The position numbers and the translations under genes are program-made. This document shows positions 1 to 64,000 of a DNA stretch of 64,000 bases, in pieces (within the stretch, counting starts at the first letter, position 1; the number at the start of each line of letters is the position of its first letter). The notes below the pieces were generated by a model. It made no database searches, was not told where the DNA came from, and saw only the letters and a list, made by a program, of their open reading frames with translations. Source of the stretch: Planctomycetia bacterium (GTDB lineage Bacteria; Planctomycetota; Planctomycetia; Pirellulales; Thermoguttaceae). The stretch spans positions 64,929 to 128,928 of the forward strand of contig JAUNMR010000006.1 in the NCBI GenBank assembly GCA_030537455.1. The letters run 5' to 3'.

Positions 1-2
1 CC

Positions 3-75
3 GGGGGATTAGCTCAGTTGGGAGAGCGCATGGCTGGCAGCCATGAGGTCATCGGTTCGAACCCGTTATCCTCCA
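3..75 (+). tRNA. tRNA-Ala (anticodon GGC)
   Basis: A full cloverleaf can be drawn. The acceptor stem is GGGGGAT with ATCCTCC, the D arm is GCTC/GAGC, and the anticodon stem is CATGG/CCATG around loop CTGGCAG, which gives anticodon GGC at its centre. The T arm carries the usual TTCGAAC loop. One T-T mismatch sits in the T stem (ATCGG against CCGTT). The discriminator base is A and the 3' CCA is not encoded, so it must be added after transcription. GGC reads GCC and GCU alanine codons. Confidence 0.96.
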
Positions 76-80
76 TTTAA

Positions 81-103
81 GCCTGATTCGTCAGGCTTTT
101 TTT
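81..103 (+). terminator. Intrinsic terminator after tRNA-Ala
   Basis: Stem GCCTGA/TCAGGC with a TTCG tetraloop is followed at once by seven T. It lies 6 bases after the tRNA, so it ends the tRNA transcript. Confidence 0.9.
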
Positions 104-288
104 ATTTCTTGGCGCCCTGTACCGCGTAAAATGGTAAATCTCGCCACTTCTGTGAGTAATCCTGTGTGTCGTGTCAATTCCGAAAAAGCTAGCTCTGTTA
201 GAAGTGATCCTTCATTGCGTTCTTCTCGCCTTGCGATAGTTAATAAACCGTCTCAAATTCATGGCAAAATTTACACGATTTCTTAAAT

Positions 289-332
289 CAAAACGTCGTC
301 TTCCAGAACGCATAACGCTCGTGAGACGACGT
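289..332 (-). terminator. Probable terminator of trmL
   Basis: Read on the minus strand, a 9-bp stem (ACGTCGTCT/AGACGACGT, loop 22) ends in TTTTGATTT. It lies 60 bases past the trmL stop. The remaining noncoding DNA from about 104 to 393 shows nothing else convincing. Confidence 0.5.
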
Positions 333-393
333 CGGATTAACAAGCTCAAGTAGTCGTGCTTTTGACCTCTTGTCAACTAGGCGGAGCGCGGCG

Positions 394-918
394 TCAGAAG
401 CGCAACTGTCGCCTTGCTTCAAACGCGGCAATAGCAACGCTTACCGATAGATTAAGCGACCTGATTTTATCGCGAATTGGAATTCTCACGGCGCGTTGCG
501 CGTCATTGAGCATTCTCGGAGGCAGTCCACGTGATTCCGCGCCGAAGACAAGTATGTCGCCGAGTTGAAAAGACACAGCGTCATAATCACGCTTCGCGGT
601 CTTGGTAAAGTAATAGAAATTCAGTCCTTCACGCGACTTCTGATAGGTCTGCTCCAGATGACGCACACAATCTTCCCAATCATTAACCATCTGCCAATTC
701 AAATGGGGCCAATAATCCAGCCCCGCTCGCTTGAGCTTGGCGTTGGAAATCTGAAAACCCAACGGCTGAACCAGCCAGAGTTTCGCGCCTAGCCCCACGC
801 ACGTTCGACCGATCGCGCCGGTGTTTGCGGCAATCTCGGGTTCATACAAAACAATATTCAGTGGCGGCGTGGCTACTGGCGTGTCGCTCAACTCAATGGC
901 CGACCTATTCTCTGACAT
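394..918 (-). CDS. trmL: tRNA (cytidine/uridine-2'-O-)-methyltransferase TrmL
   Basis: A SpoU/SPOUT-family methyltransferase of 174 residues, close to the ~155-160 of TrmL. These enzymes 2'-O-methylate wobble position 34 of tRNA-Leu isoacceptors in the cytoplasm, using S-adenosylmethionine. Signature blocks are visible in order: LYEPEIAANTGAIGRTC near residue 24, FGAESRGLP near 125, and RSLNLSVSVAIAAFE near the C-terminus. Together these form the trefoil-knot AdoMet site. The first ~18 residues are an extension over the usual start; an internal start is possible but none is clearly better. It follows yidC on the same strand, but a hairpin lies between the two. The identification is secure at family level; exact tRNA substrates are inferred. 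Confidence 0.9.
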   Translation of the reverse strand: MSENRSAIELSDTPVATPPLNIVLYEPEIAANTGAIGRTCVGLGAKLWLVQPLGFQISNAKLKRAGLDYWPHLNWQMVNDWEDCVRHLEQTYQKSREGLNFYYFTKTAKRDYDAVSFQLGDILVFGAESRGLPPRMLNDAQRAVRIPIRDKIRSLNLSVSVAIAAFEARRQLRF

Positions 919-975
919 TTAAAGACTCTCAAAACACCGAAGGGGAAAAGTCGATACTTGATCGCAAAAGCGCAG

Positions 976-1016
976 AAAACGACGCCACGCGACCGGTTGT
1001 GCCAGTCGCGCGGCGT
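976..1016 (-). terminator. Probable terminator of yidC
   Basis: On the minus strand a 12-bp stem with one mismatch (982-993 with 1005-1016) is followed by CGTTTTC. It lies 34 bases past the yidC stop. Confidence 0.5.
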
Positions 1017-1049
1017 GACTGATAGACGTTGAATACCTCGCGCCTCTAA

Positions 1050-4000
1050 TTACAGCTTACGTTTGTTATTCTTACGTTTACGGTTGCTAATAATAGAGCG
1101 ATCCTCTTCCTCGGCTTTCGCGAGACGTTGTTGCTCCTTGGCGCGTTCGACTACCTCGTTCCACCACTGGCGCAAACCGCCGGGTTTCTCCTGAGCGTTA
1201 GGCGTGGTAATGCGTCGACCTTTGCTGTCGCGTCGGTTTTCATAGCCGGTATATCGACGCTTGGCATTGGATCGCTTCGGAGTCGTTGGACGACGTTTAG
1301 CGTTCAGCTCTGCCACAACGTCTTCATCGTCAGCCACTGGAACCAACTTCAAGTCGCGCTTCGGCAACATTTTACGCTCGAGCAACCCCCACAAACTAGA
1401 GACGATAAAATACACGCACAAGCCGCTGGGAACTTTAAAGAACATAACGCCCATGAAGATCATCATGAAGTTCATCATGCGTCGTGTCGCTCGTTGCTGA
1501 CGCGCCTGTTCGTCGTCGCCGATCACCGGCGGAACCAAAAGCTTCTGCTGCAGAAGGAAGAGGCAGATCGTTATAATGGGAAGAATGTTTAAGTAAGGAC
1601 CGAGGCAAAACATCGACAGGAAACCTTTTCCGCCCATATTAAAACTCGGCCAGCCGACCCAATTCCAGAAGTGACTCCAATCTAGCGCCATATCCGGCGC
1701 GGCAAGGTTCGAACACCATCGCACGCTCTTGGAGAACAGCGGCGCGCCGTAAAGATTAACGTCAAGAGACAGAGCGCGATAAAGACCAATAAAGATCGGC
1801 ATTTGGATCAAAATCGGCAAACACCCGCTCAAGGGGTTGACCTTATATTTCTTAAATAGCGCCATTTGCGCCATGCTCATCTCTTGAGGATTGTCCTTGT
1901 ACTTCTCCTTAAGCTTGGCGATCTCAGGTTGTAACTGCTGCATACGCATAGAACTTGCAACCTGCTTGCGACTCAAGGGGAAGAGGCACAGACGCACCAG
2001 TACGGTCAGCATGAGAATGGCTAAGCCGTAATTAAAGACAAGGTAGTCGTGGAAGAAATGCAGAATGTACAACAGGGGAATCGAGACAAACCAGAACCAC
2101 CCGTACACCAAAGTTTTCTTGAGACCATAATCCGCCACGAGGTCGCGTTGTTTCGGACCGGCAAAGATTATGAATTCTTCCGAGACACTGTCGCCGTCGG
2201 AACCGTAAGGCGCGAGTTTGAAACTCTGGCTCTTCATACGGAAGGAGACGTCGGTAAAGTTCATATGCTCTTCCACGCGCGCGCCAACTCGCAAAGGCGT
2301 GTAAGCATAGACGTTGCCATGCTCCTCGCTCATCGGTAGCATTGTGCATTGAAAATACTGACCGTCAATTCCGAGGAAGTCGAGTTTAATATTGTCGCTC
2401 TGACGAATCTTACCTTGCGCGACGTCCCAACACTTAATCACATTGAAAGACTTCTGATCGTTCAGGGAAACGACGACGTCCCTGAGACCATACGCGCCCA
2501 TTTTCGGACCGGTCTTTCTTCCGGAGGAGAACCACGCGCCTTCTAGCGGCAGACCAGTGGGACCGTCCAAGAGATAAGCGACCGAACGCGCTTGTTCCGG
2601 GTCATAGTTGCGCGTTTCAAAGGTCAATTTGAGATGATAAGCGCGATTGTTCTTGACCAGACCGCGCTTGGATTCTTCGGATTCGCCCTTGTTGGCATTA
2701 TCGAGGTCAACCAGGGCTAACTCGTACTTTTTGATAACTTCCAGTCGACGCTCTAAGAGCTTTTTCTTAAAGACGACGCATTGTTCATTGGATTGGTCAC
2801 GGTCGAGTTCCCACAGACCGTTGCGCATATCGACGCCGCCGAGTTCAACGTCTAAGGCGTCAGATCGCGGGGCGCTCTTCATGCTAGCGCGACGATTCTC
2901 GTTGGGTCGTACCGCCCAGTCTAATTGCTCCTCGTCGATCTCCCCAAGCGTCGTTAGGAAGGACAAAGGATCGCAGTTAGGTTTACGAATATGTTCCGCC
3001 TTTGTGGAATCGAGCAAATAGAAACCGTCGACGTTGCCATTGGTCGCGCCTTGTAGACCGCGCAAATCGAGATAATCAGCGTAATCGCGCACCATACCGC
3101 TGGGTCGCAGTACAGACAAAGGCGCGCTCGCTAATTTCACTTCAACAGTAGTCGGAGCGCCGAGTTCTGCGATAATCGACTCTTGAAGCTCGTACTTTTC
3201 ATCTTCAGAATTGACCGAATCAGAGACGTCTTGTGCAACTTGCTTTTGCTCGTCAGCGGCGTCCGATTCGTTTACTTCTATCGACGCCTCGTTTGCGTCG
3301 TTGTCGGCAAGTTCTTTATTTTCAGCATTTGCGTCAATGGCGCTGTTTTCCGATACGTTCACAGGGGCGACCTCGCCAGCTGCGAAACTGGCGCCAGGGC
3401 GCGACAGAAATTCGCCCAGACGTCCCTGAGCGTCGCGATACGCTTGATTCTCTTGGAGTCGTTCGTGGGAGAAGACCTCAATCTTAACGACGTCGTTCGG
3501 CTTAGTCGTTAGTAAGGCGTCGCGTAGGTCGGTCATTTTACGCACTGGGGTCGCAACTCCGGCGGCGTTGATAATCGACACAATGCGATCGTTCTGTTTG
3601 AGTCCCGCGATTTGCGCCGGAGTTCCTTTGCCAACCGCTTGCACGCGCACCCCAGGCATGCCTAGCTGGAATTCAGTCCACGCTAAAGATTCGTCGACGA
3701 TAATCTGCCCGAGGTAACCGGTGGAATCGCTGTGGTCAAGATAATGCGAATCATTGAGTTCTACGCGTGCGAGCGCGGCGCCACGCGTGGTAAAGGTCGC
3801 AAGCATACGATAAGGACTCTTTTCCTCGAGCGACCCGATCGTGACGAACTCCGGGGCAATCGTTTGTTTTTCACGCTCGGCGCTTTGCACGAAATCCGTA
3901 GGCAAAGCGTCACGTTTTTCCTCGCTGAGCTTCGGCGTTGCGTAATTGGTCGTAACGCTCGTGTCCAGAGGCACAACTGGATCTTCTTTGGGAGCTTTAA

Positions 4001-4145
4001 TAACCTGGATCGTCCAAACGATCATAAAGGTCAGCATTAAGATAAAGAAGAAATTCGACTTAGGAGGTTGCTGTTGCTCCACCCCACGTTTCATGGAATT
4101 CGGGATCTCTGGGGGTTGGATCGGCGGAAGTTTTGGAGTCGTCAT
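1050..4145 (-). CDS. yidC: Membrane protein insertase YidC with an inserted PDZ domain
   Basis: Inserts and folds inner-membrane proteins, alone or with SecYEG. The predicted protein has 1031 residues, about twice the E. coli enzyme. A first membrane helix (about residues 30-50) is followed by a large periplasmic part. This includes a PDZ-like domain (about 152-225, core GKGTPAQIAGLKQNDRIV) and an acidic low-complexity stretch (about 260-335). The conserved 60-kDa insertase domain lies at about 668-930, with the membrane arginine in LTVLVRLCLFPLSRKQ and the PLSGCLPILIQMPIF block. The C-terminal tail is strongly basic, as expected for ribosome contact. The start chosen is ATG at 4145; a longer frame to 4211 exists, but its extra 22 residues look unlike a YidC start. 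No Shine-Dalgarno is evident. The insertase identification is firm; the PDZ role is unknown. Confidence 0.95.
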   Translation of the reverse strand: MTTPKLPPIQPPEIPNSMKRGVEQQQPPKSNFFFILMLTFMIVWTIQVIKAPKEDPVVPLDTSVTTNYATPKLSEEKRDALPTDFVQSAEREKQTIAPEFVTIGSLEEKSPYRMLATFTTRGAALARVELNDSHYLDHSDSTGYLGQIIVDESLAWTEFQLGMPGVRVQAVGKGTPAQIAGLKQNDRIVSIINAAGVATPVRKMTDLRDALLTTKPNDVVKIEVFSHERLQENQAYRDAQGRLGEFLSRPGASFAAGEVAPVNVSENSAIDANAENKELADNDANEASIEVNESDAADEQKQVAQDVSDSVNSEDEKYELQESIIAELGAPTTVEVKLASAPLSVLRPSGMVRDYADYLDLRGLQGATNGNVDGFYLLDSTKAEHIRKPNCDPLSFLTTLGEIDEEQLDWAVRPNENRRASMKSAPRSDALDVELGGVDMRNGLWELDRDQSNEQCVVFKKKLLERRLEVIKKYELALVDLDNANKGESEESKRGLVKNNRAYHLKLTFETRNYDPEQARSVAYLLDGPTGLPLEGAWFSSGRKTGPKMGAYGLRDVVVSLNDQKSFNVIKCWDVAQGKIRQSDNIKLDFLGIDGQYFQCTMLPMSEEHGNVYAYTPLRVGARVEEHMNFTDVSFRMKSQSFKLAPYGSDGDSVSEEFIIFAGPKQRDLVADYGLKKTLVYGWFWFVSIPLLYILHFFHDYLVFNYGLAILMLTVLVRLCLFPLSRKQVASSMRMQQLQPEIAKLKEKYKDNPQEMSMAQMALFKKYKVNPLSGCLPILIQMPIFIGLYRALSLDVNLYGAPLFSKSVRWCSNLAAPDMALDWSHFWNWVGWPSFNMGGKGFLSMFCLGPYLNILPIITICLFLLQQKLLVPPVIGDDEQARQQRATRRMMNFMMIFMGVMFFKVPSGLCVYFIVSSLWGLLERKMLPKRDLKLVPVADDEDVVAELNAKRRPTTPKRSNAKRRYTGYENRRDSKGRRITTPNAQEKPGGLRQWWNEVVERAKEQQRLAKAEEEDRSIISNRKRKNNKRKL

Positions 4146-4225
4146 TATAGCGAAAAAAAACCGTATATTAAAATGATGCTCACGTGTTGAACGCGTGGGC
4201 GTCAACTGCAACGCAAATCGGAAAC

Positions 4226-4251
4226 GGCGTTACGTTAAATACCGTAACGCC
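4226..4251 (-). terminator. Hairpin between phosphoesterase gene and yidC
   Basis: A perfect 9-bp stem GGCGTTACG/CGTAACGCC with an 8-base loop lies 15 bases past the phosphoesterase stop and upstream of yidC. The following T run is weak (GTTTCC), so it may terminate inefficiently or act in the yidC leader. Confidence 0.5.
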
Positions 4252-4265
4252 TTGTTCTACGCTCT

Positions 4266-5072
4266 TTACCGTCCCTCTTTCAATCTTCGAGAAAGGAAGG
4301 GGAATATATTCAGTCGCGGCTCGTTTTCAATATCCTTAATCGTCTTATCGACGTCATACTTTACTCTGCGAAACTCAATATAATTATCGCTAGAACTATC
4401 GTCATACTGGACAATGACATAACATGAGCGCGGATCTTTGTCACGTGGCTGACCGACAGATCCCACGTTGATCATGAGTTTTTTCTCAGTCAGGGGATAG
4501 CGACATTGGCGCTGTCGTTCCAAATCTCTATAAGACAAGTAGTCAAATGAATTGGGCGCTTCTTGAATAAAGACGCCGGGAACATGCGTGTGCCCCATAA
4601 AGCAATATTGCGGCACAAGCGCGAAGAGGCGACTCATTTTATCTAGGTCAGTGACGTCGTCGTCGAAAACATATTCATTGATAGGACTTCGCGGCGACCC
4701 GTGAACAAAGAGAAACTTTCCTTTTCTGTATTCACGAGGACTATTGCCAATGAAATCCCAGCGAACGTCGAATTTAGAACCTTTTTCTGATTCAAGCATA
4801 TCGCGCGTCCACAGGAGCGCCTCTTCGGCAATATCATTAAACCCATCGGGTCCGTACATTGCCGCCTGGTCATGGTTGCCACAAAGACACGCTTCCAGCT
4901 TATCTTTTCTGAGATCCAACATCATATCGACGCACTCGATCGGATTAGGACCATACCCCACCAAGTCGCCTAAGCATATAATCTTTTCGACTTGATTCTG
5001 TTCTATATCTTCCAACGTCGTACGAAACGCTTCGGCGTTGTTATGAATATCGCTTATAACGGCAAATCTCAA
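4266..5072 (-). CDS. Calcineurin-like metallophosphoesterase
   Basis: A two-metal phosphoesterase of the YfcE/PrpE-like (Metallophos_2) type, 268 residues. The five metal-binding blocks are present in order: DIH near residue 8, GDLVGYG near 34, GNHD near 67, VHGSPR near 124 and GHTHVPG near 160. The late INVGSVGQPRD block is typical of the family. It probably hydrolyses a phosphodiester or nucleotide in the cytoplasm; the substrate cannot be read from sequence. The start is taken as TTG at 5072 because GGGAG lies 7 bases before it and the protein then begins MRFAVISDIH, the normal family N-terminus. A longer frame begins at TTG 5108. Confidence 0.88.
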   Translation of the reverse strand: MRFAVISDIHNNAEAFRTTLEDIEQNQVEKIICLGDLVGYGPNPIECVDMMLDLRKDKLEACLCGNHDQAAMYGPDGFNDIAEEALLWTRDMLESEKGSKFDVRWDFIGNSPREYRKGKFLFVHGSPRSPINEYVFDDDVTDLDKMSRLFALVPQYCFMGHTHVPGVFIQEAPNSFDYLSYRDLERQRQCRYPLTEKKLMINVGSVGQPRDKDPRSCYVIVQYDDSSSDNYIEFRRVKYDVDKTIKDIENEPRLNIFPFLSRRLKEGR

Positions 5073-5195
5073 TGGACTGCTCCCTAACGCAAGGTCATGT
5101 ACGCTCAAGCCCGTGTGCCACAGGCTTAAACGAATAACAATAATCCCGTATATTATCGTAGTAAATCAAAAGACGTCGAGTACCCGAGGGAGGAA

Positions 5196-5279
5196 TACAA
5201 AAAAATGCTACTCAAGTCTTCTGTAAGACGCCGGTCATGGTTTCCTGGGCATAGGTCAAGGCATAACCATCATCGGCGT
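5196..5279 (-). other. Structured intergenic segment after glgB (probable terminator region)
   Basis: On the minus strand, just after glgB, two stems nest: ACGCCG/CGGCGT (5228-5233 with 5274-5279) outside ATGGTT/AACCAT (5237-5242 with 5265-5270). A small GTCTT/AAGAC hairpin and then seven T follow. This could end glgB transcription, though the T run is about a dozen bases from the last stem. Confidence 0.4.
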
Positions 5280-5286
5280 TCGTCGT

Positions 5287-7353
5287 TTATTCGCTCTTTC
5301 TAGCGTCTTCTACCGTCGGCTTCTCAGTGGTCGGCTTAAAAATGGAGGCGCCGAGAGGAGGAATTAAAATCTCCATGGAATGTGGTAAATCGTCCCAAGG
5401 AATATCTTCAGCGTTCACCAGACCGTTTCCACACCCCCCTCCGCCATAGAAGGGCGAATCAGAACAAAAGATCTCCTGATAGGGTTTCATGGTCGGCACG
5501 CCAATTCTCATACGTCGTGGCACCGGGGTAAAGTTCAAAGCAATTGCCAGATGATCTTGGGGATCGTTCGCTTTTCGCAGGTACGAAAAAACGCTCTCCT
5601 CCCAGTCTTTGCAATTGATCCATTGGAATCCATTACCATCGAAGTCCAGTTCGTATAACGCTTTCTGCGTACAATAGAGCTTATTGAGATCGGCGACGCA
5701 ACGCTGTAGACCGGTATGAGAATCGTAACGCAAGAGATCCCAATCGAGTCCCTTGTCAAAGTTCCATTCCTTCCACTGCCCAAACTCGCAGCCCATAAAG
5801 AGCAATTTTTTACCTGGATGCGTCCACATGTAGCTATAGAGCAGGCGCGCCAGAGCAAATTTTTGCCACATATCGCCCGGCGCATTGCTAATAATCGTCC
5901 CCTTGCCATGCACGACCTCGTCGTGAGAGATAGGAAGAACAAAGTTCTCTGTAAAGGCATACATGAGGCTAAATGTCATTTGGTCATGATGATACTTGCG
6001 GTAAATGGGGTCTTCACGACAATAGCGTAGTACGTCGTTCATCCATCCCATATTCCACTTCATAGAGAACCCGAGTCCACCGTCGCACACCGGTCGACAC
6101 ACGCCGGGCCAGGCCGTAGATTCCTCTGCGATCGTCACGACGCCACTATACTGTCCGTGAACCTGAACGTTCATTTCCTTCAAAAAGTCAATCGCCTCAA
6201 GATTCTCACGACCGCCGTAAATATTAGGCGCCCATTCCCCCTCCTCGCGGCTGTAGTCGAGGTAGAGCATTGAGGCGACCGCGTCCACACGCAGACCGTC
6301 GACATGGTATTTATCAAGCCAGAAGAGCGCGTTGGAGATCAAATAATTCCGCACTTCATTGCGGGAATAATTAAAGATCAGCGTTCCCCAATCGCGATGC
6401 TCGCCCAGTCGTGGATCCTCGTATTCATAGAGCGCGGAGCCGTCAAACCGACGCAAACCGTGATCGTCTTTTGGGAAATGTGCAGGAACCCAGTCCAGAA
6501 TCACCCCGATCTTGTTCTGATGGCACTGATCAATCAGATACATGAAGTCGTCTGGCGAGCCATATCGACTCGTTGGGGCGTACATGCCAATGACTTGATA
6601 CCCCCAACTTGCAAGTAAGGGATGTTCTGCCGGCGGGAGCAGTTCAATGTGGGTATAGCCTAACTTTTTAACATAGGGAATGAGTTGATCGGCGATTTCG
6701 CGATAGTTTGGCAGACGATTGGGATTGGCAACGCTTCTGACCCAGCTTCCCAGATGCATTTCGTAAATCGTCACGGGGTTTTTCAGCCATGCGAGGTCGT
6801 CGGCGCTTCGTGCCTGCATCCATTCGGCGTCATTCCACTGGTATTGGTCGATATCGACAATAACCGAGGCGGTTTTCGGCGGTATTTCAGCGCGGAATCC
6901 AATGGGATCGGCGCGTTCGCTCACCTGCTCGCCGTTTTCAATGCGATACTTATAGGTCTGACCCGGTACGACGCCAGGAACAAAGACTTCCCACAATCCC
7001 GAAGGATAGTGGCGATTCATCCTATGCTCACAAGGGCGCCAATCGTTGAAATCGCCAATAACCGCTACTGCCGTGGCATTGGGCGCCCAAACCACAAAGT
7101 TATAACCGTCAACGCCGTCGACGGTACGCTTATGTGCGCCTAATTTTTCGTAACTCTTCCAGTGCTTGCCTTCGCCAAAGAGATAGAAGTCGTAGTCAGA
7201 AAAGATTGACGGCACGTCCTTTGCGTTTAAACCGGCGTCGACGTCAGCGCCTTGTGTCGTCCCTTGGTTTTCAGACGCGTTCATCGGGACGGCGCTAGAC
7301 GCTTGAAATTGGCTAGTTTTGTCATTATTGAGAGAATCGTCGCTAAATAACAT
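5287..7353 (-). CDS. glgB: 1,4-alpha-glucan branching enzyme GlgB
   Basis: Forms alpha-1,6 branch points in glycogen by cutting and transferring alpha-1,4 chains. At 688 residues it fits the short bacterial branching enzymes. A ~60-residue N-terminal extension rich in Ser, Asn and Asp precedes a CBM48 domain (GDFNDWRP near residue 110). The GH13 barrel follows, with the catalytic Asp in GLRVDAVASM, the acid Glu in TIAEESTAWPG, the transition-state Asp in PISHDEVVHGKG, and the LDWVPAHFPKDDHGL block. The start at 7353 is supported by AAGGA 6 bases upstream. No other glycogen gene lies nearby. It is divergent from the DUF1080 gene. Confidence 0.96.
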   Translation of the reverse strand: MLFSDDSLNNDKTSQFQASSAVPMNASENQGTTQGADVDAGLNAKDVPSIFSDYDFYLFGEGKHWKSYEKLGAHKRTVDGVDGYNFVVWAPNATAVAVIGDFNDWRPCEHRMNRHYPSGLWEVFVPGVVPGQTYKYRIENGEQVSERADPIGFRAEIPPKTASVIVDIDQYQWNDAEWMQARSADDLAWLKNPVTIYEMHLGSWVRSVANPNRLPNYREIADQLIPYVKKLGYTHIELLPPAEHPLLASWGYQVIGMYAPTSRYGSPDDFMYLIDQCHQNKIGVILDWVPAHFPKDDHGLRRFDGSALYEYEDPRLGEHRDWGTLIFNYSRNEVRNYLISNALFWLDKYHVDGLRVDAVASMLYLDYSREEGEWAPNIYGGRENLEAIDFLKEMNVQVHGQYSGVVTIAEESTAWPGVCRPVCDGGLGFSMKWNMGWMNDVLRYCREDPIYRKYHHDQMTFSLMYAFTENFVLPISHDEVVHGKGTIISNAPGDMWQKFALARLLYSYMWTHPGKKLLFMGCEFGQWKEWNFDKGLDWDLLRYDSHTGLQRCVADLNKLYCTQKALYELDFDGNGFQWINCKDWEESVFSYLRKANDPQDHLAIALNFTPVPRRMRIGVPTMKPYQEIFCSDSPFYGGGGCGNGLVNAEDIPWDDLPHSMEILIPPLGASIFKPTTEKPTVEDARKSE

Positions 7354-7877
7354 TGAAAATCCTTCATGCGCTACAAGCAGACCGGTAACGCGTCAATCGC
7401 GTGATCTTATGTCAAACGGACGTCCATAAAAATTATCGATTTCACTGTATGTCCAATCCTTATGCCGCCGTAACAGACGCCGTAGCGCAAGGTTTATTAA
7501 AAACCTGTCTGACGCAAAACGCCGCCTCAGCGCTAGTATACTTTAAAGCACAGAGACTCTCAACCGTCCCAAGAGGAAATATGGTAAAAACGTCATAGAT
7601 TCTAGACGTCCACGCATGTGTCAAACCGAACGCGCCAAGTGGCGTATATTAGACGCCATGAACGCCCGACTAGCGTCCCTAACTCTTTGACGTCGTCCAT
7701 ATTAACATTACCCTCTGCCTCGTAGTCCTAGCGCAAAAAAGATAAATATAGACTATTGATTTTCAAAGAATTCCTAGAATAATGGTCAAAAGTAAAAGCG
7801 CGATGCGTACCGCGCGCTACTCGCGTTTGCATCTTAGAAACATCATGTTCCTGTATACTTACAGATCGGAGTTTTTC
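7354..7877. other. Divergent intergenic region, glgB / DUF1080 gene
   Basis: 524 bases without a supported gene. A -10-like TATACT (7854-7859) and the Shine-Dalgarno GGAG (7868-7871) precede the DUF1080 start. TGGCGT-N7-ACGCCA overlaps a TATATT near 7645-7665. A 65-codon frame at 7401 looks spurious. Confidence 0.4.
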
Positions 7878-8708
7878 ATGAAACGTATTCTTACGGCCGT
7901 AGTCGTCGGTCTTTGTGTTATGGCGTCGGCGAAAATCGCTTGCGCTCAGAACAATAACCATGAGTTCCGTGGCGGCGACTTCCGCATGGGTATCGATTGG
8001 AAAGAACCTGCTCGCGTTGAACCGGGTGAAAAAGTTGGCGACGCCCCTTCTGACGCGATCGTTCTGTTCGACGGCACAAACCTCGACGCCTGGACTGGCG
8101 GCAACTGGGACATTGCCGATGACGTCTTGACCTGCAAGCCTGGCTCTGGCTCGATCGTGACCAAAGAAAAGTTTGGAAGTTGCCAACTTCACCTTGAATT
8201 CGCCTGTCCACCGGTCGTCGACCCAAACGCCAAAAGCCAAGCTCGCGGTAATAGCGGCGTCTTCTTCATGAATCACTACGAACTGCAGATCCTTGATTCC
8301 TACGAAAACGATACGTACTACGAAGGTCAGTGCGGCGCTATCTACAAGCAATTCCCGCCTTATGTCAACCCTGTGCGTAAGCCGACCGAATGGCAAACCT
8401 ACGACGTGATCTTCACGCGTCCGATCCTACGTACCGAAAAGGATGAAAACGGTAATGAATACGTCGCTGAAGTCATTCGTCCCGCGTACATCACGGTTCT
8501 ACTCAATGGCGTCGTTGTTCAAAATCATTGGGAAATCAAGGGCGACACATTCTTCCATCGCACTCCCCAATACCAACCCCACGGCGATCGTGAACCGATC
8601 TCAATTCAAGACCACAACAACCTGACCCAATTCCGTAATATTTGGATTCGTGAAATCCCGGATTCCAATGTCGTTCCGTGCCAAAACCACATGAACTACT
8701 ACAACTAA
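7878..8708 (+). CDS. Secreted DUF1080 (3-keto-disaccharide hydrolase-type) protein
   Basis: A 276-residue exported protein. The signal peptide spans residues 1-23 (MKRIL start, hydrophobic core VVVGLCVMASA, cut after ACA). A single concanavalin-like DUF1080 domain follows: LFDGTNLDAW near 56, GNSGVFFMNHYELQILDS near 120, and the closing ITVLLNGV and RNIWIREI blocks. DUF1080 proteins are abundant in planctomycetes, and some act on 3-keto-glycosides, so a periplasmic or extracellular sugar-hydrolase role is likely but unproven. The start at 7878 has GGAG 6 bases upstream and gives a proper signal peptide; the in-frame ATG at 7782 does not. A terminator at 8873 suggests a single-gene transcript. 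Confidence 0.9.
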   Translation: MKRILTAVVVGLCVMASAKIACAQNNNHEFRGGDFRMGIDWKEPARVEPGEKVGDAPSDAIVLFDGTNLDAWTGGNWDIADDVLTCKPGSGSIVTKEKFGSCQLHLEFACPPVVDPNAKSQARGNSGVFFMNHYELQILDSYENDTYYEGQCGAIYKQFPPYVNPVRKPTEWQTYDVIFTRPILRTEKDENGNEYVAEVIRPAYITVLLNGVVVQNHWEIKGDTFFHRTPQYQPHGDREPISIQDHNNLTQFRNIWIREIPDSNVVPCQNHMNYYN

Positions 8709-8872
8709 GGTCTACGTGACGCTTGGCTCTTTTCAGAAAGGTAACGTTCGTAGAAAGAGGATGTTATTAGATTCGTCGTCATTGACCGAATCGCGCTAGT
8801 GTAGCGACCTTTCTCAAAGAGCCTAACGACGGCGTATTAAAACAAATACGACGGTTTGACAGCCTATCAGCT

Positions 8873-8905
8873 AAGACGTGTTCCCTAGGGAATGCGTCTT
8901 TTTTT
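8873..8905 (+). terminator. Strong intrinsic terminator
   Basis: Stem AAGACGTGTTCCC / GGGAATGCGTCTT (two G-U pairs in RNA) runs straight into seven T. It lies 165 bases beyond the DUF1080 stop. The stretch from 8906 to 9421 is AT-rich and holds no supported gene. Confidence 0.88.
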
Positions 8906-9421
8906 ATAACTTCTTTTGCCAAGTCAACGTGTCGTCGCGTGGTGAAATGCCGCAAACCCGGCGTGTTTATTCGTAAAATCTCTCCCCTTGAGAAGAGAAT
9001 CATAAATAGTTGTATCCCCCATCGGTCTCTGGCATGCAACTATTGGCGTTCCCACTGTAATATCTGCCTCTATATTTTCCCTGTATTGTTTAATCACATT
9101 CAAATCATCCAACCCAACGTCAAGACAAGCTTTTTATAGAATTTACACAAAATACAAAATATAGCATGAGTTTACAAAAGGAAAAATTTCTTGAGAAAAT
9201 CCATAGGAAAGATCCAAAAAAGCGCAAAAAAAAATCATGGGATCAATTACGCGGACGATAACAGTTGTATCGGGTATAACAAAAAAAAGCATTTTATTGA
9301 CGTTTACACTGTTTAAAAAAATGCTTACAGTGAGACCCGAACCAGAAAAGTCAGGCGTCAACTCGACTGTTACTTTTCTCCTTTTACCGTAGTTAGTCGT
9401 AAATCGGACAGGGACAATCCA

Positions 9422-11485
9422 ATGAATCGACGTTACAGTTTTAAAACCATCATCACCAGCGTCCTGCTCGGCGTTGTGGCGGTAGGATGCCAGCCTCAAC
9501 AGCCTAAGTTCATGCGACCACAGGGCGACGCTCAGAGTAAATACATTGACGAGGCGACACGTATCGAATACCCCGACACGTGTGTCGAATCTCTGGACGA
9601 CGTCATGAACGCGCTTCCGCCTTTGACGTTGGACAACCCCGACCCGAAAGAGGAGTGGTTGCTCTCGCTCGACGAAGTGCGACAAATGGCGCTGGAAAAC
9701 AGCAAAGTTCTGCGTCAAATCAGCGGCGTTAACTTCAGCGCCAATGGCGTCAATGGAACTCCTACGTTACTGCTGGCCTCGCCTTCGGCGTCTGTAACCG
9801 TGTGGGATCCGGCTATTATCGAATCGAATCCGACCGCTGGCGTTCAAGCGGCGCTCTCCGCCTTTGACGCGGTCTGGAACTCCTCTGTCTCCTGGCAGAA
9901 GGCAGATATCGGTCGCAACTACGAATCTTCGTACCAGCGCACCGTCGGCACTCGCACCGACGTCGGTTCTTTCCAGACGACGCTCTCTAAAAACGTTGCC
10001 ACCGGCGGTAACGTTTATGCAGCCGCAAACGTCGGATACGAATGGAGCGACGCGACCAACCGTCTGTGGGGATCCGACTGGACCAGTTACATCGAAGCAG
10101 GTTTTACCCAACCGCTGTTCCGTGGCGCTGGCGTTGAATACAACCGTATCGCTGGTCCCAACGGTACAATGGGCAATAGCAACGGCGTTGTGATTGCACG
10201 TATTAATACCGATATCGCTCTGGTCGATTTCGAAATGGGCGTTCGTAAAACGTTACAAGACGTCGAGGAAACGTACTGGAATCTGTATTACGCCTATCGC
10301 AATCTTAGCGCGGCGGCGGCAGGTTATGAAGCGGCGCTTAAATCCTGGCGAACCGTCGAGGCGCAAAGTCGTATCGGTCGACCGCAAGGTTCCGCACAAA
10401 ATGTCGCTCAGGCTGAAAAGAACTACCAGTCCTTCAAAGTCTCCGCTCAGGAAGCGCAAAACAATCTTTATAAGAACGAACAGCTGTTGCGCTATATGAT
10501 CGGTATCGCTCCGACGGACGGACGCCTGATCAAGCCGTCCGACGAACCGACCGTCGCTCGCGTTCAATACATCTGGGAGGAAATCGTTGCCGAAGGTCTG
10601 GCGCGCGCGCCGGAACTGCGCAAGCAGAAGTGGACGATTAAGAAGCGCGAACTGGAACTGATTGCGCAACGTAACTACCTCAAACCTCAAGTCGACCTGC
10701 AAGGTCTCTACCGTTTCCACGGTCTAGGTCACGATCTGATCGATTCCACCAATAAGAAGAGCAATGCGTGGGGTAGTCTGACCAGTGGCGAATATCAAAA
10801 CTGGACGTTAGGCGTCACCTCTTCGGTCACACTCGGGTTCCGTCGCGAAATGGCGGCTGTGCGTAATGCCGAATTGGCTCTAGCGCGTGAACGTGCGATT
10901 CTCCAGGAACAAGAGCTGGAGTTGGTACACAATCTATCGGATCTGTATCGCGACGTCGAACGCAACTATCACCTGATCGAAGACTACCTGAGCGTTCTTC
11001 GCGCCGCGCGCAAACAAGTTCGCGCCGTCAATGCGTCTTTCATGCTCAATAAGACGACTCTTTACGAAGTTCTTCAAGCGCAACAGGAACTCGCGGACGC
11101 GGAAACGCGTTACTATCGCACCGTTATCGACTACAACCTCTCAGTCGTATACCTGAACTTCCGTAAAGGTTCGCTCCTGGAATACAACGGCGTAACGCTC
11201 GCGGAAGGTCCTTGGCCGAACAAAGCGTACTTTGACTCTTGGCGTCATGCTCGCGAACGCGACGCCGGTCGATATGTCAACTACGCCTTTACTTCGCCTC
11301 AGGTTGTTAGCCGCGGCGCTTATCCGCAAATCCAAGGCACTGATCCGACTGTCGCGAGCACGACGAACTATGCGACGTCTGTTCTGGAATACACGCCAAA
11401 TGTCGACGACGTCAATACCAACGCGTTGCCGGTTTACTCCAATGGCACGACTGGCGGTCAGCCTGCTATCCTACAGTATAACTAA
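9422..11485 (+). CDS. TolC-family outer-membrane efflux lipoprotein
   Basis: A 687-residue member of the outer membrane efflux (OEP) family, which forms the outer-membrane/periplasmic duct of export systems. The N-terminus is a lipoprotein signal (hydrophobic VLLGVVA, then GC at about residue 24). Two OEP-type halves follow, about residues 75-330 and 370-590, with long helical stretches such as the ALARERAILQEQELELVHN segment. Strand-like segments with Ala/Gly/Tyr are seen around 180-230. AGGGA lies 8 bases before the ATG. No inner-membrane pump or adaptor is adjacent, so the transport partner is unknown. It is longer than E. coli TolC, mainly through the first 70 residues and a Thr/Asn-rich tail. 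Confidence 0.87.
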   Translation: MNRRYSFKTIITSVLLGVVAVGCQPQQPKFMRPQGDAQSKYIDEATRIEYPDTCVESLDDVMNALPPLTLDNPDPKEEWLLSLDEVRQMALENSKVLRQISGVNFSANGVNGTPTLLLASPSASVTVWDPAIIESNPTAGVQAALSAFDAVWNSSVSWQKADIGRNYESSYQRTVGTRTDVGSFQTTLSKNVATGGNVYAAANVGYEWSDATNRLWGSDWTSYIEAGFTQPLFRGAGVEYNRIAGPNGTMGNSNGVVIARINTDIALVDFEMGVRKTLQDVEETYWNLYYAYRNLSAAAAGYEAALKSWRTVEAQSRIGRPQGSAQNVAQAEKNYQSFKVSAQEAQNNLYKNEQLLRYMIGIAPTDGRLIKPSDEPTVARVQYIWEEIVAEGLARAPELRKQKWTIKKRELELIAQRNYLKPQVDLQGLYRFHGLGHDLIDSTNKKSNAWGSLTSGEYQNWTLGVTSSVTLGFRREMAAVRNAELALARERAILQEQELELVHNLSDLYRDVERNYHLIEDYLSVLRAARKQVRAVNASFMLNKTTLYEVLQAQQELADAETRYYRTVIDYNLSVVYLNFRKGSLLEYNGVTLAEGPWPNKAYFDSWRHARERDAGRYVNYAFTSPQVVSRGAYPQIQGTDPTVASTTNYATSVLEYTPNVDDVNTNALPVYSNGTTGGQPAILQYN

Positions 11486-11542
11486 CACGCCACACTGACG
11501 TTGGATTGAAGCGTAAGCAACGATTCAATGTGATTGTCCCGG

Positions 11543-11566
11543 GGAGGTCGAAAGACCTCCTTTTTT
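11543..11566 (+). terminator. Intrinsic terminator after the TolC-like gene
   Basis: Stem GGAGGTC/GACCTCC closed by a GAAA loop, then six T. A textbook terminator 57 bases past the stop. Confidence 0.93.
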
Positions 11567-11670
11567 ATTTTCAAATTACGACTATAATTTCCCCGTATAC
11601 GGGCGATTATTACTTGATATTTCGAGAGAAACGTGGCTTACGCGTCGTTTGGCATAGGAGGTTAACGCTC

Positions 11671-12366
11671 ATGCAACGGGTTTTCACTCTAGAGGAATTA
11701 ACGGAAAGACTGGGACGTACCGCACGTTCGATCCAACACGCCGTGCAAGACGGCAAACTCAACGGTCACAAAGTGCGCGACGTCTGGACCTTCAATTGGC
11801 ACGACGTGCTCCTGTGGTTAGAGTCTGAAATGTCTGACGTCGACTCGCTCGAGCCAGAACAATTCGAAAAAGTGGCGACCTACTCTGAACCGCCCGAACA
11901 AGAAATATCCTTCGCCGACCTAATAAACCTCGAGGCGATCACTGTGAGTTTGGCCGCTAAGACCCAACCTTCTGTAATTCGTGAAATGGTGAAATTAGCG
12001 TCTAATACCGGTCTGCTTTGGGATCCGGAAGAGTTGGAAGAGGAATTGCGTCAGCGCGAAGCCATGGCGTCCACCGCGCTGGAAGACGGCGTGGCGATTC
12101 TCCATCCTCGTCGTCCGCCCGCTAATATAATAGGAGACGCCTTTTTGGCGGTGGCGCTTGCACCTCACGGGGTCTATTTCGGCGCGCGCGAACAGACTCG
12201 CGTCTTCTTTCTGTTATGCTGTCCCGACGACGTAACGTACCTCCGCTCGCTAAGTCGTTTGGCTAGGGTATTAAAAACGCCCGAGGTTATCGATTCCTTA
12301 CTGAAATGCGAAAGCGCTGTTGAAATTAAAGAACTCCTCCTCTCGCTAGAAGAAAGTTCTAACTAA
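11671..12366 (+). CDS. Helix-turn-helix / PTS EIIA (PtsN-like) fusion protein
   Basis: 231 residues in two parts. Residues 1-55 resemble an excisionase/MerR-type small helix-turn-helix (TLEELTERLGRTARSIQHAV, then DVWTFNWHDVLLWLE). Residues about 85-231 are a fructose/mannitol-type PTS EIIA domain, with the phosphoacceptor histidine in GVAILHPRRP near 148 and the YFGAREQTRVFFLL block. EIIA-Ntr proteins pass phosphate signals rather than sugar, so this may be a signalling protein able to touch DNA or another partner. The start at 11671 has a strong AGGAGG 9 bases upstream; the longer frame from 11506 runs through the preceding terminator. No EI, HPr or other EII gene is in view. Confidence 0.85.
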   Translation: MQRVFTLEELTERLGRTARSIQHAVQDGKLNGHKVRDVWTFNWHDVLLWLESEMSDVDSLEPEQFEKVATYSEPPEQEISFADLINLEAITVSLAAKTQPSVIREMVKLASNTGLLWDPEELEEELRQREAMASTALEDGVAILHPRRPPANIIGDAFLAVALAPHGVYFGAREQTRVFFLLCCPDDVTYLRSLSRLARVLKTPEVIDSLLKCESAVEIKELLLSLEESSN

Positions 12367-12389
12367 CCTCTTGCCTCTAACGAATAAAT

Positions 12390-12435
12390 AACATAACAGC
12401 TTCAACCCGTTGCGTCGAGTTGAAGCTGTTATGTT
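12390..12435. terminator. Bidirectional terminator between convergent genes
   Basis: A perfect 17-bp inverted repeat (12390-12406 with 12419-12435, loop 12) sits between the EIIA gene and the DtxR-type gene, which converge. Either strand gives a very stable hairpin. Confidence 0.75.
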
Positions 12436-12471
12436 GTTTGCGTCAGGTAGCGTCGCTGTATCAATCAGGGA

Positions 12472-13269
12472 TCATTCACAGGGCAAGACTTCAATCTTAT
12501 CAGCCTCTGCCATATCAACGACAAAGGTCTTGTTATCGAGCGCCACCGTGAGATGCGTGGCGTTCTCATCCGGTTTCTCGACCAGATGTAACGTACGCAA
12601 CGGTCGCCAATAAGTCGGGGAAAACTCAGGACGCTCCAGGAGTTCATCACCCAAACGCACGAAAATAAAGGTCTCGTGATCCCTGCTGAGGCTTTTCAAC
12701 GACTTAGATTCGCGATGGACGCTCGACAGATCGACCGTACGACCGGAGTGCACCATCTCGTCGAGACAACCGTGAATACACATCGCGCAATATTGGTCGT
12801 TGTTCTTTTCACGACAATGGTATTCAGAGCGTCTGAACAAGGAGGCGCCAATTCGCGGACAACTATCGACGAATTCAACGAACTCCACCAAACGCGTGGT
12901 TACTTCGTCATTCATCGCGTGTTCCAACAGACAGGCCGACTCCTTTGACTCATGCCCGTCCACGCCTAAAATGCGCTCAAGAAAGATCTCCATCGCCTTA
13001 TGGCGGCGGATGATTTTCAGCGACTCCTTTTCGCCAGCGTCCGTTAGAGTAATTGGCGTGTAGGGCTCATAGATTATCAACCCCTTCTCCGACAAGGAAC
13101 GCAACGCGCTGGTGACCGAAGGACGACGCACTGCCAAGCGGTCGGCGATATCGCTGCATCTGACAACGGTCTTCGACTGACGAAGTTCGTAAATAGTTTC
13201 AAGGTAGTCCTCAAGGCTCTGAGTGAGTTCATGCGAGGAATCTCCATGCGTAGCGACCTTGTCGTTCAT
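12472..13269 (-). CDS. DtxR/MntR-family metal-dependent transcriptional regulator
   Basis: 265 residues. An N-terminal winged helix (about 18-80: QSLEDYLETIYEL, then CSDIADRLAVRRPSVTSALRSL) is followed by the dimerisation/metal domain, where HKAMEIFLERILGVD and the EHAMNDEV block are diagnostic. The C-terminal part (about 190-265) looks like an SH3-like/FeoA domain. The family represses manganese or iron uptake genes when metal is bound. Unusual is a Cys-rich insertion at about 148-166, spaced C-x8-C-x2-C-x3-C with a His beside the first Cys. GGGAGA lies 9 bases before the ATG. A TTAG-N6-CTAA element upstream suggests autoregulation. No transporter target lies next to it. Whether iron or manganese is sensed cannot be decided. 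Confidence 0.9.
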   Translation of the reverse strand: MNDKVATHGDSSHELTQSLEDYLETIYELRQSKTVVRCSDIADRLAVRRPSVTSALRSLSEKGLIIYEPYTPITLTDAGEKESLKIIRRHKAMEIFLERILGVDGHESKESACLLEHAMNDEVTTRLVEFVEFVDSCPRIGASLFRRSEYHCREKNNDQYCAMCIHGCLDEMVHSGRTVDLSSVHRESKSLKSLSRDHETFIFVRLGDELLERPEFSPTYWRPLRTLHLVEKPDENATHLTVALDNKTFVVDMAEADKIEVLPCE

Positions 13270-13311
13270 CTGGTTCTATCTCCCTGAATGAATTCCAAAA
13301 GTAATGCGCCT

Positions 13312-13334
13312 AAGTCATTAGAATAGACTAACTT
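13312..13334 (-). promoter_or_regulatory. Candidate autoregulatory operator of the DtxR-type gene
   Basis: AAGTCATTAGAATAGACTAACTT contains TTAG-N6-CTAA inside an imperfect palindrome, 43 bases upstream of the start. The TTAG/CTAA halves resemble those of known DtxR/MntR boxes, but the spacing differs. Assignment is by position and resemblance only. Confidence 0.35.
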
Positions 13335-13466
13335 GCAAACCAAGTCTTTCCATTAAAACTGAGTTCGTCTTAACGTACGAAGCCGTTTCCTGTACGCGAC
13401 GTTAGACGTATATTATAACTGGTACGAATTAAAATGAAACAACAAACTAATAATTCTTACCGAGGT

Positions 13467-14390
13467 TTATTTCGGCATGACCTCCACGGGATTCTCCAAG
13501 ACGCCGAGACCTTGGATTTCGACGCAGACGCAGTCTCCGTCCTGCAAATACACCGGAGGTTTGCGCGCATCCCCGACGCCTTCGGGCGTGCCGGTAAAGA
13601 GCAAGTCGCCAACCTCGAGCGTCATGACCTGTGAAATATATGCAATTAAGCGTTCAATTCGAAAAATAAATCGTCTTGTGTTGGAATTTTGCATAACGCG
13701 ACCGTTCAGACGCGTAGCGATATCAAGTTCGTTGGGATTTTTAATTTCATCGGCAGTGGTCAAAGCAGGCCCCACAGGAGCGAACGTGTCAAAAGATTTT
13801 CCCAAAAACCACTGTCCCGCCGGTTTCCCCTTCTGCCAATCTCTTGCTGAGACGTCGTTGCCACAACAGTATCCGCCGACATAATCCAGCGCGCATTCCT
13901 CTTGAATATTTCGCCCGGCACGTCCGATCGCCACGACAAGTTCTCCTTCGTAATCCACACGGGAAGAAGCGCGCGGTAAGAGAATCGCAGCGCCATTGTA
14001 CGACAACGCGCTGGGCGCCTTATTAAAGACCACCGGCTCGTTGGGTAATGCGTCGCCAAATTCTCCGGCATGATCAGCGTAATTCAGACCGATACACAGA
14101 ATTTTACGCGCGCCCACAAACAGAGGAGCGGTACGTAACTGCGCCGTCGCTGCGTTCACAAAAACGTCCTTCGATTCTGCGTTGCGTAAAGCGTTGGCGA
14201 CCTTACCCTGAAATTCAGCGCTGAAGAGTCTATTCTCGCTTTCTATCTCAGAGGAAAGGCGTGGTGAATTCTCACTTTCGGCGCATTGGTTGCGCAAGAG
14301 TTGGTCGACCCACGCCCAATCTTGGCGTTGCGTCGACCAAACAGCGAGCCGTCGCTGGTCGGTCGTGTCGTAAAAATAAGTGAAACGCAT
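13467..14390 (-). CDS. Fumarylacetoacetate hydrolase (FAH) family protein
   Basis: 307 residues. The C-terminal two thirds form the FAH fold: CIGLNYADHAGEFG near 94, the metal-binding VDYEGELVVAIGR near 145, YCCGNDVSARDWQ near 175, KSFDTFAPVGP near 193 and GDLLFTGTPEGVG near 270. The His and Glu/Asp ligands expected for a divalent metal are visible. Members include acylpyruvases, 2-keto-4-pentenoate hydratase-like enzymes and oxaloacetate decarboxylases; sequence alone does not choose among them. It lies upstream of the DtxR-type gene on the same strand, 197 bases apart, so cotranscription is possible but not shown. Confidence 0.9.
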   Translation of the reverse strand: MRFTYFYDTTDQRRLAVWSTQRQDWAWVDQLLRNQCAESENSPRLSSEIESENRLFSAEFQGKVANALRNAESKDVFVNAATAQLRTAPLFVGARKILCIGLNYADHAGEFGDALPNEPVVFNKAPSALSYNGAAILLPRASSRVDYEGELVVAIGRAGRNIQEECALDYVGGYCCGNDVSARDWQKGKPAGQWFLGKSFDTFAPVGPALTTADEIKNPNELDIATRLNGRVMQNSNTRRFIFRIERLIAYISQVMTLEVGDLLFTGTPEGVGDARKPPVYLQDGDCVCVEIQGLGVLENPVEVMPK

Positions 14391-14469
14391 CGTGACGCCC
14401 TGGTACGTTCAAAGACTCGCGTCCATTCCGTCGCGTCGTCTTTGTAATTGGAATGACGTAAAATATGAC

Positions 14470-14560
14470 GCGAATGTCTCGAGCGCTTGCAGATCGTCAC
14501 AAGTCAGAGACATTCGCGCAAAAATAAAGCAGGAACACGACGTTTAACACGTCGCGTGTT
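14470..14560 (-). terminator. Tandem hairpins downstream of pgk
   Basis: On the minus strand after pgk comes AACACGCGACG/CGTCGTGTT (14534-14560, one bulge), then CTTTATTTTTG, which suits an intrinsic terminator. Next is a perfect 11-bp inverted repeat GCGAATGTCTC/GAGACATTCGC (14470-14480 with 14507-14517), 80 bases before the FAH start. The second hairpin could be a back-up terminator or part of the FAH leader. Confidence 0.6.
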
Positions 14561-14579
14561 CGTCGTCAAAAGGAAGTTA

Positions 14580-15767
14580 TCACGCTTCGTCGAGCAATTC
14601 GACCGCGGCAAACTTTTTGCCCTCGAGCATTTCCAAGCTGGCGCCGCCGCCGGTGCTCACGTGAGAGACTTTGTCGGCGAAACCGAGCTTTTGGATCGCG
14701 GCTGCGCTGTCGCCGCCGCCGATAATCGAGATCGCGCCACAATCGGCAATCGCTTGAGCGACGGTCTTGGTGCCGAAATCGAAGGGAGGCATTTCCGAAA
14801 CGCCCATCGGACCGTTCCACACGACCGTCTTGGCGGTTTTGAGGATTTCAGCGTATTTCTTCGCAGTTTCCGGTCCAATATCCAAACCTTCGTATCCGTC
14901 CGGAATATTACCGGCGGCAACGACCTGCTTATTGCAGTCGGAAGAGAAGTCGTCGCCACAATTAACGTCGACGGGCAGTACGAGCTTATCGCCGCCTTCG
15001 ACCATAAGTTCTTTCGCCAAATCGACTTTGTCCACTTCAACGAGGCTCTTACCAACTTTACCGCCTTGCGCAAGGGAGAAAGTGTAGGCCATGGCGCCGC
15101 CGATAAGAACCTTATCGCAAATACCCAGCAAGTTCTTAATGACCATGATCTTATCGGAGACTTTGGCGCCGCCGAGGATCGCAACGAACGGTCGTTGCGG
15201 CGCGCTAATCGCATCGGTCAGATAGCGGATTTCCTTTTCCACGAGGAAACCGCACACGCGAGGCTTACCGACCATGGCGTTGGGTACGGCAACCATCGAG
15301 GCGTCGGTGCGGTGGCAGGTGCCAAAGGCGTCGTTGACGTAAACGTCGGCGAAAGACGCGAGCTTAGCGGCAAACTCCGCGTCGCCTTTCTTTTCGCCGG
15401 GTTGGAAGCGCAGATTTTCCAGCACGAGGACTTCGCCGTCTTTGAGAGCGGCAACCTTCGCCTGGGCGTCGGCGCCGACAGTATCGGTCGCGAAGATCAC
15501 ATTGACGCCGTCGAGCAGTTCGCCAAGTCGTACAGCAGCCGGTTTGAGAGTGTATTTGGCGTCCGGCGCGTCCTTGGGACGTCCCAAGTGACTCATGAGG
15601 ATCAGTTTGCCGCCGCGTTCCAGTACCGATTTAATCGTAGGTAACGCCATGCGAATGCGACGGTCGTCGGTAATATTGCCGGCTTCGTCAAGCGGAACGT
15701 TGAAATCAACGCGAACCAAAACAGTCTTACCCTTGACGTCTACATTGGCAATCGTCTTTTTAGCCAT
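14580..15767 (-). CDS. pgk: Phosphoglycerate kinase
   Basis: Glycolytic enzyme interconverting 1,3-bisphosphoglycerate + ADP and 3-phosphoglycerate + ATP in the cytoplasm. 395 residues, the normal length. Diagnostic blocks in order are [12 protein letters not shown] near 20, MSHLGRPKD near 58, the basic-patch [10 protein letters not shown] near 155, [11 protein letters not shown] near 195, [10 protein letters not shown] near 317 and [11 protein letters not shown] near 350. Start ATG at 15767 has AGGAAGG 6 bases upstream, better than the in-frame ATG ten codons earlier. No gapA or tpi is adjacent. The opposite strand also has a long open frame, which is a codon-bias shadow. Confidence 0.98.
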
Positions 15768-15920
15768 TGAGTACCTTCCTATCTTAATAATATCCATGCA
15801 GCGTTTGCGGTCGCGCCATAGTAGCGAGTAAGCGTCGTCCTAACGCGACGTCGACCTCAAATTCGCCGGTGTTCTTCTTGTTTTTCACAATAGGGTCTGT
15901 CAAAACTACGCGGCTGAGTC

Positions 15921-15926
15921 TATAAT
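15921..15926 (+). promoter_or_regulatory. -10-like TATAAT upstream of the ExbB-like gene
   Basis: A consensus TATAAT lies 142 bases before the ExbB-like start, with only a poor -35 (TGTCAA) 17 bases upstream. The divergent region 15768-16067 shows nothing else clear. Confidence 0.3.
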
Positions 15927-16067
15927 ACAATATAAGCGAAACGTCGTTCCTGTGAAGGGGGACGCCGTTGAAGCGTAACGGTTCTCGAGCAATAGCGTCG
16001 TTTTTTGCGCCACTCGTTTGACCTCGTTCTTCCCAGCACATTCCTTACCTATCGAGTTATCGCCTAC

Positions 16068-17120
16068 ATGCCGCATCGAGTTTTCGCGAATACATTGACC
16101 ACTGTCGTTCCACGCCTGTGTTGTGCGTGTGTCGTAGCGCTTTTCTTTTGGGTTCTAACCAACGCGCCTGCTTGGTCGGCTCCGTACGCGCAGGACGACT
16201 CGCTCGATCTTTCCGCGCTCTCGGAACCGGAAGAAGCGCCGAGCGCGCCGTCGCCTGCCATGAACGCTCTGCCAGAGGAAATAGCGTCGCCAACGTCGAC
16301 CAGCGCCCCTCAGGAAAGACAGGCTAATAAATTCCTGGCGCTCGTTATGGCCAGCGGTTGGATCGGATTAATCCTTCTGGCATGCTCGCTACTGGCGGTT
16401 TCCCTGATTATTCGCCTGCTCCTTCAGCTTCGCCTAGCGCAACTGGCGCCACAGGAGCTACGCGACAAACTCACAGTCGCGCTCGATCAGGGTAACGACG
16501 CGCTCGCCACGCGCCTGGCGCAGCAGTCCGATACGCTACTCGGTCGTGTGGCGCTCAGCGGTCTGGGCGAGTTCGACCGTGGTTGGAACGCGGTCGAAAA
16601 ATCACTTGAAGACGCCATGGAGCGCGAAACGCGCAGTCTTTATCGACGTACCGAACCTCTTTCGGTGATCGGCAATGTCGCCCCTATGCTTGGGCTTTTG
16701 GGCACTGTCATCGGTATGGTCTCGACTTTCGGTCAGCTTGCGGTCTCCGACGGCGTTGGTCGTAACCTTGCCAACGGTATCTATTTTGCTCTTGTCACAA
16801 CCGTAGCGGGTCTTATAGTCGCGATCCCGGTTTTAGTCGCTCACGCTTGGCTCAATGCGCGTATCGACGCATTGTGCGCCGACGCGTCTGCTATGGTCGA
16901 TCAGGTATTTTCCACGGTGAAACGTCGCGCTTTCCACGTCGCGCCAGCGCCCGAAAATACGGCAACGTCTGGCGTCGAACGCTCGCATGTTCCTCAAAAG
17001 CACGACGCGTCCGATCAAGCGTCGCAACCGGTTAAACCCGCTCCGGGACTGCGCGAGGTTCCCTCGAACGCCGCGCCATCGCGCCCTTCGCTCACCCTGC
17101 GCCCCAAACGAAACGAGTAA
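16068..17120 (+). CDS. MotA/TolQ/ExbB proton channel family protein
   Basis: 350 residues. A hydrophobic leader (about 1-40, probable signal or first helix) and an acidic Pro/Ser/Ala-rich linker (about 42-85) come first. A membrane helix follows at about 92-125 (IGLILLACSLLAVSLIIRLL). The family signature begins at PLSVIGNVAPMLGLLGTV near 205 and continues to YFALVTTVAGLIVAIPVLV near 245. Such proteins pair with ExbD/TolR to convert proton flow into force on outer-membrane or cell-wall partners. No ExbD/TolR gene is adjacent; the next gene is rpoN, 117 bases on. The Pro/Ala-rich C-terminal tail is an addition. Start ATG 16068 is chosen because it opens directly into the leader. Confidence 0.88.
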   Translation: MPHRVFANTLTTVVPRLCCACVVALFFWVLTNAPAWSAPYAQDDSLDLSALSEPEEAPSAPSPAMNALPEEIASPTSTSAPQERQANKFLALVMASGWIGLILLACSLLAVSLIIRLLLQLRLAQLAPQELRDKLTVALDQGNDALATRLAQQSDTLLGRVALSGLGEFDRGWNAVEKSLEDAMERETRSLYRRTEPLSVIGNVAPMLGLLGTVIGMVSTFGQLAVSDGVGRNLANGIYFALVTTVAGLIVAIPVLVAHAWLNARIDALCADASAMVDQVFSTVKRRAFHVAPAPENTATSGVERSHVPQKHDASDQASQPVKPAPGLREVPSNAAPSRPSLTLRPKRNE

Positions 17121-17237
17121 CTTCCTCGCACAACGTCACTTTAGACCTGCAATTGTCGTCCCTTGCAATAACGTTTGTTCCCACGGCGCTATCGGACTGT
17201 GTCGGTCTTTCGCGCTCAATTCTTCGGTAGAAACTCC

Positions 17238-19085
17238 ATGGCAACTCCAAATGGTCAACGGATTAGCGTCGGTCTTAGTGAAGAACGCCGTATTAGTATC
17301 CAGCGCGCCAATAAGCAGAAGCAGGAGCTATACGCACAGCAGAAGAAGATTCAGTTTTCTAATCTCCTTGAACGTTCTAGTCAAGACGTCGACGATTACA
17401 TTGAATCTCAAAATAACATCTTTCTGAACGTGAATCGATCGCGCGCGAACAACAACGCGCCCAACGACGCCAACGCCAGTTCCAACGAGTTTTCCGCCGC
17501 GGCGGCAAGCAACGCCCCCGTGGCGGCGCAAAGAGAAACTTACTATTCCGACGATGATAAAGACGGCGTCGACTTCTTTGCCGCCCAGACTAATCGTAGC
17601 GCCTACCCACGCGCGGTCAGCCATGTTTCAGGAGACGGCGACGACGTCCTCTTTGACCCGCCGGAACAGCGAAGTGAATCATTACAAGAACACCTACTGG
17701 AGCAGTTGCGACTGGACGGACAGTTCCTCACGCTAGACGACCAGGTGCGCAAGCTTTGTGTTGAAATCGTTAATAATCTCGACAGCGCCGGCTTTTTTCG
17801 CGTCGATGCGCGTCAAGCCTATGAACAAAGCGTGCGCGAGCAACGTCAATCGGGCGCCATCGCCTACCCGGAAGAATCTGAGGAAGCTCTCGCTGCCATC
17901 GACGAATTCGACGCCATGTTCGATATCGTCTCCACCGAACAGGAACGACGTAAAGCGCAAATGGCGCTCAACGACTACTTCTCGCTCGATAACCTCGCCA
18001 AAGCGTCGCGACGACTCGCGCGAGAGCAGTTCGACCGAATCGTTAAACGCAAATCGACCAAGCCCGAAAGGGAGCGTGCCAAGAGACTTCTCGACTCCGT
18101 CATTCGCCAACCGCAAAATAGCGACCCGTTTCTACTACTCTTCGACCACGCCCCGACACAACAGGAACGCGCACTGGCGGAAAAGGCGCTCCAGATCGTA
18201 CAAGCGCTCGACCCGCCCGGCGTAGGAGCGCGTGATTTACAAGAAAGTCTGCTTCTGCGAATTAAGAAGGACATACCTCATTACGAACTGCTTCGACGGC
18301 TTGTGCGTGACCATTTTGACGACTTTATCAATAAGCGCGTCAACGTTTTAGCGGAAAAGACGGGAGCGTCGTCCTCTACGGTGTCGGCCTTATATGAACA
18401 GTCCTTCCCCTTTGAACCTTCCCCGGAGCAACTTTACGGTCACAGCTCTGAACCCATGCGCGCGATCGTCCCGGAAATTATCGTGGAGAAATCAAGCGCC
18501 GGTCGCTGGACTGTACGACTAGACGAGGCGCAAGACTCTGTGGAGATTGATCCTGTCTATCGTAAAATGCTCCTATCCAAACGCGTTGACAAACCGACGA
18601 AAGAGTATCTACGTCGTCAATACATCGAGGCTCAAGCGCTCATTGACGCCTTGCGCAATCGTTATTCCACTCTCTTGAGAGTCGCGCGTGCGGTAATCGA
18701 CTTCCAAACGCCCTACCTCGACAATCTTACTCCCTACCCTCGCCCGCTCACACAACAACAGATTGCCGATAAGCTCGGTCTGGACTCCTCCACCGTCTCG
18801 CGTGCGAGCGCCGACAAGTGGCTTGCCACCCCCAGAGGGATTATGCCATTTAAAAACTTCTTCCCAAAAGCCGTATACGGCGACGCTACCAGTCACAATA
18901 TCGCCGAATGTATACGACGCATTGTCGATGAAGAAGACAAAGCTAAACCGCTCAGCGACGAGGATCTCTCCGCTGAACTTAAGAAACGTTTCAAGATAGA
19001 CGTGAGTCGCAAAACTGTTCAAGAGCATCGCGACCGCCTGCAAATCCCCAATAGTCGCGCGCGCAAACGTATAGCCTCAAAATAG
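17238..19085 (+). CDS. rpoN: RNA polymerase sigma-54 factor, with divergent region I
   Basis: 615 residues, longer than the usual ~480. The core-binding domain is clear: SLQEHLLEQLRLD near 155, VNNLDSAGFFRVD near 178 and LDPPGVGARDLQESLLLRI near 325. The DNA-binding half has LTQQQIADKLGLDSSTVSRA near 505, TPRGIMPFKNFFP near 532 and an RpoN box at about 590-598 reading SRKTVQEHR instead of ARRTVAKYR. Region I, which normally has a Gln/Leu-rich helix and an ESNP motif, is barely recognisable here (only QDVDDYIESQNN near 52). An Asn/Ala/Asp-rich linker (about 70-110) follows. It directs transcription from -24/-12 promoters with AAA+ activators; one activator-type gene lies at 47.4 kb. Start ATG 17238 is preferred over 17175, whose extra residues resemble nothing. 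Confidence 0.9.
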   Translation: MATPNGQRISVGLSEERRISIQRANKQKQELYAQQKKIQFSNLLERSSQDVDDYIESQNNIFLNVNRSRANNNAPNDANASSNEFSAAAASNAPVAAQRETYYSDDDKDGVDFFAAQTNRSAYPRAVSHVSGDGDDVLFDPPEQRSESLQEHLLEQLRLDGQFLTLDDQVRKLCVEIVNNLDSAGFFRVDARQAYEQSVREQRQSGAIAYPEESEEALAAIDEFDAMFDIVSTEQERRKAQMALNDYFSLDNLAKASRRLAREQFDRIVKRKSTKPERERAKRLLDSVIRQPQNSDPFLLLFDHAPTQQERALAEKALQIVQALDPPGVGARDLQESLLLRIKKDIPHYELLRRLVRDHFDDFINKRVNVLAEKTGASSSTVSALYEQSFPFEPSPEQLYGHSSEPMRAIVPEIIVEKSSAGRWTVRLDEAQDSVEIDPVYRKMLLSKRVDKPTKEYLRRQYIEAQALIDALRNRYSTLLRVARAVIDFQTPYLDNLTPYPRPLTQQQIADKLGLDSSTVSRASADKWLATPRGIMPFKNFFPKAVYGDATSHNIAECIRRIVDEEDKAKPLSDEDLSAELKKRFKIDVSRKTVQEHRDRLQIPNSRARKRIASK

Positions 19086-19274
19086 CGCACGCCAAAACGT
19101 CGGGCCGTCTCCCTCCGACGCCTCGACGTTTCGCATTTCTAACAGTCACAACGACTTACTAACACACACGATCATTTCTCTCGTCTCATGCGCCGTTGAC
19201 CGTATGGTTTTAATATACGTTCCGCTTATAACCTTGGAAGCGAATCCAATGTGACAAATTTTAAAAAAATGTCA

Positions 19275-19343
19275 TTTTCAACGTCAATGCCTATTGTTAT
19301 AATCGCAAGGTTACGTTATTATATGGGCACGGACTTGTATAAT
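19275..19343 (+). promoter_or_regulatory. Promoter(s) for the acyltransferase/synthetase gene
   Basis: TTTTCA (19275-19280), 17 bases, then TGTTATAAT, an extended -10 ending at 19303. A second TATAAT lies at 19338-19343. They sit 150-220 bases before the start of the 1217-residue gene. The rest of 19086-19496 holds no supported gene. Confidence 0.6.
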
Positions 19344-19496
19344 GGGAGCTTCGTGCCAAATCGGCGTAAACATGGTTCGCCTCCCTTATTTCGGCAAGTC
19401 CGCCTGCGCTATGAAGTAAACGTCGGTATCAGTGTGCGTCTTTTGTGCATTTGAGCGCGTTATGAGACGACACAGCGTTTTGAATAAAGCTTTAAA

Positions 19497-22400
19497 ATGC
19501 AAGATTCGCAAACTCACAAACAAGACAGTTCCAGCGCCGCGCTTCCCCCTCTGTGGACGCGTGGTTTCATTGCGTTATTAGTCACTCAGTTCATGGTGGC
19601 GTTGAACGACAATCTCTTCCGATGGTTGATCATTCCCATCGGCAAGTGGGCGGTTGGCTGGAGCGACAAACAGGACGCGTTGCGCACGATAGGTTCGCTC
19701 GCCTTTGTTGTTCCTTTTATCTTTCTAGCGACTTACGCAGGCTACGTGTGCGACCGCTTCAACCGTCGTCACGTGATTATCGGCGCTAAGATTGCGGAAC
19801 TCTTGATTATGCTCCTGGGTTCCTGTGCAATTTTAACACAGTCCGTCCCCTTTATGCTCGTGACGCTCTTCCTCATGGCGTCGCAGTCGACTTTCTTTAG
19901 TCCCGCAAAATATGGCAGTCTGCCGAACCTGGTAAATGAAAAGCGTATCTCCGAGGCAAATGGTTACATCTCTATGACGACCATGATCGCGTGTATCGGC
20001 GGTCAGATCCTCGGCGGCGTTATCTTTGTCTGGACTACGATGCATCCGGAAGCGCCGGTCGAGGGCACGGGCGGTATGCACCACTGGTTCATCTGGTTTG
20101 GCGCTATTATTTCCGTCGCAATCTTGGGTTTGATCTCGAGTTTCTTCATTCCGTCAATTCCTGCGGCAGACCCCAACGCACGCTTCCCTTGGAATCCATT
20201 GGGTCAAACGATCAAGGATCTGCGCTTCTTATTCAACCACCGCTTCCTGTTTTGGATCGCGCTTGCCAGTTCATTCTTCTGGGGATTGGGCGCGCTCGGT
20301 CAGCTCAATACCGATAAGTTTGCCACACAATACCTTAGCGTACGGCAGGACTGGTGCGTTGTGTTGCTTGTGGCGCTCTCGCTTGGTCTAGCGTTTGGCT
20401 CTCTGCTCTCAGGCAAATTGTCGCGCGGCAAGATCGAACTTGGGCTAGTTCCGATCGGCGCGGTTATGATCGTCTTCTTCTGCGTCCTATTGTCCTTCAC
20501 GCCCGCGGTCTTGCCGCCGGAGGGCGCGGAAGTCGCCTCGCCACTGACGTTCGGATTTATCTTTGGCGCCGCAGGATTGCTCGGTCTTGGTCTGTCGGCG
20601 GGACTGTATGACATTCCGCTACTGACAACGCTACAGGTTAAAAGTCCGGAACAACACCGCGGTCGTATTATCGCCGCTTATAATTTCATGTCCTTTACGG
20701 CCATGGCAGTCTTCTCGGTGGTTCAATTCGTTCTGGCGGCGTCCCCTCACACGAGCGAGGGCGCCAAGGGAACGTCGTTATTCCTCGGTCTAAACGCCGC
20801 TCAAATTTGGCTCGGTTGCGCCGTGATTACACTGCCAACCCTCTTCTTCTGCACACGCGCGTTCGCGCTGCCTGTCCTAAAGATCTTGGTAACGCTCTGG
20901 TTACGCCTGGTCTATGGTATGCGCGAATATGACGTGGCGAATATTCCGGAAGAGGGACCGGTGTTGCTCATCGGCAATCACGTCTCGTTCTTAGACGCGC
21001 TGATCGTCTATTGTTCCTCGCCACGACCTGTGCGATTTATCTCGGATCTGAATTTCCTGCCGAAGCACAGTCGCCTTGCACAATATGTCATACGCAAAAC
21101 CAGGGTCATTCAATTCGTCCCGGGCGATCGTAAGTCGGACGTTCACATGATTCGCGAGGCGCAAGACGCGTTGCGTCAGGGCGAGGTCGTCTGCATCTTC
21201 CCTGAAGGCGCGATCACACGCAATGGTCAGGTACGCGCGTTTAAACCTGGTTTCCTCGCGATTGTACGCAAGTTGGTCGACACGCCGATCGTCCCCTTTG
21301 CCATTACCGGTCTGTATGGTTCGCGTTTTGCCTATGCCAAGTACAAGGGCTATCGTCGACCGGCGCCGTACTCTCTAGCGATCGCCTATGGCAAACCGCA
21401 ACTGATTCCCGAAATAGCCGACAAAACCCAATGGGCGCGTATCAGTCAGCGCATGCTACACGATATTCAGGAGTTGTATGTCGATACAATCGACTATCGC
21501 AAACATCCTGAAAACGTCAAGTTCCTATCGCCCGCGAGAATGGCAATTCGCGGTATTCGTCTGTCGCCGAACAAACAACGTCTCGCCGACTCCACTGGCA
21601 AAGAAGCGACTGGACGCCAAGCGCTTTTGCAAATCCTCGTCTTAAGACGCGTACTGCACCGAATTGTAGGCGACGCTAAATTCGTGGGCGTTGCGCTACC
21701 GACTTCTGTGGCTGGCGTCTTGGTTAATCTTGCACTCTCCTTCGACCATCGAACGATTATTAATATCAACTATACCTTCACGAACGATATTAATAATTAC
21801 TGCCTTAACAAAGTTGGCGTCCAAACGGTCTTGACTTCGAGTCAGCTCCTGAAAAAATTGCCGAATTTTAAACTCAACGCCAACCTTTTGATCCTGGAAG
21901 ACGTGGCGCGCGCGGAACTTCGAACCAGTGATAAACTCATCGGTTTGATTGAATCCCTACTGCCGACTTGGCTTTTAGAACGCATCCTCGGTCTACACCG
22001 CCAAAAGCTCTCGGATATCAATACGATCGTCTTTACCAGCGGCTCCACTGGCATGCCCAAAGGAACGGTTCTCACCAACGCAAATATCGTTGCGAACCTA
22101 CTGAGTTTCTGCCATTCGGCCATGCCAGATTTCACGCAGAGTCTCGTTGGCACGCTGCCGTTCTTCCACTCCTTTGGCTACACCGTAACCTGTTGGTTCC
22201 CGATGATTTGCCCTTATCGTTGCGTCTATCACTATAATCCTCTGGATTATCGCGGCGTGGCGGAACTGGTTAAGAAATACAAGCCTGACCTGTTTATTTC
22301 AACCCCAACGTTCTTGCGTACCTACCTGCGCAAGTGCTCCGTCGAGGATCTGAAAACGCTCAACTTCGTCATTCCAGGCGCGGAAAAGACGCCCAAGGAT

Positions 22401-23150
22401 CTCTATAACGCCTGGTACGAAAAATTCGGCTATGACCTGTGCGAAGGCTACGGCGCTACGGAACTGTCGCCGGTGCTCTGTCATAACATCCCAGAATTCC
22501 GCGCGCCTGACAGTATCACGCCATACCACAAGAACTACTCGATTGGCATGCCTGGTCCGGGATTCGTCGCTAAGGTCGTCGACCTTGCCACTGGCGAAGA
22601 AACGCCGCCCAATGTGCCTGGCTCGCTCTTAGTCAAAGGCAACTCTGTGACCAATGGCTACTACGAGGATCCCGAACGTACCTCCAAAATTTTCTGGAAC
22701 GGATGGTACGTCACCGGCGACGTCGCAAGAATCGACGAAGACAACTTCATCTTTATTACCGGTCGCGAAACTCGTATCTCGAAGATCGGTGGGGAAATGG
22801 CTCCGCACGTGCTCATCGAGGAAAAATTAATCGAGTCGATTAACGCCTTAGTACGAGCAAAAGACCCGAATTTCTCGGAAGAAGAATCCAACTTCCAGCT
22901 CGTTGTCACCGCCGTGCCAGACGAACGCAAAGGCGAGAGACTCGTTGTGCTTTGCCATGACCTACCGGTCGCGCCAGAGGAGATCTGTAAGAAGGTCTCA
23001 ACCGACGGTCTGCTACCGATTCTGTGGGTTCCCGCCCCGACAAACTTCAAACAGGTGGACGCCATTCCCGTACTGGGCACTGGCAAACTGGATCTCAAGA
23101 AGATCAAGGAACTTGCGCTGTCCCTCTATGGCGTCGAGCAAAACGATTAG
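19497..23150 (+). CDS. aas: LplT-PlsC-acyl-ACP synthetase fusion (phospholipid remodelling, Aas type)
   Basis: 1217 residues, three enzymes in one chain. Residues about 20-440 are a major-facilitator transporter like LplT (MVALNDNLFRW at the first helix, YVCDRFNRRHVI in the first loop), which flips lysophospholipid inward. Residues about 465-670 are a PlsC acyltransferase with the NHVSFLDA (HX4D) site near 494 and CIFPEGAITRNGQ. Residues about 700-1217 are an AMP-forming acyl-ACP synthetase with FTSGSTGMPKG near 847, GYGATELSP and WYVTGDVARIDE. In E. coli the functions are split between lplT and aas. Together they re-acylate lysophosphatidylethanolamine at the inner membrane. Its own promoter and terminator make it monocistronic. 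Confidence 0.93.
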   Translation: MQDSQTHKQDSSSAALPPLWTRGFIALLVTQFMVALNDNLFRWLIIPIGKWAVGWSDKQDALRTIGSLAFVVPFIFLATYAGYVCDRFNRRHVIIGAKIAELLIMLLGSCAILTQSVPFMLVTLFLMASQSTFFSPAKYGSLPNLVNEKRISEANGYISMTTMIACIGGQILGGVIFVWTTMHPEAPVEGTGGMHHWFIWFGAIISVAILGLISSFFIPSIPAADPNARFPWNPLGQTIKDLRFLFNHRFLFWIALASSFFWGLGALGQLNTDKFATQYLSVRQDWCVVLLVALSLGLAFGSLLSGKLSRGKIELGLVPIGAVMIVFFCVLLSFTPAVLPPEGAEVASPLTFGFIFGAAGLLGLGLSAGLYDIPLLTTLQVKSPEQHRGRIIAAYNFMSFTAMAVFSVVQFVLAASPHTSEGAKGTSLFLGLNAAQIWLGCAVITLPTLFFCTRAFALPVLKILVTLWLRLVYGMREYDVANIPEEGPVLLIGNHVSFLDALIVYCSSPRPVRFISDLNFLPKHSRLAQYVIRKTRVIQFVPGDRKSDVHMIREAQDALRQGEVVCIFPEGAITRNGQVRAFKPGFLAIVRKLVDTPIVPFAITGLYGSRFAYAKYKGYRRPAPYSLAIAYGKPQLIPEIADKTQWARISQRMLHDIQELYVDTIDYRKHPENVKFLSPARMAIRGIRLSPNKQRLADSTGKEATGRQALLQILVLRRVLHRIVGDAKFVGVALPTSVAGVLVNLALSFDHRTIININYTFTNDINNYCLNKVGVQTVLTSSQLLKKLPNFKLNANLLILEDVARAELRTSDKLIGLIESLLPTWLLERILGLHRQKLSDINTIVFTSGSTGMPKGTVLTNANIVANLLSFCHSAMPDFTQSLVGTLPFFHSFGYTVTCWFPMICPYRCVYHYNPLDYRGVAELVKKYKPDLFISTPTFLRTYLRKCSVEDLKTLNFVIPGAEKTPKDLYNAWYEKFGYDLCEGYGATELSPVLCHNIPEFRAPDSITPYHKNYSIGMPGPGFVAKVVDLATGEETPPNVPGSLLVKGNSVTNGYYEDPERTSKIFWNGWYVTGDVARIDEDNFIFITGRETRISKIGGEMAPHVLIEEKLIESINALVRAKDPNFSEEESNFQLVVTAVPDERKGERLVVLCHDLPVAPEEICKKVSTDGLLPILWVPAPTNFKQVDAIPVLGTGKLDLKKIKELALSLYGVEQND

Positions 23151-23188
23151 CAACGTCCTTAGATAGTCCTCCTTCGTCTAATTCACAT

Positions 23189-23218
23189 GCCGACTCAGCC
23201 GTCTGAGTCGGCTTTTTT
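23189..23218 (+). terminator. Intrinsic terminator after aas
   Basis: A perfect 10-bp stem GCCGACTCAG/CTGAGTCGGC with CCGT loop, then six T, 38 bases past the stop. Confidence 0.95.
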
Positions 23219-23433
23219 ATTGGCAAAATCTCTTCTGGACGTCAAAGCGGTCTTCACAAATATCGAAATTATGAATATAGTTCCGACGACCTTCTGATTG
23301 TCCGCGTACGGATAAACGCAACTCCATGCCGCACATGCGCGAACAATGAAAGGCGTCCTTTATGCGCCAAAAGGAGCATGACGCTCCCACGCCCCTGCGT
23401 TATGCGGTTAAACGGATAGGAGACTTCAAGAAT

Positions 23434-24339
23434 ATGTCACGTTTTAATAAGAACAAAGCCTGCGCTAGTTCCGAAAAGTCGGCGCGTAGTTCATGTTCTA
23501 CAAAACGTCGTTCATCTAAAGTTCTTACCAGAACCACGACCTGTTCGCTTATGCTCATTTCTCTTATCGGTTGTGGCACAACGAAATTCTCCGACACCAG
23601 CCGTACGGCCACGGAACAATTGCTCATCTCCAGCGCCATGGAGGATCTCGTCGACGAATACGACTATTCACGCCTGGCAGGATTAAAAATCTTCATAAAG
23701 ACCGCTAATAACGCTACGGACAGTGAATATCTCAAAAGTCTTGTGCGTCAACAGTTAGCGGCAAACGGAGCCTTTATTAAAGACGAAGAGGCGCAAGCGG
23801 ATTATATTGTTGAAATCGCGCCGGGCACCGTGGGAACCAACCGCTACGAACTTATGTACGGTATTCCAGAAACGACGATTCCCGCAATAGGCTCAATGAC
23901 AACGGCGACGTCTATTCCGGAATTTGCGCTCATCAAGCGCACAGATCAAAAAGCGCAAGTAAAGTTAAGAATGTGGGCCTACAATCGTACCACAGGCGCA
24001 ATTATTTGGCAGTCTGGCGTGAATACGAAATCGTCGCAACTTCGCGACCGTTGGATCTTCGGCGCTGGCCCCTTTACCACGGCGACTTACGACGACGCCG
24101 GCGTGCGTCTGGGCGCTGACAAAGCGCTGCCGCAAACGCTCGGCGATAAGAGCGCTAGTCTGGATAAAACCTCCGTGAGATCAGAGGCAATCTATCAAGA
24201 GCTGGACGAAAAGGCGATTGAAAGACTGCAGAAGATTCGTGAAGAAGGTCTTTCCAAGGCCGTTATCGAAGAAGAAGAGACCGAAGACAGCGCTGAAACT
24301 CTAGAAACCGAGGAAGACGAAAAAGCCGAAGAGAACTAA
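23434..24339 (+). CDS. Uncharacterised lipoprotein (possibly the DUF6655 type)
   Basis: 301 residues, no firm functional match. A long basic N-terminus (about 35 residues, many Lys/Ser/Arg) precedes a hydrophobic stretch and lipobox LIGC near residue 47, so it is probably a lipoprotein anchored in a periplasm-facing membrane leaflet. The mature part starts GTTKFSDTSRTATEQLL, which recalls a planctomycete lipoprotein family (tentatively DUF6655). A predicted alpha/beta core (about 65-200) follows, then an acidic Glu-rich tail (about 270-301). GGAG lies 11 bases before ATG 23434; an alternative in-frame ATG at 23362 would add 24 residues. It converges with the transglutaminase/TPR gene. Confidence 0.7.
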   Translation: MSRFNKNKACASSEKSARSSCSTKRRSSKVLTRTTTCSLMLISLIGCGTTKFSDTSRTATEQLLISSAMEDLVDEYDYSRLAGLKIFIKTANNATDSEYLKSLVRQQLAANGAFIKDEEAQADYIVEIAPGTVGTNRYELMYGIPETTIPAIGSMTTATSIPEFALIKRTDQKAQVKLRMWAYNRTTGAIIWQSGVNTKSSQLRDRWIFGAGPFTTATYDDAGVRLGADKALPQTLGDKSASLDKTSVRSEAIYQELDEKAIERLQKIREEGLSKAVIEEEETEDSAETLETEEDEKAEEN

Positions 24340-24428
24340 CGTCAACAAGTTCAAACACATGCACAACAGCGCAACGTCAATCAGACGACTGGCGACGCCC
24401 TGATAACGCCGTCAGAACATTTCAACTC

Positions 24429-24475
24429 ACAGACGATGTGTCACATAGAGTTACGTGCACAATCGTCTGTTACTT
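24429..24475 (+). terminator. Terminator between convergent genes
   Basis: ACAGACGATGTG pairs with CACAATCGTCTGT (one bulge, 24429-24440 with 24458-24470), followed by TTACTTTTTGG. It suits the lipoprotein gene. Its right arm ends on the stop codon of the opposite gene. Confidence 0.6.
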
Positions 24476-26437
24476 TTTGGTGATCTTTTTATATTCGTTC
24501 TGTATGTGCTCGATCTCGTCCCATTTGTCGTCCTTTGCCAAATACTCAATCCAATCGTTGAAGAAGATGGGCAGATTCTGATTGAACTCGCGAAAATCAG
24601 GATCGAGACATCGACCAAGTTGAGTAATGCGAATCGCCTGTTCATAATCTTTGTAACGCATCGCGACGTCGATTGCCCAGTTATTAAGAGTCGCTTTTAA
24701 GTTGCCGAGGATCGTGCGATTATTCGGAGCGAGTTGTACCGCCTTAATGTAAGAGGCAATGGCGCTTTCGAAATCGCCCGCCTGGTAGTAATCAACGCCA
24801 ACGTTGTAATAGATCGTCGCAATGAGTTCAACGTCTGAAATTTCACGCATAGGTCGACGCGATCGTGTAAAGGAATAACCCATGGGCGCGTCGGAGTCGA
24901 CGGTAAAGGTTGTGAAACCGTCCAAAAAACGCGTGACGTCAGAATTAACACTGTCTGACTGTGGGGAATTATTTAGCTCTTGTTCAGAAAAGGCAAAATC
25001 CAGAGCGGAGTCGCTACGCTCCTGAGCCGCCGGTTCGCTTGTCGGCGATTCGCTAAGTTCAGACGTTGACTCTGTTTTCTCCGTAACGCTAGGATAACTG
25101 TGGATCTGGTCGGGAAGATTGCTCCATTTTGAACAAGTCGTTTCAATGTCGAGGTAACAGGTATCGAACTTCACGCGACTTTTCGCATGACCGGTCGTTT
25201 CAAGAGCGGCAACCTTGAGACCAGCGCGCGAAGCAAAGCAGTTAAATAGCACCGTGGCGCTCACGCAATTAAAGACGCCGGAGTCTAGCGAGGCGGCAAC
25301 GCTAGAACAATTCAGGTCGTAACGCGAATAAAGAGCTACGTCATGTAAGAAGCCGTAGACCTTTTCCGTCTTCTGGAGCGGTTCGTTCAGACCACGAAGT
25401 TGTACTGCCAGAACAGAATAGAGATTGTCGAAACGAGACTGATAATGCGCGCGACTTTCTTTCGTGGCGAGTCCTTCGGCAATAAGCGCGGCGTTCAAGA
25501 GGTCGACCTGATCCCACTGACCATTGAGCGCGTCCTTTAAGAGCGCCTTCTCATTGACGTCGAGGTCAGAGAGTATAAAGACAATAAACTCTTCCTCTTG
25601 AGGTTGACTGTCAGAATTAGCGTCGGATCGTGAATCGGCGCCGTCGGCGTAGGCGATATTGAGCGAAACAGCTTGCGTGACGTCGACAGTCTGAAAGACT
25701 TCCTCTTGGTTAGCGTCGACCAAATCCGGCAACGGCGCTAACGCCGCGACGGAATCGCCCTGATTTTCAGGGACATTTTCCAACTCTTCGCCACTGGATT
25801 GAAAAGCCGAACGCGGCGCTACGACATACAAGACGTTCTCTGGCTCACGTAACTTCGGAAGATCTTCACGTTTGATAACACGGAGGAAATCGACGCGACC
25901 GTTGCGTCGAGCGAGCGCCCCCACAGAGCCGGAAGCTAACTTTGATTTCCCAACCTTCTCTTGTGCGCGATTAGGATTCTCACGCACGACGGACGCGGGC
26001 GTGGTCACGCCGGAGACTGCCACGGCGCCGGAGTCTTTAGACTTCTGACGCGTGTCGCGTGAGGAGGAAACGGAAGGAGCGCCAGAACCGGCGCGTTGAG
26101 ACTCACGCGTTAGCGTTTCTGGATTAACGCGCGTCTGACGCGAACGCGAACTCGACTGCGACGGAAGATAATCCGGATAAGAGGACGACTCTACGCCTAT
26201 GTTACCACGTAAAACGGCGCCAGATTCGCCAGGCGCAGACGGTTGAGGTTGAACAATGCGATCGTCCTGCAACCGCGCGCCGCCAAAGATACGAAAACGA
26301 CCGCCAGAGCCGCCATATTGCCCAAAAGAATTGGTCCAATTGCCACAGCAAAGCAGAAGAAAGAACGAAAGCGATATCAAACGAAGAGGCGCTTTCGACT
26401 TCGCCAAAAATTGGTTGATACAGCGTTGAGGGAGCAT
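24470..26437 (-). CDS. Exported transglutaminase-like / TPR protein
   Basis: 655 residues. A signal peptide or N-terminal anchor (about 17-40, LRLISLSFFLLLCCG) precedes a long low-complexity Ser/Arg/Pro stretch to about 150. A transglutaminase-like core at about 365-435 has the Cys in SGVFNCVSATVLFNCFASRAG, the His in LETTGHAKSRV and the Asp in YLDIETTC, a plausible Cys-His-Asp triad. TPR units at about 535-640 include IYYNVGVDYYQAGDFESAIASY. This arrangement resembles the SirB1-like transglutaminase-TPR proteins. A periplasmic role in protein modification or cleavage is inference. No partner is adjacent. Confidence 0.75.
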   Translation of the reverse strand: MLPQRCINQFLAKSKAPLRLISLSFFLLLCCGNWTNSFGQYGGSGGRFRIFGGARLQDDRIVQPQPSAPGESGAVLRGNIGVESSSYPDYLPSQSSSRSRQTRVNPETLTRESQRAGSGAPSVSSSRDTRQKSKDSGAVAVSGVTTPASVVRENPNRAQEKVGKSKLASGSVGALARRNGRVDFLRVIKREDLPKLREPENVLYVVAPRSAFQSSGEELENVPENQGDSVAALAPLPDLVDANQEEVFQTVDVTQAVSLNIAYADGADSRSDANSDSQPQEEEFIVFILSDLDVNEKALLKDALNGQWDQVDLLNAALIAEGLATKESRAHYQSRFDNLYSVLAVQLRGLNEPLQKTEKVYGFLHDVALYSRYDLNCSSVAASLDSGVFNCVSATVLFNCFASRAGLKVAALETTGHAKSRVKFDTCYLDIETTCSKWSNLPDQIHSYPSVTEKTESTSELSESPTSEPAAQERSDSALDFAFSEQELNNSPQSDSVNSDVTRFLDGFTTFTVDSDAPMGYSFTRSRRPMREISDVELIATIYYNVGVDYYQAGDFESAIASYIKAVQLAPNNRTILGNLKATLNNWAIDVAMRYKDYEQAIRITQLGRCLDPDFREFNQNLPIFFNDWIEYLAKDDKWDEIEHIQNEYKKITKK

Positions 26438-26615
26438 TAGGCGTTGGAACCGATCAAGGGGGGACGTGACAAACGCGCGAGGAACGCGATAACGTCACAA
26501 AATACGCCTGGCGCGGGTCGCCAGACGATTAAGTCTCATGACGCGATGCAGGATTGCATTAGCTACCCCAAAGGGACTAGCTACCTACACTACGCTAACA
26601 AATAGAGCCTTTTAT

Positions 26616-26643
26616 ATTCTAATTTAAAAAAAATGTCGAAAAA
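26616..26643 (-). promoter_or_regulatory. Possible promoter of the transglutaminase/TPR gene
   Basis: On the minus strand TTTTTC, 16 bases, TAGAAT, about 180 bases before the start. The -35 is poor. Confidence 0.3.
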
Positions 26644-26704
26644 GCGCCAAATAAAACCAATCGCCACGACGACGCTAACGCTGTCAACACGCAATCGTTA
26701 GGAT

Positions 26705-26738
26705 TGCTATAATCGTCATTGTACGAAGTCTGTACAAT
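26705..26738 (+). promoter_or_regulatory. Extended -10 promoter with palindromic operator candidate
   Basis: TGCTATAAT (26705-26713) is an extended -10. Immediately downstream, over the expected start site, lies a perfect inverted repeat ATTGTAC-N7-GTACAAT (26718-26738). It could drive the DUF1573 gene with a ~400-base leader. The rest of 26438-27118 shows only a 7-bp hairpin (AGTAGAC/GTCTACT, 26933-26952) and an 83-codon frame of doubtful reality. Confidence 0.5.
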
Positions 26739-27118
26739 GTACTGACAAGCGCCTCACGTGTTTTTTCTAGCGATTCATGGATAAATAAACGCAACGACCA
26801 CGAAGACGTAGAAGTTAGACACATAACCAAAGGCCAACTATTCATTCCACAGATAACGAACCAATCATTTTTGACGATTATTCATATTTTAACCAAAGTA
26901 GAGCGCGCTGGAATACCGATAACGGGAAGGGTAGTAGACTGGTATGTCTACTTCCACCTTAACAAAAAGACGTCCGATAGAATAGGCAGGAAGATATTAC
27001 TCGATATTGTCCGTGCCAACTGTAGCGCTGTCGAACAAGTAAAAAACGACTGCAACTTCAACGTCGTTTCACAAACGCGCTTATGCGGTCGCTTATACGT
27101 CGCGTATAGGAAAAAACG

Positions 27119-28597
27119 ATGAAACACATCACAGCTACGCCTATTTTCTCGATGCTCGTCGCCTGTTTATTAACGCTAACGCACGCATCGTCGCTCCTGG
27201 GTCAAACCCAGTCGAATCAGTGGGCGCTCAAAATGTTCAGCGAGTTGGGCACGGAGTATGTCCACGATTTCGGAAGCGTCGCGTTACACGCCAATGTAGA
27301 ACATCATTTTCAATTTAGAAATATTTATCAGGAGGACGTGGTAATTTCCTCGGTCTCCTCTAACTGTGGTTGTACAAAGGCGTCGGTCTCAAAACAAGTG
27401 ATTCGTTCGGGTGAAATCGGCGAGGTGATCGCACGCGTCGACACGTCTGGACGCGAACACACCAAACAACGCCGCGCTACGATTCGCGTCCAATTCAGCC
27501 AACCTCGCGTAACCGAGGTACAGTTACAGGTCAAGACGTACATTCGTCCCGACGTAGGGTTCGATCCGGGCGCCATTGAGTTTGGAACGGTTCAACACGG
27601 CACGTCGATGGTCAAAAAAGCCTATCTTCAATACGAAGGTCGACCCGATTGGGCTCTAATCGGTATCCAAAAGACCAATCCGGGCATTAGAGCGGAAGCA
27701 CGAGAGGTTAAACGTCAAGGCGGAAGTATCGTCTATGAAATTTACGTTGAACTTAAGTCGGACGCGCACGCTGGATATATCCAGGATCTGTTGAAGTTCC
27801 AAACCAACGACCGGGATGCGGCAACCGCTTCGATTTTTCTACCAATCCAGGCATTGGTTGTCGAACCGCTTTGCGCCAAGCCAAGTTACTTGCAACTTGG
27901 CGTTGTCTCCCAGGGTGAAAGTCTCTCGAAAAACCTAGTAATCAGCGGCTCTACGCCCTTTAAAATCCTCGACATTCAGTCCACCGACGGACGCTTGGAT
28001 TTCATTAAGACCAACCTTGTGCGCACCGTTCACATTGTCCCTGTGACGTTCCATGCGGACAACACAATTGGCGAATTCAACAGCGCGATCACCATCACCA
28101 TAGCCGAAGGTGAAAACACAACGACGCGAAAAACGCAGAAAATTCGTGTCGAAACTGTTGGCAATGTCGTTAATTTAGACAGTTTACTCAAAAAAGGAGC
28201 CCAAGAGTCAACGCGAAAGATCATTACGGTCGAAGAGGACGAACTCCTGGAACTAGACGAAGAGGACGAACTCCTCGACGAAACGCTTCTAGTGGACGAC
28301 GATCTGGACAAACCGCTCCCAATGCAGGTGACCAGTACGTTGAGAACCGATGAGGCAGACGACGAACCCATGCTAAACCTTGAAGAAGCAGAACCAATCG
28401 CGCCCACGCCTAGCAAAAGCAAAGCCGTCGCACATACGAACGACCCCAAAATCGAACGCGTGATAAGCGAATCGAGCTGGAAGAAATCCAATCGCGTTGA
28501 GAAGGTCGCCTACGACGTCCCTGTCCCGTCCAAGACGCCTGCTCTTAACAACGTCGATAATTGGCAATCCGCCCCCAGTCCTAAGACTATCTACTAG
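27119..28597 (+). CDS. Exported DUF1573-domain protein
   Basis: 492 residues. A signal peptide at 1-29 (core MLVACLLTLTHASSLLG) is followed by a DUF1573 domain at about 45-140, with HDFGSVALHANVEHHFQFRN and the hallmark SSNCGCTKASV. A second similar immunoglobulin-like unit (DPGAIEFGTVQHGT near 150) and a third (LQLGVVSQGESLSKNL near 262) follow. The tail from about 365 is acidic, rich in Glu, Asp and Leu, and looks disordered. DUF1573 resembles ASPM/SPD-2/Hydin domains and is common in exported proteins of planctomycetes and Bacteroidetes; its function is unknown. AGGA lies 7 bases before the ATG. Confidence 0.88.
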   Translation: MKHITATPIFSMLVACLLTLTHASSLLGQTQSNQWALKMFSELGTEYVHDFGSVALHANVEHHFQFRNIYQEDVVISSVSSNCGCTKASVSKQVIRSGEIGEVIARVDTSGREHTKQRRATIRVQFSQPRVTEVQLQVKTYIRPDVGFDPGAIEFGTVQHGTSMVKKAYLQYEGRPDWALIGIQKTNPGIRAEAREVKRQGGSIVYEIYVELKSDAHAGYIQDLLKFQTNDRDAATASIFLPIQALVVEPLCAKPSYLQLGVVSQGESLSKNLVISGSTPFKILDIQSTDGRLDFIKTNLVRTVHIVPVTFHADNTIGEFNSAITITIAEGENTTTRKTQKIRVETVGNVVNLDSLLKKGAQESTRKIITVEEDELLELDEEDELLDETLLVDDDLDKPLPMQVTSTLRTDEADDEPMLNLEEAEPIAPTPSKSKAVAHTNDPKIERVISESSWKKSNRVEKVAYDVPVPSKTPALNNVDNWQSAPSPKTIY

Positions 28598-28622
28598 TAA
28601 GTCTGTCCCACGCCTGACTACG

Positions 28623-28663
28623 ACGCCAACCCGATAAGTATGCCAAGCTTACCAGGTTGGCGT
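28623..28663 (+). terminator. Probable terminator after the DUF1573 gene
   Basis: A 9-bp stem ACGCCAACC/GGTTGGCGT encloses an inner TAAG/CTTA pair; the following tract (TCTCGATTTCTTG) is only moderately T-rich. 28664-28980 shows no other supported feature. Confidence 0.5.
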
Positions 28664-28980
28664 TCTCGATTTCTTGTCCCCTCCCCTTTCAAATGAGGAA
28701 CGACTCTCTACGCCATTGCCATAACGCTTAATGCAAGGCAAAACTGCTATTCACAAGAGCGGCGATATTTGTTATGAATCCCACGGAGGGTTACCTCTGA
28801 CAATCGCTCAACCTGGGCTACTAACGCCGCCGCGAAATCGACTCCTGTCGTAAGTCGTTATTGAGCGCGTTATGCCAGCGGAGTGTGATAACCTTTGCTT
28901 ATATCGCCGTCTTATCGGAGCGTCGAGCAACGACAGACGTCCAAATTGGTCGTCCTAACACAATTAAATCAGGGTTTAAT

Positions 28981-31374
28981 ATGAAACGTTCTGCGCTTCA
29001 ATGCGTCGTAGGTTTTGTCGGCGCGACGCTTATTATCGTCGGGGTCATTTGGACCTGTCGTCAATTGAGTTCTCCGACAGAACTCAACGCCGCCCAGGAC
29101 GCTACTATAGCGCGTAACGCCTCTGTATCGGGCGCGCCTCGACAGTCCTCGTCCGCGCCCATAACGTCTCGTGACGCAGATAGCGCTCGTCGCATTCGTT
29201 CCACATCGGCGACGAGCCAATTACGTTTATCACTTTTGGACGATCAAGACGCCAATAGCGCCTCCCAAGAGTCTAACGCCTCGCTCCGTTCCCCAGGTAA
29301 CGAAGGAACCTCCCTAGACCTCTACGCCCTCCCAGAAACAGGGGAGCCGAGCGCGCCCAGTAACGACCTCTCTTACGACTTCGATCAGGCGGCTCCGCTA
29401 GCGCCCTTGAACGAAGAAGCTGGTTTTCCTGAGATGGCGCCATTAGACTCCGCCCCGGCACAAGGGACAATTCTGCCCTTGACAGACGACGGCAACGCCG
29501 ACTATCCGCTCAATTCCCCCTCCCCTTTGGTCGTGAGCCAAGATGAATACGCCGAAGACTTTAACGTCGAGGAATATAACACGCCGAACGCCTTAGCACA
29601 GCAAGAGGATTTCCCCGCGGTAGAAGACGACTCGCCTTTGCCGTCAATTGAGCCGACGCCACTGGACGACCAAGCGTCCCCGCTGACGGAACCTGCTCCG
29701 CTACCTGGGCAAATCGTGGAACCCGAACCGACTCTTTTTACACAAGATAACGCCTACTTCGAACCGCTCCCTGAAAGCGTTGATACCCCCTCGCTACAAC
29801 CGATTCCACAATCGCAACCGCTCCAACCGGAGCGACAGGTTCCCCAAAGTCAACCCGTCGCAAACCAAGGGGTGACAGAAGCGATTCCAAGTAGTCGACC
29901 GACCGTCGAACGCACGACGTCCGCGTCAAATGCCACGACTAATGAATTTGCGCGATTCTTCAATACAATCGCCGCACAGGGTAATAGCGCTAATATCGAC
30001 GCGAACGAACTACTCGGCGCACAATCGACGCAAATCGTCGTAGAAAAGATCGCGCCGGAAGAGGTACAGGCTAACAAAGAAGCAGTTGTCGTCGTTAAGG
30101 TCAAGAACCTTGGCGCTCGTACGGTTCGTAATATTTTACTTTACGACCAAGTCCCCGAAGACGTGAGTTTTATCGCTAGCGAACCGGCGGTGACGCCTGG
30201 CGCGCGTGGCGAGCTTATTTGGGCGCCCTTTGACTTGGAAGCGCAACGCGAAAAGAAATTCGAATACCGTGTCGTTCCGACTCATGAAGGAGAGTTCGGA
30301 AGCGTCGCGACCGTCTTTATTGCCGCGTCCGCCTACAGTAAAACGAAATGTTCCAAACCGGAGCTTAAAATCGAGGTCAACGCGCCGGAACAGGCCGAAC
30401 TTGGTCAACCTGTTGACTTTACGATTGTCGTCTCCAATGTCGGCACCGGAGACGCCAGTAATGTCGCGCTCTTCGACGAAATACCCGAAGGACTTTATCA
30501 CCCCAACGGTTCGAGCCTGGATAATAAACTCGGAACGATTAAGGCTGGCGAGTCGAAACAATTATCGCTCACCTTACAATCGGTTGGCGCGGGAGTGTGT
30601 GTTAATCGCCTGATCGCCTCCGCCGACGATTGCGAAGAACAAGAGGTCGAAACTAGCGTTAAGATCCTGGCGCCTCAAATCGAACTGGGTATTAGCGGTC
30701 CGGAAAGTCTCTATCTGGAGCAACGTTCTGTTTACCGTTTGAATGTGAAAAACAGTGGCGACGCCACGGCGCGCAATATTCAGCTCGTCGTGCAACTACC
30801 TGAAAGCGTTGAGTTTATTAACGCCAACAACTACGGCGTTCATCGTGCGGAAGACCATTGCGTCTACTGGGATCTAGCGGAATTGCCGTCGCAATCGGAG
30901 GGTGAAATTGAACTGGCGATTAGCGCCAATAAACTCGATCGCACGGAATTAACCTTCCGCGGAACCGGTCCGAATAACTTATCGGTGGAAACCTCGCAAC
31001 GCTTGACAATCAATGGTTTGGCGGCGCTATCGTATAACGTAACGTCCTCCGCGGATCTCATCGAGACCGGCAAAGAGCTTGAATATACGATCCAAATCGT
31101 CAATAGAGGCACGAAGGAATCGACCAATGTGATCCTACAAGTTCTCGCGCCAGAAGCGTTAAATGTTCTGGCGACAGACGGTCCGACACAAGCGGTCAAA
31201 CGCGACGGCGTGGTCGTCTTCGATAAGATTCCAGAAATACCCGCGAAAACCACGGTCACATATAAAATCAAGGTCAATGCAGTTCAATCAGGAGATTGTC
31301 GCGTCGGCTTCCAGCTTAGCTCCGACGACCTTGAGCCACTGGGCAAAGAGGTCAATACGCGCGTCTATCAGTAA
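28981..31374 (+). CDS. Large DUF11-repeat exported protein
   Basis: 797 residues. An N-terminal hydrophobic segment (about 8-28, VVGFVGATLIIVGVIW) acts as signal anchor. A long Pro/Ser/Asp/Glu-rich region (about 35-320) follows. From about 345 come four DUF11/CARDB-like beta repeats: KIAPEEVQANKEAVVVVKV, then KIEVNAPEQAELGQPVDFT, LGISGPESLYLEQRSVY and LSYNVTSSADLIETGKELE. DUF11 repeats occur in large surface and cell-wall proteins, including the chlamydial cysteine-rich outer-membrane protein. A structural envelope role is likely. ATG 28981 is preferred over 28861, since only the shorter form starts with a normal basic-hydrophobic leader. Confidence 0.85.
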   Translation: MKRSALQCVVGFVGATLIIVGVIWTCRQLSSPTELNAAQDATIARNASVSGAPRQSSSAPITSRDADSARRIRSTSATSQLRLSLLDDQDANSASQESNASLRSPGNEGTSLDLYALPETGEPSAPSNDLSYDFDQAAPLAPLNEEAGFPEMAPLDSAPAQGTILPLTDDGNADYPLNSPSPLVVSQDEYAEDFNVEEYNTPNALAQQEDFPAVEDDSPLPSIEPTPLDDQASPLTEPAPLPGQIVEPEPTLFTQDNAYFEPLPESVDTPSLQPIPQSQPLQPERQVPQSQPVANQGVTEAIPSSRPTVERTTSASNATTNEFARFFNTIAAQGNSANIDANELLGAQSTQIVVEKIAPEEVQANKEAVVVVKVKNLGARTVRNILLYDQVPEDVSFIASEPAVTPGARGELIWAPFDLEAQREKKFEYRVVPTHEGEFGSVATVFIAASAYSKTKCSKPELKIEVNAPEQAELGQPVDFTIVVSNVGTGDASNVALFDEIPEGLYHPNGSSLDNKLGTIKAGESKQLSLTLQSVGAGVCVNRLIASADDCEEQEVETSVKILAPQIELGISGPESLYLEQRSVYRLNVKNSGDATARNIQLVVQLPESVEFINANNYGVHRAEDHCVYWDLAELPSQSEGEIELAISANKLDRTELTFRGTGPNNLSVETSQRLTINGLAALSYNVTSSADLIETGKELEYTIQIVNRGTKESTNVILQVLAPEALNVLATDGPTQAVKRDGVVVFDKIPEIPAKTTVTYKIKVNAVQSGDCRVGFQLSSDDLEPLGKEVNTRVYQ

Positions 31375-31407
31375 AGAGCGGTAAGCTTCGTTGAAACGAA
31401 ATAGTTA

Positions 31408-31457
31408 AAAGCACGCCCCCGAACGAGTGGAAAACTTCTCGTTTGGAGGCGTGCTTT
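31408..31457 (+). terminator. Long terminator hairpin after the DUF11 gene
   Basis: AAAGCACGCC pairs with GGCGTGCTTT, and CCGAACGAG with CTCGTTTGG inside it, about 19 bp in all, ending in TTTACTT. It lies 34 bases past the stop. Confidence 0.8.
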
Positions 31458-31543
31458 ACTTGCGCGGTCACCGGATTTTAGTAGAATGGCAAAGGTAAAA
31501 GTCACGCTTATTTGAAAGGTTAGATACGAGAGTTTGCCGAAAT

Positions 31544-32026
31544 ATGACCGTAGAAATCACCGTTCACAATGAAGCAGAAACCGACGTCCTCGGGGAAATT
31601 CTCAGTCGTCTCTTACCCGACGGCGCTATTGTCGCGCTCAATGGAACCTTAGGCGCTGGTAAGACGCGACTGGTACAAAGCGTGGCGCACGCGTGCGGCG
31701 TCGCGTCGGAAGAGGCCGGCAGTCCGACTTTCGTCTTGATCCGTGAATACCAAGGCGAACGAACGATATATCATTTCGACGCCTATCGTCTACGCAATAG
31801 TCAAGAGTTTCTAGAACTCGGCGTCGAGGAATATTTTGACTCCGACGGTCTGTCCTTTATCGAGTGGGCTGAACTTGTGAACGACGCTATGCCAACTAGT
31901 CGTTTAGAGGTCACAATTGAACCGCTCGATCTAACCTCGCGGCGTTTGACCTTCACGGCGTTAGGCGATTTTGACATGGGTTTTGAGTCGGCGCTCGCGA
32001 CACAATGGGACGAGCGAAACGGTTAA
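31544..32026 (+). CDS. tsaE: tRNA threonylcarbamoyladenosine biosynthesis ATPase TsaE
   Basis: 160 residues, the usual size. TsaE is the ATPase that works with TsaB and TsaD to place threonylcarbamoyl on A37 of ANN-reading tRNAs in the cytoplasm. The P-loop GTLGAGKT lies near residue 32, SPTFVLIREYQG near 59, the HFDAYRL block near 76 and the Walker-B-like DGLSFIEWAE near 103. No tsaB or tsaD is in the window. The next gene, a membrane protein, starts 45 bases later and may be cotranscribed. Confidence 0.95.
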   Translation: MTVEITVHNEAETDVLGEILSRLLPDGAIVALNGTLGAGKTRLVQSVAHACGVASEEAGSPTFVLIREYQGERTIYHFDAYRLRNSQEFLELGVEEYFDSDGLSFIEWAELVNDAMPTSRLEVTIEPLDLTSRRLTFTALGDFDMGFESALATQWDERNG

Positions 32027-32071
32027 AATTCGGCACAAAGGTCGACTATTTGCGTATAAACAGAACCGCCC

Positions 32072-34804
32072 ATGTGTGTTAAACGCCTCTTGGTGAACGC
32101 GCTTACCGTCGTTAAGACCATGCCGTCGCAGCTGGGTCTCTTCCTGGTTCCGTTGGCGCTCTTTTGCGCGCTCTTTCTGCCTGCTTTTCATGCCAATACG
32201 CGCTTTTCATATCGTGACGTCGCCTTCTATTACTATCCGCTCTTTGAACAGATCCAAAAGTCTTGGGAAAACCACGTCGTTCCACTGTGGAATCCCTATG
32301 ACAACTTAGGTCAACCGTTACTGGCCGATCCGACGGCGTCGGTATTTTACCCGTTTAAGTTACTCTTTTTCCTCTCGTCGTACCATTGCCTTTCCTACTC
32401 CTTCTGCTTTAAAGTCTATATCTGGCTTCACATTGGAATCGCTTATTTAACCTCATACCGTTTGTCGCGCCGTATTAGGATTTCACGCCTGGGCGCACAC
32501 TTATCGGCGCTCAGCTATACCTTCTCAGGTCAGACGCTTTTTCAATACAGCAACGTCGTCTACCTGGTAGGCGCGGCATGGTCGCCCGCGATCTTGCTCT
32601 GGGGACTTGATTTAGCCACAAGCGATTCACTCAAAGCGTTGTTCAAACGTGGGTTGAAACTATCAACGCTTCTCGCTCTTGTCATTTTTGGGGGCGAGGC
32701 GCAAATCGCGTATTTAACGCTACTGGTCATTACGGCGCTTCTGTTCTCTCAACAATTGCGCAAGCGTGTGGCAAGAGTCTCTCCCTCCGACGGCGCCGTC
32801 GCCACAACGTCGCGTACAAACTTTCTACGCGCACTGGCGCTGTCACTGACCGTTTCACTATGCGTTGGAACGTTGGCGCTAACGCTCGCGGCGATACAAG
32901 TTCTGCCGAGTCTTGAACTTGCGAACAGGTCGATGCGAGCGACGTCGTCCGGTCCCCATTCGATATGGAATTTAAGCGTCGGCTTTCTAAAGGATCCAGA
33001 GTTAGCGCGCTCCAATCTTAGAGCATCCGTCCTTTGCGACGATTTCCAAACCGACGGCGTTAGTAGAAACATATACAAATTCAGCGTTGGTCCCTGGCGA
33101 TGGCTTGAATTCATTATGCCGAATCCAGGCGGTCGACAGTTTCCTCAGGCGACTCGATGGTTTAGCGCATTGCCGGAAGAACTAGCGGTGTGGACGCCAA
33201 GTCTCTATTTTGGCGCGTTTCCAGCGATCTTAGCCTTCTCCGCCCTGCGACTGTGCCGACGCCGTCGCGTTGGCGCGAGAGAGAATGAACTGACTCAAAA
33301 TGCGCGCGCTTTCGCTTCCTGGCTCGTGCTCCTTGGACTACTCGGCGCCTTGGGCGGTTACGGCGCCGTCTGGTTTGGTCGCGTAATCCATTCCCTCTTC
33401 GCGTCTACGCCCCTTGCCACTGGTTTTAAAAACGGAGATCCAGTCGGAGGCGTCTATTGGCTCTGCAATATTCTAATTCCGGGCTTTGTACAATTTCGCT
33501 ATCCTGCTAAATTTATGACTTTAGCCATGCTCGGATTCTCCATTCTTATCGGGCTTGGGTGGGATTATGAACGAACCAAACGTCCTTTTCGTATCTACTG
33601 GCGCTTTGCGTTTGCGTTCTGTGCGCTTGGCGCGGTTGTACTGACGTTTACCGATCCTTTCGGGAGATTAAAAACTTTTGTCGATCCTCTTTTTGGACCT
33701 TTTCTGCCTGAGCTTGCTCGTAAAGTCGTTCTGATCTCGTGCCTGCATGCCGCGTTAGCGTTGCTCTGTGCGCGAGTAATGCTCCTGATGGCGCAAAGAA
33801 AGCGGTGTGCCAGTCATGTTTGCGCTACAGTCGCGTTACTAACAGTAGCGGCGGATTTGTATTTTGCACAGTCCTGGTTGATCGTCGTCACGCCGGAAGC
33901 GTATTTCAGGACGCCGTCTTATCTTTCGAGACAGCCTCGTGGAGAATCGCCCGCGCCAATGCGTATATACCGTTATCCGGTGTGGTTCACGCCGCTATTC
34001 CAAACTGAGTCGACTGTAAACCGCAACGATGAGCGCGTTATGTGGGACGTACTCACCTCTTTTCCCAAATATCCCATGACCGAAAACGTTGCGACCATAG
34101 ACTCGCGCGGCGCTTTTATGGAGAAGAACTATGAGGCGTTCATTAATCGTCTGGGCGAGCAGATCGGCGTCGAACGTCAACTAGCGTTCCTCGACGTCGA
34201 TTATGTTGTCGGTCCAGAATTTTGGGTCAAACGCATCTTGCCTCAACCAGACGAGAAATTACCGACGACGCCGACTCAGAACGACTGGAATTATGACGTA
34301 CGCGCAACGTCTGAACCACGAACGCGCGCCACGCTTATACGCGAGGCTACAAACGAAGAAACGCTGACTTCAGGAGCCCAAGACGTTCTGCCGACGCACG
34401 ACTCTATTGCCATCGTCGAATACACGCCGAATCGAATTACCTACCTCGTTGCGGCAACACAGAACGAGCGTGCAATCTTTGCAGAGCAGTTTTGGCCTGA
34501 TTGGTTCCTAACTCTTTACCCCATCGATACAAACGACGCAGTTGAGTTATATCAAGGAAGAATGGACGCCGTCGCGACAAAAAAACGCGTGAGCAAACTA
34601 AGGAACAAATCGTCAATCGTCCAAAGGGCGCCGATACGTCCCTACGAGAAATTCTTACGCCAGGCTGATATCCCCCAGGGGACGTATTGCGCAACAGTCG
34701 AATACCGTCCCCTACCGGTTCGTATAGGAGCGTGGCTCACCGTCTTGGCTTGGACGTTCCTTTTAACTTGCGTTTACTACCTACAACGCAAACGCCCAGC
34801 TTAA
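32072..34804 (+). CDS. Large polytopic membrane protein, YfhO-like (GT-C type)
   Basis: 910 residues with about 12 hydrophobic helices in the first two thirds and one near the C-terminus (about 887-903). The first loop after helix 1 carries FSYRDVAFYYYPLFEQ and VVPLWNPYDNLGQPLLAD, a pattern of YfhO-like and other GT-C membrane proteins where an Asp near the first loop is catalytic. A soluble segment at about 610-860 is probably periplasmic. Such proteins glycosylate teichoic acids, lipids or proteins from lipid-linked sugars; the substrate here is unknown. The start is ATG 32072; ATG 32120 just before helix 1 is an alternative. Confidence 0.75.
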   Translation: MCVKRLLVNALTVVKTMPSQLGLFLVPLALFCALFLPAFHANTRFSYRDVAFYYYPLFEQIQKSWENHVVPLWNPYDNLGQPLLADPTASVFYPFKLLFFLSSYHCLSYSFCFKVYIWLHIGIAYLTSYRLSRRIRISRLGAHLSALSYTFSGQTLFQYSNVVYLVGAAWSPAILLWGLDLATSDSLKALFKRGLKLSTLLALVIFGGEAQIAYLTLLVITALLFSQQLRKRVARVSPSDGAVATTSRTNFLRALALSLTVSLCVGTLALTLAAIQVLPSLELANRSMRATSSGPHSIWNLSVGFLKDPELARSNLRASVLCDDFQTDGVSRNIYKFSVGPWRWLEFIMPNPGGRQFPQATRWFSALPEELAVWTPSLYFGAFPAILAFSALRLCRRRRVGARENELTQNARAFASWLVLLGLLGALGGYGAVWFGRVIHSLFASTPLATGFKNGDPVGGVYWLCNILIPGFVQFRYPAKFMTLAMLGFSILIGLGWDYERTKRPFRIYWRFAFAFCALGAVVLTFTDPFGRLKTFVDPLFGPFLPELARKVVLISCLHAALALLCARVMLLMAQRKRCASHVCATVALLTVAADLYFAQSWLIVVTPEAYFRTPSYLSRQPRGESPAPMRIYRYPVWFTPLFQTESTVNRNDERVMWDVLTSFPKYPMTENVATIDSRGAFMEKNYEAFINRLGEQIGVERQLAFLDVDYVVGPEFWVKRILPQPDEKLPTTPTQNDWNYDVRATSEPRTRATLIREATNEETLTSGAQDVLPTHDSIAIVEYTPNRITYLVAATQNERAIFAEQFWPDWFLTLYPIDTNDAVELYQGRMDAVATKKRVSKLRNKSSIVQRAPIRPYEKFLRQADIPQGTYCATVEYRPLPVRIGAWLTVLAWTFLLTCVYYLQRKRPA

Positions 34805-34847
34805 AAGTCTTTAAATAGCAAAAGGCAGAATGGTCAAGGCGTCGAAC

Positions 34848-35450
34848 TCAAAAGACGTCGAGGTCATTGTCATGAAGTTTCTCAAGCGCATGCTCTAAGG
34901 AGTCGTCATACTTCAGACGCTCGTTTTCATAACGCGCTAAGAGAAAGAGCAGATCGCCAACGCGATTACACCAAGCCAAGGCGCGCGGTGAAAAACTAGG
35001 ATCAAACCGTAGCAACGCGGTAAGTCGACGTTCTAACCGACGGCAGACCGTTCGCGCCATGTGCAAATCGACGGCTGAGCGCGCGCCGGTCGATATGACA
35101 AACCCTCTGAAATAAGGCGTTTTCGCTTGCCATCTGTCAATAGTGGCTTCGAGCGCTTTGACGTCGTCGCTTGTCATTTTCTTCCCATCGACACGATAGG
35201 GATCCATCGAGGCGACCTCTTCGCCAAGATCAAAGAGACGACATTGCAATCGTAACAAGACGTTTTCAAGTTCAGGTTCTAAATCATTCTGACGCACGAC
35301 GCCCAGCCATGAACTCAGTTCGTCAATCGTACCTAAGGCAACGATACGCACATGATCTTTTCCAACGCGCGGTCCGTAAATGAGCGAGGTCTCGCCCAAA
35401 TCACCTCGACGACTATAGAGGCGTGGAGCCTTCTTTTCTGGCGATGACAT
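34848..35450 (-). CDS. Cob(I)alamin adenosyltransferase, PduO type
   Basis: 200 residues. Transfers the adenosyl group of ATP to cob(I)alamin to make adenosylcobalamin. The N-terminal ATP loop LYSRRGDLGETSLIYG (near 11), VALGTIDELSSWLGVVR (near 37) and the helix VDLHMARTVCRRLERR (near 127) match the PduO/MMAB family; the Arg residues that bind triphosphate are kept. The C-terminal NRVGDLLFLLARYEN is also diagnostic. The start is ATG 35450 with GGGAG 7 bases upstream rather than 35474. It follows the epimerase by 44 bases on the same strand, a likely operon, though no shared pathway is evident. Confidence 0.92.
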   Translation of the reverse strand: MSSPEKKAPRLYSRRGDLGETSLIYGPRVGKDHVRIVALGTIDELSSWLGVVRQNDLEPELENVLLRLQCRLFDLGEEVASMDPYRVDGKKMTSDDVKALEATIDRWQAKTPYFRGFVISTGARSAVDLHMARTVCRRLERRLTALLRFDPSFSPRALAWCNRVGDLLFLLARYENERLKYDDSLEHALEKLHDNDLDVF

Positions 35451-35494
35451 AACGTAACTCCCAACACGACGCATGGATGGGACACAACCAAGCG

Positions 35495-36619
35495 CTAAGC
35501 GTCGTCCTTTTGCATTTCGACCAGATTCGCCAGATCATTTTTCTCCAAATTCTCGGCAGAAGAAGATTCGCGCTGCTCCGACCTAGAGTCCGGCGGAATA
35601 AAGAAGCCGACGCCATTAACCGGCGACATTGTAATATGACCGTGATCCACCGTAACGCCCAGACCTTCGACTTTATCGAGCAACTGAGGTCCGTCGATAT
35701 AGACGTAGTCTAACAGTGGGACAAATTGAGAGATTGCGCTCGCGGCTACCGTCGTCAGTAGCGAGGAGCCCATCATTGTGTAGAAACCACGCGCACGCGC
35801 ACGACTTAGCGCCAGGCGCGTTCTATTAAGACCGCCGAACTTATGAGGTTTGAGATTGATTCCGTGGAAACACCCGACGCAACGGTCAATGTCCTCAAAG
35901 GAACGACAACTCTCGTCGGCAATCAGAGGAATATCACATTTCTCATACAAACAGCGCATACCGTCCCAATCGTCCGGATGCAGGGGTTGCTCAATCGACT
36001 CGATATTCAGGTCGCAAAGCTCGTCGAGATATTCCAGAGCTTGCTGCAACGTCCAATTACCATTGACGTCAATGCGAAAGGGTTTATTAGTTAACTTGCG
36101 TAACTCGCGTAAAATCGTCATATCCTCATGAGAACCAAGTTTGACGCGATAAATCGGCCAGCCCGGCTGATCATGAAATTTCTCGATAATACGATATAAC
36201 GAATCCAGTCCAAGAGTGTAGCTCGACACTGGCAGCACGCCGCTCATATCATGCTTCCACGCACGCCAAAGGGGGACGTTACAGAGTTTACCCCAAAGGT
36301 CGCAGGCCGCCATTTCCAGCGCGGTCGACGCGAAAACATTCTCCTGCATAAGCCCGCGTGGTCCTAAGCAGAATTTACAATAAAAGGCATAAGGATCCGA
36401 AAGCGCGTAACCAGACAGCTCCGCTTCGCGCTTCAAAAGCGATTGTGCCATCCTTTCGACCGTAACGCCTGTATGCAGGTCTTCGTACGCCTCTCCATAA
36501 CCCGTCACGCCGTCTTGTTCCAGAATGACAATCATTGTATGAAACACACTGATTGTACTACGAAACACCGTCATAACATGTCGGAGAGGAATATCCCTGG
36601 GGATTATTGTAAGTCTCAT
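35495..36619 (-). CDS. Enolase-superfamily epimerase (dipeptide epimerase-like)
   Basis: 374 residues with the mandelate racemase/muconate lactonising fold. The capping domain includes GVTGYGEAYED near 37. The barrel has the catalytic Lys in YRVKLGSHED near 161, metal ligands in RIDVNGNW (Asp, near 185), IESIEQPL (Glu) and LIADESCRS (Asp), and the second Lys in NLKPHKFGGL near 264. The pattern fits the L-Ala-D/L-Glu-type dipeptide epimerases, used in recycling of murein peptides, but the exact dipeptide cannot be told. The PduO-type gene follows. Nothing supported lies in 36620-36960. Confidence 0.85.
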   Translation of the reverse strand: MRLTIIPRDIPLRHVMTVFRSTISVFHTMIVILEQDGVTGYGEAYEDLHTGVTVERMAQSLLKREAELSGYALSDPYAFYCKFCLGPRGLMQENVFASTALEMAACDLWGKLCNVPLWRAWKHDMSGVLPVSSYTLGLDSLYRIIEKFHDQPGWPIYRVKLGSHEDMTILRELRKLTNKPFRIDVNGNWTLQQALEYLDELCDLNIESIEQPLHPDDWDGMRCLYEKCDIPLIADESCRSFEDIDRCVGCFHGINLKPHKFGGLNRTRLALSRARARGFYTMMGSSLLTTVAASAISQFVPLLDYVYIDGPQLLDKVEGLGVTVDHGHITMSPVNGVGFFIPPDSRSEQRESSSAENLEKNDLANLVEMQKDDA

Positions 36620-36960
36620 CGATACAATTCAAGCAATCTGCAATAACCGTGGTCGCATGGCGAAAACGAAACGCCGGAGCTAATTTGCGTCCTTTGGCAA
36701 CCAAGACGTCCAAAACAACGTAGCGAAAATCCGCTTAAGTTATTTCGGAGCAACGGCAAGCGCCAGACGACGTCTCCAAGTCAAACAGACGCGAAGAACG
36801 TCGTTGTGAAAAGATTCCTTTAAAGACGTCGCCAATAAAAGAATAGTACGCAAATTACGCTGTAACAAGCTATTTTCCATTTATTTGAATCTACACAAGC
36901 GGGGGCAATAGCTAAAAACGATAAAAAACCGATGGTCTAATTATCGCTAAAAACACAGAG

Positions 36961-37030
36961 AAAAAAAGCGCAGTCGCGTAACTTCTTACACAATCCCAAA
37001 GTAGGACGACAAAGAAGTTACTACGACTGC
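36961..37030 (-). terminator. Strong terminator of the LysM-protein gene
   Basis: On the minus strand GCAGTCG and TAACTTCTT pair with partners across a 24-base loop (16 bp in two helices). The T run CTTTTTTT follows at once. It lies 28 bases past the stop. Confidence 0.88.
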
Positions 37031-37058
37031 CTTAATAAGCCGTCGAGGCGTTTAAACC

Positions 37059-40000
37059 TTAATTCGAAGCGCCGCTGGCGGCAACCGGCAACTTCAACTT
37101 GGTGCCGACGTCAAAATACGTGGCGCCCGAGGGCAAGTTATTGAGCTTTTTAATCTCAATCCAACGCGACGTACTGCCGAGCTGTTGACCGGCAATCGTC
37201 AGAAGATTGTCCCCCTCTTTGGTGACATACTCGCGGTAATTTCCTGCCAAGCTCGTCGCTGGATTGACAGCGGAAGCCACGGTAGAACCGGCGACCGGCG
37301 CGGTATTGCCAACAGTCGAGGTTCTCGGGACGCTAGTCGTTGCGGTCGCTGGATTAGCAGTCGCAACGCTCGTGGCGCCGGTAGGAGTCGACGTCGTGTT
37401 CACGGCGGACGCCGCATAGGTCGACGCAGTCGGCGTGGCGGCTATGCGAGTATTGTTGGAATACTGCGCAAAGGGGGACATCGAGTAGGAGTTCTCCAAC
37501 GTCGGGGTTAACGCGCTCAAGTCGTTAGCCAGTTGACTATTAGCAACCGGCTGAGTCACATTCGACGCTGTGGACGTCGCTGGCGTCGGGTTCGCGGCAG
37601 AACCGCCGAGCAAACCGGACGACGGCGTTGTCGACGGCTGTGACGTCAACGTAGAGGTCGAAGGCGCGGCGGAACCGCTCAAGGGATTATTCGACGTCAG
37701 ACTATTAGCGGGGGACGTCGTGTACGTTGTGCTCGGCGTCGCTGAGGTCGTTGGCGTTCCAAGGGCTGGACTGGTAGAGTTCAACGTGGAAGGAGTCGAC
37801 GCAGAATCGTTTGCAAGGGACGTGGACGCCAGAGGTTCGCCAAGGGACGACGGCGCGCTATTGAGCGAATTAGTCGGCGTTGTCGTTGCGGGCGCGGCGT
37901 CCAGGGGGGAATCGTCGACGCCAGACGCGGCTGAGTTATTCCACGGATTAAGATTCGCCAAAGCCTCCTGACGTTCCTGAAGACCATTACGCAGGTTAGC
38001 GCCGGTATTCTGGAGGGATTCCAGAGTATTGTTGTACGCGTCGTTAACAGAATTCGCAACCTGGTCATAGCCATTTTGCAGGGTATTCAACGACTGGTTA
38101 AGTGAATTAGACGCGTTGTTTGCCATCTCGTCGAGACGTTCACCGGTCTGATCAAGCCAGTTCTGAGCGTTATCGACCTGAGAATCGAACGACTGCGCTA
38201 GGGAATCGACGCGATCTTGAACGCCGGTAGTAAAATCCTGTAGCGTGTCGTTGGCGCGCGTACTCCAAGAGTCAACTTGATCCGTCAGGCTTTCAACGGC
38301 GTCGTTGGCGCGCTGGTTAAAGCTATTCAGACCGTCGTTAACTTGCGTCGACAAGCGTTCCAGAGAATTAGCGCTTCGCGAGCTGAGATTCGCCGCTTGT
38401 TCGGACAAATCAGAAAGATTATCCGCATTGAGACGGTCGTCGAGAACACTGGCGCCGCTTAACTGATTTAAATCGGAACTTGCGGCAGAACCAAGGGACG
38501 CGTCGCCATAATCGCCAAGGGAATCCCCCAACGTCAACGTCATATCGTCGTTAGAGGCTGACGCTAATGGAGAAGCGGCGCTCGTCGATAAACCATTGGG
38601 CGTGGAAGCAAGGGAATTGTAGTTCGGTTCAGGTTCGTTCGCGAGCGTGGAGGAGTTGCCAAAGGAGTCCAAATCGTCGTCAAGGAGCGCCGAGGACGCG
38701 ACGGGAGCGCTTTCAGTCGAACCTAGAGACGTCGTGAGAGAATCGTTGCTGTTAGGCGAAGCGTTGGTCCAATCGCTGCCTCCCCAAGAGCCGGTCGTGT
38801 CGCCAGTTGAGGCGGCAGGAACGGTTTCCGGCTCATCGCCCCAATCGGCTCCGATCGCGCTAGACGCGGCGTCCTGGGCGACGACATTGGACTCAAGACC
38901 AGGGTCGTTCGAATCCGCGAGGGGTTCAACGAGAGATTGCGCGGTCGAATCCGCGAGCGGGTCGTCCGGGGAGGCAGAGCCGTCGACGAGCGCGTCGTTG
39001 GGATCGAGGAGCACGTTGGCGCTCGCGTCAGGGTCAATAAGCGCGTTAGAGTTTGGATCGTCGACCATTAGCGCAGTTGCGTCGTCCGTTAGGGTCTGCG
39101 TCAAATCGGCGGTCGTAGCGCCGTTTCTCACGGGGGTGGTACCGAACTCAAAATCGGGGTCGGCGGGATTAACGTCGGCGTCGGCGATAGAAGCAGGATC
39201 GTCGTCGGATCCTAGGGGATCGTCAACAAGCGGACTAGGCGTGGTCAAATCAACGCTCGGCGCGAGGGGCTCGGTCAACGGCGAATCGTCAGAGGCAAGC
39301 GGATCGTCGTCGAGTAGTTCAGAGGACGCGGCGTCATTCGGCGTGACGCCGCCGTAACCGTCGACATGCACCGGCATAGCGTCGTCGTTTACAAGTTGTC
39401 CAACGGCGTCATTCGCAGCGTCGGAATCAAGAAGATCGTCATTGACGGACGAGGTAAGATTATTATTGAGCGCTTCCAGCGGATTCGTGTACTGCGTGTC
39501 GATATCCTGGAGGTCTTCTTTAAGATTATCGAGTTGCGCAAGGGCGGAATCTGTGGCGTTGTTCAAGTCGGCGCTCAAATTTGTGGCGACGTTTTCATAG
39601 GCGTCGGAAATTTGCTCGTTGAGCGAGGCTATTTCATTACCGACGTCGGACGCTTTCTCACCTTTTTTGCCGAACCCTAACTTATTACCCAGGCGTTTGA
39701 AGAAACTGGGTTTTGACTCTTTGGTTTCCGTGACGTCCGTGTCGTCGACCTGAGCAAGAGTAGCGGTCTCTTCGTCGAGTGGCACAATGTTGTTATGTTT
39801 GCCAGAAACGACCATCTTGCCGACGTAAAGCGTCATCATTACGACAGTTGCAACAATCGTAACGACAATCGTTCTCTTGGCAAGACGCGCCCAATTACGA
39901 CCTTGTGGCTCATAGTCATAGTTTTCGTCGTCGTGCACTTCGTCCTCGACGTCGACGGAGCGTGAGCTGGAACGCGGAGAATCGTGGGAAGAATCGAACT

Positions 40001-41255
40001 CCTCGTCCTCGCCATACTCGTCGCTGTTTCTATTCCTACGTAAAGACGCCAAACGCTTGAAAGGGGCGGAACAGGCGGACGCTAAGTTCCGAGAAAGCGC
40101 GGTCATTGCGCTACCGAGCGCGGCGACGTTAAACAATTTTTTCGACGTTGAACCGGGCGCAAGTTCTTCCAGTTGCGCTTCCAGTTCTTCCAATTGAGCG
40201 CGCGCGCGTTCGACGTCCTCGCGGAAGTCGTCGGCGTCGCCATTCTTTTCTGCGTCCTTAAGGAGCGCCAAACCGTCTTCATATTCCTTACGCGCTTTTT
40301 CGATTCTTTCCTCAAGATCCTGGATGAGGAGCTGGCGTTCTTCCTCTTCCTCATCAATTGGCTCCTCGGAGGCATTTACCTCCTCAAGCTCCTCCTGAGG
40401 CGTTTCGTCCTTACGTTTGCCGAAACGACCGAAAAGACCACGGCGAGAGCCCTTCTCGCTGTCATCCTGCTCATTGATTTCGAAGGCGTCGTGGTCAACC
40501 TCAGGCTCGGCGGAGCCGGCGGGGCTTTTCGTAGAACTGCTGCGCGTAGGTACGGAAGCAGGCATAATGATCGACGGCTTAGCGCGTTCCTCTTGTGGAG
40601 TCACAGTCGGCTTAACCTGGCGAAACATTGAGACGTTCGGGTGGGAGGAATCTTTGGGCGAGGACGCGTTTGACGCGCTGGGCGCAATCGGCGTAGGAGT
40701 AACAGTCGCCGGTTTTAACGTCGCGCTGGGACGCATCGACGCCAAGGGCGAAGGCTGGGAGGAGACAGAAGAAGTAGACTGTTCACGAAAGACGTCGGGA
40801 TTCACCATGGGATCGGAAGAAGACGGCGTCGCATGACGAACAGTAGCGCCCCTGGGCGTGAAATGACTGGAATAGCCAGTACTAACCGAACCGCCCTGAC
40901 CTTGCGTTGGGGCGACGGTATTGCGACTCAAGGGCGTGGAGGAGACCTGAGGAGAAGACTTGACAGCGTCGTGGCGATCGTCGACGTCCTCTTCGTCGTC
41001 ATCGTCGTCATCGGAATAATCGGAGTATTCGTCGTCTTCGTCTTCGTCATATGAGTCGTCATAGCTATTATAACCGTCATAGCCATAGAACGAGTCGTCG
41101 TCATACTGGTCGCGTCGAGAACGATCTTTTTTGCGACGCGAATCTTTACGCGAGTAGCTATCTTCCTCCTCGTCGGCGTCGTAGATACGCGCTTCCTCGA
41201 AGTCGTCTTCCCCTAGATAACCTTTGTTACGCTTACCTTTATTCTTTTTTCCCAT
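37059..41255 (-). CDS. Giant single-pass envelope protein with C-terminal LysM domain
   Basis: 1398 residues, not a recognised named protein. The order is a Lys-rich start; an Asp/Glu/Tyr/Ser-rich acidic region (about 15-95); a Ser/Pro/Thr linker; a coiled coil (about 295-365, ERIEKARKEYEDGLALLKD); one membrane helix (about 458-480, TIVVTIVATVVMMTLYVG). Then come ~450 residues of Asp/Ser/Asn/Ala low complexity; a helical repeat stretch (about 945-1100, units such as VNDGLNSFNQRANDAVESL); a Thr/Ser/Ala/Pro stalk; and a LysM domain at about 1342-1390 (YVTKEGDNLLTIAGQQLG). The N-terminus is probably cytoplasmic and LysM reaches peptidoglycan. It starts 18 bases after rsmH, where dcw clusters usually carry ftsL, so a division or envelope-tethering role is possible. 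Confidence 0.85.
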   Translation of the reverse strand: MGKKNKGKRNKGYLGEDDFEEARIYDADEEEDSYSRKDSRRKKDRSRRDQYDDDSFYGYDGYNSYDDSYDEDEDDEYSDYSDDDDDDEEDVDDRHDAVKSSPQVSSTPLSRNTVAPTQGQGGSVSTGYSSHFTPRGATVRHATPSSSDPMVNPDVFREQSTSSVSSQPSPLASMRPSATLKPATVTPTPIAPSASNASSPKDSSHPNVSMFRQVKPTVTPQEERAKPSIIMPASVPTRSSSTKSPAGSAEPEVDHDAFEINEQDDSEKGSRRGLFGRFGKRKDETPQEELEEVNASEEPIDEEEEERQLLIQDLEERIEKARKEYEDGLALLKDAEKNGDADDFREDVERARAQLEELEAQLEELAPGSTSKKLFNVAALGSAMTALSRNLASACSAPFKRLASLRRNRNSDEYGEDEEFDSSHDSPRSSSRSVDVEDEVHDDENYDYEPQGRNWARLAKRTIVVTIVATVVMMTLYVGKMVVSGKHNNIVPLDEETATLAQVDDTDVTETKESKPSFFKRLGNKLGFGKKGEKASDVGNEIASLNEQISDAYENVATNLSADLNNATDSALAQLDNLKEDLQDIDTQYTNPLEALNNNLTSSVNDDLLDSDAANDAVGQLVNDDAMPVHVDGYGGVTPNDAASSELLDDDPLASDDSPLTEPLAPSVDLTTPSPLVDDPLGSDDDPASIADADVNPADPDFEFGTTPVRNGATTADLTQTLTDDATALMVDDPNSNALIDPDASANVLLDPNDALVDGSASPDDPLADSTAQSLVEPLADSNDPGLESNVVAQDAASSAIGADWGDEPETVPAASTGDTTGSWGGSDWTNASPNSNDSLTTSLGSTESAPVASSALLDDDLDSFGNSSTLANEPEPNYNSLASTPNGLSTSAASPLASASNDDMTLTLGDSLGDYGDASLGSAASSDLNQLSGASVLDDRLNADNLSDLSEQAANLSSRSANSLERLSTQVNDGLNSFNQRANDAVESLTDQVDSWSTRANDTLQDFTTGVQDRVDSLAQSFDSQVDNAQNWLDQTGERLDEMANNASNSLNQSLNTLQNGYDQVANSVNDAYNNTLESLQNTGANLRNGLQERQEALANLNPWNNSAASGVDDSPLDAAPATTTPTNSLNSAPSSLGEPLASTSLANDSASTPSTLNSTSPALGTPTTSATPSTTYTTSPANSLTSNNPLSGSAAPSTSTLTSQPSTTPSSGLLGGSAANPTPATSTASNVTQPVANSQLANDLSALTPTLENSYSMSPFAQYSNNTRIAATPTASTYAASAVNTTSTPTGATSVATANPATATTSVPRTSTVGNTAPVAGSTVASAVNPATSLAGNYREYVTKEGDNLLTIAGQQLGSTSRWIEIKKLNNLPSGATYFDVGTKLKLPVAASGASN

Positions 41256-41273
41256 GTTATGCGTCTCCCGATC

Positions 41274-42185
41274 TTATGACTTTTGCAATTCAGCGATGCG
41301 CAGTTTAGCGCTTCTCGATCGCGGATTATTCATAATTTCTTCTTCCGAAGCGACAATTGGTTTTTTTGTCACTACGTTTAAATTCCAATTCTCACGAAAG
41401 GCGTTTTTAACAATTCTGTCCTCGAGGGAGTGAAAGCTAATAATGGCGATACGTCCTCCAGGATTCAAGTAATCAACACACCTTTCGAGGAACGACTCAA
41501 GGGAGCCTAGCTCATCGTTTACAGCGATTCTTAACGCCTGAAAAGTTCTCGTAGCGGGGTCAATTCTGTTTTTTACCCACGGCGGAGTAGGATCGCACCG
41601 TCGGCAAATTTCGGCGAGTTCAGAAGCCATACGAATCGGTTTCTCTTGGCGTCTTTCGACGATCGCGCGAGCAATGCGTCGGCTGTAACGTTCCTCGCCG
41701 TAGCGAAAGATGACGTCGGCTATTTTCTCTTGTTTCCAGCGATTTAATAGGACGTAAGCGGGCTCGCCCTCGGTCACGTCGAAACGCAAGTCAAGTTCGC
41801 CGTCGGAGTCAAAACTGAAACCGCGAGAACGGTCGGCAAGCTGGTCGCTCGACAGTCCTAGGTCGAGCACAAAACCGTCGACCTTCTGGACGCCGGCGCG
41901 TTCCAAGGCCGCGTCGAAGTTACGGTAATTTGCAAAGTAAGTCTGAATGCACAATTCCTCATGCAACTGCTCTACGCGCTGGTCGACACGGTCGAGCGCG
42001 GCGCTATCGCAATCTAGCGCGATCACCTTACCGGTCGGTCCAACCGCGCGAGCGATACCGATAGCGTGACCTCCGCCGCCGAGAGTGCCGTCCACGATTA
42101 TCTTACCGGGCGATAGATTTAAGCCTTGCAACGTTTCATTGTAAAGTACTGAAACATGAACCGTTGGGGTAATATCGCTTGCCAT
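41274..42185 (-). CDS. rsmH: 16S rRNA m4C1402 methyltransferase RsmH (MraW)
   Basis: 303 residues, the normal size. N4-methylates C1402 in the decoding centre of 16S rRNA using AdoMet. Motif I IIVDGTLGGGGHAIGIA lies near residue 28, DGFVLDLGLSSDQLAD near 100, and the C-terminal GGRIAIISFHSLEDRIVK block near 250. The start is ATG 42185, giving MASDITPTVHVSVL, a typical opening; ATG 42203 would add six residues. In most bacteria rsmH heads the dcw division cluster after mraZ. Here mraZ, ftsL, ftsI and mur genes are missing, and the giant LysM gene follows at once, fitting the rearranged dcw clusters known from planctomycetes. Confidence 0.97.
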   Translation of the reverse strand: MASDITPTVHVSVLYNETLQGLNLSPGKIIVDGTLGGGGHAIGIARAVGPTGKVIALDCDSAALDRVDQRVEQLHEELCIQTYFANYRNFDAALERAGVQKVDGFVLDLGLSSDQLADRSRGFSFDSDGELDLRFDVTEGEPAYVLLNRWKQEKIADVIFRYGEERYSRRIARAIVERRQEKPIRMASELAEICRRCDPTPPWVKNRIDPATRTFQALRIAVNDELGSLESFLERCVDYLNPGGRIAIISFHSLEDRIVKNAFRENWNLNVVTKKPIVASEEEIMNNPRSRSAKLRIAELQKS

Positions 42186-42287
42186 AGTACACGCTTGAAA
42201 CAAGGTTGCACAACGTCACATAAAGTCGACGGCGACGACGCGACGGTCGAACGTACGCTACGTTAAACGCACTCGCCTCTGTTCGCT

Positions 42288-42316
42288 ATTATACGTATAG
42301 TTTCTATATTTGAAAA
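42288..42316 (-). promoter_or_regulatory. Promoter of rsmH and the LysM gene
   Basis: Minus strand TTTTCA, exactly 17 bases, TATAAT, giving a leader of about 96 bases before rsmH. The same -35 hexamer and consensus -10 appear upstream of aas and efpL. Confidence 0.65.
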
Positions 42317-42537
42317 GACCTAAAAGTCGCGCGTAAAGCGTCGCCAAAAGCTAGTCTCGCCCTAAAAATACGCGCTTTATGAAAGAATCGACCATTGGCG
42401 CGCAATCCTTATCGGAAAAAGGAAAAATCGGCGCGCTCCTCAAAGTCGAACGCCTCATAATCCGTGTAACTAAAACCTACGACGCCAAACGCGCAACCAC
42501 GGGGGATTAACCGACGTCGAAACGCCGACACGCCAAG

Positions 42538-43332
42538 CTAAGCAAACCAGGACGCGAGGCTCTCGAGCGTTTGTAGCGCGCCGTCCTGAAAGACGCGAAG
42601 ACACACGCCTAGTAATGTCGTAAGAACCCCAAGCGTTAAGAGCGCGTTGAGATTCAGGCTCGACGCCATGAGATTGATTTGAGGCGCAATGCGACCCAGA
42701 CAACCGATGGCAAAATAAACGATCAAAGAGGCGACTAAAACCGTTGCGCTGAGTTTTAACGCAAGAGCAAAAGACGAGGTTAAAAGCGCGCAAAGTTGGG
42801 GCGCTAGATCGAATGCAGCGTACGACGCGCCGACTTCAACGCGCTCACAAACCGTTAGAAAACTGTCAAGCAAAATTTCCAGACCGCCAAAAGCGGCAAA
42901 GAGCGCAAGCGCCGTCCAAAAGAGCAAACGCGACACAGGCGTGGCGTCGGAACCGAGCGTCTCGTCAAAAACCCCGGCCACGGCTATTCCGCCTACGCGC
43001 GCTATCAATTCACCTGCTAAAAAAAGCGCGCCAAAGACGATCTTGACGACAAAACTAACGAGCGCCCCAAAGGTAAATTCAACCGCGGCGTCAAGAGCAA
43101 ACGCTAGTAAAGTCGAAAGACCTAGAGGGAGCGATTCAACTGAAAGAGCAGTAGCAGGCGCGCAAGCGAGCGCCTGTGGGTAGAGCAAAAGCGCCAATAA
43201 GACGGAAAAAACCACACGCGTTGAACGGTTCAGCTCGATCTGCTCCACACCTGGAGCGAAGCGAATCATACCAAAACAACGCGCGGTTAATAGAAGAAAG
43301 AGGCGAATATAGGGAAAGATCAAGGTTTCCAT
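42538..43332 (-). CDS. fliR: Flagellar/type III export apparatus protein FliR (SctT-like)
   Basis: 264 residues with about six hydrophobic helices. FliR forms part of the export gate of flagellar and type III secretion systems in the inner membrane. Family signs are the N-terminal RLFLLLTARCFGMIRFAP, the ALVSFVVKIVFGALFLAGELIARVGG helix region, DSFLTV near 160 and the ending IGCLGRIAPQINLMASSLN. Length matches FliR (~260). No other export or flagellar gene is in the window; in most genomes fliR sits between fliQ and flhB. It begins 70 bases after the HtrA-like gene on the same strand and could be cotranscribed with it. Confidence 0.85.
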   Translation of the reverse strand: METLIFPYIRLFLLLTARCFGMIRFAPGVEQIELNRSTRVVFSVLLALLLYPQALACAPATALSVESLPLGLSTLLAFALDAAVEFTFGALVSFVVKIVFGALFLAGELIARVGGIAVAGVFDETLGSDATPVSRLLFWTALALFAAFGGLEILLDSFLTVCERVEVGASYAAFDLAPQLCALLTSSFALALKLSATVLVASLIVYFAIGCLGRIAPQINLMASSLNLNALLTLGVLTTLLGVCLRVFQDGALQTLESLASWFA

Positions 43333-43402
43333 TGAGCGTCCCGAAACGCGCGCAACTCACAAATCAGGAGCGACGCAGATACAATCGTGCGTTGACCGGC
43401 GT

Positions 43403-45343
43403 TTAACGAGGGGCGTAAGTCACCGGGCGAACAAGGTTTTCGGAACTCAATTCAACCATCTGACCATTGCGTAGCACATTGATGTGAAGCGGTTCATTCT
43501 TGTTTGACAGGGCGATCATGTGCCTGAGGTGTGCGTCGTCCTGGACTTTAACGCCGTTGTAAATCAAAACAATGTCGTTTACTTTGAAGCCAAGTCGCGA
43601 GGCAACAGACCCCTTAGCCACAGAAGTGACTTTAACGCCGACGGGAACCGTGGCGTCGACGCCGCGCAAATCAGCGAGGGTCGTGGGACATAAATCCACG
43701 CCAAGCCGGAAGCGATTCCATCCTTTATTCTCGATTAAGGAGTCAGCTACGCGAACGGCCACGTCCACCGGAATCGCAAAGCCGACGCCTAAAGGCAAGC
43801 CGTACTTAGCGGCGGTATGACAAACAATACCAACGACTTCCGAACGAACGTTAAAGAGCGGTCCGCCGGAATTACCTGAGTTAATGCTACTATCAACTTG
43901 GATATAGATCGGAAGATTGTTTTGAGGGTTAGAGTCGAGATCGCTTCGACGGCGTCCTAACCCGCTCACATAACCAAAGACAAAGGATGATTCTAAACCA
44001 AGAGGAGAGCCAACGGTAAAGACTTCATCGCTTACCTGGAGCGCATTATCAACAGCCCAACGGCACGTTGTGACCGAACCGTCTTGTGGTAGTTTAGAGC
44101 TGTCGAGAAGCAAAACGGCAATATCGAAATCTTCGCAAGAATAGACCGCATCGGGCGAGATTTTTTCACTGTTCGGTAAAATAATCGAAATCTTCTCGTA
44201 TGGCGCGTTCTGTACAATATGCGCATTGGTAAGGAGGTAAACCTCTTTATCAGAACTTGCAAGCAGACCGCTGCCGACAGAGGTTCCTTTTTGACCGGAT
44301 TCAAGCTGAACGTCGGAGACAATAATCGGCAACACCGAACGTTTAGCAATATCGTAAGCTTGACGTCGCGCGCGATTATTCGCTTCGAGAATATCAAATT
44401 GTTCGTTGGATTCAAAACTGGTGGAACGCACGCCAGTGGCGGAAGCGCTCGCGCTGGTTTGCGGTTGAGGAAGCAGCGGTTTCTCGGGCGTAAAACGACT
44501 CAAAGCGCGCTCCACTTCCGCTTTTTGCTGATCGTTCGCGACATAAGATTCCAGTTTGATCTTATTATTACCGCGCAAAGGATTAGCGCCCGGCGCGTAA
44601 GCGCGCGAAGACATATTATTAGCGTTAACAAGAGCTTCGGACTTAAGATTTTCGGCGCGAACAGCGCTTTGAGCGTCGGTACGAGCGGGCAACGCGGTTG
44701 GCGCTGCGACCTGATAATCGCTAAAACCAGCGGTCGTCGCGGAACTATTCGCGACTGTTGCAACCTGAGCGTTCGAACCGACGCCGGAGGTTGCCGTAGC
44801 TACGTCTTCAGGTTGAGAAACGGAGTCGACCGGCGGAGCATAATGAGTCGACACGGGTGAACGTCTCGTGGCGTCGGCGTCGTACGACACGGGGTTGGAC
44901 ACAGGCATAATCTCAACCTTCGGCGCAATGCGACGCGCGACCAAGTTCTCGTCTTCGGAAGAACCAAAGACATTCCACAGGAACGAAAAAGACGAATCGT
45001 TATGACGTCGCGTTACTGAACCGTCCTGAGTCGAACGATCGTTTTGGTTGCCATCATTCGGATTCAGAATCGCAACGCTGAGCGTCATGAAAACTGCAAC
45101 CATAAAAAGACCGGCAACCTTCGGCAACTTTCGCGCTCGATGAGAAAACCTTTGATAGCTAGACGAACGTCGATTTCTACGACGTCCATAGGCTCGTTTC
45201 GACAAAGATTCCAAAGCTCCGGAAATCATAAATCCCACAAACAGAACAATGGTCAGAATCATGAAGATTTCCTCTGAGGCAGAAGCAGTTGCGAATGACG
45301 TCGTCAAGCCGTTTTTGCCGAAGGATAAAACAATCAGGTTCAT
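43403..45343 (-). CDS. HtrA/DegP-type membrane-anchored serine protease
   Basis: 646 residues. Two membrane segments come early (about 28-45 and 77-95), with an Arg/Ser-rich basic stretch between them. A low-complexity region follows to about 330. The trypsin-like domain has His in LLTNAHIV near 373, Asp in EDFDIAVLLL near 406 and Ser in INSGNSGGPLFN near 490. One PDZ domain covers about 567-640 (SVASRLGFKVNDIVLIYNG). It probably sits in the inner membrane with the protease in the periplasm, degrading or sensing damaged proteins. AAGGAC lies 7 bases before the ATG. FliR lies downstream. Confidence 0.92.
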   Translation of the reverse strand: MNLIVLSFGKNGLTTSFATASASEEIFMILTIVLFVGFMISGALESLSKRAYGRRRNRRSSSYQRFSHRARKLPKVAGLFMVAVFMTLSVAILNPNDGNQNDRSTQDGSVTRRHNDSSFSFLWNVFGSSEDENLVARRIAPKVEIMPVSNPVSYDADATRRSPVSTHYAPPVDSVSQPEDVATATSGVGSNAQVATVANSSATTAGFSDYQVAAPTALPARTDAQSAVRAENLKSEALVNANNMSSRAYAPGANPLRGNNKIKLESYVANDQQKAEVERALSRFTPEKPLLPQPQTSASASATGVRSTSFESNEQFDILEANNRARRQAYDIAKRSVLPIIVSDVQLESGQKGTSVGSGLLASSDKEVYLLTNAHIVQNAPYEKISIILPNSEKISPDAVYSCEDFDIAVLLLDSSKLPQDGSVTTCRWAVDNALQVSDEVFTVGSPLGLESSFVFGYVSGLGRRRSDLDSNPQNNLPIYIQVDSSINSGNSGGPLFNVRSEVVGIVCHTAAKYGLPLGVGFAIPVDVAVRVADSLIENKGWNRFRLGVDLCPTTLADLRGVDATVPVGVKVTSVAKGSVASRLGFKVNDIVLIYNGVKVQDDAHLRHMIALSNKNEPLHINVLRNGQMVELSSENLVRPVTYAPR

Positions 45344-45434
45344 TGCAATGTCCTTTATTTAGTGGTAATTACGCAACGCATACACGAATACCTAACCTAT
45401 CGATAATCGGAATCGCTACGTGGGGATTAAACCG

Positions 45435-45462
45435 ATTATAACAAATAAGCATAAATTAACAA
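45435..45462 (-). promoter_or_regulatory. Promoter of the HtrA-like gene
   Basis: Minus strand TTGTTA, 16 bases, TATAAT preceded by TGT, an extended -10. The leader to the ATG is about 85 bases. Confidence 0.6.
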
Positions 45463-45587
45463 ATTGTACTATGTTACCTATTATCTTATTTATATGGTTT
45501 ATCCCACTCACGCTTATACTACTGTTAATTACAAAAGCGCGCAATAGCAATACGACAGATTATCTCAAAAATTGTAAAAAATTTTTA

Positions 45588-45617
45588 AATAAAAAAGATC
45601 CCTCCGAGGAAGGATCT
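45588..45617 (-). terminator. Terminator of the CorC-like gene
   Basis: Minus strand AGATCCTTCC/GGAGGGATCT with a TC loop and one mismatch, then TTTTTTATTT. Located about 115 bases past the stop. Confidence 0.8.
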
Positions 45618-45729
45618 GAATTGCAAGTCGGACACAAGCGCGGATTATTCAATGTCGTGTATTATAGGGCTTATGCTCGCACGCCCTAGCTCGTATTATC
45701 TGGTAGCGCCGTCGCATTGCGCGTCTGAC

Positions 45730-47187
45730 TCAGTCGATGTAACCTTTTTTAAACTCACGCGCGTCATTGCGCTCTTCTGGCGTGGGATTTTGAACCGGTT
45801 GCTCTAAATCGGAGACGACGTTCGGCGTCTGCATAATCCCTAAAATCGAGCGTCTCACACTCTCCTCGTGTGGCAAAACACGCGACTCCACGTCAATCTG
45901 TTTCAAAATTTGCGCGTCAAAGACCTGATCGCGACGCTGACGACGCACGATAAACGCCAGCGAACCACAATCGACGCGCAAGTTACGACGCGCTTTACTT
46001 TGTGCGCGCTTCACGAACCACGCGCCAAAACGTAACTTTTTGTCCTCCTCGCTGAGATTATCCAAGAAAGACTGGTACTCCTCGGGAAAAACGTCCTTGA
46101 TCTTTTCCAACGCCATCGTCATGGGAACGCCTCCGCCGACGCGAATGGAGTCGGAGGAACCGATCAACGTTTCTGGTTGACGGTCAAACTCGTCTTCGAT
46201 CTCGCCAACAAGCTCTTCGACGATATCTTCCAAAGTAATAATACCAACAACGGTTCTATTGGAGGAGTCAACGACCAGCGCCAAGTGCTCGTGTAGAATA
46301 ACCAGTTCGTTGAGCGCCTCGGAGGCTTTTTTATTAACGTCGAAGCGAATCAACTCACGCACAAAATTATTGAGATAAGGCCCCATTTCAGGACGTTCTG
46401 GGTCAAATTCTGCCCAGTCGTGCCGTCCCAAAAGCTCTTTTACATTAACGTAGCCCAAAATAATATTACTATTGGCGTCATAGGTAACGGGAAAGCGCGT
46501 GTGCGGCTCGCTTTGTGCAATCTCCAACGCCTCGCTTGTCGTCATGTCATCAGAGAGAACGACTGTTTCGTTGATCGGCACTTTAATCTGATCGACGGCG
46601 GTTTGTGATAATTTAAGAGCGCCGAGAATAATCTTCTCTTGCTCCGCGTCGAGTTGTTGCTGACGATGCGCCAAGGATGTGAGTAGCGAAATCTCAGTGA
46701 CCGCGCTGAGCGTTTCCTCTGGAGCGTCCTTTTCCGTAGCGAGTCTCGGAACGCTAATGAGACGACATAGCGGCTTACTCGTGGTCACCATCCAACTCAA
46801 GGGACGCGCTAATACAAGCGCTAAACGGTAATTATGACGCGCCGCATAGGTCTTGGGCAAGATCTCGGTATACTTTAGCATGCAGAAGGTAAAAGCAATG
46901 GAATAGCCTAAAACCCACCACTCGTTATTGCTCACAATTTTAGCGAAAGACGCGCCGCCAAAAGTAGCTCCCATGGTATGGGCTGTGGTATTCAACGCTA
47001 AAATGGCGGTAATCGGAACGTCGATATCTTCCTTAAAAGACTTCCATATCTTGCCGACTTTCGGCGCCTTTTTGGATATTTCTTCGATCTGCGCTAGCGA
47101 CAAGCTCAAAAGGACAGTCTCGGCAACGGAGCAAAACGCCGAAACCGTAAGAGCCACAAATACGCTTCCTAAGAATAAGAACCACAT
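45730..47187 (-). CDS. CNNM/CorC-family protein with CBS pair
   Basis: 485 residues. An N-terminal CNNM membrane domain (about 1-150, several helices, including the SVAETVLLSLSLAQIEE segment and TAHTMGATFGG) is followed by two CBS domains (about 205-330, ending VVGIITLEDIVEELVGEIEDE) and a CorC/HlyC transporter-associated domain (about 345-425). These proteins are linked to magnesium or cobalt efflux and resistance; the hemolysin name is historical. A ~60-residue polar tail follows. An excellent GGAGG lies 18 bases before the ATG, too far for normal use, and no nearer in-frame start exists because a TAG intervenes. Confidence 0.9.
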   Translation of the reverse strand: MWFLFLGSVFVALTVSAFCSVAETVLLSLSLAQIEEISKKAPKVGKIWKSFKEDIDVPITAILALNTTAHTMGATFGGASFAKIVSNNEWWVLGYSIAFTFCMLKYTEILPKTYAARHNYRLALVLARPLSWMVTTSKPLCRLISVPRLATEKDAPEETLSAVTEISLLTSLAHRQQQLDAEQEKIILGALKLSQTAVDQIKVPINETVVLSDDMTTSEALEIAQSEPHTRFPVTYDANSNIILGYVNVKELLGRHDWAEFDPERPEMGPYLNNFVRELIRFDVNKKASEALNELVILHEHLALVVDSSNRTVVGIITLEDIVEELVGEIEDEFDRQPETLIGSSDSIRVGGGVPMTMALEKIKDVFPEEYQSFLDNLSEEDKKLRFGAWFVKRAQSKARRNLRVDCGSLAFIVRRQRRDQVFDAQILKQIDVESRVLPHEESVRRSILGIMQTPNVVSDLEQPVQNPTPEERNDAREFKKGYID

Positions 47188-47242
47188 GGTCGCGTTGAAT
47201 TTCTACCTCCAAATTTGAACATTATTTCATGAGCGAATACCT

Positions 47243-47270
47243 ATTCTATCAGAAAGAATAAATGTGTCAA
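47243..47270 (-). promoter_or_regulatory. Promoter of the CorC-like gene
   Basis: Minus strand TTGACA, 16 bases, TAGAAT with TGA before it. The -35 is perfect. It lies about 55 bases before the start. Confidence 0.75.
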
Positions 47271-47311
47271 TTATATCGAAACGCCCCCTCTCACGTTGAT
47301 GGTCATACCTC

Positions 47312-47340
47312 TTTTACGCGTCCTGAACGCATTATACAAT
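47312..47340 (+). promoter_or_regulatory. Promoter of the NtrC-type gene
   Basis: TTTTAC, 17 bases, TACAAT, about 98 bases before the start; no -24/-12 sigma-54 element is seen here. Confidence 0.45.
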
Positions 47341-47437
47341 ACTTGCAAGCGCTTGTCCTATCGGCAAAGGGGTGTAAACTGAATCAATAGCGCTTCTACA
47401 GCGAAGCGTTCGGCGATTTGATCACACGGAGACCGAA

Positions 47438-48973
47438 ATGGCGTCCAAAACAAAAGAACCCAACGAGCAAAACGGCACAAGTAAACCTCTTAACGTTCTG
47501 GTTGTCGACGACGAGCCCGCTCATGCGGAAGTTGTCGCCGCGAGCTTGGAACGTATCAACGCCGTGTGTGTCGTGGCGTATTCTGAGAAAGAAGCGCTGG
47601 AATTAATCAAGCGTCGTTTCTTCGACGTGGTCGTAAGCGACCTCATGCTCGAAACCAACGAGAGCGGTCTTCAGATTCTCAAAACCACCAAGCGAGAGTC
47701 GCCCGACACCGAAGTCGTGCTCATGACCGCCTCCAGCGGCGTAGAGACCGCCGTGGAGGCTATGCTCGAAGGCGCGTTTAATTACCTGCAAAAGCCCCTA
47801 GACTTAAAGCAATTACGCTCCATCGTTCAAAAGGCGGGCGACGCTTCCAAACTGCGGCAAGACAATCAGCAACTCAAAGCGCGCTTGGATGAAAAATTCG
47901 GCTTCGACGGCGTGATCGGCAGTAGCGAAGCAATGCTCAAAGCAATAGAACGCCTCAAACGGATCGCCCCGACAGACGCGGCCGTACTCATTCTCGGCGA
48001 CACGGGCACCGGTAAGGAACTATTCGCACAGGCGTTACATCACAATAGCCCGAGAAAGAGCAAGCCGTTTGTAGCGCTCAACTGTGCCGCGCTCAGTGAG
48101 AATCTACTGGAAAGCGAACTTTTCGGTCACGTCAAAGGCGCTTTCACTGACGCGACGAGCGACCGTGTCGGAAAATTTGAATATGCTGACGGCGGTACGA
48201 TCTTTCTAGACGAAGTCGGCGATATGCCGCTATCGACACAAGTCAAGCTACTTCGTACCTTAGAGAGTCACGAGATCATGCCGGTCGGTTCGAACAAAGT
48301 CATAAAGGTGAACGTACGCTTGGTCTCCGCCACGAACCGCAATCTAGAAGACGCCGTGGAACAGGGAACTTTCCGTCGCGACCTCTACCACCGTCTAAAG
48401 GTTGTCACCTTACGCCTTCCGAGTTTGGTCGAACGTCGTACTGACGTCCCGATTCTCCTGGATCACTTCATGAAAATCTTCGCCAAGAAGTACAACAAGA
48501 CCATCAAAGGCGTCTCAACGATCGCGCGACGTAAACTGCTTGCGTACGACTGGCCCGGAAACGTAAGACAGCTGAGAAACTTCGCCGAGAGTATGGTCGT
48601 GGTCGATATTGACGGGTTTATCGACGCCGACGATCTGCCAGAAGAAATCATTGACTTGGAACCGGGCGATTTGACGCCTGAAGAACAAGAACAAGAGCAA
48701 GAGGAAAGCGTTGGCGTGGTCACTAACGCGACGTCTGCCAAGAGCGCCCCGGTACTAGTGCCGTCCTCGCCGGAACAGGAACGTTCGCTCAAACCCTTCG
48801 TGGGAATGTCGCTCGACGCTTTGGAAAGACTCTTTATACAGGAAACGTTGCGTGCAACCGGTGGCAATCGTGAAGAAACCGCCAGAATTTTAGGAGTTGG
48901 CGAAAGAACGCTCTATCGTCGTATCAAACAATTTTCCGAAGAGAACGACAGAAATGTCCAACACGACCAGTAG
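47438..48973 (+). CDS. NtrC-type response regulator with altered GAFTGA loop
   Basis: 511 residues. The receiver domain (about 15-130) has [10 protein letters not shown] and the phosphoacceptor Asp68 in VVVSDLML. The AAA+ domain (about 150-390) has Walker A GDTGTGKE near 187, [12 protein letters not shown] (Walker B) near 250 and the RRDLYHRL arginine-finger region. The sigma-54-contact loop at 234-239 reads GAFTDA, not GAFTGA. A Glu/Gln-rich linker and a Fis-type helix-turn-helix (about 465-500, [21 protein letters not shown]) complete it. It should be an activator of sigma-54 promoters controlled by an unseen histidine kinase. CGGAGA lies 8 bases before the ATG. The SET gene overlaps its last 20 bases. 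Confidence 0.95.
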
Positions 48974-49472
48974 AGATTCCCAGAACACGCAGGACAAGAC
49001 TCGCGCGCTCTCGCCCTATTCCAGCCGCACGCGACGACGGTTCGATCGCGTGGTTGTTCAAGAGACGTCCACGCGTGGTCGTGGCGTCTTTGCGACGTCG
49101 AACGTCAAAGCGCGCTATGCAATTGGTCGCGTCTTCGGCGACGTCTACCCCCAGGGCTATCGTTCACGATACTGCGTCGAATTCGGCGACGGCGCGCTTG
49201 AACCGTACGAACCGTACCGGTTTTTGAATCATTCCTGCGATCCGAATTGCGAATTTGTCGAGTGGTCGATTCAAATTGAGGGGCAAATCGTACAAGAGTT
49301 ATGGCTCCACGCTCTGCGTGACGTCAAACCCGGCGAGGAGTTAACTATCGATTATGCCTGGGATTGGCAAGACGCAATTCCCTGCCTTTGCGGCTCCCCG
49401 CAATGCCGAGGTTGGATTTGTAAAGAGGACGAACTAGCGCTCTGTATAGAAAATAATCGGAAAGAACGCTGA
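48954..49472 (+). CDS. SET-domain protein methyltransferase
   Basis: 172 residues. The SET core starts at about 32 (STRGRGVFATSNVKA), with the AdoMet/knot motif RFLNHSCDPNCEF near 94 and GEELTIDYAWDW near 130. It is followed by a post-SET-like CLCGSPQCRGW (C-x-C-x4-C near 147), which with the knot Cys would bind zinc. SET enzymes methylate lysine in proteins; bacterial examples exist in chlamydiae and planctomycetes, some acting on histone-like or ribosomal proteins. The start is ATG 48954, inside the upstream gene, so the two are translationally coupled; the longer frame from 48897 lies wholly in the regulator. The substrate is unknown. Confidence 0.9.
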   Translation: MSNTTSRDSQNTQDKTRALSPYSSRTRRRFDRVVVQETSTRGRGVFATSNVKARYAIGRVFGDVYPQGYRSRYCVEFGDGALEPYEPYRFLNHSCDPNCEFVEWSIQIEGQIVQELWLHALRDVKPGEELTIDYAWDWQDAIPCLCGSPQCRGWICKEDELALCIENNRKER

Positions 49473-49605
49473 CGTTCCTCGACGCCTCCGGCGATTCCTC
49501 GGGTCTAAGTTCTCTAACCATCCATAAAAATCGCCGGTTTCTCGCCGCTTGTAAGATTCCCTCAAAAAGGGAGCAACATGAACGGCGCGTCTTGCAACTA
49601 CAAGG

Positions 49606-49656
49606 ACAGCGCGACGCCATGCGGTTGAACGCCGCGTCCATGAGGCGTCGCGCTGT
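49606..49656 (+). terminator. Strong hairpin after the SET gene
   Basis: A 13-bp perfect stem ACAGCGCGACGCC/GGCGTCGCGCTGT with an inner GCGG/CCGC, followed by TATGTTTAATTT. It sits between the SET gene and moxR and probably ends the regulator-SET operon. Confidence 0.6.
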
Positions 49657-49721
49657 TATGTTTAATTTGAAACCCAATTATTATGGCTCGCCATTATATT
49701 TAAGATTTTACAGGAATCGCA

Positions 49722-50711
49722 ATGTCCCAAGAAGCGTCCTTATCGGAAGAAGTCGTTCGACGTAGTAGCGCTCAACTCGCCAAACTCCGAACGGAAATCG
49801 CTCGTGTCGTCGTTGGTCAGAACGCCATGGTGTCACGGTTACTAGTCGGCGTTTTGGCACGCGGTCACGTCTTGCTAGAAGGGGTTCCCGGTCTTGCCAA
49901 AACCACGGCGATTAAATCGCTCACAGCCGCGCTTGATGCGAAGTTTCAGCGCGTGCAATTCACACCCGACATTCTGCCCGCCGACCTCATTGGGACAATG
50001 ATCTATACCCCCAGTTCCGGGTCGTTCCAAACGCGTAAAGGTCCGATTTTCGCAAACTTCGTACTCGCTGACGAAATCAACCGCGCGCCCTCGAAGGTTC
50101 AATCCGCACTCTTGGAGGCTATGCAGGAACGTCAGGTGACCATTGGGGAAACGACTTGGCGTCTGCAAGAGCCGTTCCTCGTTCTAGCCACCCAGAACCC
50201 AATCGAGCAGGAAGGAACCTACCCCTTGCCGGAAGCTCAGGTCGACCGCTTTATGCTCAAAATCAAGCTTGACTATCCCTCTATGGAGGAGGAACAATTG
50301 ATTTTCGACCGCGGAATGGACAACTTTAGCGACCAACCTCAACCTGTCTTGACTACTGACGACGTTCTACAACTGCAAAAGGTTGTCGATCAAATCTACC
50401 TTGACCCGAGCGTGCGCGACTATATCGTTCATCTCACACGCGCAACCCGCTCGCCCGAACAATACCGACTGCCGGAATTCAACCGTTTTATCCAGTTCGG
50501 CGCCTCTCCTCGCGCGTCCCTATGTATCGGTAAAGGAGCTAAAGCTTTAGCGCTACTAGCTGGTCGTAATTACGTTACGCCACAGGACGTCAAAGATATC
50601 GCGCTCGACGCCATGCGACACCGCGTTGTGCTCACCTATGAGGCCGAAGCGGAAGAGATTAGCGCCGACGACGTTATTAAAAAGATCCTCGACGTCGTGC
50701 CTACGCCATAA
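49722..50711 (+). CDS. MoxR-family AAA+ ATPase
   Basis: 329 residues, the first gene of the Bat operon. MoxR ATPases act as chaperones that insert cofactors or assemble complexes with VWA proteins. Walker A GVPGLAKT lies near 52, Walker B LADEINRAP near 115, sensor 1 LATQNPIEQEG near 158 and the LPEAQVDRFML block near 172. The C-terminal lid domain is complete. AGGAA lies 7 bases upstream of the ATG. The next gene starts 40 bases after its stop and is the usual DUF58 partner. Confidence 0.96.
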   Translation: MSQEASLSEEVVRRSSAQLAKLRTEIARVVVGQNAMVSRLLVGVLARGHVLLEGVPGLAKTTAIKSLTAALDAKFQRVQFTPDILPADLIGTMIYTPSSGSFQTRKGPIFANFVLADEINRAPSKVQSALLEAMQERQVTIGETTWRLQEPFLVLATQNPIEQEGTYPLPEAQVDRFMLKIKLDYPSMEEEQLIFDRGMDNFSDQPQPVLTTDDVLQLQKVVDQIYLDPSVRDYIVHLTRATRSPEQYRLPEFNRFIQFGASPRASLCIGKGAKALALLAGRNYVTPQDVKDIALDAMRHRVVLTYEAEAEEISADDVIKKILDVVPTP

Positions 50712-50751
50712 GACTCCCGAGGCGCTAACCTCAGAAATCAAGGAGAATCAC

Positions 50752-51693
50752 ATGGCGGTTTTACGCAAACTATTCCACAAAAGAGCGCGCAAGTCGCAAC
50801 CGAACGTCGCACAGGGAGCGGAGCAAAATCTCGACAGTGCGCTCAAAAAACTCAAACGAATCGAAATCATCTCCAATCGCATTGCCAACGAGGTCTTTAG
50901 CGGTCAATACAAGAGCGCGATCCACGGTCAGGGGATTGAATTCGACGAAGTGCGCGAATACGCCGAGGGGGACGACGTGCGTTCCATCGACTGGAACGTT
51001 ACCGCGCGCGCCGGTAAACCATTTGTCAAACAATATTCCGAAGAGCGTGAGCGCACCGTCTTCTTCCTCCTCGACGTTTCCGCGTCTAACCTCTTCGGTT
51101 CGCGCCGTTCGCGTTTGGAGTTGGCGGCGGAAATTGTGGCGTCGCTACTCTTTTCCGCAATCAAGAACAATGACAAAGTCGGTCTGCTCGCCTTTGCAAA
51201 CGGTCCGTGTGAATACTACCCCCCGAGGAAGGGACGCAATTACGCTATGCGTCTGACGCGCGCTATCCTCACCGCACAGCCGCGATACGAACGTTCGAAC
51301 CTCAACGCCGCGCTGGAATATATCGACCGCACGCTCAAACGCCGCGCAGTGGTCTTTATCATAAGCGACTTCTACGTCGATGCGCTCGATCGCTCCCTGA
51401 TCCGTTGTCAGCAACGTCACGACGTCATCGCGCTATCGATTGCCGAGCCGGTGGAACGTAACTTTCTAAAGCTTGGATTCGTGAGCCTTTGTGATCCTGA
51501 AACCGGTCGTACGGTGGAGTTGGACACAAGTTCTGCGAGAGTGCGCGCCGCAATTGCCGAACGACTGGAAAATAAACGTAAAGCGATCGAAGCACGACTG
51601 CGAGAAGCGCGCGTCGATACGGTTTGGATCGACAGCGACGCCGATTACGCGCGTGTTCTACGCGACTTTTTCCACCTGCGCGCGCGACGCTAA
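50752..51693 (+). CDS. DUF58 (VWA-like) protein of the Bat operon
   Basis: 313 residues. DUF58 proteins are always near moxR and are thought to be its partner or substrate. The signature GIEFDEVREYAEGDDVRSID lies near 62, followed by a von Willebrand A-like fold: metal-site FLLDVSASNLFG near 108, VVFIISDFYV near 200. AAGGAG lies 7 bases before ATG 50752; the longer frame from 50626 runs inside moxR and is not used. Unlike BatA and BatB it has no membrane helix, so it is probably cytoplasmic. Confidence 0.93.
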   Translation: MAVLRKLFHKRARKSQPNVAQGAEQNLDSALKKLKRIEIISNRIANEVFSGQYKSAIHGQGIEFDEVREYAEGDDVRSIDWNVTARAGKPFVKQYSEERERTVFFLLDVSASNLFGSRRSRLELAAEIVASLLFSAIKNNDKVGLLAFANGPCEYYPPRKGRNYAMRLTRAILTAQPRYERSNLNAALEYIDRTLKRRAVVFIISDFYVDALDRSLIRCQQRHDVIALSIAEPVERNFLKLGFVSLCDPETGRTVELDTSSARVRAAIAERLENKRKAIEARLREARVDTVWIDSDADYARVLRDFFHLRARR

Positions 51694-51782
51694 CCTAATA
51701 ATTCCTTGAACCTTGCGTCGACTCGACGTACCAACTCATTCATTTTAGCACCATTCTTTTGTCACACGCTAGAGGAACACTC

Positions 51783-53069
51783 ATGACGACACGACTCGAG
51801 TCGCACAAATCCCTCCGCGGTTGTTCGATTCTAGCGACGCGCCTAATACTGCTGGTACTTTTACAACTCGTTGTGTGCGACTGCTACGCCAAGACAAACG
51901 CTAGTGGTTTCGAACCGCGAGAATACGAAACCGTTGACGTCAACGACTCAGAACACGGACAGTTGCGTCTCTTGCAAAAGAGTCAAGCTCTCCATGACGC
52001 GCTTGGCGTCTCCTATCAGCTTGAAATCGTCCTGGAAACGCCACGGGTCTTTCGACTTCTCCCTGACGAACTGACAGGTTCCTACGGCGACTATGACCTG
52101 CGTTTACAAAACAGCGACGTCGAAGATATTGACGAAACCAACGAACGCACTGTTCTGAGCTTTCTCCTGGTTCCTACCGTCGCCTTAGCGCCATCAGACG
52201 ATATCCACAAGACGGTGATCTTACCGGCGTTATCCTTCGGGTTTAAACTCAAGCCTGATGTGACAGACTCTGACGCCGACGCGCCGATTGTCCTAAAATC
52301 CAAACCGCTCCTGGGCGACTATAATGTCGTCGACCTCGACCCGCGCGATATCGCCGAGGTCAAACCTAACGTCTCGACTATTCGTACGTTACACGCTCTC
52401 CCCTGGGTTATTGTCGCGATATTGCTGGCGTTGTTCGCGCTTGCAATGCGTCTACGAAGAAATAAAAACGTCACAGAACAGTCGCAAGTCCAACCGCCAC
52501 AACAGCAGGAACCTCCTTATAACAAGGCGTTACGGCGTCTCAAGGAACTAGAAAGTTCTGCGTGCTATCAGCAGAACCAACGCGAATTCTACATCGAATT
52601 GGATCAAATTGTACGCTGTTACTTCGCCGAACAGGGGCAATTTAACGCGGAGGAGCTCACGACACAAGAGATTATGCGCCTGGTCGACGCTCAACCTTTG
52701 TCCCTTCTAGAATCGATTTGCCACGAGCACAACGCGCGTCTACTGGAGAATCGATCACAAGATTCAACGTCGCAAGAATTCCAGCGACCACCGTTAGACC
52801 TCTCGTCACAAGAGCACACGTGCGTCTTCCTCATGACGCTACAACAAGAGCAGTTGCGACGTGAAATCTATGCGACCCTACAAACGCTCGACCTCGTGAA
52901 GTTCGCACGACGCCACGCCTCGCATGAAGACGCTCAGCGACTACTCGCTTCCACTCGGCAGTCGATTAACCTTGTCGATACGTACTTTCACGCTAATTTA
53001 GACTCGCTCGAACAGCGCTGGAAAACACGACCACTGCCCTCGACAGTCGCCGTTTCCCCCACTAATTAA
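51783..53069 (+). CDS. Bat-operon membrane protein (DUF4381-like)
   Basis: 428 residues. A signal peptide (about 18-37, LILLVLLQLVVCDCYA) and a ~180-residue beta-rich periplasmic part come first. One membrane helix (about 212-232, LPWVIVAILLALFALAMRL) is followed by a cytoplasmic helical domain, with YNKALRRLKELESSACYQQ near 253 and EFYIELDQIVRCYF near 275. The helix-plus-cytoplasmic part resembles the DUF4381 proteins that occupy this place between DUF58 and BatA. GAGGAA lies 5 bases before ATG 51783; a TTG at 51759 is less likely. Its function is unknown, probably a scaffold of the Bat complex. Confidence 0.75.
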   Translation: MTTRLESHKSLRGCSILATRLILLVLLQLVVCDCYAKTNASGFEPREYETVDVNDSEHGQLRLLQKSQALHDALGVSYQLEIVLETPRVFRLLPDELTGSYGDYDLRLQNSDVEDIDETNERTVLSFLLVPTVALAPSDDIHKTVILPALSFGFKLKPDVTDSDADAPIVLKSKPLLGDYNVVDLDPRDIAEVKPNVSTIRTLHALPWVIVAILLALFALAMRLRRNKNVTEQSQVQPPQQQEPPYNKALRRLKELESSACYQQNQREFYIELDQIVRCYFAEQGQFNAEELTTQEIMRLVDAQPLSLLESICHEHNARLLENRSQDSTSQEFQRPPLDLSSQEHTCVFLMTLQQEQLRREIYATLQTLDLVKFARRHASHEDAQRLLASTRQSINLVDTYFHANLDSLEQRWKTRPLPSTVAVSPTN

Positions 53070-53148
53070 CCCCAAACCGACGCGATAACTGCACGCCTCT
53101 GCGGTGGCAAACGCTGTACGCAAGTCTCGTTTTTTATTAGTTTGCTTT

Positions 53149-54225
53149 ATGACAATCTTTCGTTTTGCCTGTCCATGGTTCCTTTTGCTCTTAGCGCCAC
53201 TGGCGTTAGCGGCTGTGAGAGCGTGGTTTAGACGAAAAACGCCCACGACTTATATGCTCTTCTCAACCACCGCGGAACTAGAGCAGATCCACCCAAGCGT
53301 CGCCATGCGTGTTAAACGTGCGCTTCCCTGCCTTTATTACGCCGGATTGATTTGCCTCATTCTCGCGTTGGCACGTCCACAATTCGGCTCCAGACGCACA
53401 CACGTCGTTGGCAATGGGATTTCAATCGTCATGTGCGTTGACCGTAGCGGTTCAATGGCGGCGCAGGATTTCTCAATCAACGGGATACCAGTCGATCGTC
53501 TGCAAGCGGTTAAAAAGACCTTTAGAGACTTCGTACAGGGTTCCAGTAAGTTTAAAGGACGTCCCAACGACCTCATTGCGCTAGTAACCTTTGGCGGGTT
53601 CGTTGACGCCTGCTGTCCGCTCACGCTCGATCATGATTCGCTGGTAGAACTGCTCGAGAAGATCGAAACGCCAAGACCACTGTATGACCGCAACGGCAAT
53701 GTCATCCATACCCAAATCATCGACGAGGAAGGCGGCACCGCAATTGGCGACGCGCTCGCTACCGGGGTCGATCTGCTCAAAGACTCGCCCAATAAAACCA
53801 AAGTCGTCGTCCTGCTTTCCGACGGCGTGCAAACCACAGGCGCGCTGGATTACATCGAAGGCATTAAGATAGCAAAGGCTTACGGCGTCAAGGTCTACGC
53901 CATTGGCGCAGGCTCTTCCGACCCAGCGCCCTTTCCCCACTATCTTCCCGACGGTGGCGTCGTTATGAGGCGCGCGGTTCTCGACTTCGATCCGGAAGCC
54001 TTACAAACGATCGCCGAAGCCACTGGTGGAAAATACTTTTATGCCGGCGACTCCAAAGCGCTCACGAGGGTATGTGAAGAAATTGACAACCTCGAACGCA
54101 CGAAGTTCACCGCCGGCGTCTACGCTGACTACGCCGATTCCTATCGACTGCTTCTGGCTATCGGCGCTACGCTACTGACGCTCTACGTGGCGCTCGCTAC
54201 TACGAGATTTCGATCCTTCCCGTAA
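53149..54225 (+). CDS. batA: BatA-like VWA membrane protein
   Basis: 358 residues. Two N-terminal membrane helices (about 6-24 and 58-76), a VWA domain (about 85-320) and a C-terminal helix (about 335-352). The metal-ion-dependent adhesion site is complete: DRSGSM near 101, the Thr in EEGGTAIGDAL near 200 and the Asp in LSDGVQTTG near 225. Bat (Bacteroides aerotolerance) proteins are tied to oxidative stress or envelope function, but their biochemical action is not known. ATG 53149 starts right before the first helix; a GTG at 53104 would add 15 residues. Confidence 0.92.
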   Translation: MTIFRFACPWFLLLLAPLALAAVRAWFRRKTPTTYMLFSTTAELEQIHPSVAMRVKRALPCLYYAGLICLILALARPQFGSRRTHVVGNGISIVMCVDRSGSMAAQDFSINGIPVDRLQAVKKTFRDFVQGSSKFKGRPNDLIALVTFGGFVDACCPLTLDHDSLVELLEKIETPRPLYDRNGNVIHTQIIDEEGGTAIGDALATGVDLLKDSPNKTKVVVLLSDGVQTTGALDYIEGIKIAKAYGVKVYAIGAGSSDPAPFPHYLPDGGVVMRRAVLDFDPEALQTIAEATGGKYFYAGDSKALTRVCEEIDNLERTKFTAGVYADYADSYRLLLAIGATLLTLYVALATTRFRSFP

Positions 54226-54289
54226 AAGAAGCGGTTCCATTGGTTCATTCGCCAGACGTCTTCCTCACTTGTAAGAGTACGTTCGTACC

Positions 54290-57200
54290 ATGTATTGGAA
54301 TTTCCCCTATGTTCTCATACTTCTCCCACTCGTTCCCGTGGCGTTCCTTCTTGCGCGCGCATACGCTAAACGCCAGATTAAACGAGTGCATGAGACGTTT
54401 TCCCACGAGATTACCACGCGACTGTTCCAGACTCGATCACAATATTGTGCGCGACTAAAAGGCGCTTGCCTATTGCTCGGGGTCTGCGCGGTGATACTCG
54501 CATTAGCGGAACCCCATTTCGGCGCGACTGAAAACGAAACGCAGTCTTACGGTCGCGACGTCTTTGTCCTCTTTGACGTCTCGGACTCTATGCTCGCGGA
54601 AGATATGCCGCCCAATCGTCTTGCCATTGCAAAACTTGACGTGGAAGATCTCCTCGACGTCATGCGTGGCGACCGCGTCGGTCTGATCGCCTTTGCCGGC
54701 TCCGCACAGGTAGAAGTCCCGCTTACCACCGATTACAACTTCTTCCGTGACATTCTGCGCAACGTCGACACATCCACAGTGTGCATGGGCGGCACCGCGA
54801 TTGGCGACGCGATCCGCCTGGCATTAGCACGCTTCGGTCAAGAGGAAACGCGTCAACGCGCCATTATCCTGATCACCGACGGAGAAGACCACGACTCCAT
54901 GCCTACTGCCGCCGCAGAATCCGCTGCGCAACTCAACGTTCCCATTTACGCCATCGCCCTAGGCTCCTCACAAGGAGCCAAAATTCCGGTCTTTGACGTT
55001 GCCGGAAATAAAACCGGCTACAAAGTTTACGACGGTCATGAGGCGCTCTCAATGCCTGACGTGGAGACGCTCAAACAAATCGCCAAAATTACAAACGGGC
55101 GCTTCTATAACGCAACTGCCAACTTAGACCTCGCACGTGTCTATGCCACGAGCGTCGAAACGCTCGAACGTTCACAAATCGCCTCTGCCTCGCATATCGT
55201 CCTCAAGAACCAATACCAAATTTGCCTCGCATTGGCTATTGTCGCGTTTGCGCTCTATTATTTTTTGCCCGTTCGATTCTCTAAAGGAATAAACGACAAT
55301 ACTTTGAACAAGGTTCACTACGTGTCGACACGCTCGATCCTATTACTAACGCTAATAATTTCCCTTAGCGCGCCTTACCGCCCGTCGTTGGTTTGCGCGG
55401 CGCAAGGTTCCGACGCTCAGGCGACGCCAGTCAAGCGCGTTCTATCCAAAAAAGAGGAAATCCAACGCCTTAACGACGCCAACGCTCTACTGGCTCAGGG
55501 GAACGTTGAAGAAGCAACCGTCGCGCTGGAAGAGTTGAGTGAGGCAAAAACGCCGAGCGTTGCCGCACGCGCCCAATATAACCTGGCGTACCTCGCCCTT
55601 TTACAATCTCAAAACAAACTTGAGACATTGCGCGAACAAAAGGAGGAGGAGGAACCGTCACAACAAACACAGAGCTCTGTCGAAGGTCAGGAACAAGCGC
55701 CGCTTGGTTCCAACCCTGAGAACCTTGTAAATGATTACAACGTCCAACGTTCCAAACGCGACGCCTCGCGTCGCGACGCTTATCAAGACGCACAACGCGC
55801 GCTCGCACTATACAACGACGCGGCAAAGTATCGCGCCTATACAAAGGACGCGCGACAGAACATTAGCGACGTCTTCGCTTGGATTCAAAAGGAACAAGTA
55901 AATGAAAACGCCAGGGAACTTGATCTGCGCGCTCAGGCGCTCAGTGACCCGCAAACGCGTTTAACGTGGCTACAACAGGAGACGTCGAATTTGATTGACG
56001 ACGTCTTAACTGCGCGTAATCAACCTTTCAAGACCTCTTTACTCAAGCGCATGCCCGAGGAAGCTAAGTCGATTCAAGACTGGTCCGTCGACTTCAACGC
56101 CATCGCCGAAAATCTCCTCGCCCAAGTCGCGCAGAGCGCCACAATTCCTCCCGTGCCAGGGCTTAATCTAAACCAAGAGTCCAATTCGCCTGACCAGACC
56201 GAGCTAACGTACCTTACAGATACGTTTACACGCGCGCAGTCGCAATTCCAAGACGCAGTCCAGAGCGCGTCGACGTCCTTCGTCCAATTTGACGACACAG
56301 GAGTTTTTTCACTCCTGAACGCGCAAAACCAGTTGCTAACCCTACGTGAGGCTACCGCGCCTTACGACGCCTTGGTTATACAAGCCGCTCAGCAAGAAAA
56401 AGAGCTCCTCGACCAAACGCTTAATAGCGAGTCCTTTCTGGAGGCAGACCAGACGCAAATCATTAAATACCACTGGAATCGTCGAGCTTTTAAAGAGTTC
56501 GTCGCGATCATGACGCACAAAGCGCAAACGATCCAAGACACCACGCCTGAGGATCCAGAAAACTCTACTCACGCCGAAGACAATCTGGAATCGTTTGAGG
56601 AACAAACGCCGACACAAGAGGACGACCCAGACGCCATTGAGTTTGACCCCGATTACAATGAACTCAGTGGGAATAACGGCGTTCCTTCTCCACAAGAAAA
56701 AGTCCGCGCTTCTGCCAAGTTAGCGCTTCAGTATTCCGAAGAACTTAACGCGCTAACCGACGAATTAATTGAACTTACTCATGAATATCAGCCTTCGGCG
56801 AAAATCGCGCAAGAAGGGGCAAATCGGCAAGCGCGAATCAATCAGATTATGCAGGAGATTATCGAACCGTTACTGGACGACCAGCAAAACCAGAATCAGA
56901 ACTCTGATTCCAACAGTCGGCAAAATCAATCCGATAATTCCCAGCAGGATCAGGATAACTCCCAAGACTCTCCAAACGATTCTCCGCAGTCTAGAGAGAA
57001 TCAGGACCAACAGAGCGATTCCAACAAACAAGACGACCAGTCACAGGACGACTCCGACGCGTCTGAATCGAATCCAGACGACGTTCCCGAGAACCTAGAG
57101 GAACCGCCTAAGGAGCAGGGGGAGGAACAGGAAGATGACAAACCGGAACAAGAGCAGGCAAATCAGCGCGATACCGTCGACGCGACCACGCGCGAGAAAA

Positions 57201-57355
57201 AGCAAGCTCAGGATAAGGAGGACAAAACCGACGCTCAGCGAGAAGCCGACGCGCTCGTGAGACAGGTTCAGCGTCGACAAAAAGACGCCGAACCCACGCG
57301 TCGATCCGTGAGGCAGGCGTTGAAAAAACGCGAAAAATCCGGTAAAGATTGGTAA
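54290..57355 (+). CDS. BatB-BatC fusion protein
   Basis: 1021 residues in two parts. Residues 1-335 form a BatB-type VWA membrane protein, with membrane segments at about 5-22 and 60-75, MIDAS DVSDSM near 95, GGTAIGDA near 165, ITDGEDHD near 195, and a C-terminal helix (about 305-328). Then VSTRSILLLTLIISLSA at about 343-360 looks like a former signal peptide ending in VCAAQG. After it comes a BatC-like periplasmic TPR region (about 380-560, NDANALLAQGNVEEATVAL), helical stretches, and a very Gln/Asn/Asp/Ser-rich tail (about 860-1000) ending in a basic Arg/Lys/Gln segment. In other species BatB and BatC are separate. With BatA and BatD it is likely a membrane complex. Confidence 0.88.
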   Translation: MYWNFPYVLILLPLVPVAFLLARAYAKRQIKRVHETFSHEITTRLFQTRSQYCARLKGACLLLGVCAVILALAEPHFGATENETQSYGRDVFVLFDVSDSMLAEDMPPNRLAIAKLDVEDLLDVMRGDRVGLIAFAGSAQVEVPLTTDYNFFRDILRNVDTSTVCMGGTAIGDAIRLALARFGQEETRQRAIILITDGEDHDSMPTAAAESAAQLNVPIYAIALGSSQGAKIPVFDVAGNKTGYKVYDGHEALSMPDVETLKQIAKITNGRFYNATANLDLARVYATSVETLERSQIASASHIVLKNQYQICLALAIVAFALYYFLPVRFSKGINDNTLNKVHYVSTRSILLLTLIISLSAPYRPSLVCAAQGSDAQATPVKRVLSKKEEIQRLNDANALLAQGNVEEATVALEELSEAKTPSVAARAQYNLAYLALLQSQNKLETLREQKEEEEPSQQTQSSVEGQEQAPLGSNPENLVNDYNVQRSKRDASRRDAYQDAQRALALYNDAAKYRAYTKDARQNISDVFAWIQKEQVNENARELDLRAQALSDPQTRLTWLQQETSNLIDDVLTARNQPFKTSLLKRMPEEAKSIQDWSVDFNAIAENLLAQVAQSATIPPVPGLNLNQESNSPDQTELTYLTDTFTRAQSQFQDAVQSASTSFVQFDDTGVFSLLNAQNQLLTLREATAPYDALVIQAAQQEKELLDQTLNSESFLEADQTQIIKYHWNRRAFKEFVAIMTHKAQTIQDTTPEDPENSTHAEDNLESFEEQTPTQEDDPDAIEFDPDYNELSGNNGVPSPQEKVRASAKLALQYSEELNALTDELIELTHEYQPSAKIAQEGANRQARINQIMQEIIEPLLDDQQNQNQNSDSNSRQNQSDNSQQDQDNSQDSPNDSPQSRENQDQQSDSNKQDDQSQDDSDASESNPDDVPENLEEPPKEQGEEQEDDKPEQEQANQRDTVDATTREKKQAQDKEDKTDAQREADALVRQVQRRQKDAEPTRRSVRQALKKREKSGKDW

Positions 57356-57449
57356 CGATCCTTCTACGCCGTCGCGTGATCGTCATCCTTTTAATCCGTC
57401 CGTTACTCATCGTTCCCACACGAACGCATATCATTTTTGTAGGTCAAGT

Positions 57450-59438
57450 ATGCAATCTATTTGTTTACGACGAATTCCAAAGCTACCGTCGTTCGCGACT
57501 GTTCTTCTGTCAATCTTTTTAGGACATTGTCTTTACGCAGAGGAAACGGAAAGAACCATGTCGGTTCAAGTTCGGGACTCGGAAATATTCCTCGACGAAT
57601 CAACGACGCTGTCGCTAGTCTTTTCCGGTCTACAAGACGCGCCTCAAGTTGACTTGTCCTATCTTGAGCCAAACTGGAACGTCGTGCCGACGGGTCAGAG
57701 TCGGCGCTCGGAGTTTACCGGCTTCGGTCGCAACTCCTTATCACAAATGACGTTAACGTTGACTTACCGTTTGAGTCCCAAACACGCGGGAGATCTGGTC
57801 ATTCCCTCTCCAGAGGTTGAGATCGACGGTAAAAAATTGAGCGCAGAGCCGCTACATGTGCTCGTTAAAGAACGTGCAAAAATCGACGACGTACTCTTGG
57901 AATGCAATGTTGACGGGGACGAACCGCTGTATCCGCTCTCCCCTTTTACGGTCACGATTAGTGTTTACGTCAAAGAGTATCCAGAGGATCTACGTCAGAA
58001 CGATCCCATTCAGCTGGTCGCCTACCGTTTCGGCGCGCCGTTACTGACGATCCCTTGGCTCGACTCGCATAGAACAAACCAATTACTCGTCTCGGACGTC
58101 TCACTGGAGGATTGGCTTAATTCCTTTATCGCGCGCGAATACGGTTTTTCAATCAATCGTCTTCAGCGTGGAGGCGGTTTCTTTGACTTCTCGCTCTTCG
58201 ACGATCCACAAGATTTAGCGTTCCTACCAAAGGCTGAACGCGTTGTACGAAAGGATAAAAACCACGCCGACGTCGCTTATACCAAGTATTCCTTTGCGCG
58301 ACAATTCCGCGCTACCTCAGCAGGCACAATCCACTTCGACCCAACGACTCTACGCGGCGCTTTTTTTGACTTTTCCGATCCAAATCAAGTGGGCTCGCAA
58401 TCGGTTTATCTCGCAACCGACCCCGTCGACGTCGTCATTAAGGCGGTTCCTGAAAATGACGCGCCGGATAACTACATCGGCGTGATCGGACAAATCAAGG
58501 AGACTGTTTCCGTATCTTCTGAATCGGTTCAAGTGGGTGAGGCTTTTAGTATCAACGTCTCCTACACCGGCGCTGGCTCATTTGACGCGGTCAGTCCGCT
58601 CGACCTCAATGAGAGACTCAATCTCAAGGACGCCTTAAAGATCTACCCGGCAACGGAAAAATCCCTTCCAGATGGAGTTGAATACGAATACAAAGCGCGC
58701 CCCACGAAGCCCGGCGATATAGTCATACCAAGTATTAACAGCTCCTACTTTGACGTGGAACAGCGCAAATTCGTCCTCATGACTTCGTCAGAAATCAAAA
58801 TCCATGTTGAACCAAACGCCAACCGCGACGAGGAACTGTCAAACCAGGACGACACGGAAACTGACGACGCGCGTACAAACGTCGGCGATCAACTCGGCAC
58901 AAGAATCGCCAAGCAAAAGCGCGCGCTCTTGGGACTCTTGACCATTCTTGCCGCCTGCGCGCTGGCGTTCGGCGGTTTTCTCGGCGCGCGTGCCTTCTGG
59001 CGTTACAACACGGAACGAATCGCTTCAAGCAATCGTCACATGATCGAACTGGCGCACAAGCGTCTAGAGCACGGCGTGGCGCTCTTGAATACCTCTCCCC
59101 TCAACGGTCTGACGGAAATTCGACTGGCGTTCCTTCAGCTGGTCGGCAAGCGAATTAAACAGCCGCTCGACGCGCTCACCGACGCTGAAGTTCTCGAATT
59201 CCTCGCGCGCGAATTTAAGACGTCTAACACGCAAACGAGCGCTCGCGAAAACGAACAAGTTGGCGTCGTTCAGGATTTGTGCGCCTTCCTCAAGCAAATG
59301 GAGCAGTATAAATTCGCAGGTTCATCCAAATTCGACGAACAATTCAACGACAAGACGCGTCTGCTATTCAACGCATGGGTCGCATTCCTCAAAGAGAAGA
59401 TTAAAAAACTCTCCTCATACGCTCTGCCATTGGAATAA
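57450..59438 (+). CDS. batD: BatD-like oxygen-tolerance protein
   Basis: 662 residues, last gene of the Bat operon. A signal peptide (about 14-31, ATVLLSIFLGHCLYA), then repeated beta domains typical of BatD: VRDSEIFLDESTTLSL near 41, TYRLSPKHAGDLVIPSPEV near 106 and RPTKPGDIVIPSI near 415. One membrane helix (about 490-512, LGLLTILAACALAFGGFLG) is followed by a helical cytoplasmic domain (about 525-655). The gap after the BatB-C gene is 94 bases. Its stop codon is immediately followed by, and slightly overlaps, a foldable RNA element. Confidence 0.9.
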   Translation: MQSICLRRIPKLPSFATVLLSIFLGHCLYAEETERTMSVQVRDSEIFLDESTTLSLVFSGLQDAPQVDLSYLEPNWNVVPTGQSRRSEFTGFGRNSLSQMTLTLTYRLSPKHAGDLVIPSPEVEIDGKKLSAEPLHVLVKERAKIDDVLLECNVDGDEPLYPLSPFTVTISVYVKEYPEDLRQNDPIQLVAYRFGAPLLTIPWLDSHRTNQLLVSDVSLEDWLNSFIAREYGFSINRLQRGGGFFDFSLFDDPQDLAFLPKAERVVRKDKNHADVAYTKYSFARQFRATSAGTIHFDPTTLRGAFFDFSDPNQVGSQSVYLATDPVDVVIKAVPENDAPDNYIGVIGQIKETVSVSSESVQVGEAFSINVSYTGAGSFDAVSPLDLNERLNLKDALKIYPATEKSLPDGVEYEYKARPTKPGDIVIPSINSSYFDVEQRKFVLMTSSEIKIHVEPNANRDEELSNQDDTETDDARTNVGDQLGTRIAKQKRALLGLLTILAACALAFGGFLGARAFWRYNTERIASSNRHMIELAHKRLEHGVALLNTSPLNGLTEIRLAFLQLVGKRIKQPLDALTDAEVLEFLAREFKTSNTQTSARENEQVGVVQDLCAFLKQMEQYKFAGSSKFDEQFNDKTRLLFNAWVAFLKEKIKKLSSYALPLE

Positions 59439-59507
59439 CACGACAAAACGTTCATTCACGAAGACGCGTCATGAATCTTCGGAATGTACCGTACATTCTG
59501 TCGTGTT
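59437..59507 (+). ncRNA. Candidate structured RNA element (three-way junction) after batD
   Basis: Perfect outer stem of 9 bp (59437-59445 with 59499-59507) encloses two hairpins that abut exactly: CGAAGA/TCTTCG (59459-59464 with 59476-59481, loop 11) and GAATGT/ACATTC (59482-59487 with 59493-59498, loop 5). An alternative 11-bp hairpin with one bulged A (59453-59464 with 59476-59486) excludes the second. No T run follows. It may be an mRNA 3' end, a processing signal or a leader of the next gene. Confidence 0.45.
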
Positions 59508-59537
59508 ATAACCAATCTACGCATAAAAGTAAGTTCC

Positions 59538-59580
59538 TTCCTTGACAATACCTTTTCAAGGAACGCGTGAAAGATATAAT
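59538..59580 (+). promoter_or_regulatory. efpL promoter with inverted repeat over the -35
   Basis: TTTTCA (59553-59558), 16 bases, TATAAT (59575-59580). A perfect inverted repeat TTCCTTGA-N10-TCAAGGAA (59538-59545 with 59556-59563) overlaps the -35, where a repressor could bind. A second TATAAT at 59662-59667 has no good -35. The leader is about 175 bases. Confidence 0.6.
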
Positions 59581-59760
59581 CGTTCTAGAAAGAGTCGAGT
59601 CGTGACGCTTGCGCCTACGCGCGCGTTGGTTAAGCTACTGCGTGACTCGTAAATAGTACGATATAATACATCGCGTCGCGTCGTTGTCGGTTTCAGTCTG
59701 CGGTCGTCGACGTTGTGATAACAGGAGCGCTCTGCGCTCATGTTAACAAGGAACTGCAAT

Positions 59761-60330
59761 ATGATCGCAAAAGATATGAAGCGCGGCGACGTCTTGGTTT
59801 ACAACGGCGCCCCAATTATCGTGGAAAACGTCCAGGTTCAATCTCCTTCCGCGCGTGGCGCCGCGACGCTCTATAAGTTTCGTTGTCGTAATCTCATCAC
59901 CAAAGACAAGGTTGACCTCAAACTCAAGGGAACCGACAATCTTGACGAAGCGGACTTTCGTCGCCGCGCCGTGACCTACAGTTATGCCGACAGTACCGAC
60001 CTCTACTTCCTCGACTCGGAAAACTACGAAACCTATAACATCGCCAAGGAAGACGTCTCCGAAGAAATCAACTATATCAAAGACGGTCTGGAAGGCATTA
60101 TGGCGCTGATCTACGAAGATCGTTGCGTTGCGATCAATCTGCCGACCACCGTAGAAATGCTTGTGACGCGATGCGATCCGGCCGCGCGCGGTAATTCCGC
60201 CACCTCGCGTGAAAAGCCCGCCACCGTTGAAACTGGTCTGACCGTTATGGTGCCGGAATACCTCAACGAAGGCGAATATATCAAAGTCGACACGCGCACC
60301 GGTGAATTCCTTGGCCGCGTGACCAAATAG
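59761..60330 (+). CDS. efpL: Elongation factor P-like protein EfpL (YeiP)
   Basis: 189 residues, three beta domains as in EF-P. EfpL, a paralogue of EF-P, binds the ribosome near the E site and relieves stalling. The tip loop reads VQSPSARGAATLYKF, the mark of YeiP/EfpL; at the position where EF-P has a modified lysine it has Arg32, which needs no modification. Further blocks are SYADSTDLYFLDSENYETY near 79 and the C-terminal ETGLTVMVPEYLNEGEYIKV near 158. ATG 59761 gives the normal MIAKDMKRGDV start; 59740 would add seven residues. It has its own promoter and terminator. Confidence 0.92.
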   Translation: MIAKDMKRGDVLVYNGAPIIVENVQVQSPSARGAATLYKFRCRNLITKDKVDLKLKGTDNLDEADFRRRAVTYSYADSTDLYFLDSENYETYNIAKEDVSEEINYIKDGLEGIMALIYEDRCVAINLPTTVEMLVTRCDPAARGNSATSREKPATVETGLTVMVPEYLNEGEYIKVDTRTGEFLGRVTK

Positions 60331-60357
60331 TTTTAGCCGTTCGCTCCGCTCTGCTCT

Positions 60358-60408
60358 GGGAAGTCGTTACGTGCGCTACGCGTTGCGCGACGACTTCCCT
60401 TTCTCTTT
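60358..60408 (+). terminator. Terminator after efpL
   Basis: 10-bp stem GGGAAGTCGT/ACGACTTCCC with an inner GCGC/GCGC, followed by TTTCTCTTT, 27 bases past the stop. Confidence 0.8.
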
Positions 60409-60441
60409 AATAACGCGACTTGTCCGAGAGTTGAGTTAATT

Positions 60442-61470
60442 ATGGCCGCGATTCCTGCTATTGATTTAATTGAAAACCCACAAAAGTACGACATACCGCC
60501 GGTTTGCGTCCTGGTCGGCGAGGAAACCTTTTTGCGTTTTCATGCGTTCCAGGCAATTCGCAATCTCGTACTAACCGACCGGGGATCTGAATTCTCGCTC
60601 ACAAGAATCGACACGTCCCTCGCCCCGACCTTTCCACAAGTCATCGCAGAAGTCTCGACGCTCATTATGTTTGGCGAAGGACGACGCTTGGTCACGCTCG
60701 ACCCCGCCGATCAATTTGTCTCGCAAAACAAAGACAAACTCGAAGTTTACGTCGACAATCCAAGTTCCTCTGGCGTCTTGGTTTTGCAAGTGAGTTCCTT
60801 CCCGTCCAACCTGCGGCTATACAAAAAGCTCGACAAAGTCGGAATGATCGTCGACTGCAAGCCCTTGCCGACCAAATCGATTCCCAAGTGGCTGGTCGCT
60901 TGGGCCGCGCGCGCATATAATATCAAACTCGCAAGCGAGACCGCCGCGCTACTGGTCGAACTGGTTGGAGATAGCCTCGGAGCGCTCGATCAAGAGCTCG
61001 CCAAATTAAATATTCTCGCGAACGGACGAGCAATTGATCGTCAACTCATTGAGGCAAACGTACGCAACACGCGCCAACGCAAGGCTTGGGACTTGGTCGA
61101 TTTAGCGCTTGACGGCAACACGTCCGCGGCGCTCAGACTACTGCGCCAGCTCTACGCCGAGGGGGAAAATCCTGTGGGACTACTGGCGCAAATTACAACG
61201 TCGTTGAGGCGTATTGCCTCCGCCGTGGAATATATTAACGAATCTCCCATGCCCCCGACAGTCAATTCGGCGCTCGCGCGCGTCGGCGTGCCAAGTTTCG
61301 TCCTAGGCAAAACCGCCGCGCAACTCAATAAACTCGGTCCGCGACGCGCGCGTACGCTCATACAGACAATCGTACAGACAGACGTCGACTTAAAAGGCGG
61401 TTCCAAAGCCGATCCCAAAGAAGTTCTAGAACGTTTTATCGTCAAGATCTCCGCGCCGCAACTCAGATAG
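60442..61470 (+). CDS. holA: DNA polymerase III subunit delta HolA
   Basis: 342 residues, the usual length. Delta opens the beta clamp in the clamp-loader complex of the replisome. Family signs are the N-terminal VCVLVGEETFLRFHAFQAIR near 21, a central VSTLIMFGEGRRLVTL near 70, the small AAA-like lid with ELVGDSLGALDQELAKL near 174 and IDRQLIEANV, and the C-terminal LRLLRQLYAEGENPVGLLAQI near 236. There is no complete P-loop, as is normal for delta. It converges with folK 23 bases away. Confidence 0.93.
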   Translation: MAAIPAIDLIENPQKYDIPPVCVLVGEETFLRFHAFQAIRNLVLTDRGSEFSLTRIDTSLAPTFPQVIAEVSTLIMFGEGRRLVTLDPADQFVSQNKDKLEVYVDNPSSSGVLVLQVSSFPSNLRLYKKLDKVGMIVDCKPLPTKSIPKWLVAWAARAYNIKLASETAALLVELVGDSLGALDQELAKLNILANGRAIDRQLIEANVRNTRQRKAWDLVDLALDGNTSAALRLLRQLYAEGENPVGLLAQITTSLRRIASAVEYINESPMPPTVNSALARVGVPSFVLGKTAAQLNKLGPRRARTLIQTIVQTDVDLKGGSKADPKEVLERFIVKISAPQLR

Positions 61471-61493
61471 ACCAGACGCCCCCGACCTTGTCG

Positions 61494-62039
61494 TCAGGAC
61501 AGACGCTCCCCCGGACGGCGTATTAGTTGCGATACTAAAGGAAAACTCGTAAAGCCCCAGTTCATAAGAGTTCGAGTCTGTGCAAATGTGCGTTGAGACG
61601 TCGGGATCAACATATTCGGCACAATTTCACAAGCCGGGGATAGAACAAAATCACGCCAATAAACGCGCGGATGCGGTATGATAAGCTCCGGCGACCAAGA
61701 GATAAGGTCGCCGTAGAGAATAATGTCTAAATCTACGGTGCGCTCACTCCAGAAGCCGGTGCGAACGCGTCCGAGCTGATTTTCAATTTTCTGTGTTTGC
61801 GCCAGTAAAGCCAGCGGCTCAAGCGTCGTAGAAACCAACGCGACGGCGTTGCTATACATTGTGGTCGGCGTCGCGTTGACCTTTACGGGAAATGTGGAGC
61901 GAAGAGCGCTATGCCTCGCTAATATCGTCTCCGGCATATTCGCGGTCATCTCTAACGCAAGCTGAATATAACGCCGAGTATCGCCCACGTTCGAGCCGTA
62001 AGCGATAACCGCGTTGACCTCGCGCTTGTGAGTCGTCAC
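61494..62039 (-). CDS. folK: 6-hydroxymethyl-7,8-dihydropterin pyrophosphokinase FolK
   Basis: 181 residues, slightly over the ~160 norm. Transfers pyrophosphate from ATP to 6-hydroxymethyl-7,8-dihydropterin in folate synthesis. AYGSNVGDTRRYIQLAL lies near 13, the ATP/Mg motif ENQLGRVRTGFWSERTVDLD near 86, and IIPHPRVYWRDFVLSPACE near 121. The start is GTG 62039 with GGGAG 8 bases upstream. It starts 35 bases after the aroDE stop and is probably cotranscribed; both feed chorismate/folate metabolism. Confidence 0.95.
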   Translation of the reverse strand: MTTHKREVNAVIAYGSNVGDTRRYIQLALEMTANMPETILARHSALRSTFPVKVNATPTTMYSNAVALVSTTLEPLALLAQTQKIENQLGRVRTGFWSERTVDLDIILYGDLISWSPELIIPHPRVYWRDFVLSPACEIVPNMLIPTSQRTFAQTRTLMNWGFTSFPLVSQLIRRPGERLS

Positions 62040-62074
62040 GTTCTACGCTCCCGTGTCTCTTGAGAATACGACTT

Positions 62075-63613
62075 TTAACTCTCCTCATCGGCGTCGCGAA
62101 CGCGAGTTACCGCCAATGCGTCGCGCGTCACTTTGCGCATAAAGGTGACCGACGCCTTGTGACCGGTGAAGAGTTTGTACTGCAAACACGCCTGACCGAC
62201 GAACATTTGCACGCCGGAAATTGTCTTCGCCCCTTTATCACGCGCCATACGCAGGAGATAGGTCGTCTCGGGGTTGTAGACGGCGTCAAAGACGTACATG
62301 CCGCCACGCAGATATTTAAGTTCCATCGGCGATTCGTCGACATTCGGAAACATTCCAATCGGGGTGCAGTTCGCAAGAACCTGAACGACATAACCGCCGC
62401 GCTCCTCCCAGGAGCAGAACTCACAGCCGAGCCACCTGGCAATTTGTTCGCCCTTTTCGGAATTACGATCCGCTATAATCACGCGCGCCCCGCGCTCATG
62501 CAGACCATACGCAAGAGCCTTACCGGCGCCGCCGGCGCCCAGCACCATTGCGCTCAGACCATTGAGAGGACTTGGCTCATTGGGATTGAGTGGACGACCG
62601 ACAATCGTCGCTTCAATACTATGAACCGCCGCGAGGTAATCGGTATTATATCCGTATCGATTCAGACCGTCGAAGACTACGGTATTACACGCGCCGATCG
62701 TCTCCACTGCCGGATCGAGAAACGAGAGTTTTTGAATGATTTCTGTCTTATGCGGAATTGTAACGCTCAGCCCCTTGAGTCCGATTATGCCCTGAGCGCG
62801 ATCGACGAAGGTCGCGAGATCCTCTTTGGGAATACGGAACGGCAAGTAGACGCCGTTATACTTCTGTTCGGCAAAGACGCTGTTGTGCAACAACGGACTG
62901 AGACTATGCTGGACGGGGTCGGCAACCACGCCAAAGACCTCGGTTTCCGCGTCGATCTCGTCGTAGCGGTACTGATCGCGCATGACCTTGTAGTAGGGCA
63001 AACCCGGTGCGAGAGTGCGCGTTTTGGAGAAGGACGCGTAAGTATAAGGACATCCCCATTTCTTACCGAGCACGCGCGTAAAGAACCCCATTTCCGTCAT
63101 GGAAATCGCAAGTGTGCGCGGTTTACCACGCTGGGAGTTAGCGCGTTTTTCAAATTCGATAAGTCGGAAAACGTCGTTGATAGATTTCGGCGTCACCGCA
63201 ATTTTAACGATATCAGGGTCGCAAGTGGCGAGGATCTTTTCACGCAAGGCGTCGAGATCCTCGGGCGTCTCCGACATATTGTGATAACTGACGATTCGCT
63301 TGGTCTTACCGAAACGCGGAATCGACGCGGCAACGTCTGATTCAAGGTCAATATATTCAACGCCTTCTGCAATCAGAGCGCGCAACAGTCTTAGACGTTC
63401 CTCTTCGGTACCACGCCATTTTCCGCCGTCCTCTGGACGACGAACCGTCGCTAGAACTGCCGTGGGACGGTCAGGGAGAAGACGATGCAATTGTGGCTCT
63501 TTGCGCAAAAAATCCAGACGTAACTCGACAAATTTTACATTGTCCTCCGCCAGAGCGCGCCATTCCTCCAGCATACGTCGGTGACTGCCGCAACCAATTG
63601 TGACGCATATCAT
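62075..63613 (-). CDS. aroDE: Bifunctional 3-dehydroquinate dehydratase / shikimate dehydrogenase
   Basis: 512 residues, two enzymes of the shikimate pathway in one chain. Residues 1-215 are type I dehydroquinase: FVELRLDFLR near 29, the His in IVSYHNMSE near 110 and the Schiff-base Lys in PDIVKIAVT near 135. Residues about 225-512 are AroE: shikimate-binding PVQHSLSPLLHN near 237, LSVTIPHK with the catalytic Lys near 285, YNTD near 315 and NADP-loop LGAGGAGKAL near 350. In E. coli aroD and aroE are separate; fusions are known in plants, chlamydiae and planctomycetes. AAGGAG lies 9 bases before the ATG. folK follows. Confidence 0.96.
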   Translation of the reverse strand: MICVTIGCGSHRRMLEEWRALAEDNVKFVELRLDFLRKEPQLHRLLPDRPTAVLATVRRPEDGGKWRGTEEERLRLLRALIAEGVEYIDLESDVAASIPRFGKTKRIVSYHNMSETPEDLDALREKILATCDPDIVKIAVTPKSINDVFRLIEFEKRANSQRGKPRTLAISMTEMGFFTRVLGKKWGCPYTYASFSKTRTLAPGLPYYKVMRDQYRYDEIDAETEVFGVVADPVQHSLSPLLHNSVFAEQKYNGVYLPFRIPKEDLATFVDRAQGIIGLKGLSVTIPHKTEIIQKLSFLDPAVETIGACNTVVFDGLNRYGYNTDYLAAVHSIEATIVGRPLNPNEPSPLNGLSAMVLGAGGAGKALAYGLHERGARVIIADRNSEKGEQIARWLGCEFCSWEERGGYVVQVLANCTPIGMFPNVDESPMELKYLRGGMYVFDAVYNPETTYLLRMARDKGAKTISGVQMFVGQACLQYKLFTGHKASVTFMRKVTRDALAVTRVRDADEES

Positions 63614-63669
63614 TGCAACATACTCCTTGAACGAACTCTCTTGACGCGCGACCAGACGTCAACGCACGT

Positions 63670-63726
63670 GTGTGTTATGACAAAACACACTCGTTGAGAG
63701 TATACCAGGTTTCTCAAATAAATCAA
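63670..63726 (-). promoter_or_regulatory. aroDE promoter with inverted repeat at the start site
   Basis: Minus strand TTGATT, 16 bases, TATACT with TGG before it (63699-63726), an extended -10. Just downstream an inverted repeat GTGTGTT-N7-AACACAC (63670-63690) covers the first transcribed bases and could be an operator. Confidence 0.6.
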
Positions 63727-63917
63727 ATCCATTTGAACGAAAGACACGCTCCTACTTTGTCGTAAATCTTTCTGTTATAATTAAAACCGTTATTATCCGC
63801 AAAAAAGACGTCCTCCGCTCTGCACAAAACGTAAAGAACAGGACACATAACGGCACATGAGACCTGTGTTATTTTTTCTCTATATTCTTCATTTTACAAT
63901 TCACGATTGCCTACGAC

Positions 63918-63945
63918 TTGCAAGCAGGAAAAAAACGTATATAAT
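63918..63945 (+). promoter_or_regulatory. Promoter reading out of the window
   Basis: TTGCAA, 16 bases, TATAAT on the plus strand, with start expected near 63952. The gene it serves lies beyond the right end. The rest of 63730-64000 shows no gene. Confidence 0.6.
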
Positions 63946-64000
63946 CGACCTAATATAGACGCGAAGAGTCGCGCGTTGCTGTCGCTGTGCTAGCGTAAGG

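Follow-up and report, generated by a model that had tools for sequence, protein, structure and literature searches.

A LysM membrane protein gene beside rsmH in planctomycetes is distinct from ftsL and is a candidate membrane-wall tether

INTRODUCTION

It is still an open question how planctomycetes manage division in the absence of FtsZ. Several planctomycete orders are reported to have lost most of their peptidoglycan synthesis genes as well (PMC12283558). When dcw genes were followed across the PVC superphylum, only murB, mraW, and ftsK were found to be kept throughout (PMC12283558). In the 64,000-nucleotide stretch of planctomycete DNA analyzed here (the window), mraW (rsmH) is followed by the gene for a very large membrane protein, which an earlier note had placed in the ftsL position as a peptidoglycan-binding candidate part of an FtsZ-free division or envelope machine. 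The locus therefore raises the question of what this gene is: an ftsL in disguise, a chance neighbor of rsmH, or a further member of the dcw cluster.

RESULTS AND DISCUSSION

The gene pair and its surroundings

The gene and its immediate upstream neighborhood are laid out as follows.

37059..41255 (-): LysM membrane protein gene, 1398 aa; open reading frame from ATG, with orthologues downstream of rsmH
41265..41269 (-): Shine-Dalgarno-like GGGAG in the 18-nt gap, upstream of the LysM-gene ATG, read directly from the sequence
41274..42203 (-): rsmH (mraW), 16S rRNA methyltransferase (Pfam Methyltransf_5, E 1e-94)
42288..42316 (-): promoter-like site TTTTCA-17-TATAAT upstream of rsmH, from a consensus scan alone that returned near the number of sites expected by chance

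The frame comprises 1398 codons from its ATG and lies 18 nt downstream of the rsmH stop, as the earlier note had it. rsmH is present as a single copy in this genome, and an internal ATG at 42185 may be its true start. It is possible that the promoter-like site drives the rsmH-LysM pair.

Several other genes in the window deserve mention in their own right. Just upstream of rsmH, 42538-43332 (-) encodes a FliR/SctT-type export protein (Bac_export_1, E 2e-34), and no other export-apparatus genes were identified among its scanned neighbors. The 837-aa protein encoded at 28861-31374 (+) has three DUF11 repeats and only 8 cysteines in the translated frame, and matches Chlamydia cysteine-rich outer membrane protein 6 (E 1e-11). 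A Bat-like operon of codirectional MoxR ATPase, VWA-domain, and BatD genes (49722-59438, +) is preceded directly by a SET-domain protein gene (48897-49472), and 19497-23150 (+) encodes a 1,217-aa protein in which MFS transporter, acyltransferase, and AMP-binding domains are fused, similar to a lysophospholipid repair protein of the LplT-Aas type.

Architecture of the window protein

The protein can be divided, from its N terminus to its C terminus, into the following regions.

39870..41255 (-): residues 1-462, a basic start followed by an acidic low-complexity cytoplasmic region (23% D/E), assigned from composition
40164..40352 (-): residues ~302-364, candidate short cytoplasmic coiled coil, from a DUF4349-like helical match under the cut-off
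39810..39869 (-): residues 463-482, the sole transmembrane helix, with RNWARLAKRT just before it, from hydropathy
37941..38438 (-): residues 940-1105, amphipathic helix with almost no proline and an 11-residue repeat, from autocorrelation against shuffles
37083..37241 (-): residues 1339-1391, C-terminal LysM domain (family profile E 1.8e-24; Pfam 18.1 bits)

The single membrane helix that had been predicted was thus found, at about residues 463-482, and is the counterpart of the KIGL motif plus transmembrane helix of relatives. The presence of the LysM and the charge distribution suggest that the LysM lies outside the cell membrane. Much of the protein's length is low-complexity, with an identity there of only ~30% to the homologue in the same genus (~33% within the genus for residues 1-462). 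The predicted periplasmic arm is long and of low charge, and its helix at residues ~940-1105 shows an 11/22-residue hydrophobic periodicity of 0.58, versus at most 0.21 in shuffled sequences, a feature common to the window copy and those at loci L048, L044, and L071. Residues 940-1105 also gave a weak Pfam Apolipoprotein match, and an apolipoprotein-like membrane-binding helix was considered and set aside as the less likely reading, the match being below the cut-off and traced to the 11-residue periodicity; the net acidic composition of the helix tends to favor a coiled-coil rod. Of the helical regions that the earlier note had described on both sides of the membrane, the periplasmic one stands on strong periodicity, and the cytoplasmic one, for which the evidence is a sub-cut-off match, is reduced to a candidate.

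The LysM domain is diverged. A full-length Pfam scan reports none, and the last 58 residues scanned alone score 18.1 bits against PF01476, versus a cut-off of 20.9; in orthologues the Pfam scores reach 84 bits. The domain nevertheless aligns end to end with the clear LysMs of relatives, and a family LysM profile, which matches solved LysM structures, retrieves the window copy with an E value of 1.8e-24 (the window sequence being among the 12 rows of the profile). The terminal LysM claimed earlier is therefore present though diverged, and by sequence signature (PF01476) the protein can be classed as a LysM domain protein. In the comparison with the same-genus homologue, the LysM is 74% identical (pN 0.17, pS 0.61, dN/dS about 0.16), RsmH 72%, and the rest of the LysM protein about 31-33%; judged by these values, the LysM is the most constrained part of the protein. 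Such a domain would be expected to bind peptidoglycan, its remnants, or another GlcNAc polymer. A single-sequence structure model of the window LysM had a pLDDT of 49 and was left unused.

The LysM gene is linked to rsmH across the class

The earlier note had named a random neighborhood in relatives as grounds against its proposal. We examined 40 rsmH loci from the window's family, a few of which are cut by contig ends; the dcw genes of one distant rsmH locus, the only locus returned by a related-protein search of genome contigs, served as BLAST queries. A membrane-LysM protein is encoded downstream of rsmH at 30 of the 40 loci, although at two of these (L039 and L047) its gene begins ~2 kb past rsmH. 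By the LysM profile, and with the window included, 31 of the 37 assessable family genomes carry the LysM gene after rsmH. In an equal-offset control, the next downstream gene was homologous in 285 of 666 locus pairs (43%), versus 0-7% of pairs at offsets -4 to -1 and +2 to +4, where gene order is scrambled. This control rules out chance adjacency. Six family genomes have the LysM gene away from rsmH (G024, G050, G019, G042, G047, and G018), so that gene loss is mostly ruled out as the explanation for missing adjacency within the family. Two further genomes, G048 and G035, have neither a LysM gene nor an rsmH match, and because rsmH is missing too, this probably reflects an assembly gap.

Counting one entry per genome, some of them single-contig assemblies, we found the LysM gene downstream of rsmH in 63 of 78 genomes from the class, and these 63 cover ten of the eleven family codes. 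The main exception is family f2, in which adjacency is seen in three of nine genomes and missing in six. Elsewhere in the phylum, families f44, f49, f55, f61, and f65 use this slot too, and f29 and f33 do so more loosely; a further set of families has a LysM gene in the ftsW-murG or the murG-murC interval. Loci with a membrane-LysM gene in the ftsW-murG slot are L102, L112, L127, L137, L157, L161, and L173; these genes represent either the same gene relocated or a parallel recruitment. A single dcw cluster, at L114 (G087), contains three LysM genes: one follows ftsW, and the other two lie in the rsmH-ftsI interval. Loci with the LysM gene next to rsmH group strongly together in an rsmH tree, and since the deep branches are weakly supported we do not claim a single origin. 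The rsmH-LysM order is class-wide, and the order rsmH-LysM-ftsL-ftsI occurs in several families, extending at L091 into murE-murF-mraY-ftsW-murG. The position of the LysM gene within the dcw cluster is thus conserved between genera and between families.

The LysM protein is not FtsL

Two observations might suggest that the LysM protein is these bacteria's FtsL, a LysM-extended divisome protein encoded in the ftsL slot: FtsL is likewise bitopic and encoded between rsmH and ftsI, where the LysM gene also lies, and short forms of the LysM protein consist of one membrane helix with a short N-terminal tail. However, in ftsI-containing clusters the order is rsmH, the LysM gene, a gene for a 78- to 141-aa single-helix protein, and then ftsI. 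An FtsL profile built from 61 small proteins, all from clusters without the LysM gene, matched 15 of the 15 small proteins of the LysM clusters (E 2e-12 to 2e-5), with a profile-profile probability of 97%; one member of the small-protein group also had a weak DivIC match. The LysM proteins gave no match to the FtsL profile. They thus lack FtsL/DivIC homology as well as a place directly upstream of ftsI, and the genuine ftsL-like gene coexists with theirs in each of these 15 callable clusters. The "ftsL position" of the earlier note accordingly has to be given up, because an ftsL-like gene separates the LysM gene from ftsI in each sampled callable intact cluster. As this separate gene intervenes, the LysM protein is neither FtsL nor an FtsL replacement; synteny and the profile search rule out the latter, and we regard identity with FtsL as highly improbable. 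Near the window's LysM gene, a search for an FtsL-like gene and ftsI found neither. The dcw cluster thus gained an additional gene, the LysM gene, inserted before ftsL; in the window's lineage it stayed by rsmH after ftsL and ftsI were lost.

A short ancestral form and lineage-specific giants

In short orthologues of ~270-550 aa, an (R/K)E(A/T)KIGL tail leads into a membrane helix and a Pro-rich linker, followed in most cases by two LysMs, and the orthologues of intact clusters show two clear Pfam LysMs. The short form is ancestral and the window copy a lineage-specific giant, in which LysM1 is absent and the N-terminal region and arm are very large. All 13 of the 13 forms of at least 700 aa are found in PBP-less genomes, and 12 of the 12 PBP-positive genomes have short forms (Fisher p 0.002), with lengths resting on uncurated start codons; the association is suggestive only, because there are about three independent origins of long forms. 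For the same reason, growth in length caused by PBP loss was set aside as phylogenetically unproven. Giant forms also occur outside the family of the window: at L212, in the PBP-less genome G259 from a different family, rsmH is followed by a gene for a 1,717-aa LysM protein.

Loss of wall synthesis and division genes

Scans of the window's genome returned no match to PF00091 (FtsZ), which bears out the absence of FtsZ assumed earlier, nor to PF01098 (FtsW/RodA) or the PF00905 transpeptidase (PBP). Two Mur-ligase matches were found, one resembling MurE. With an assembly completeness of 90.7%, any one absence carries limited weight, although the pattern recurs across the genus: two sampled congeners give the same PBP and Mur-ligase picture. 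PF00905 is present in only 20 of 69 genomes of the class sample, and the rsmH-LysM pair is kept in 40 of 54 tallied genomes without a PBP transpeptidase. Peptidoglycan genes have been lost in Pirellulales, Isosphaerales, and Gemmatales (PMC12283558), and the PBP losses seen here agree with that report under our inferred assignment of genome codes to these orders. A normal ftsL/ftsI cluster elsewhere, the other outcome that the earlier note had named as counting against it, was not seen, since the genome has no PBP and no ftsI and there is no FtsL-like gene near the locus. With the rsmH-LysM order kept in relatives, neither observation that could have overturned the original proposal was made.

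A ligand for the LysM may exist despite these gene losses, because both R. baltica and G. obscuriglobus have been reported to contain peptidoglycan sugars and DAP (PMC4432640). The window's genome encodes a second LysM protein of 573 aa (L032:301-2022, +, contig C7), in which Pfam sees only LysM; its C terminus appears L,D-transpeptidase-like by eye, without the usual catalytic motif.

A probable tether between membrane and wall

We think it probable that the LysM protein crosses the inner membrane once and grips wall glycan with its periplasmic C-terminal LysM, so tying membrane to wall, and the best reading of this tether is as an inheritance from the dcw cluster. The single helix would anchor the protein in the inner membrane, the LysM would hold peptidoglycan, its remnants, or some other GlcNAc polymer, and the link would act at sites of growth or division. 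In intact clusters the LysM protein would be coproduced with FtsL and FtsI, and the natural guess from this is a role where wall is built or remodeled; by association, a role in division is plausible. In the lineage of the window, the first LysM would have been lost and the acidic cytoplasmic tail and 11-repeat periplasmic arm gained, and the enlarged protein is consistent with either a reach-spanning tether or a scaffold recruiting cytoplasmic partners. The tether reading is backed by the family genomes without the pair, most of which keep the LysM gene elsewhere. It is weakened because the window's genome has no PBPs or SEDS proteins and only two Mur-ligase matches, and so may offer no canonical peptidoglycan to bind; because the LysM has drifted under the Pfam cut-off and LysM1 is gone; and because adjacency is missing in six of nine f2 genomes and Planctopirus limnophila can do without dcw genes such as ftsI, ftsW, and both copies of mraW (PMC10632474, PMC6952346).

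Retention of the gene where ftsL, ftsI, and ftsW are lost, and its persistence unlinked from rsmH in several genomes, would also be expected of a general envelope anchor or a passenger of the old dcw operon. Such a protein would link membrane and wall all over the cell, would play no particular part in division, and would stay by rsmH because the bicistronic unit provides its promoter; in keeping with this, the sole promoter-like site just ahead of the pair precedes rsmH. Against it stands the recurrence, in several families, of a codirectional slot just before ftsL-ftsI, a placement that points to some connection with the synthesis of septal or polar wall, and we consider the passenger explanation possible but on balance unlikely.

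Among known systems, Kbp/YgaU of E. coli (NF008399) has a LysM of the same kind: the family profile matches solved Kbp, and among NCBIfam models the short orthologues match NF008399 best, with scores below the equivalog cut-off. Unlike the LysM gene here, Kbp/YgaU is not dcw-linked, and we know of no membrane helix described for Kbp. NlpD-type division proteins combine a LysM with an M23 peptidase, and chlamydial nlpD lies in the dcw region. They thus share with the protein studied here the trait of a LysM protein among dcw genes in a related phylum. The window protein differs in having a membrane helix and a different slot and in lacking an M23 (LytM) domain, for which neither it nor the scanned orthologues had a Pfam match.

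For the long form, the best functional analogy may be HubP/FimV, in which a LysM outside, one membrane helix, and a long acidic cytoplasmic region are likewise combined (PMC12918733). In a polar or bud-site scaffold of this type, the LysM would fix a site on the wall and the acidic region would recruit partners. These shared parts are set against a reversed domain order (LysM C-terminal and cytoplasmic part N-terminal), a different gene neighborhood, and the absence, by Pfam and NCBIfam, of a C-terminal FimV/TPR domain with an N-terminal LysM; moreover, short forms have no cytoplasmic part, so that only the long forms would be explained. A HubP/FimV-like scaffold is therefore improbable.

CONCLUSIONS

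The conserved linkage to rsmH is the result of interest here. Among the papers available to us, we found none linking LysM to rsmH or dcw genes in planctomycetes, and a dcw-cluster membrane protein that probably binds the wall, still encoded beside mraW, is missing from the gene list of PMC12283558. More speculatively, and in our view rather doubtfully, the tether could be a core envelope or division component that has outlived peptidoglycan synthesis, the giant form being a scaffold part of FtsZ-free division. It would then hold a noncanonical wall, either PBP-independent residual peptidoglycan or another GlcNAc polymer, in those planctomycete lineages that lack PBPs, SEDS polymerases, and a complete set of Mur ligases. 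The LysM gene offers a concrete target for deletion and localization in a tractable strain, and its LysM could serve to probe any wall glycan that is left, giving a good new lead on envelope integrity and division in these bacteria.
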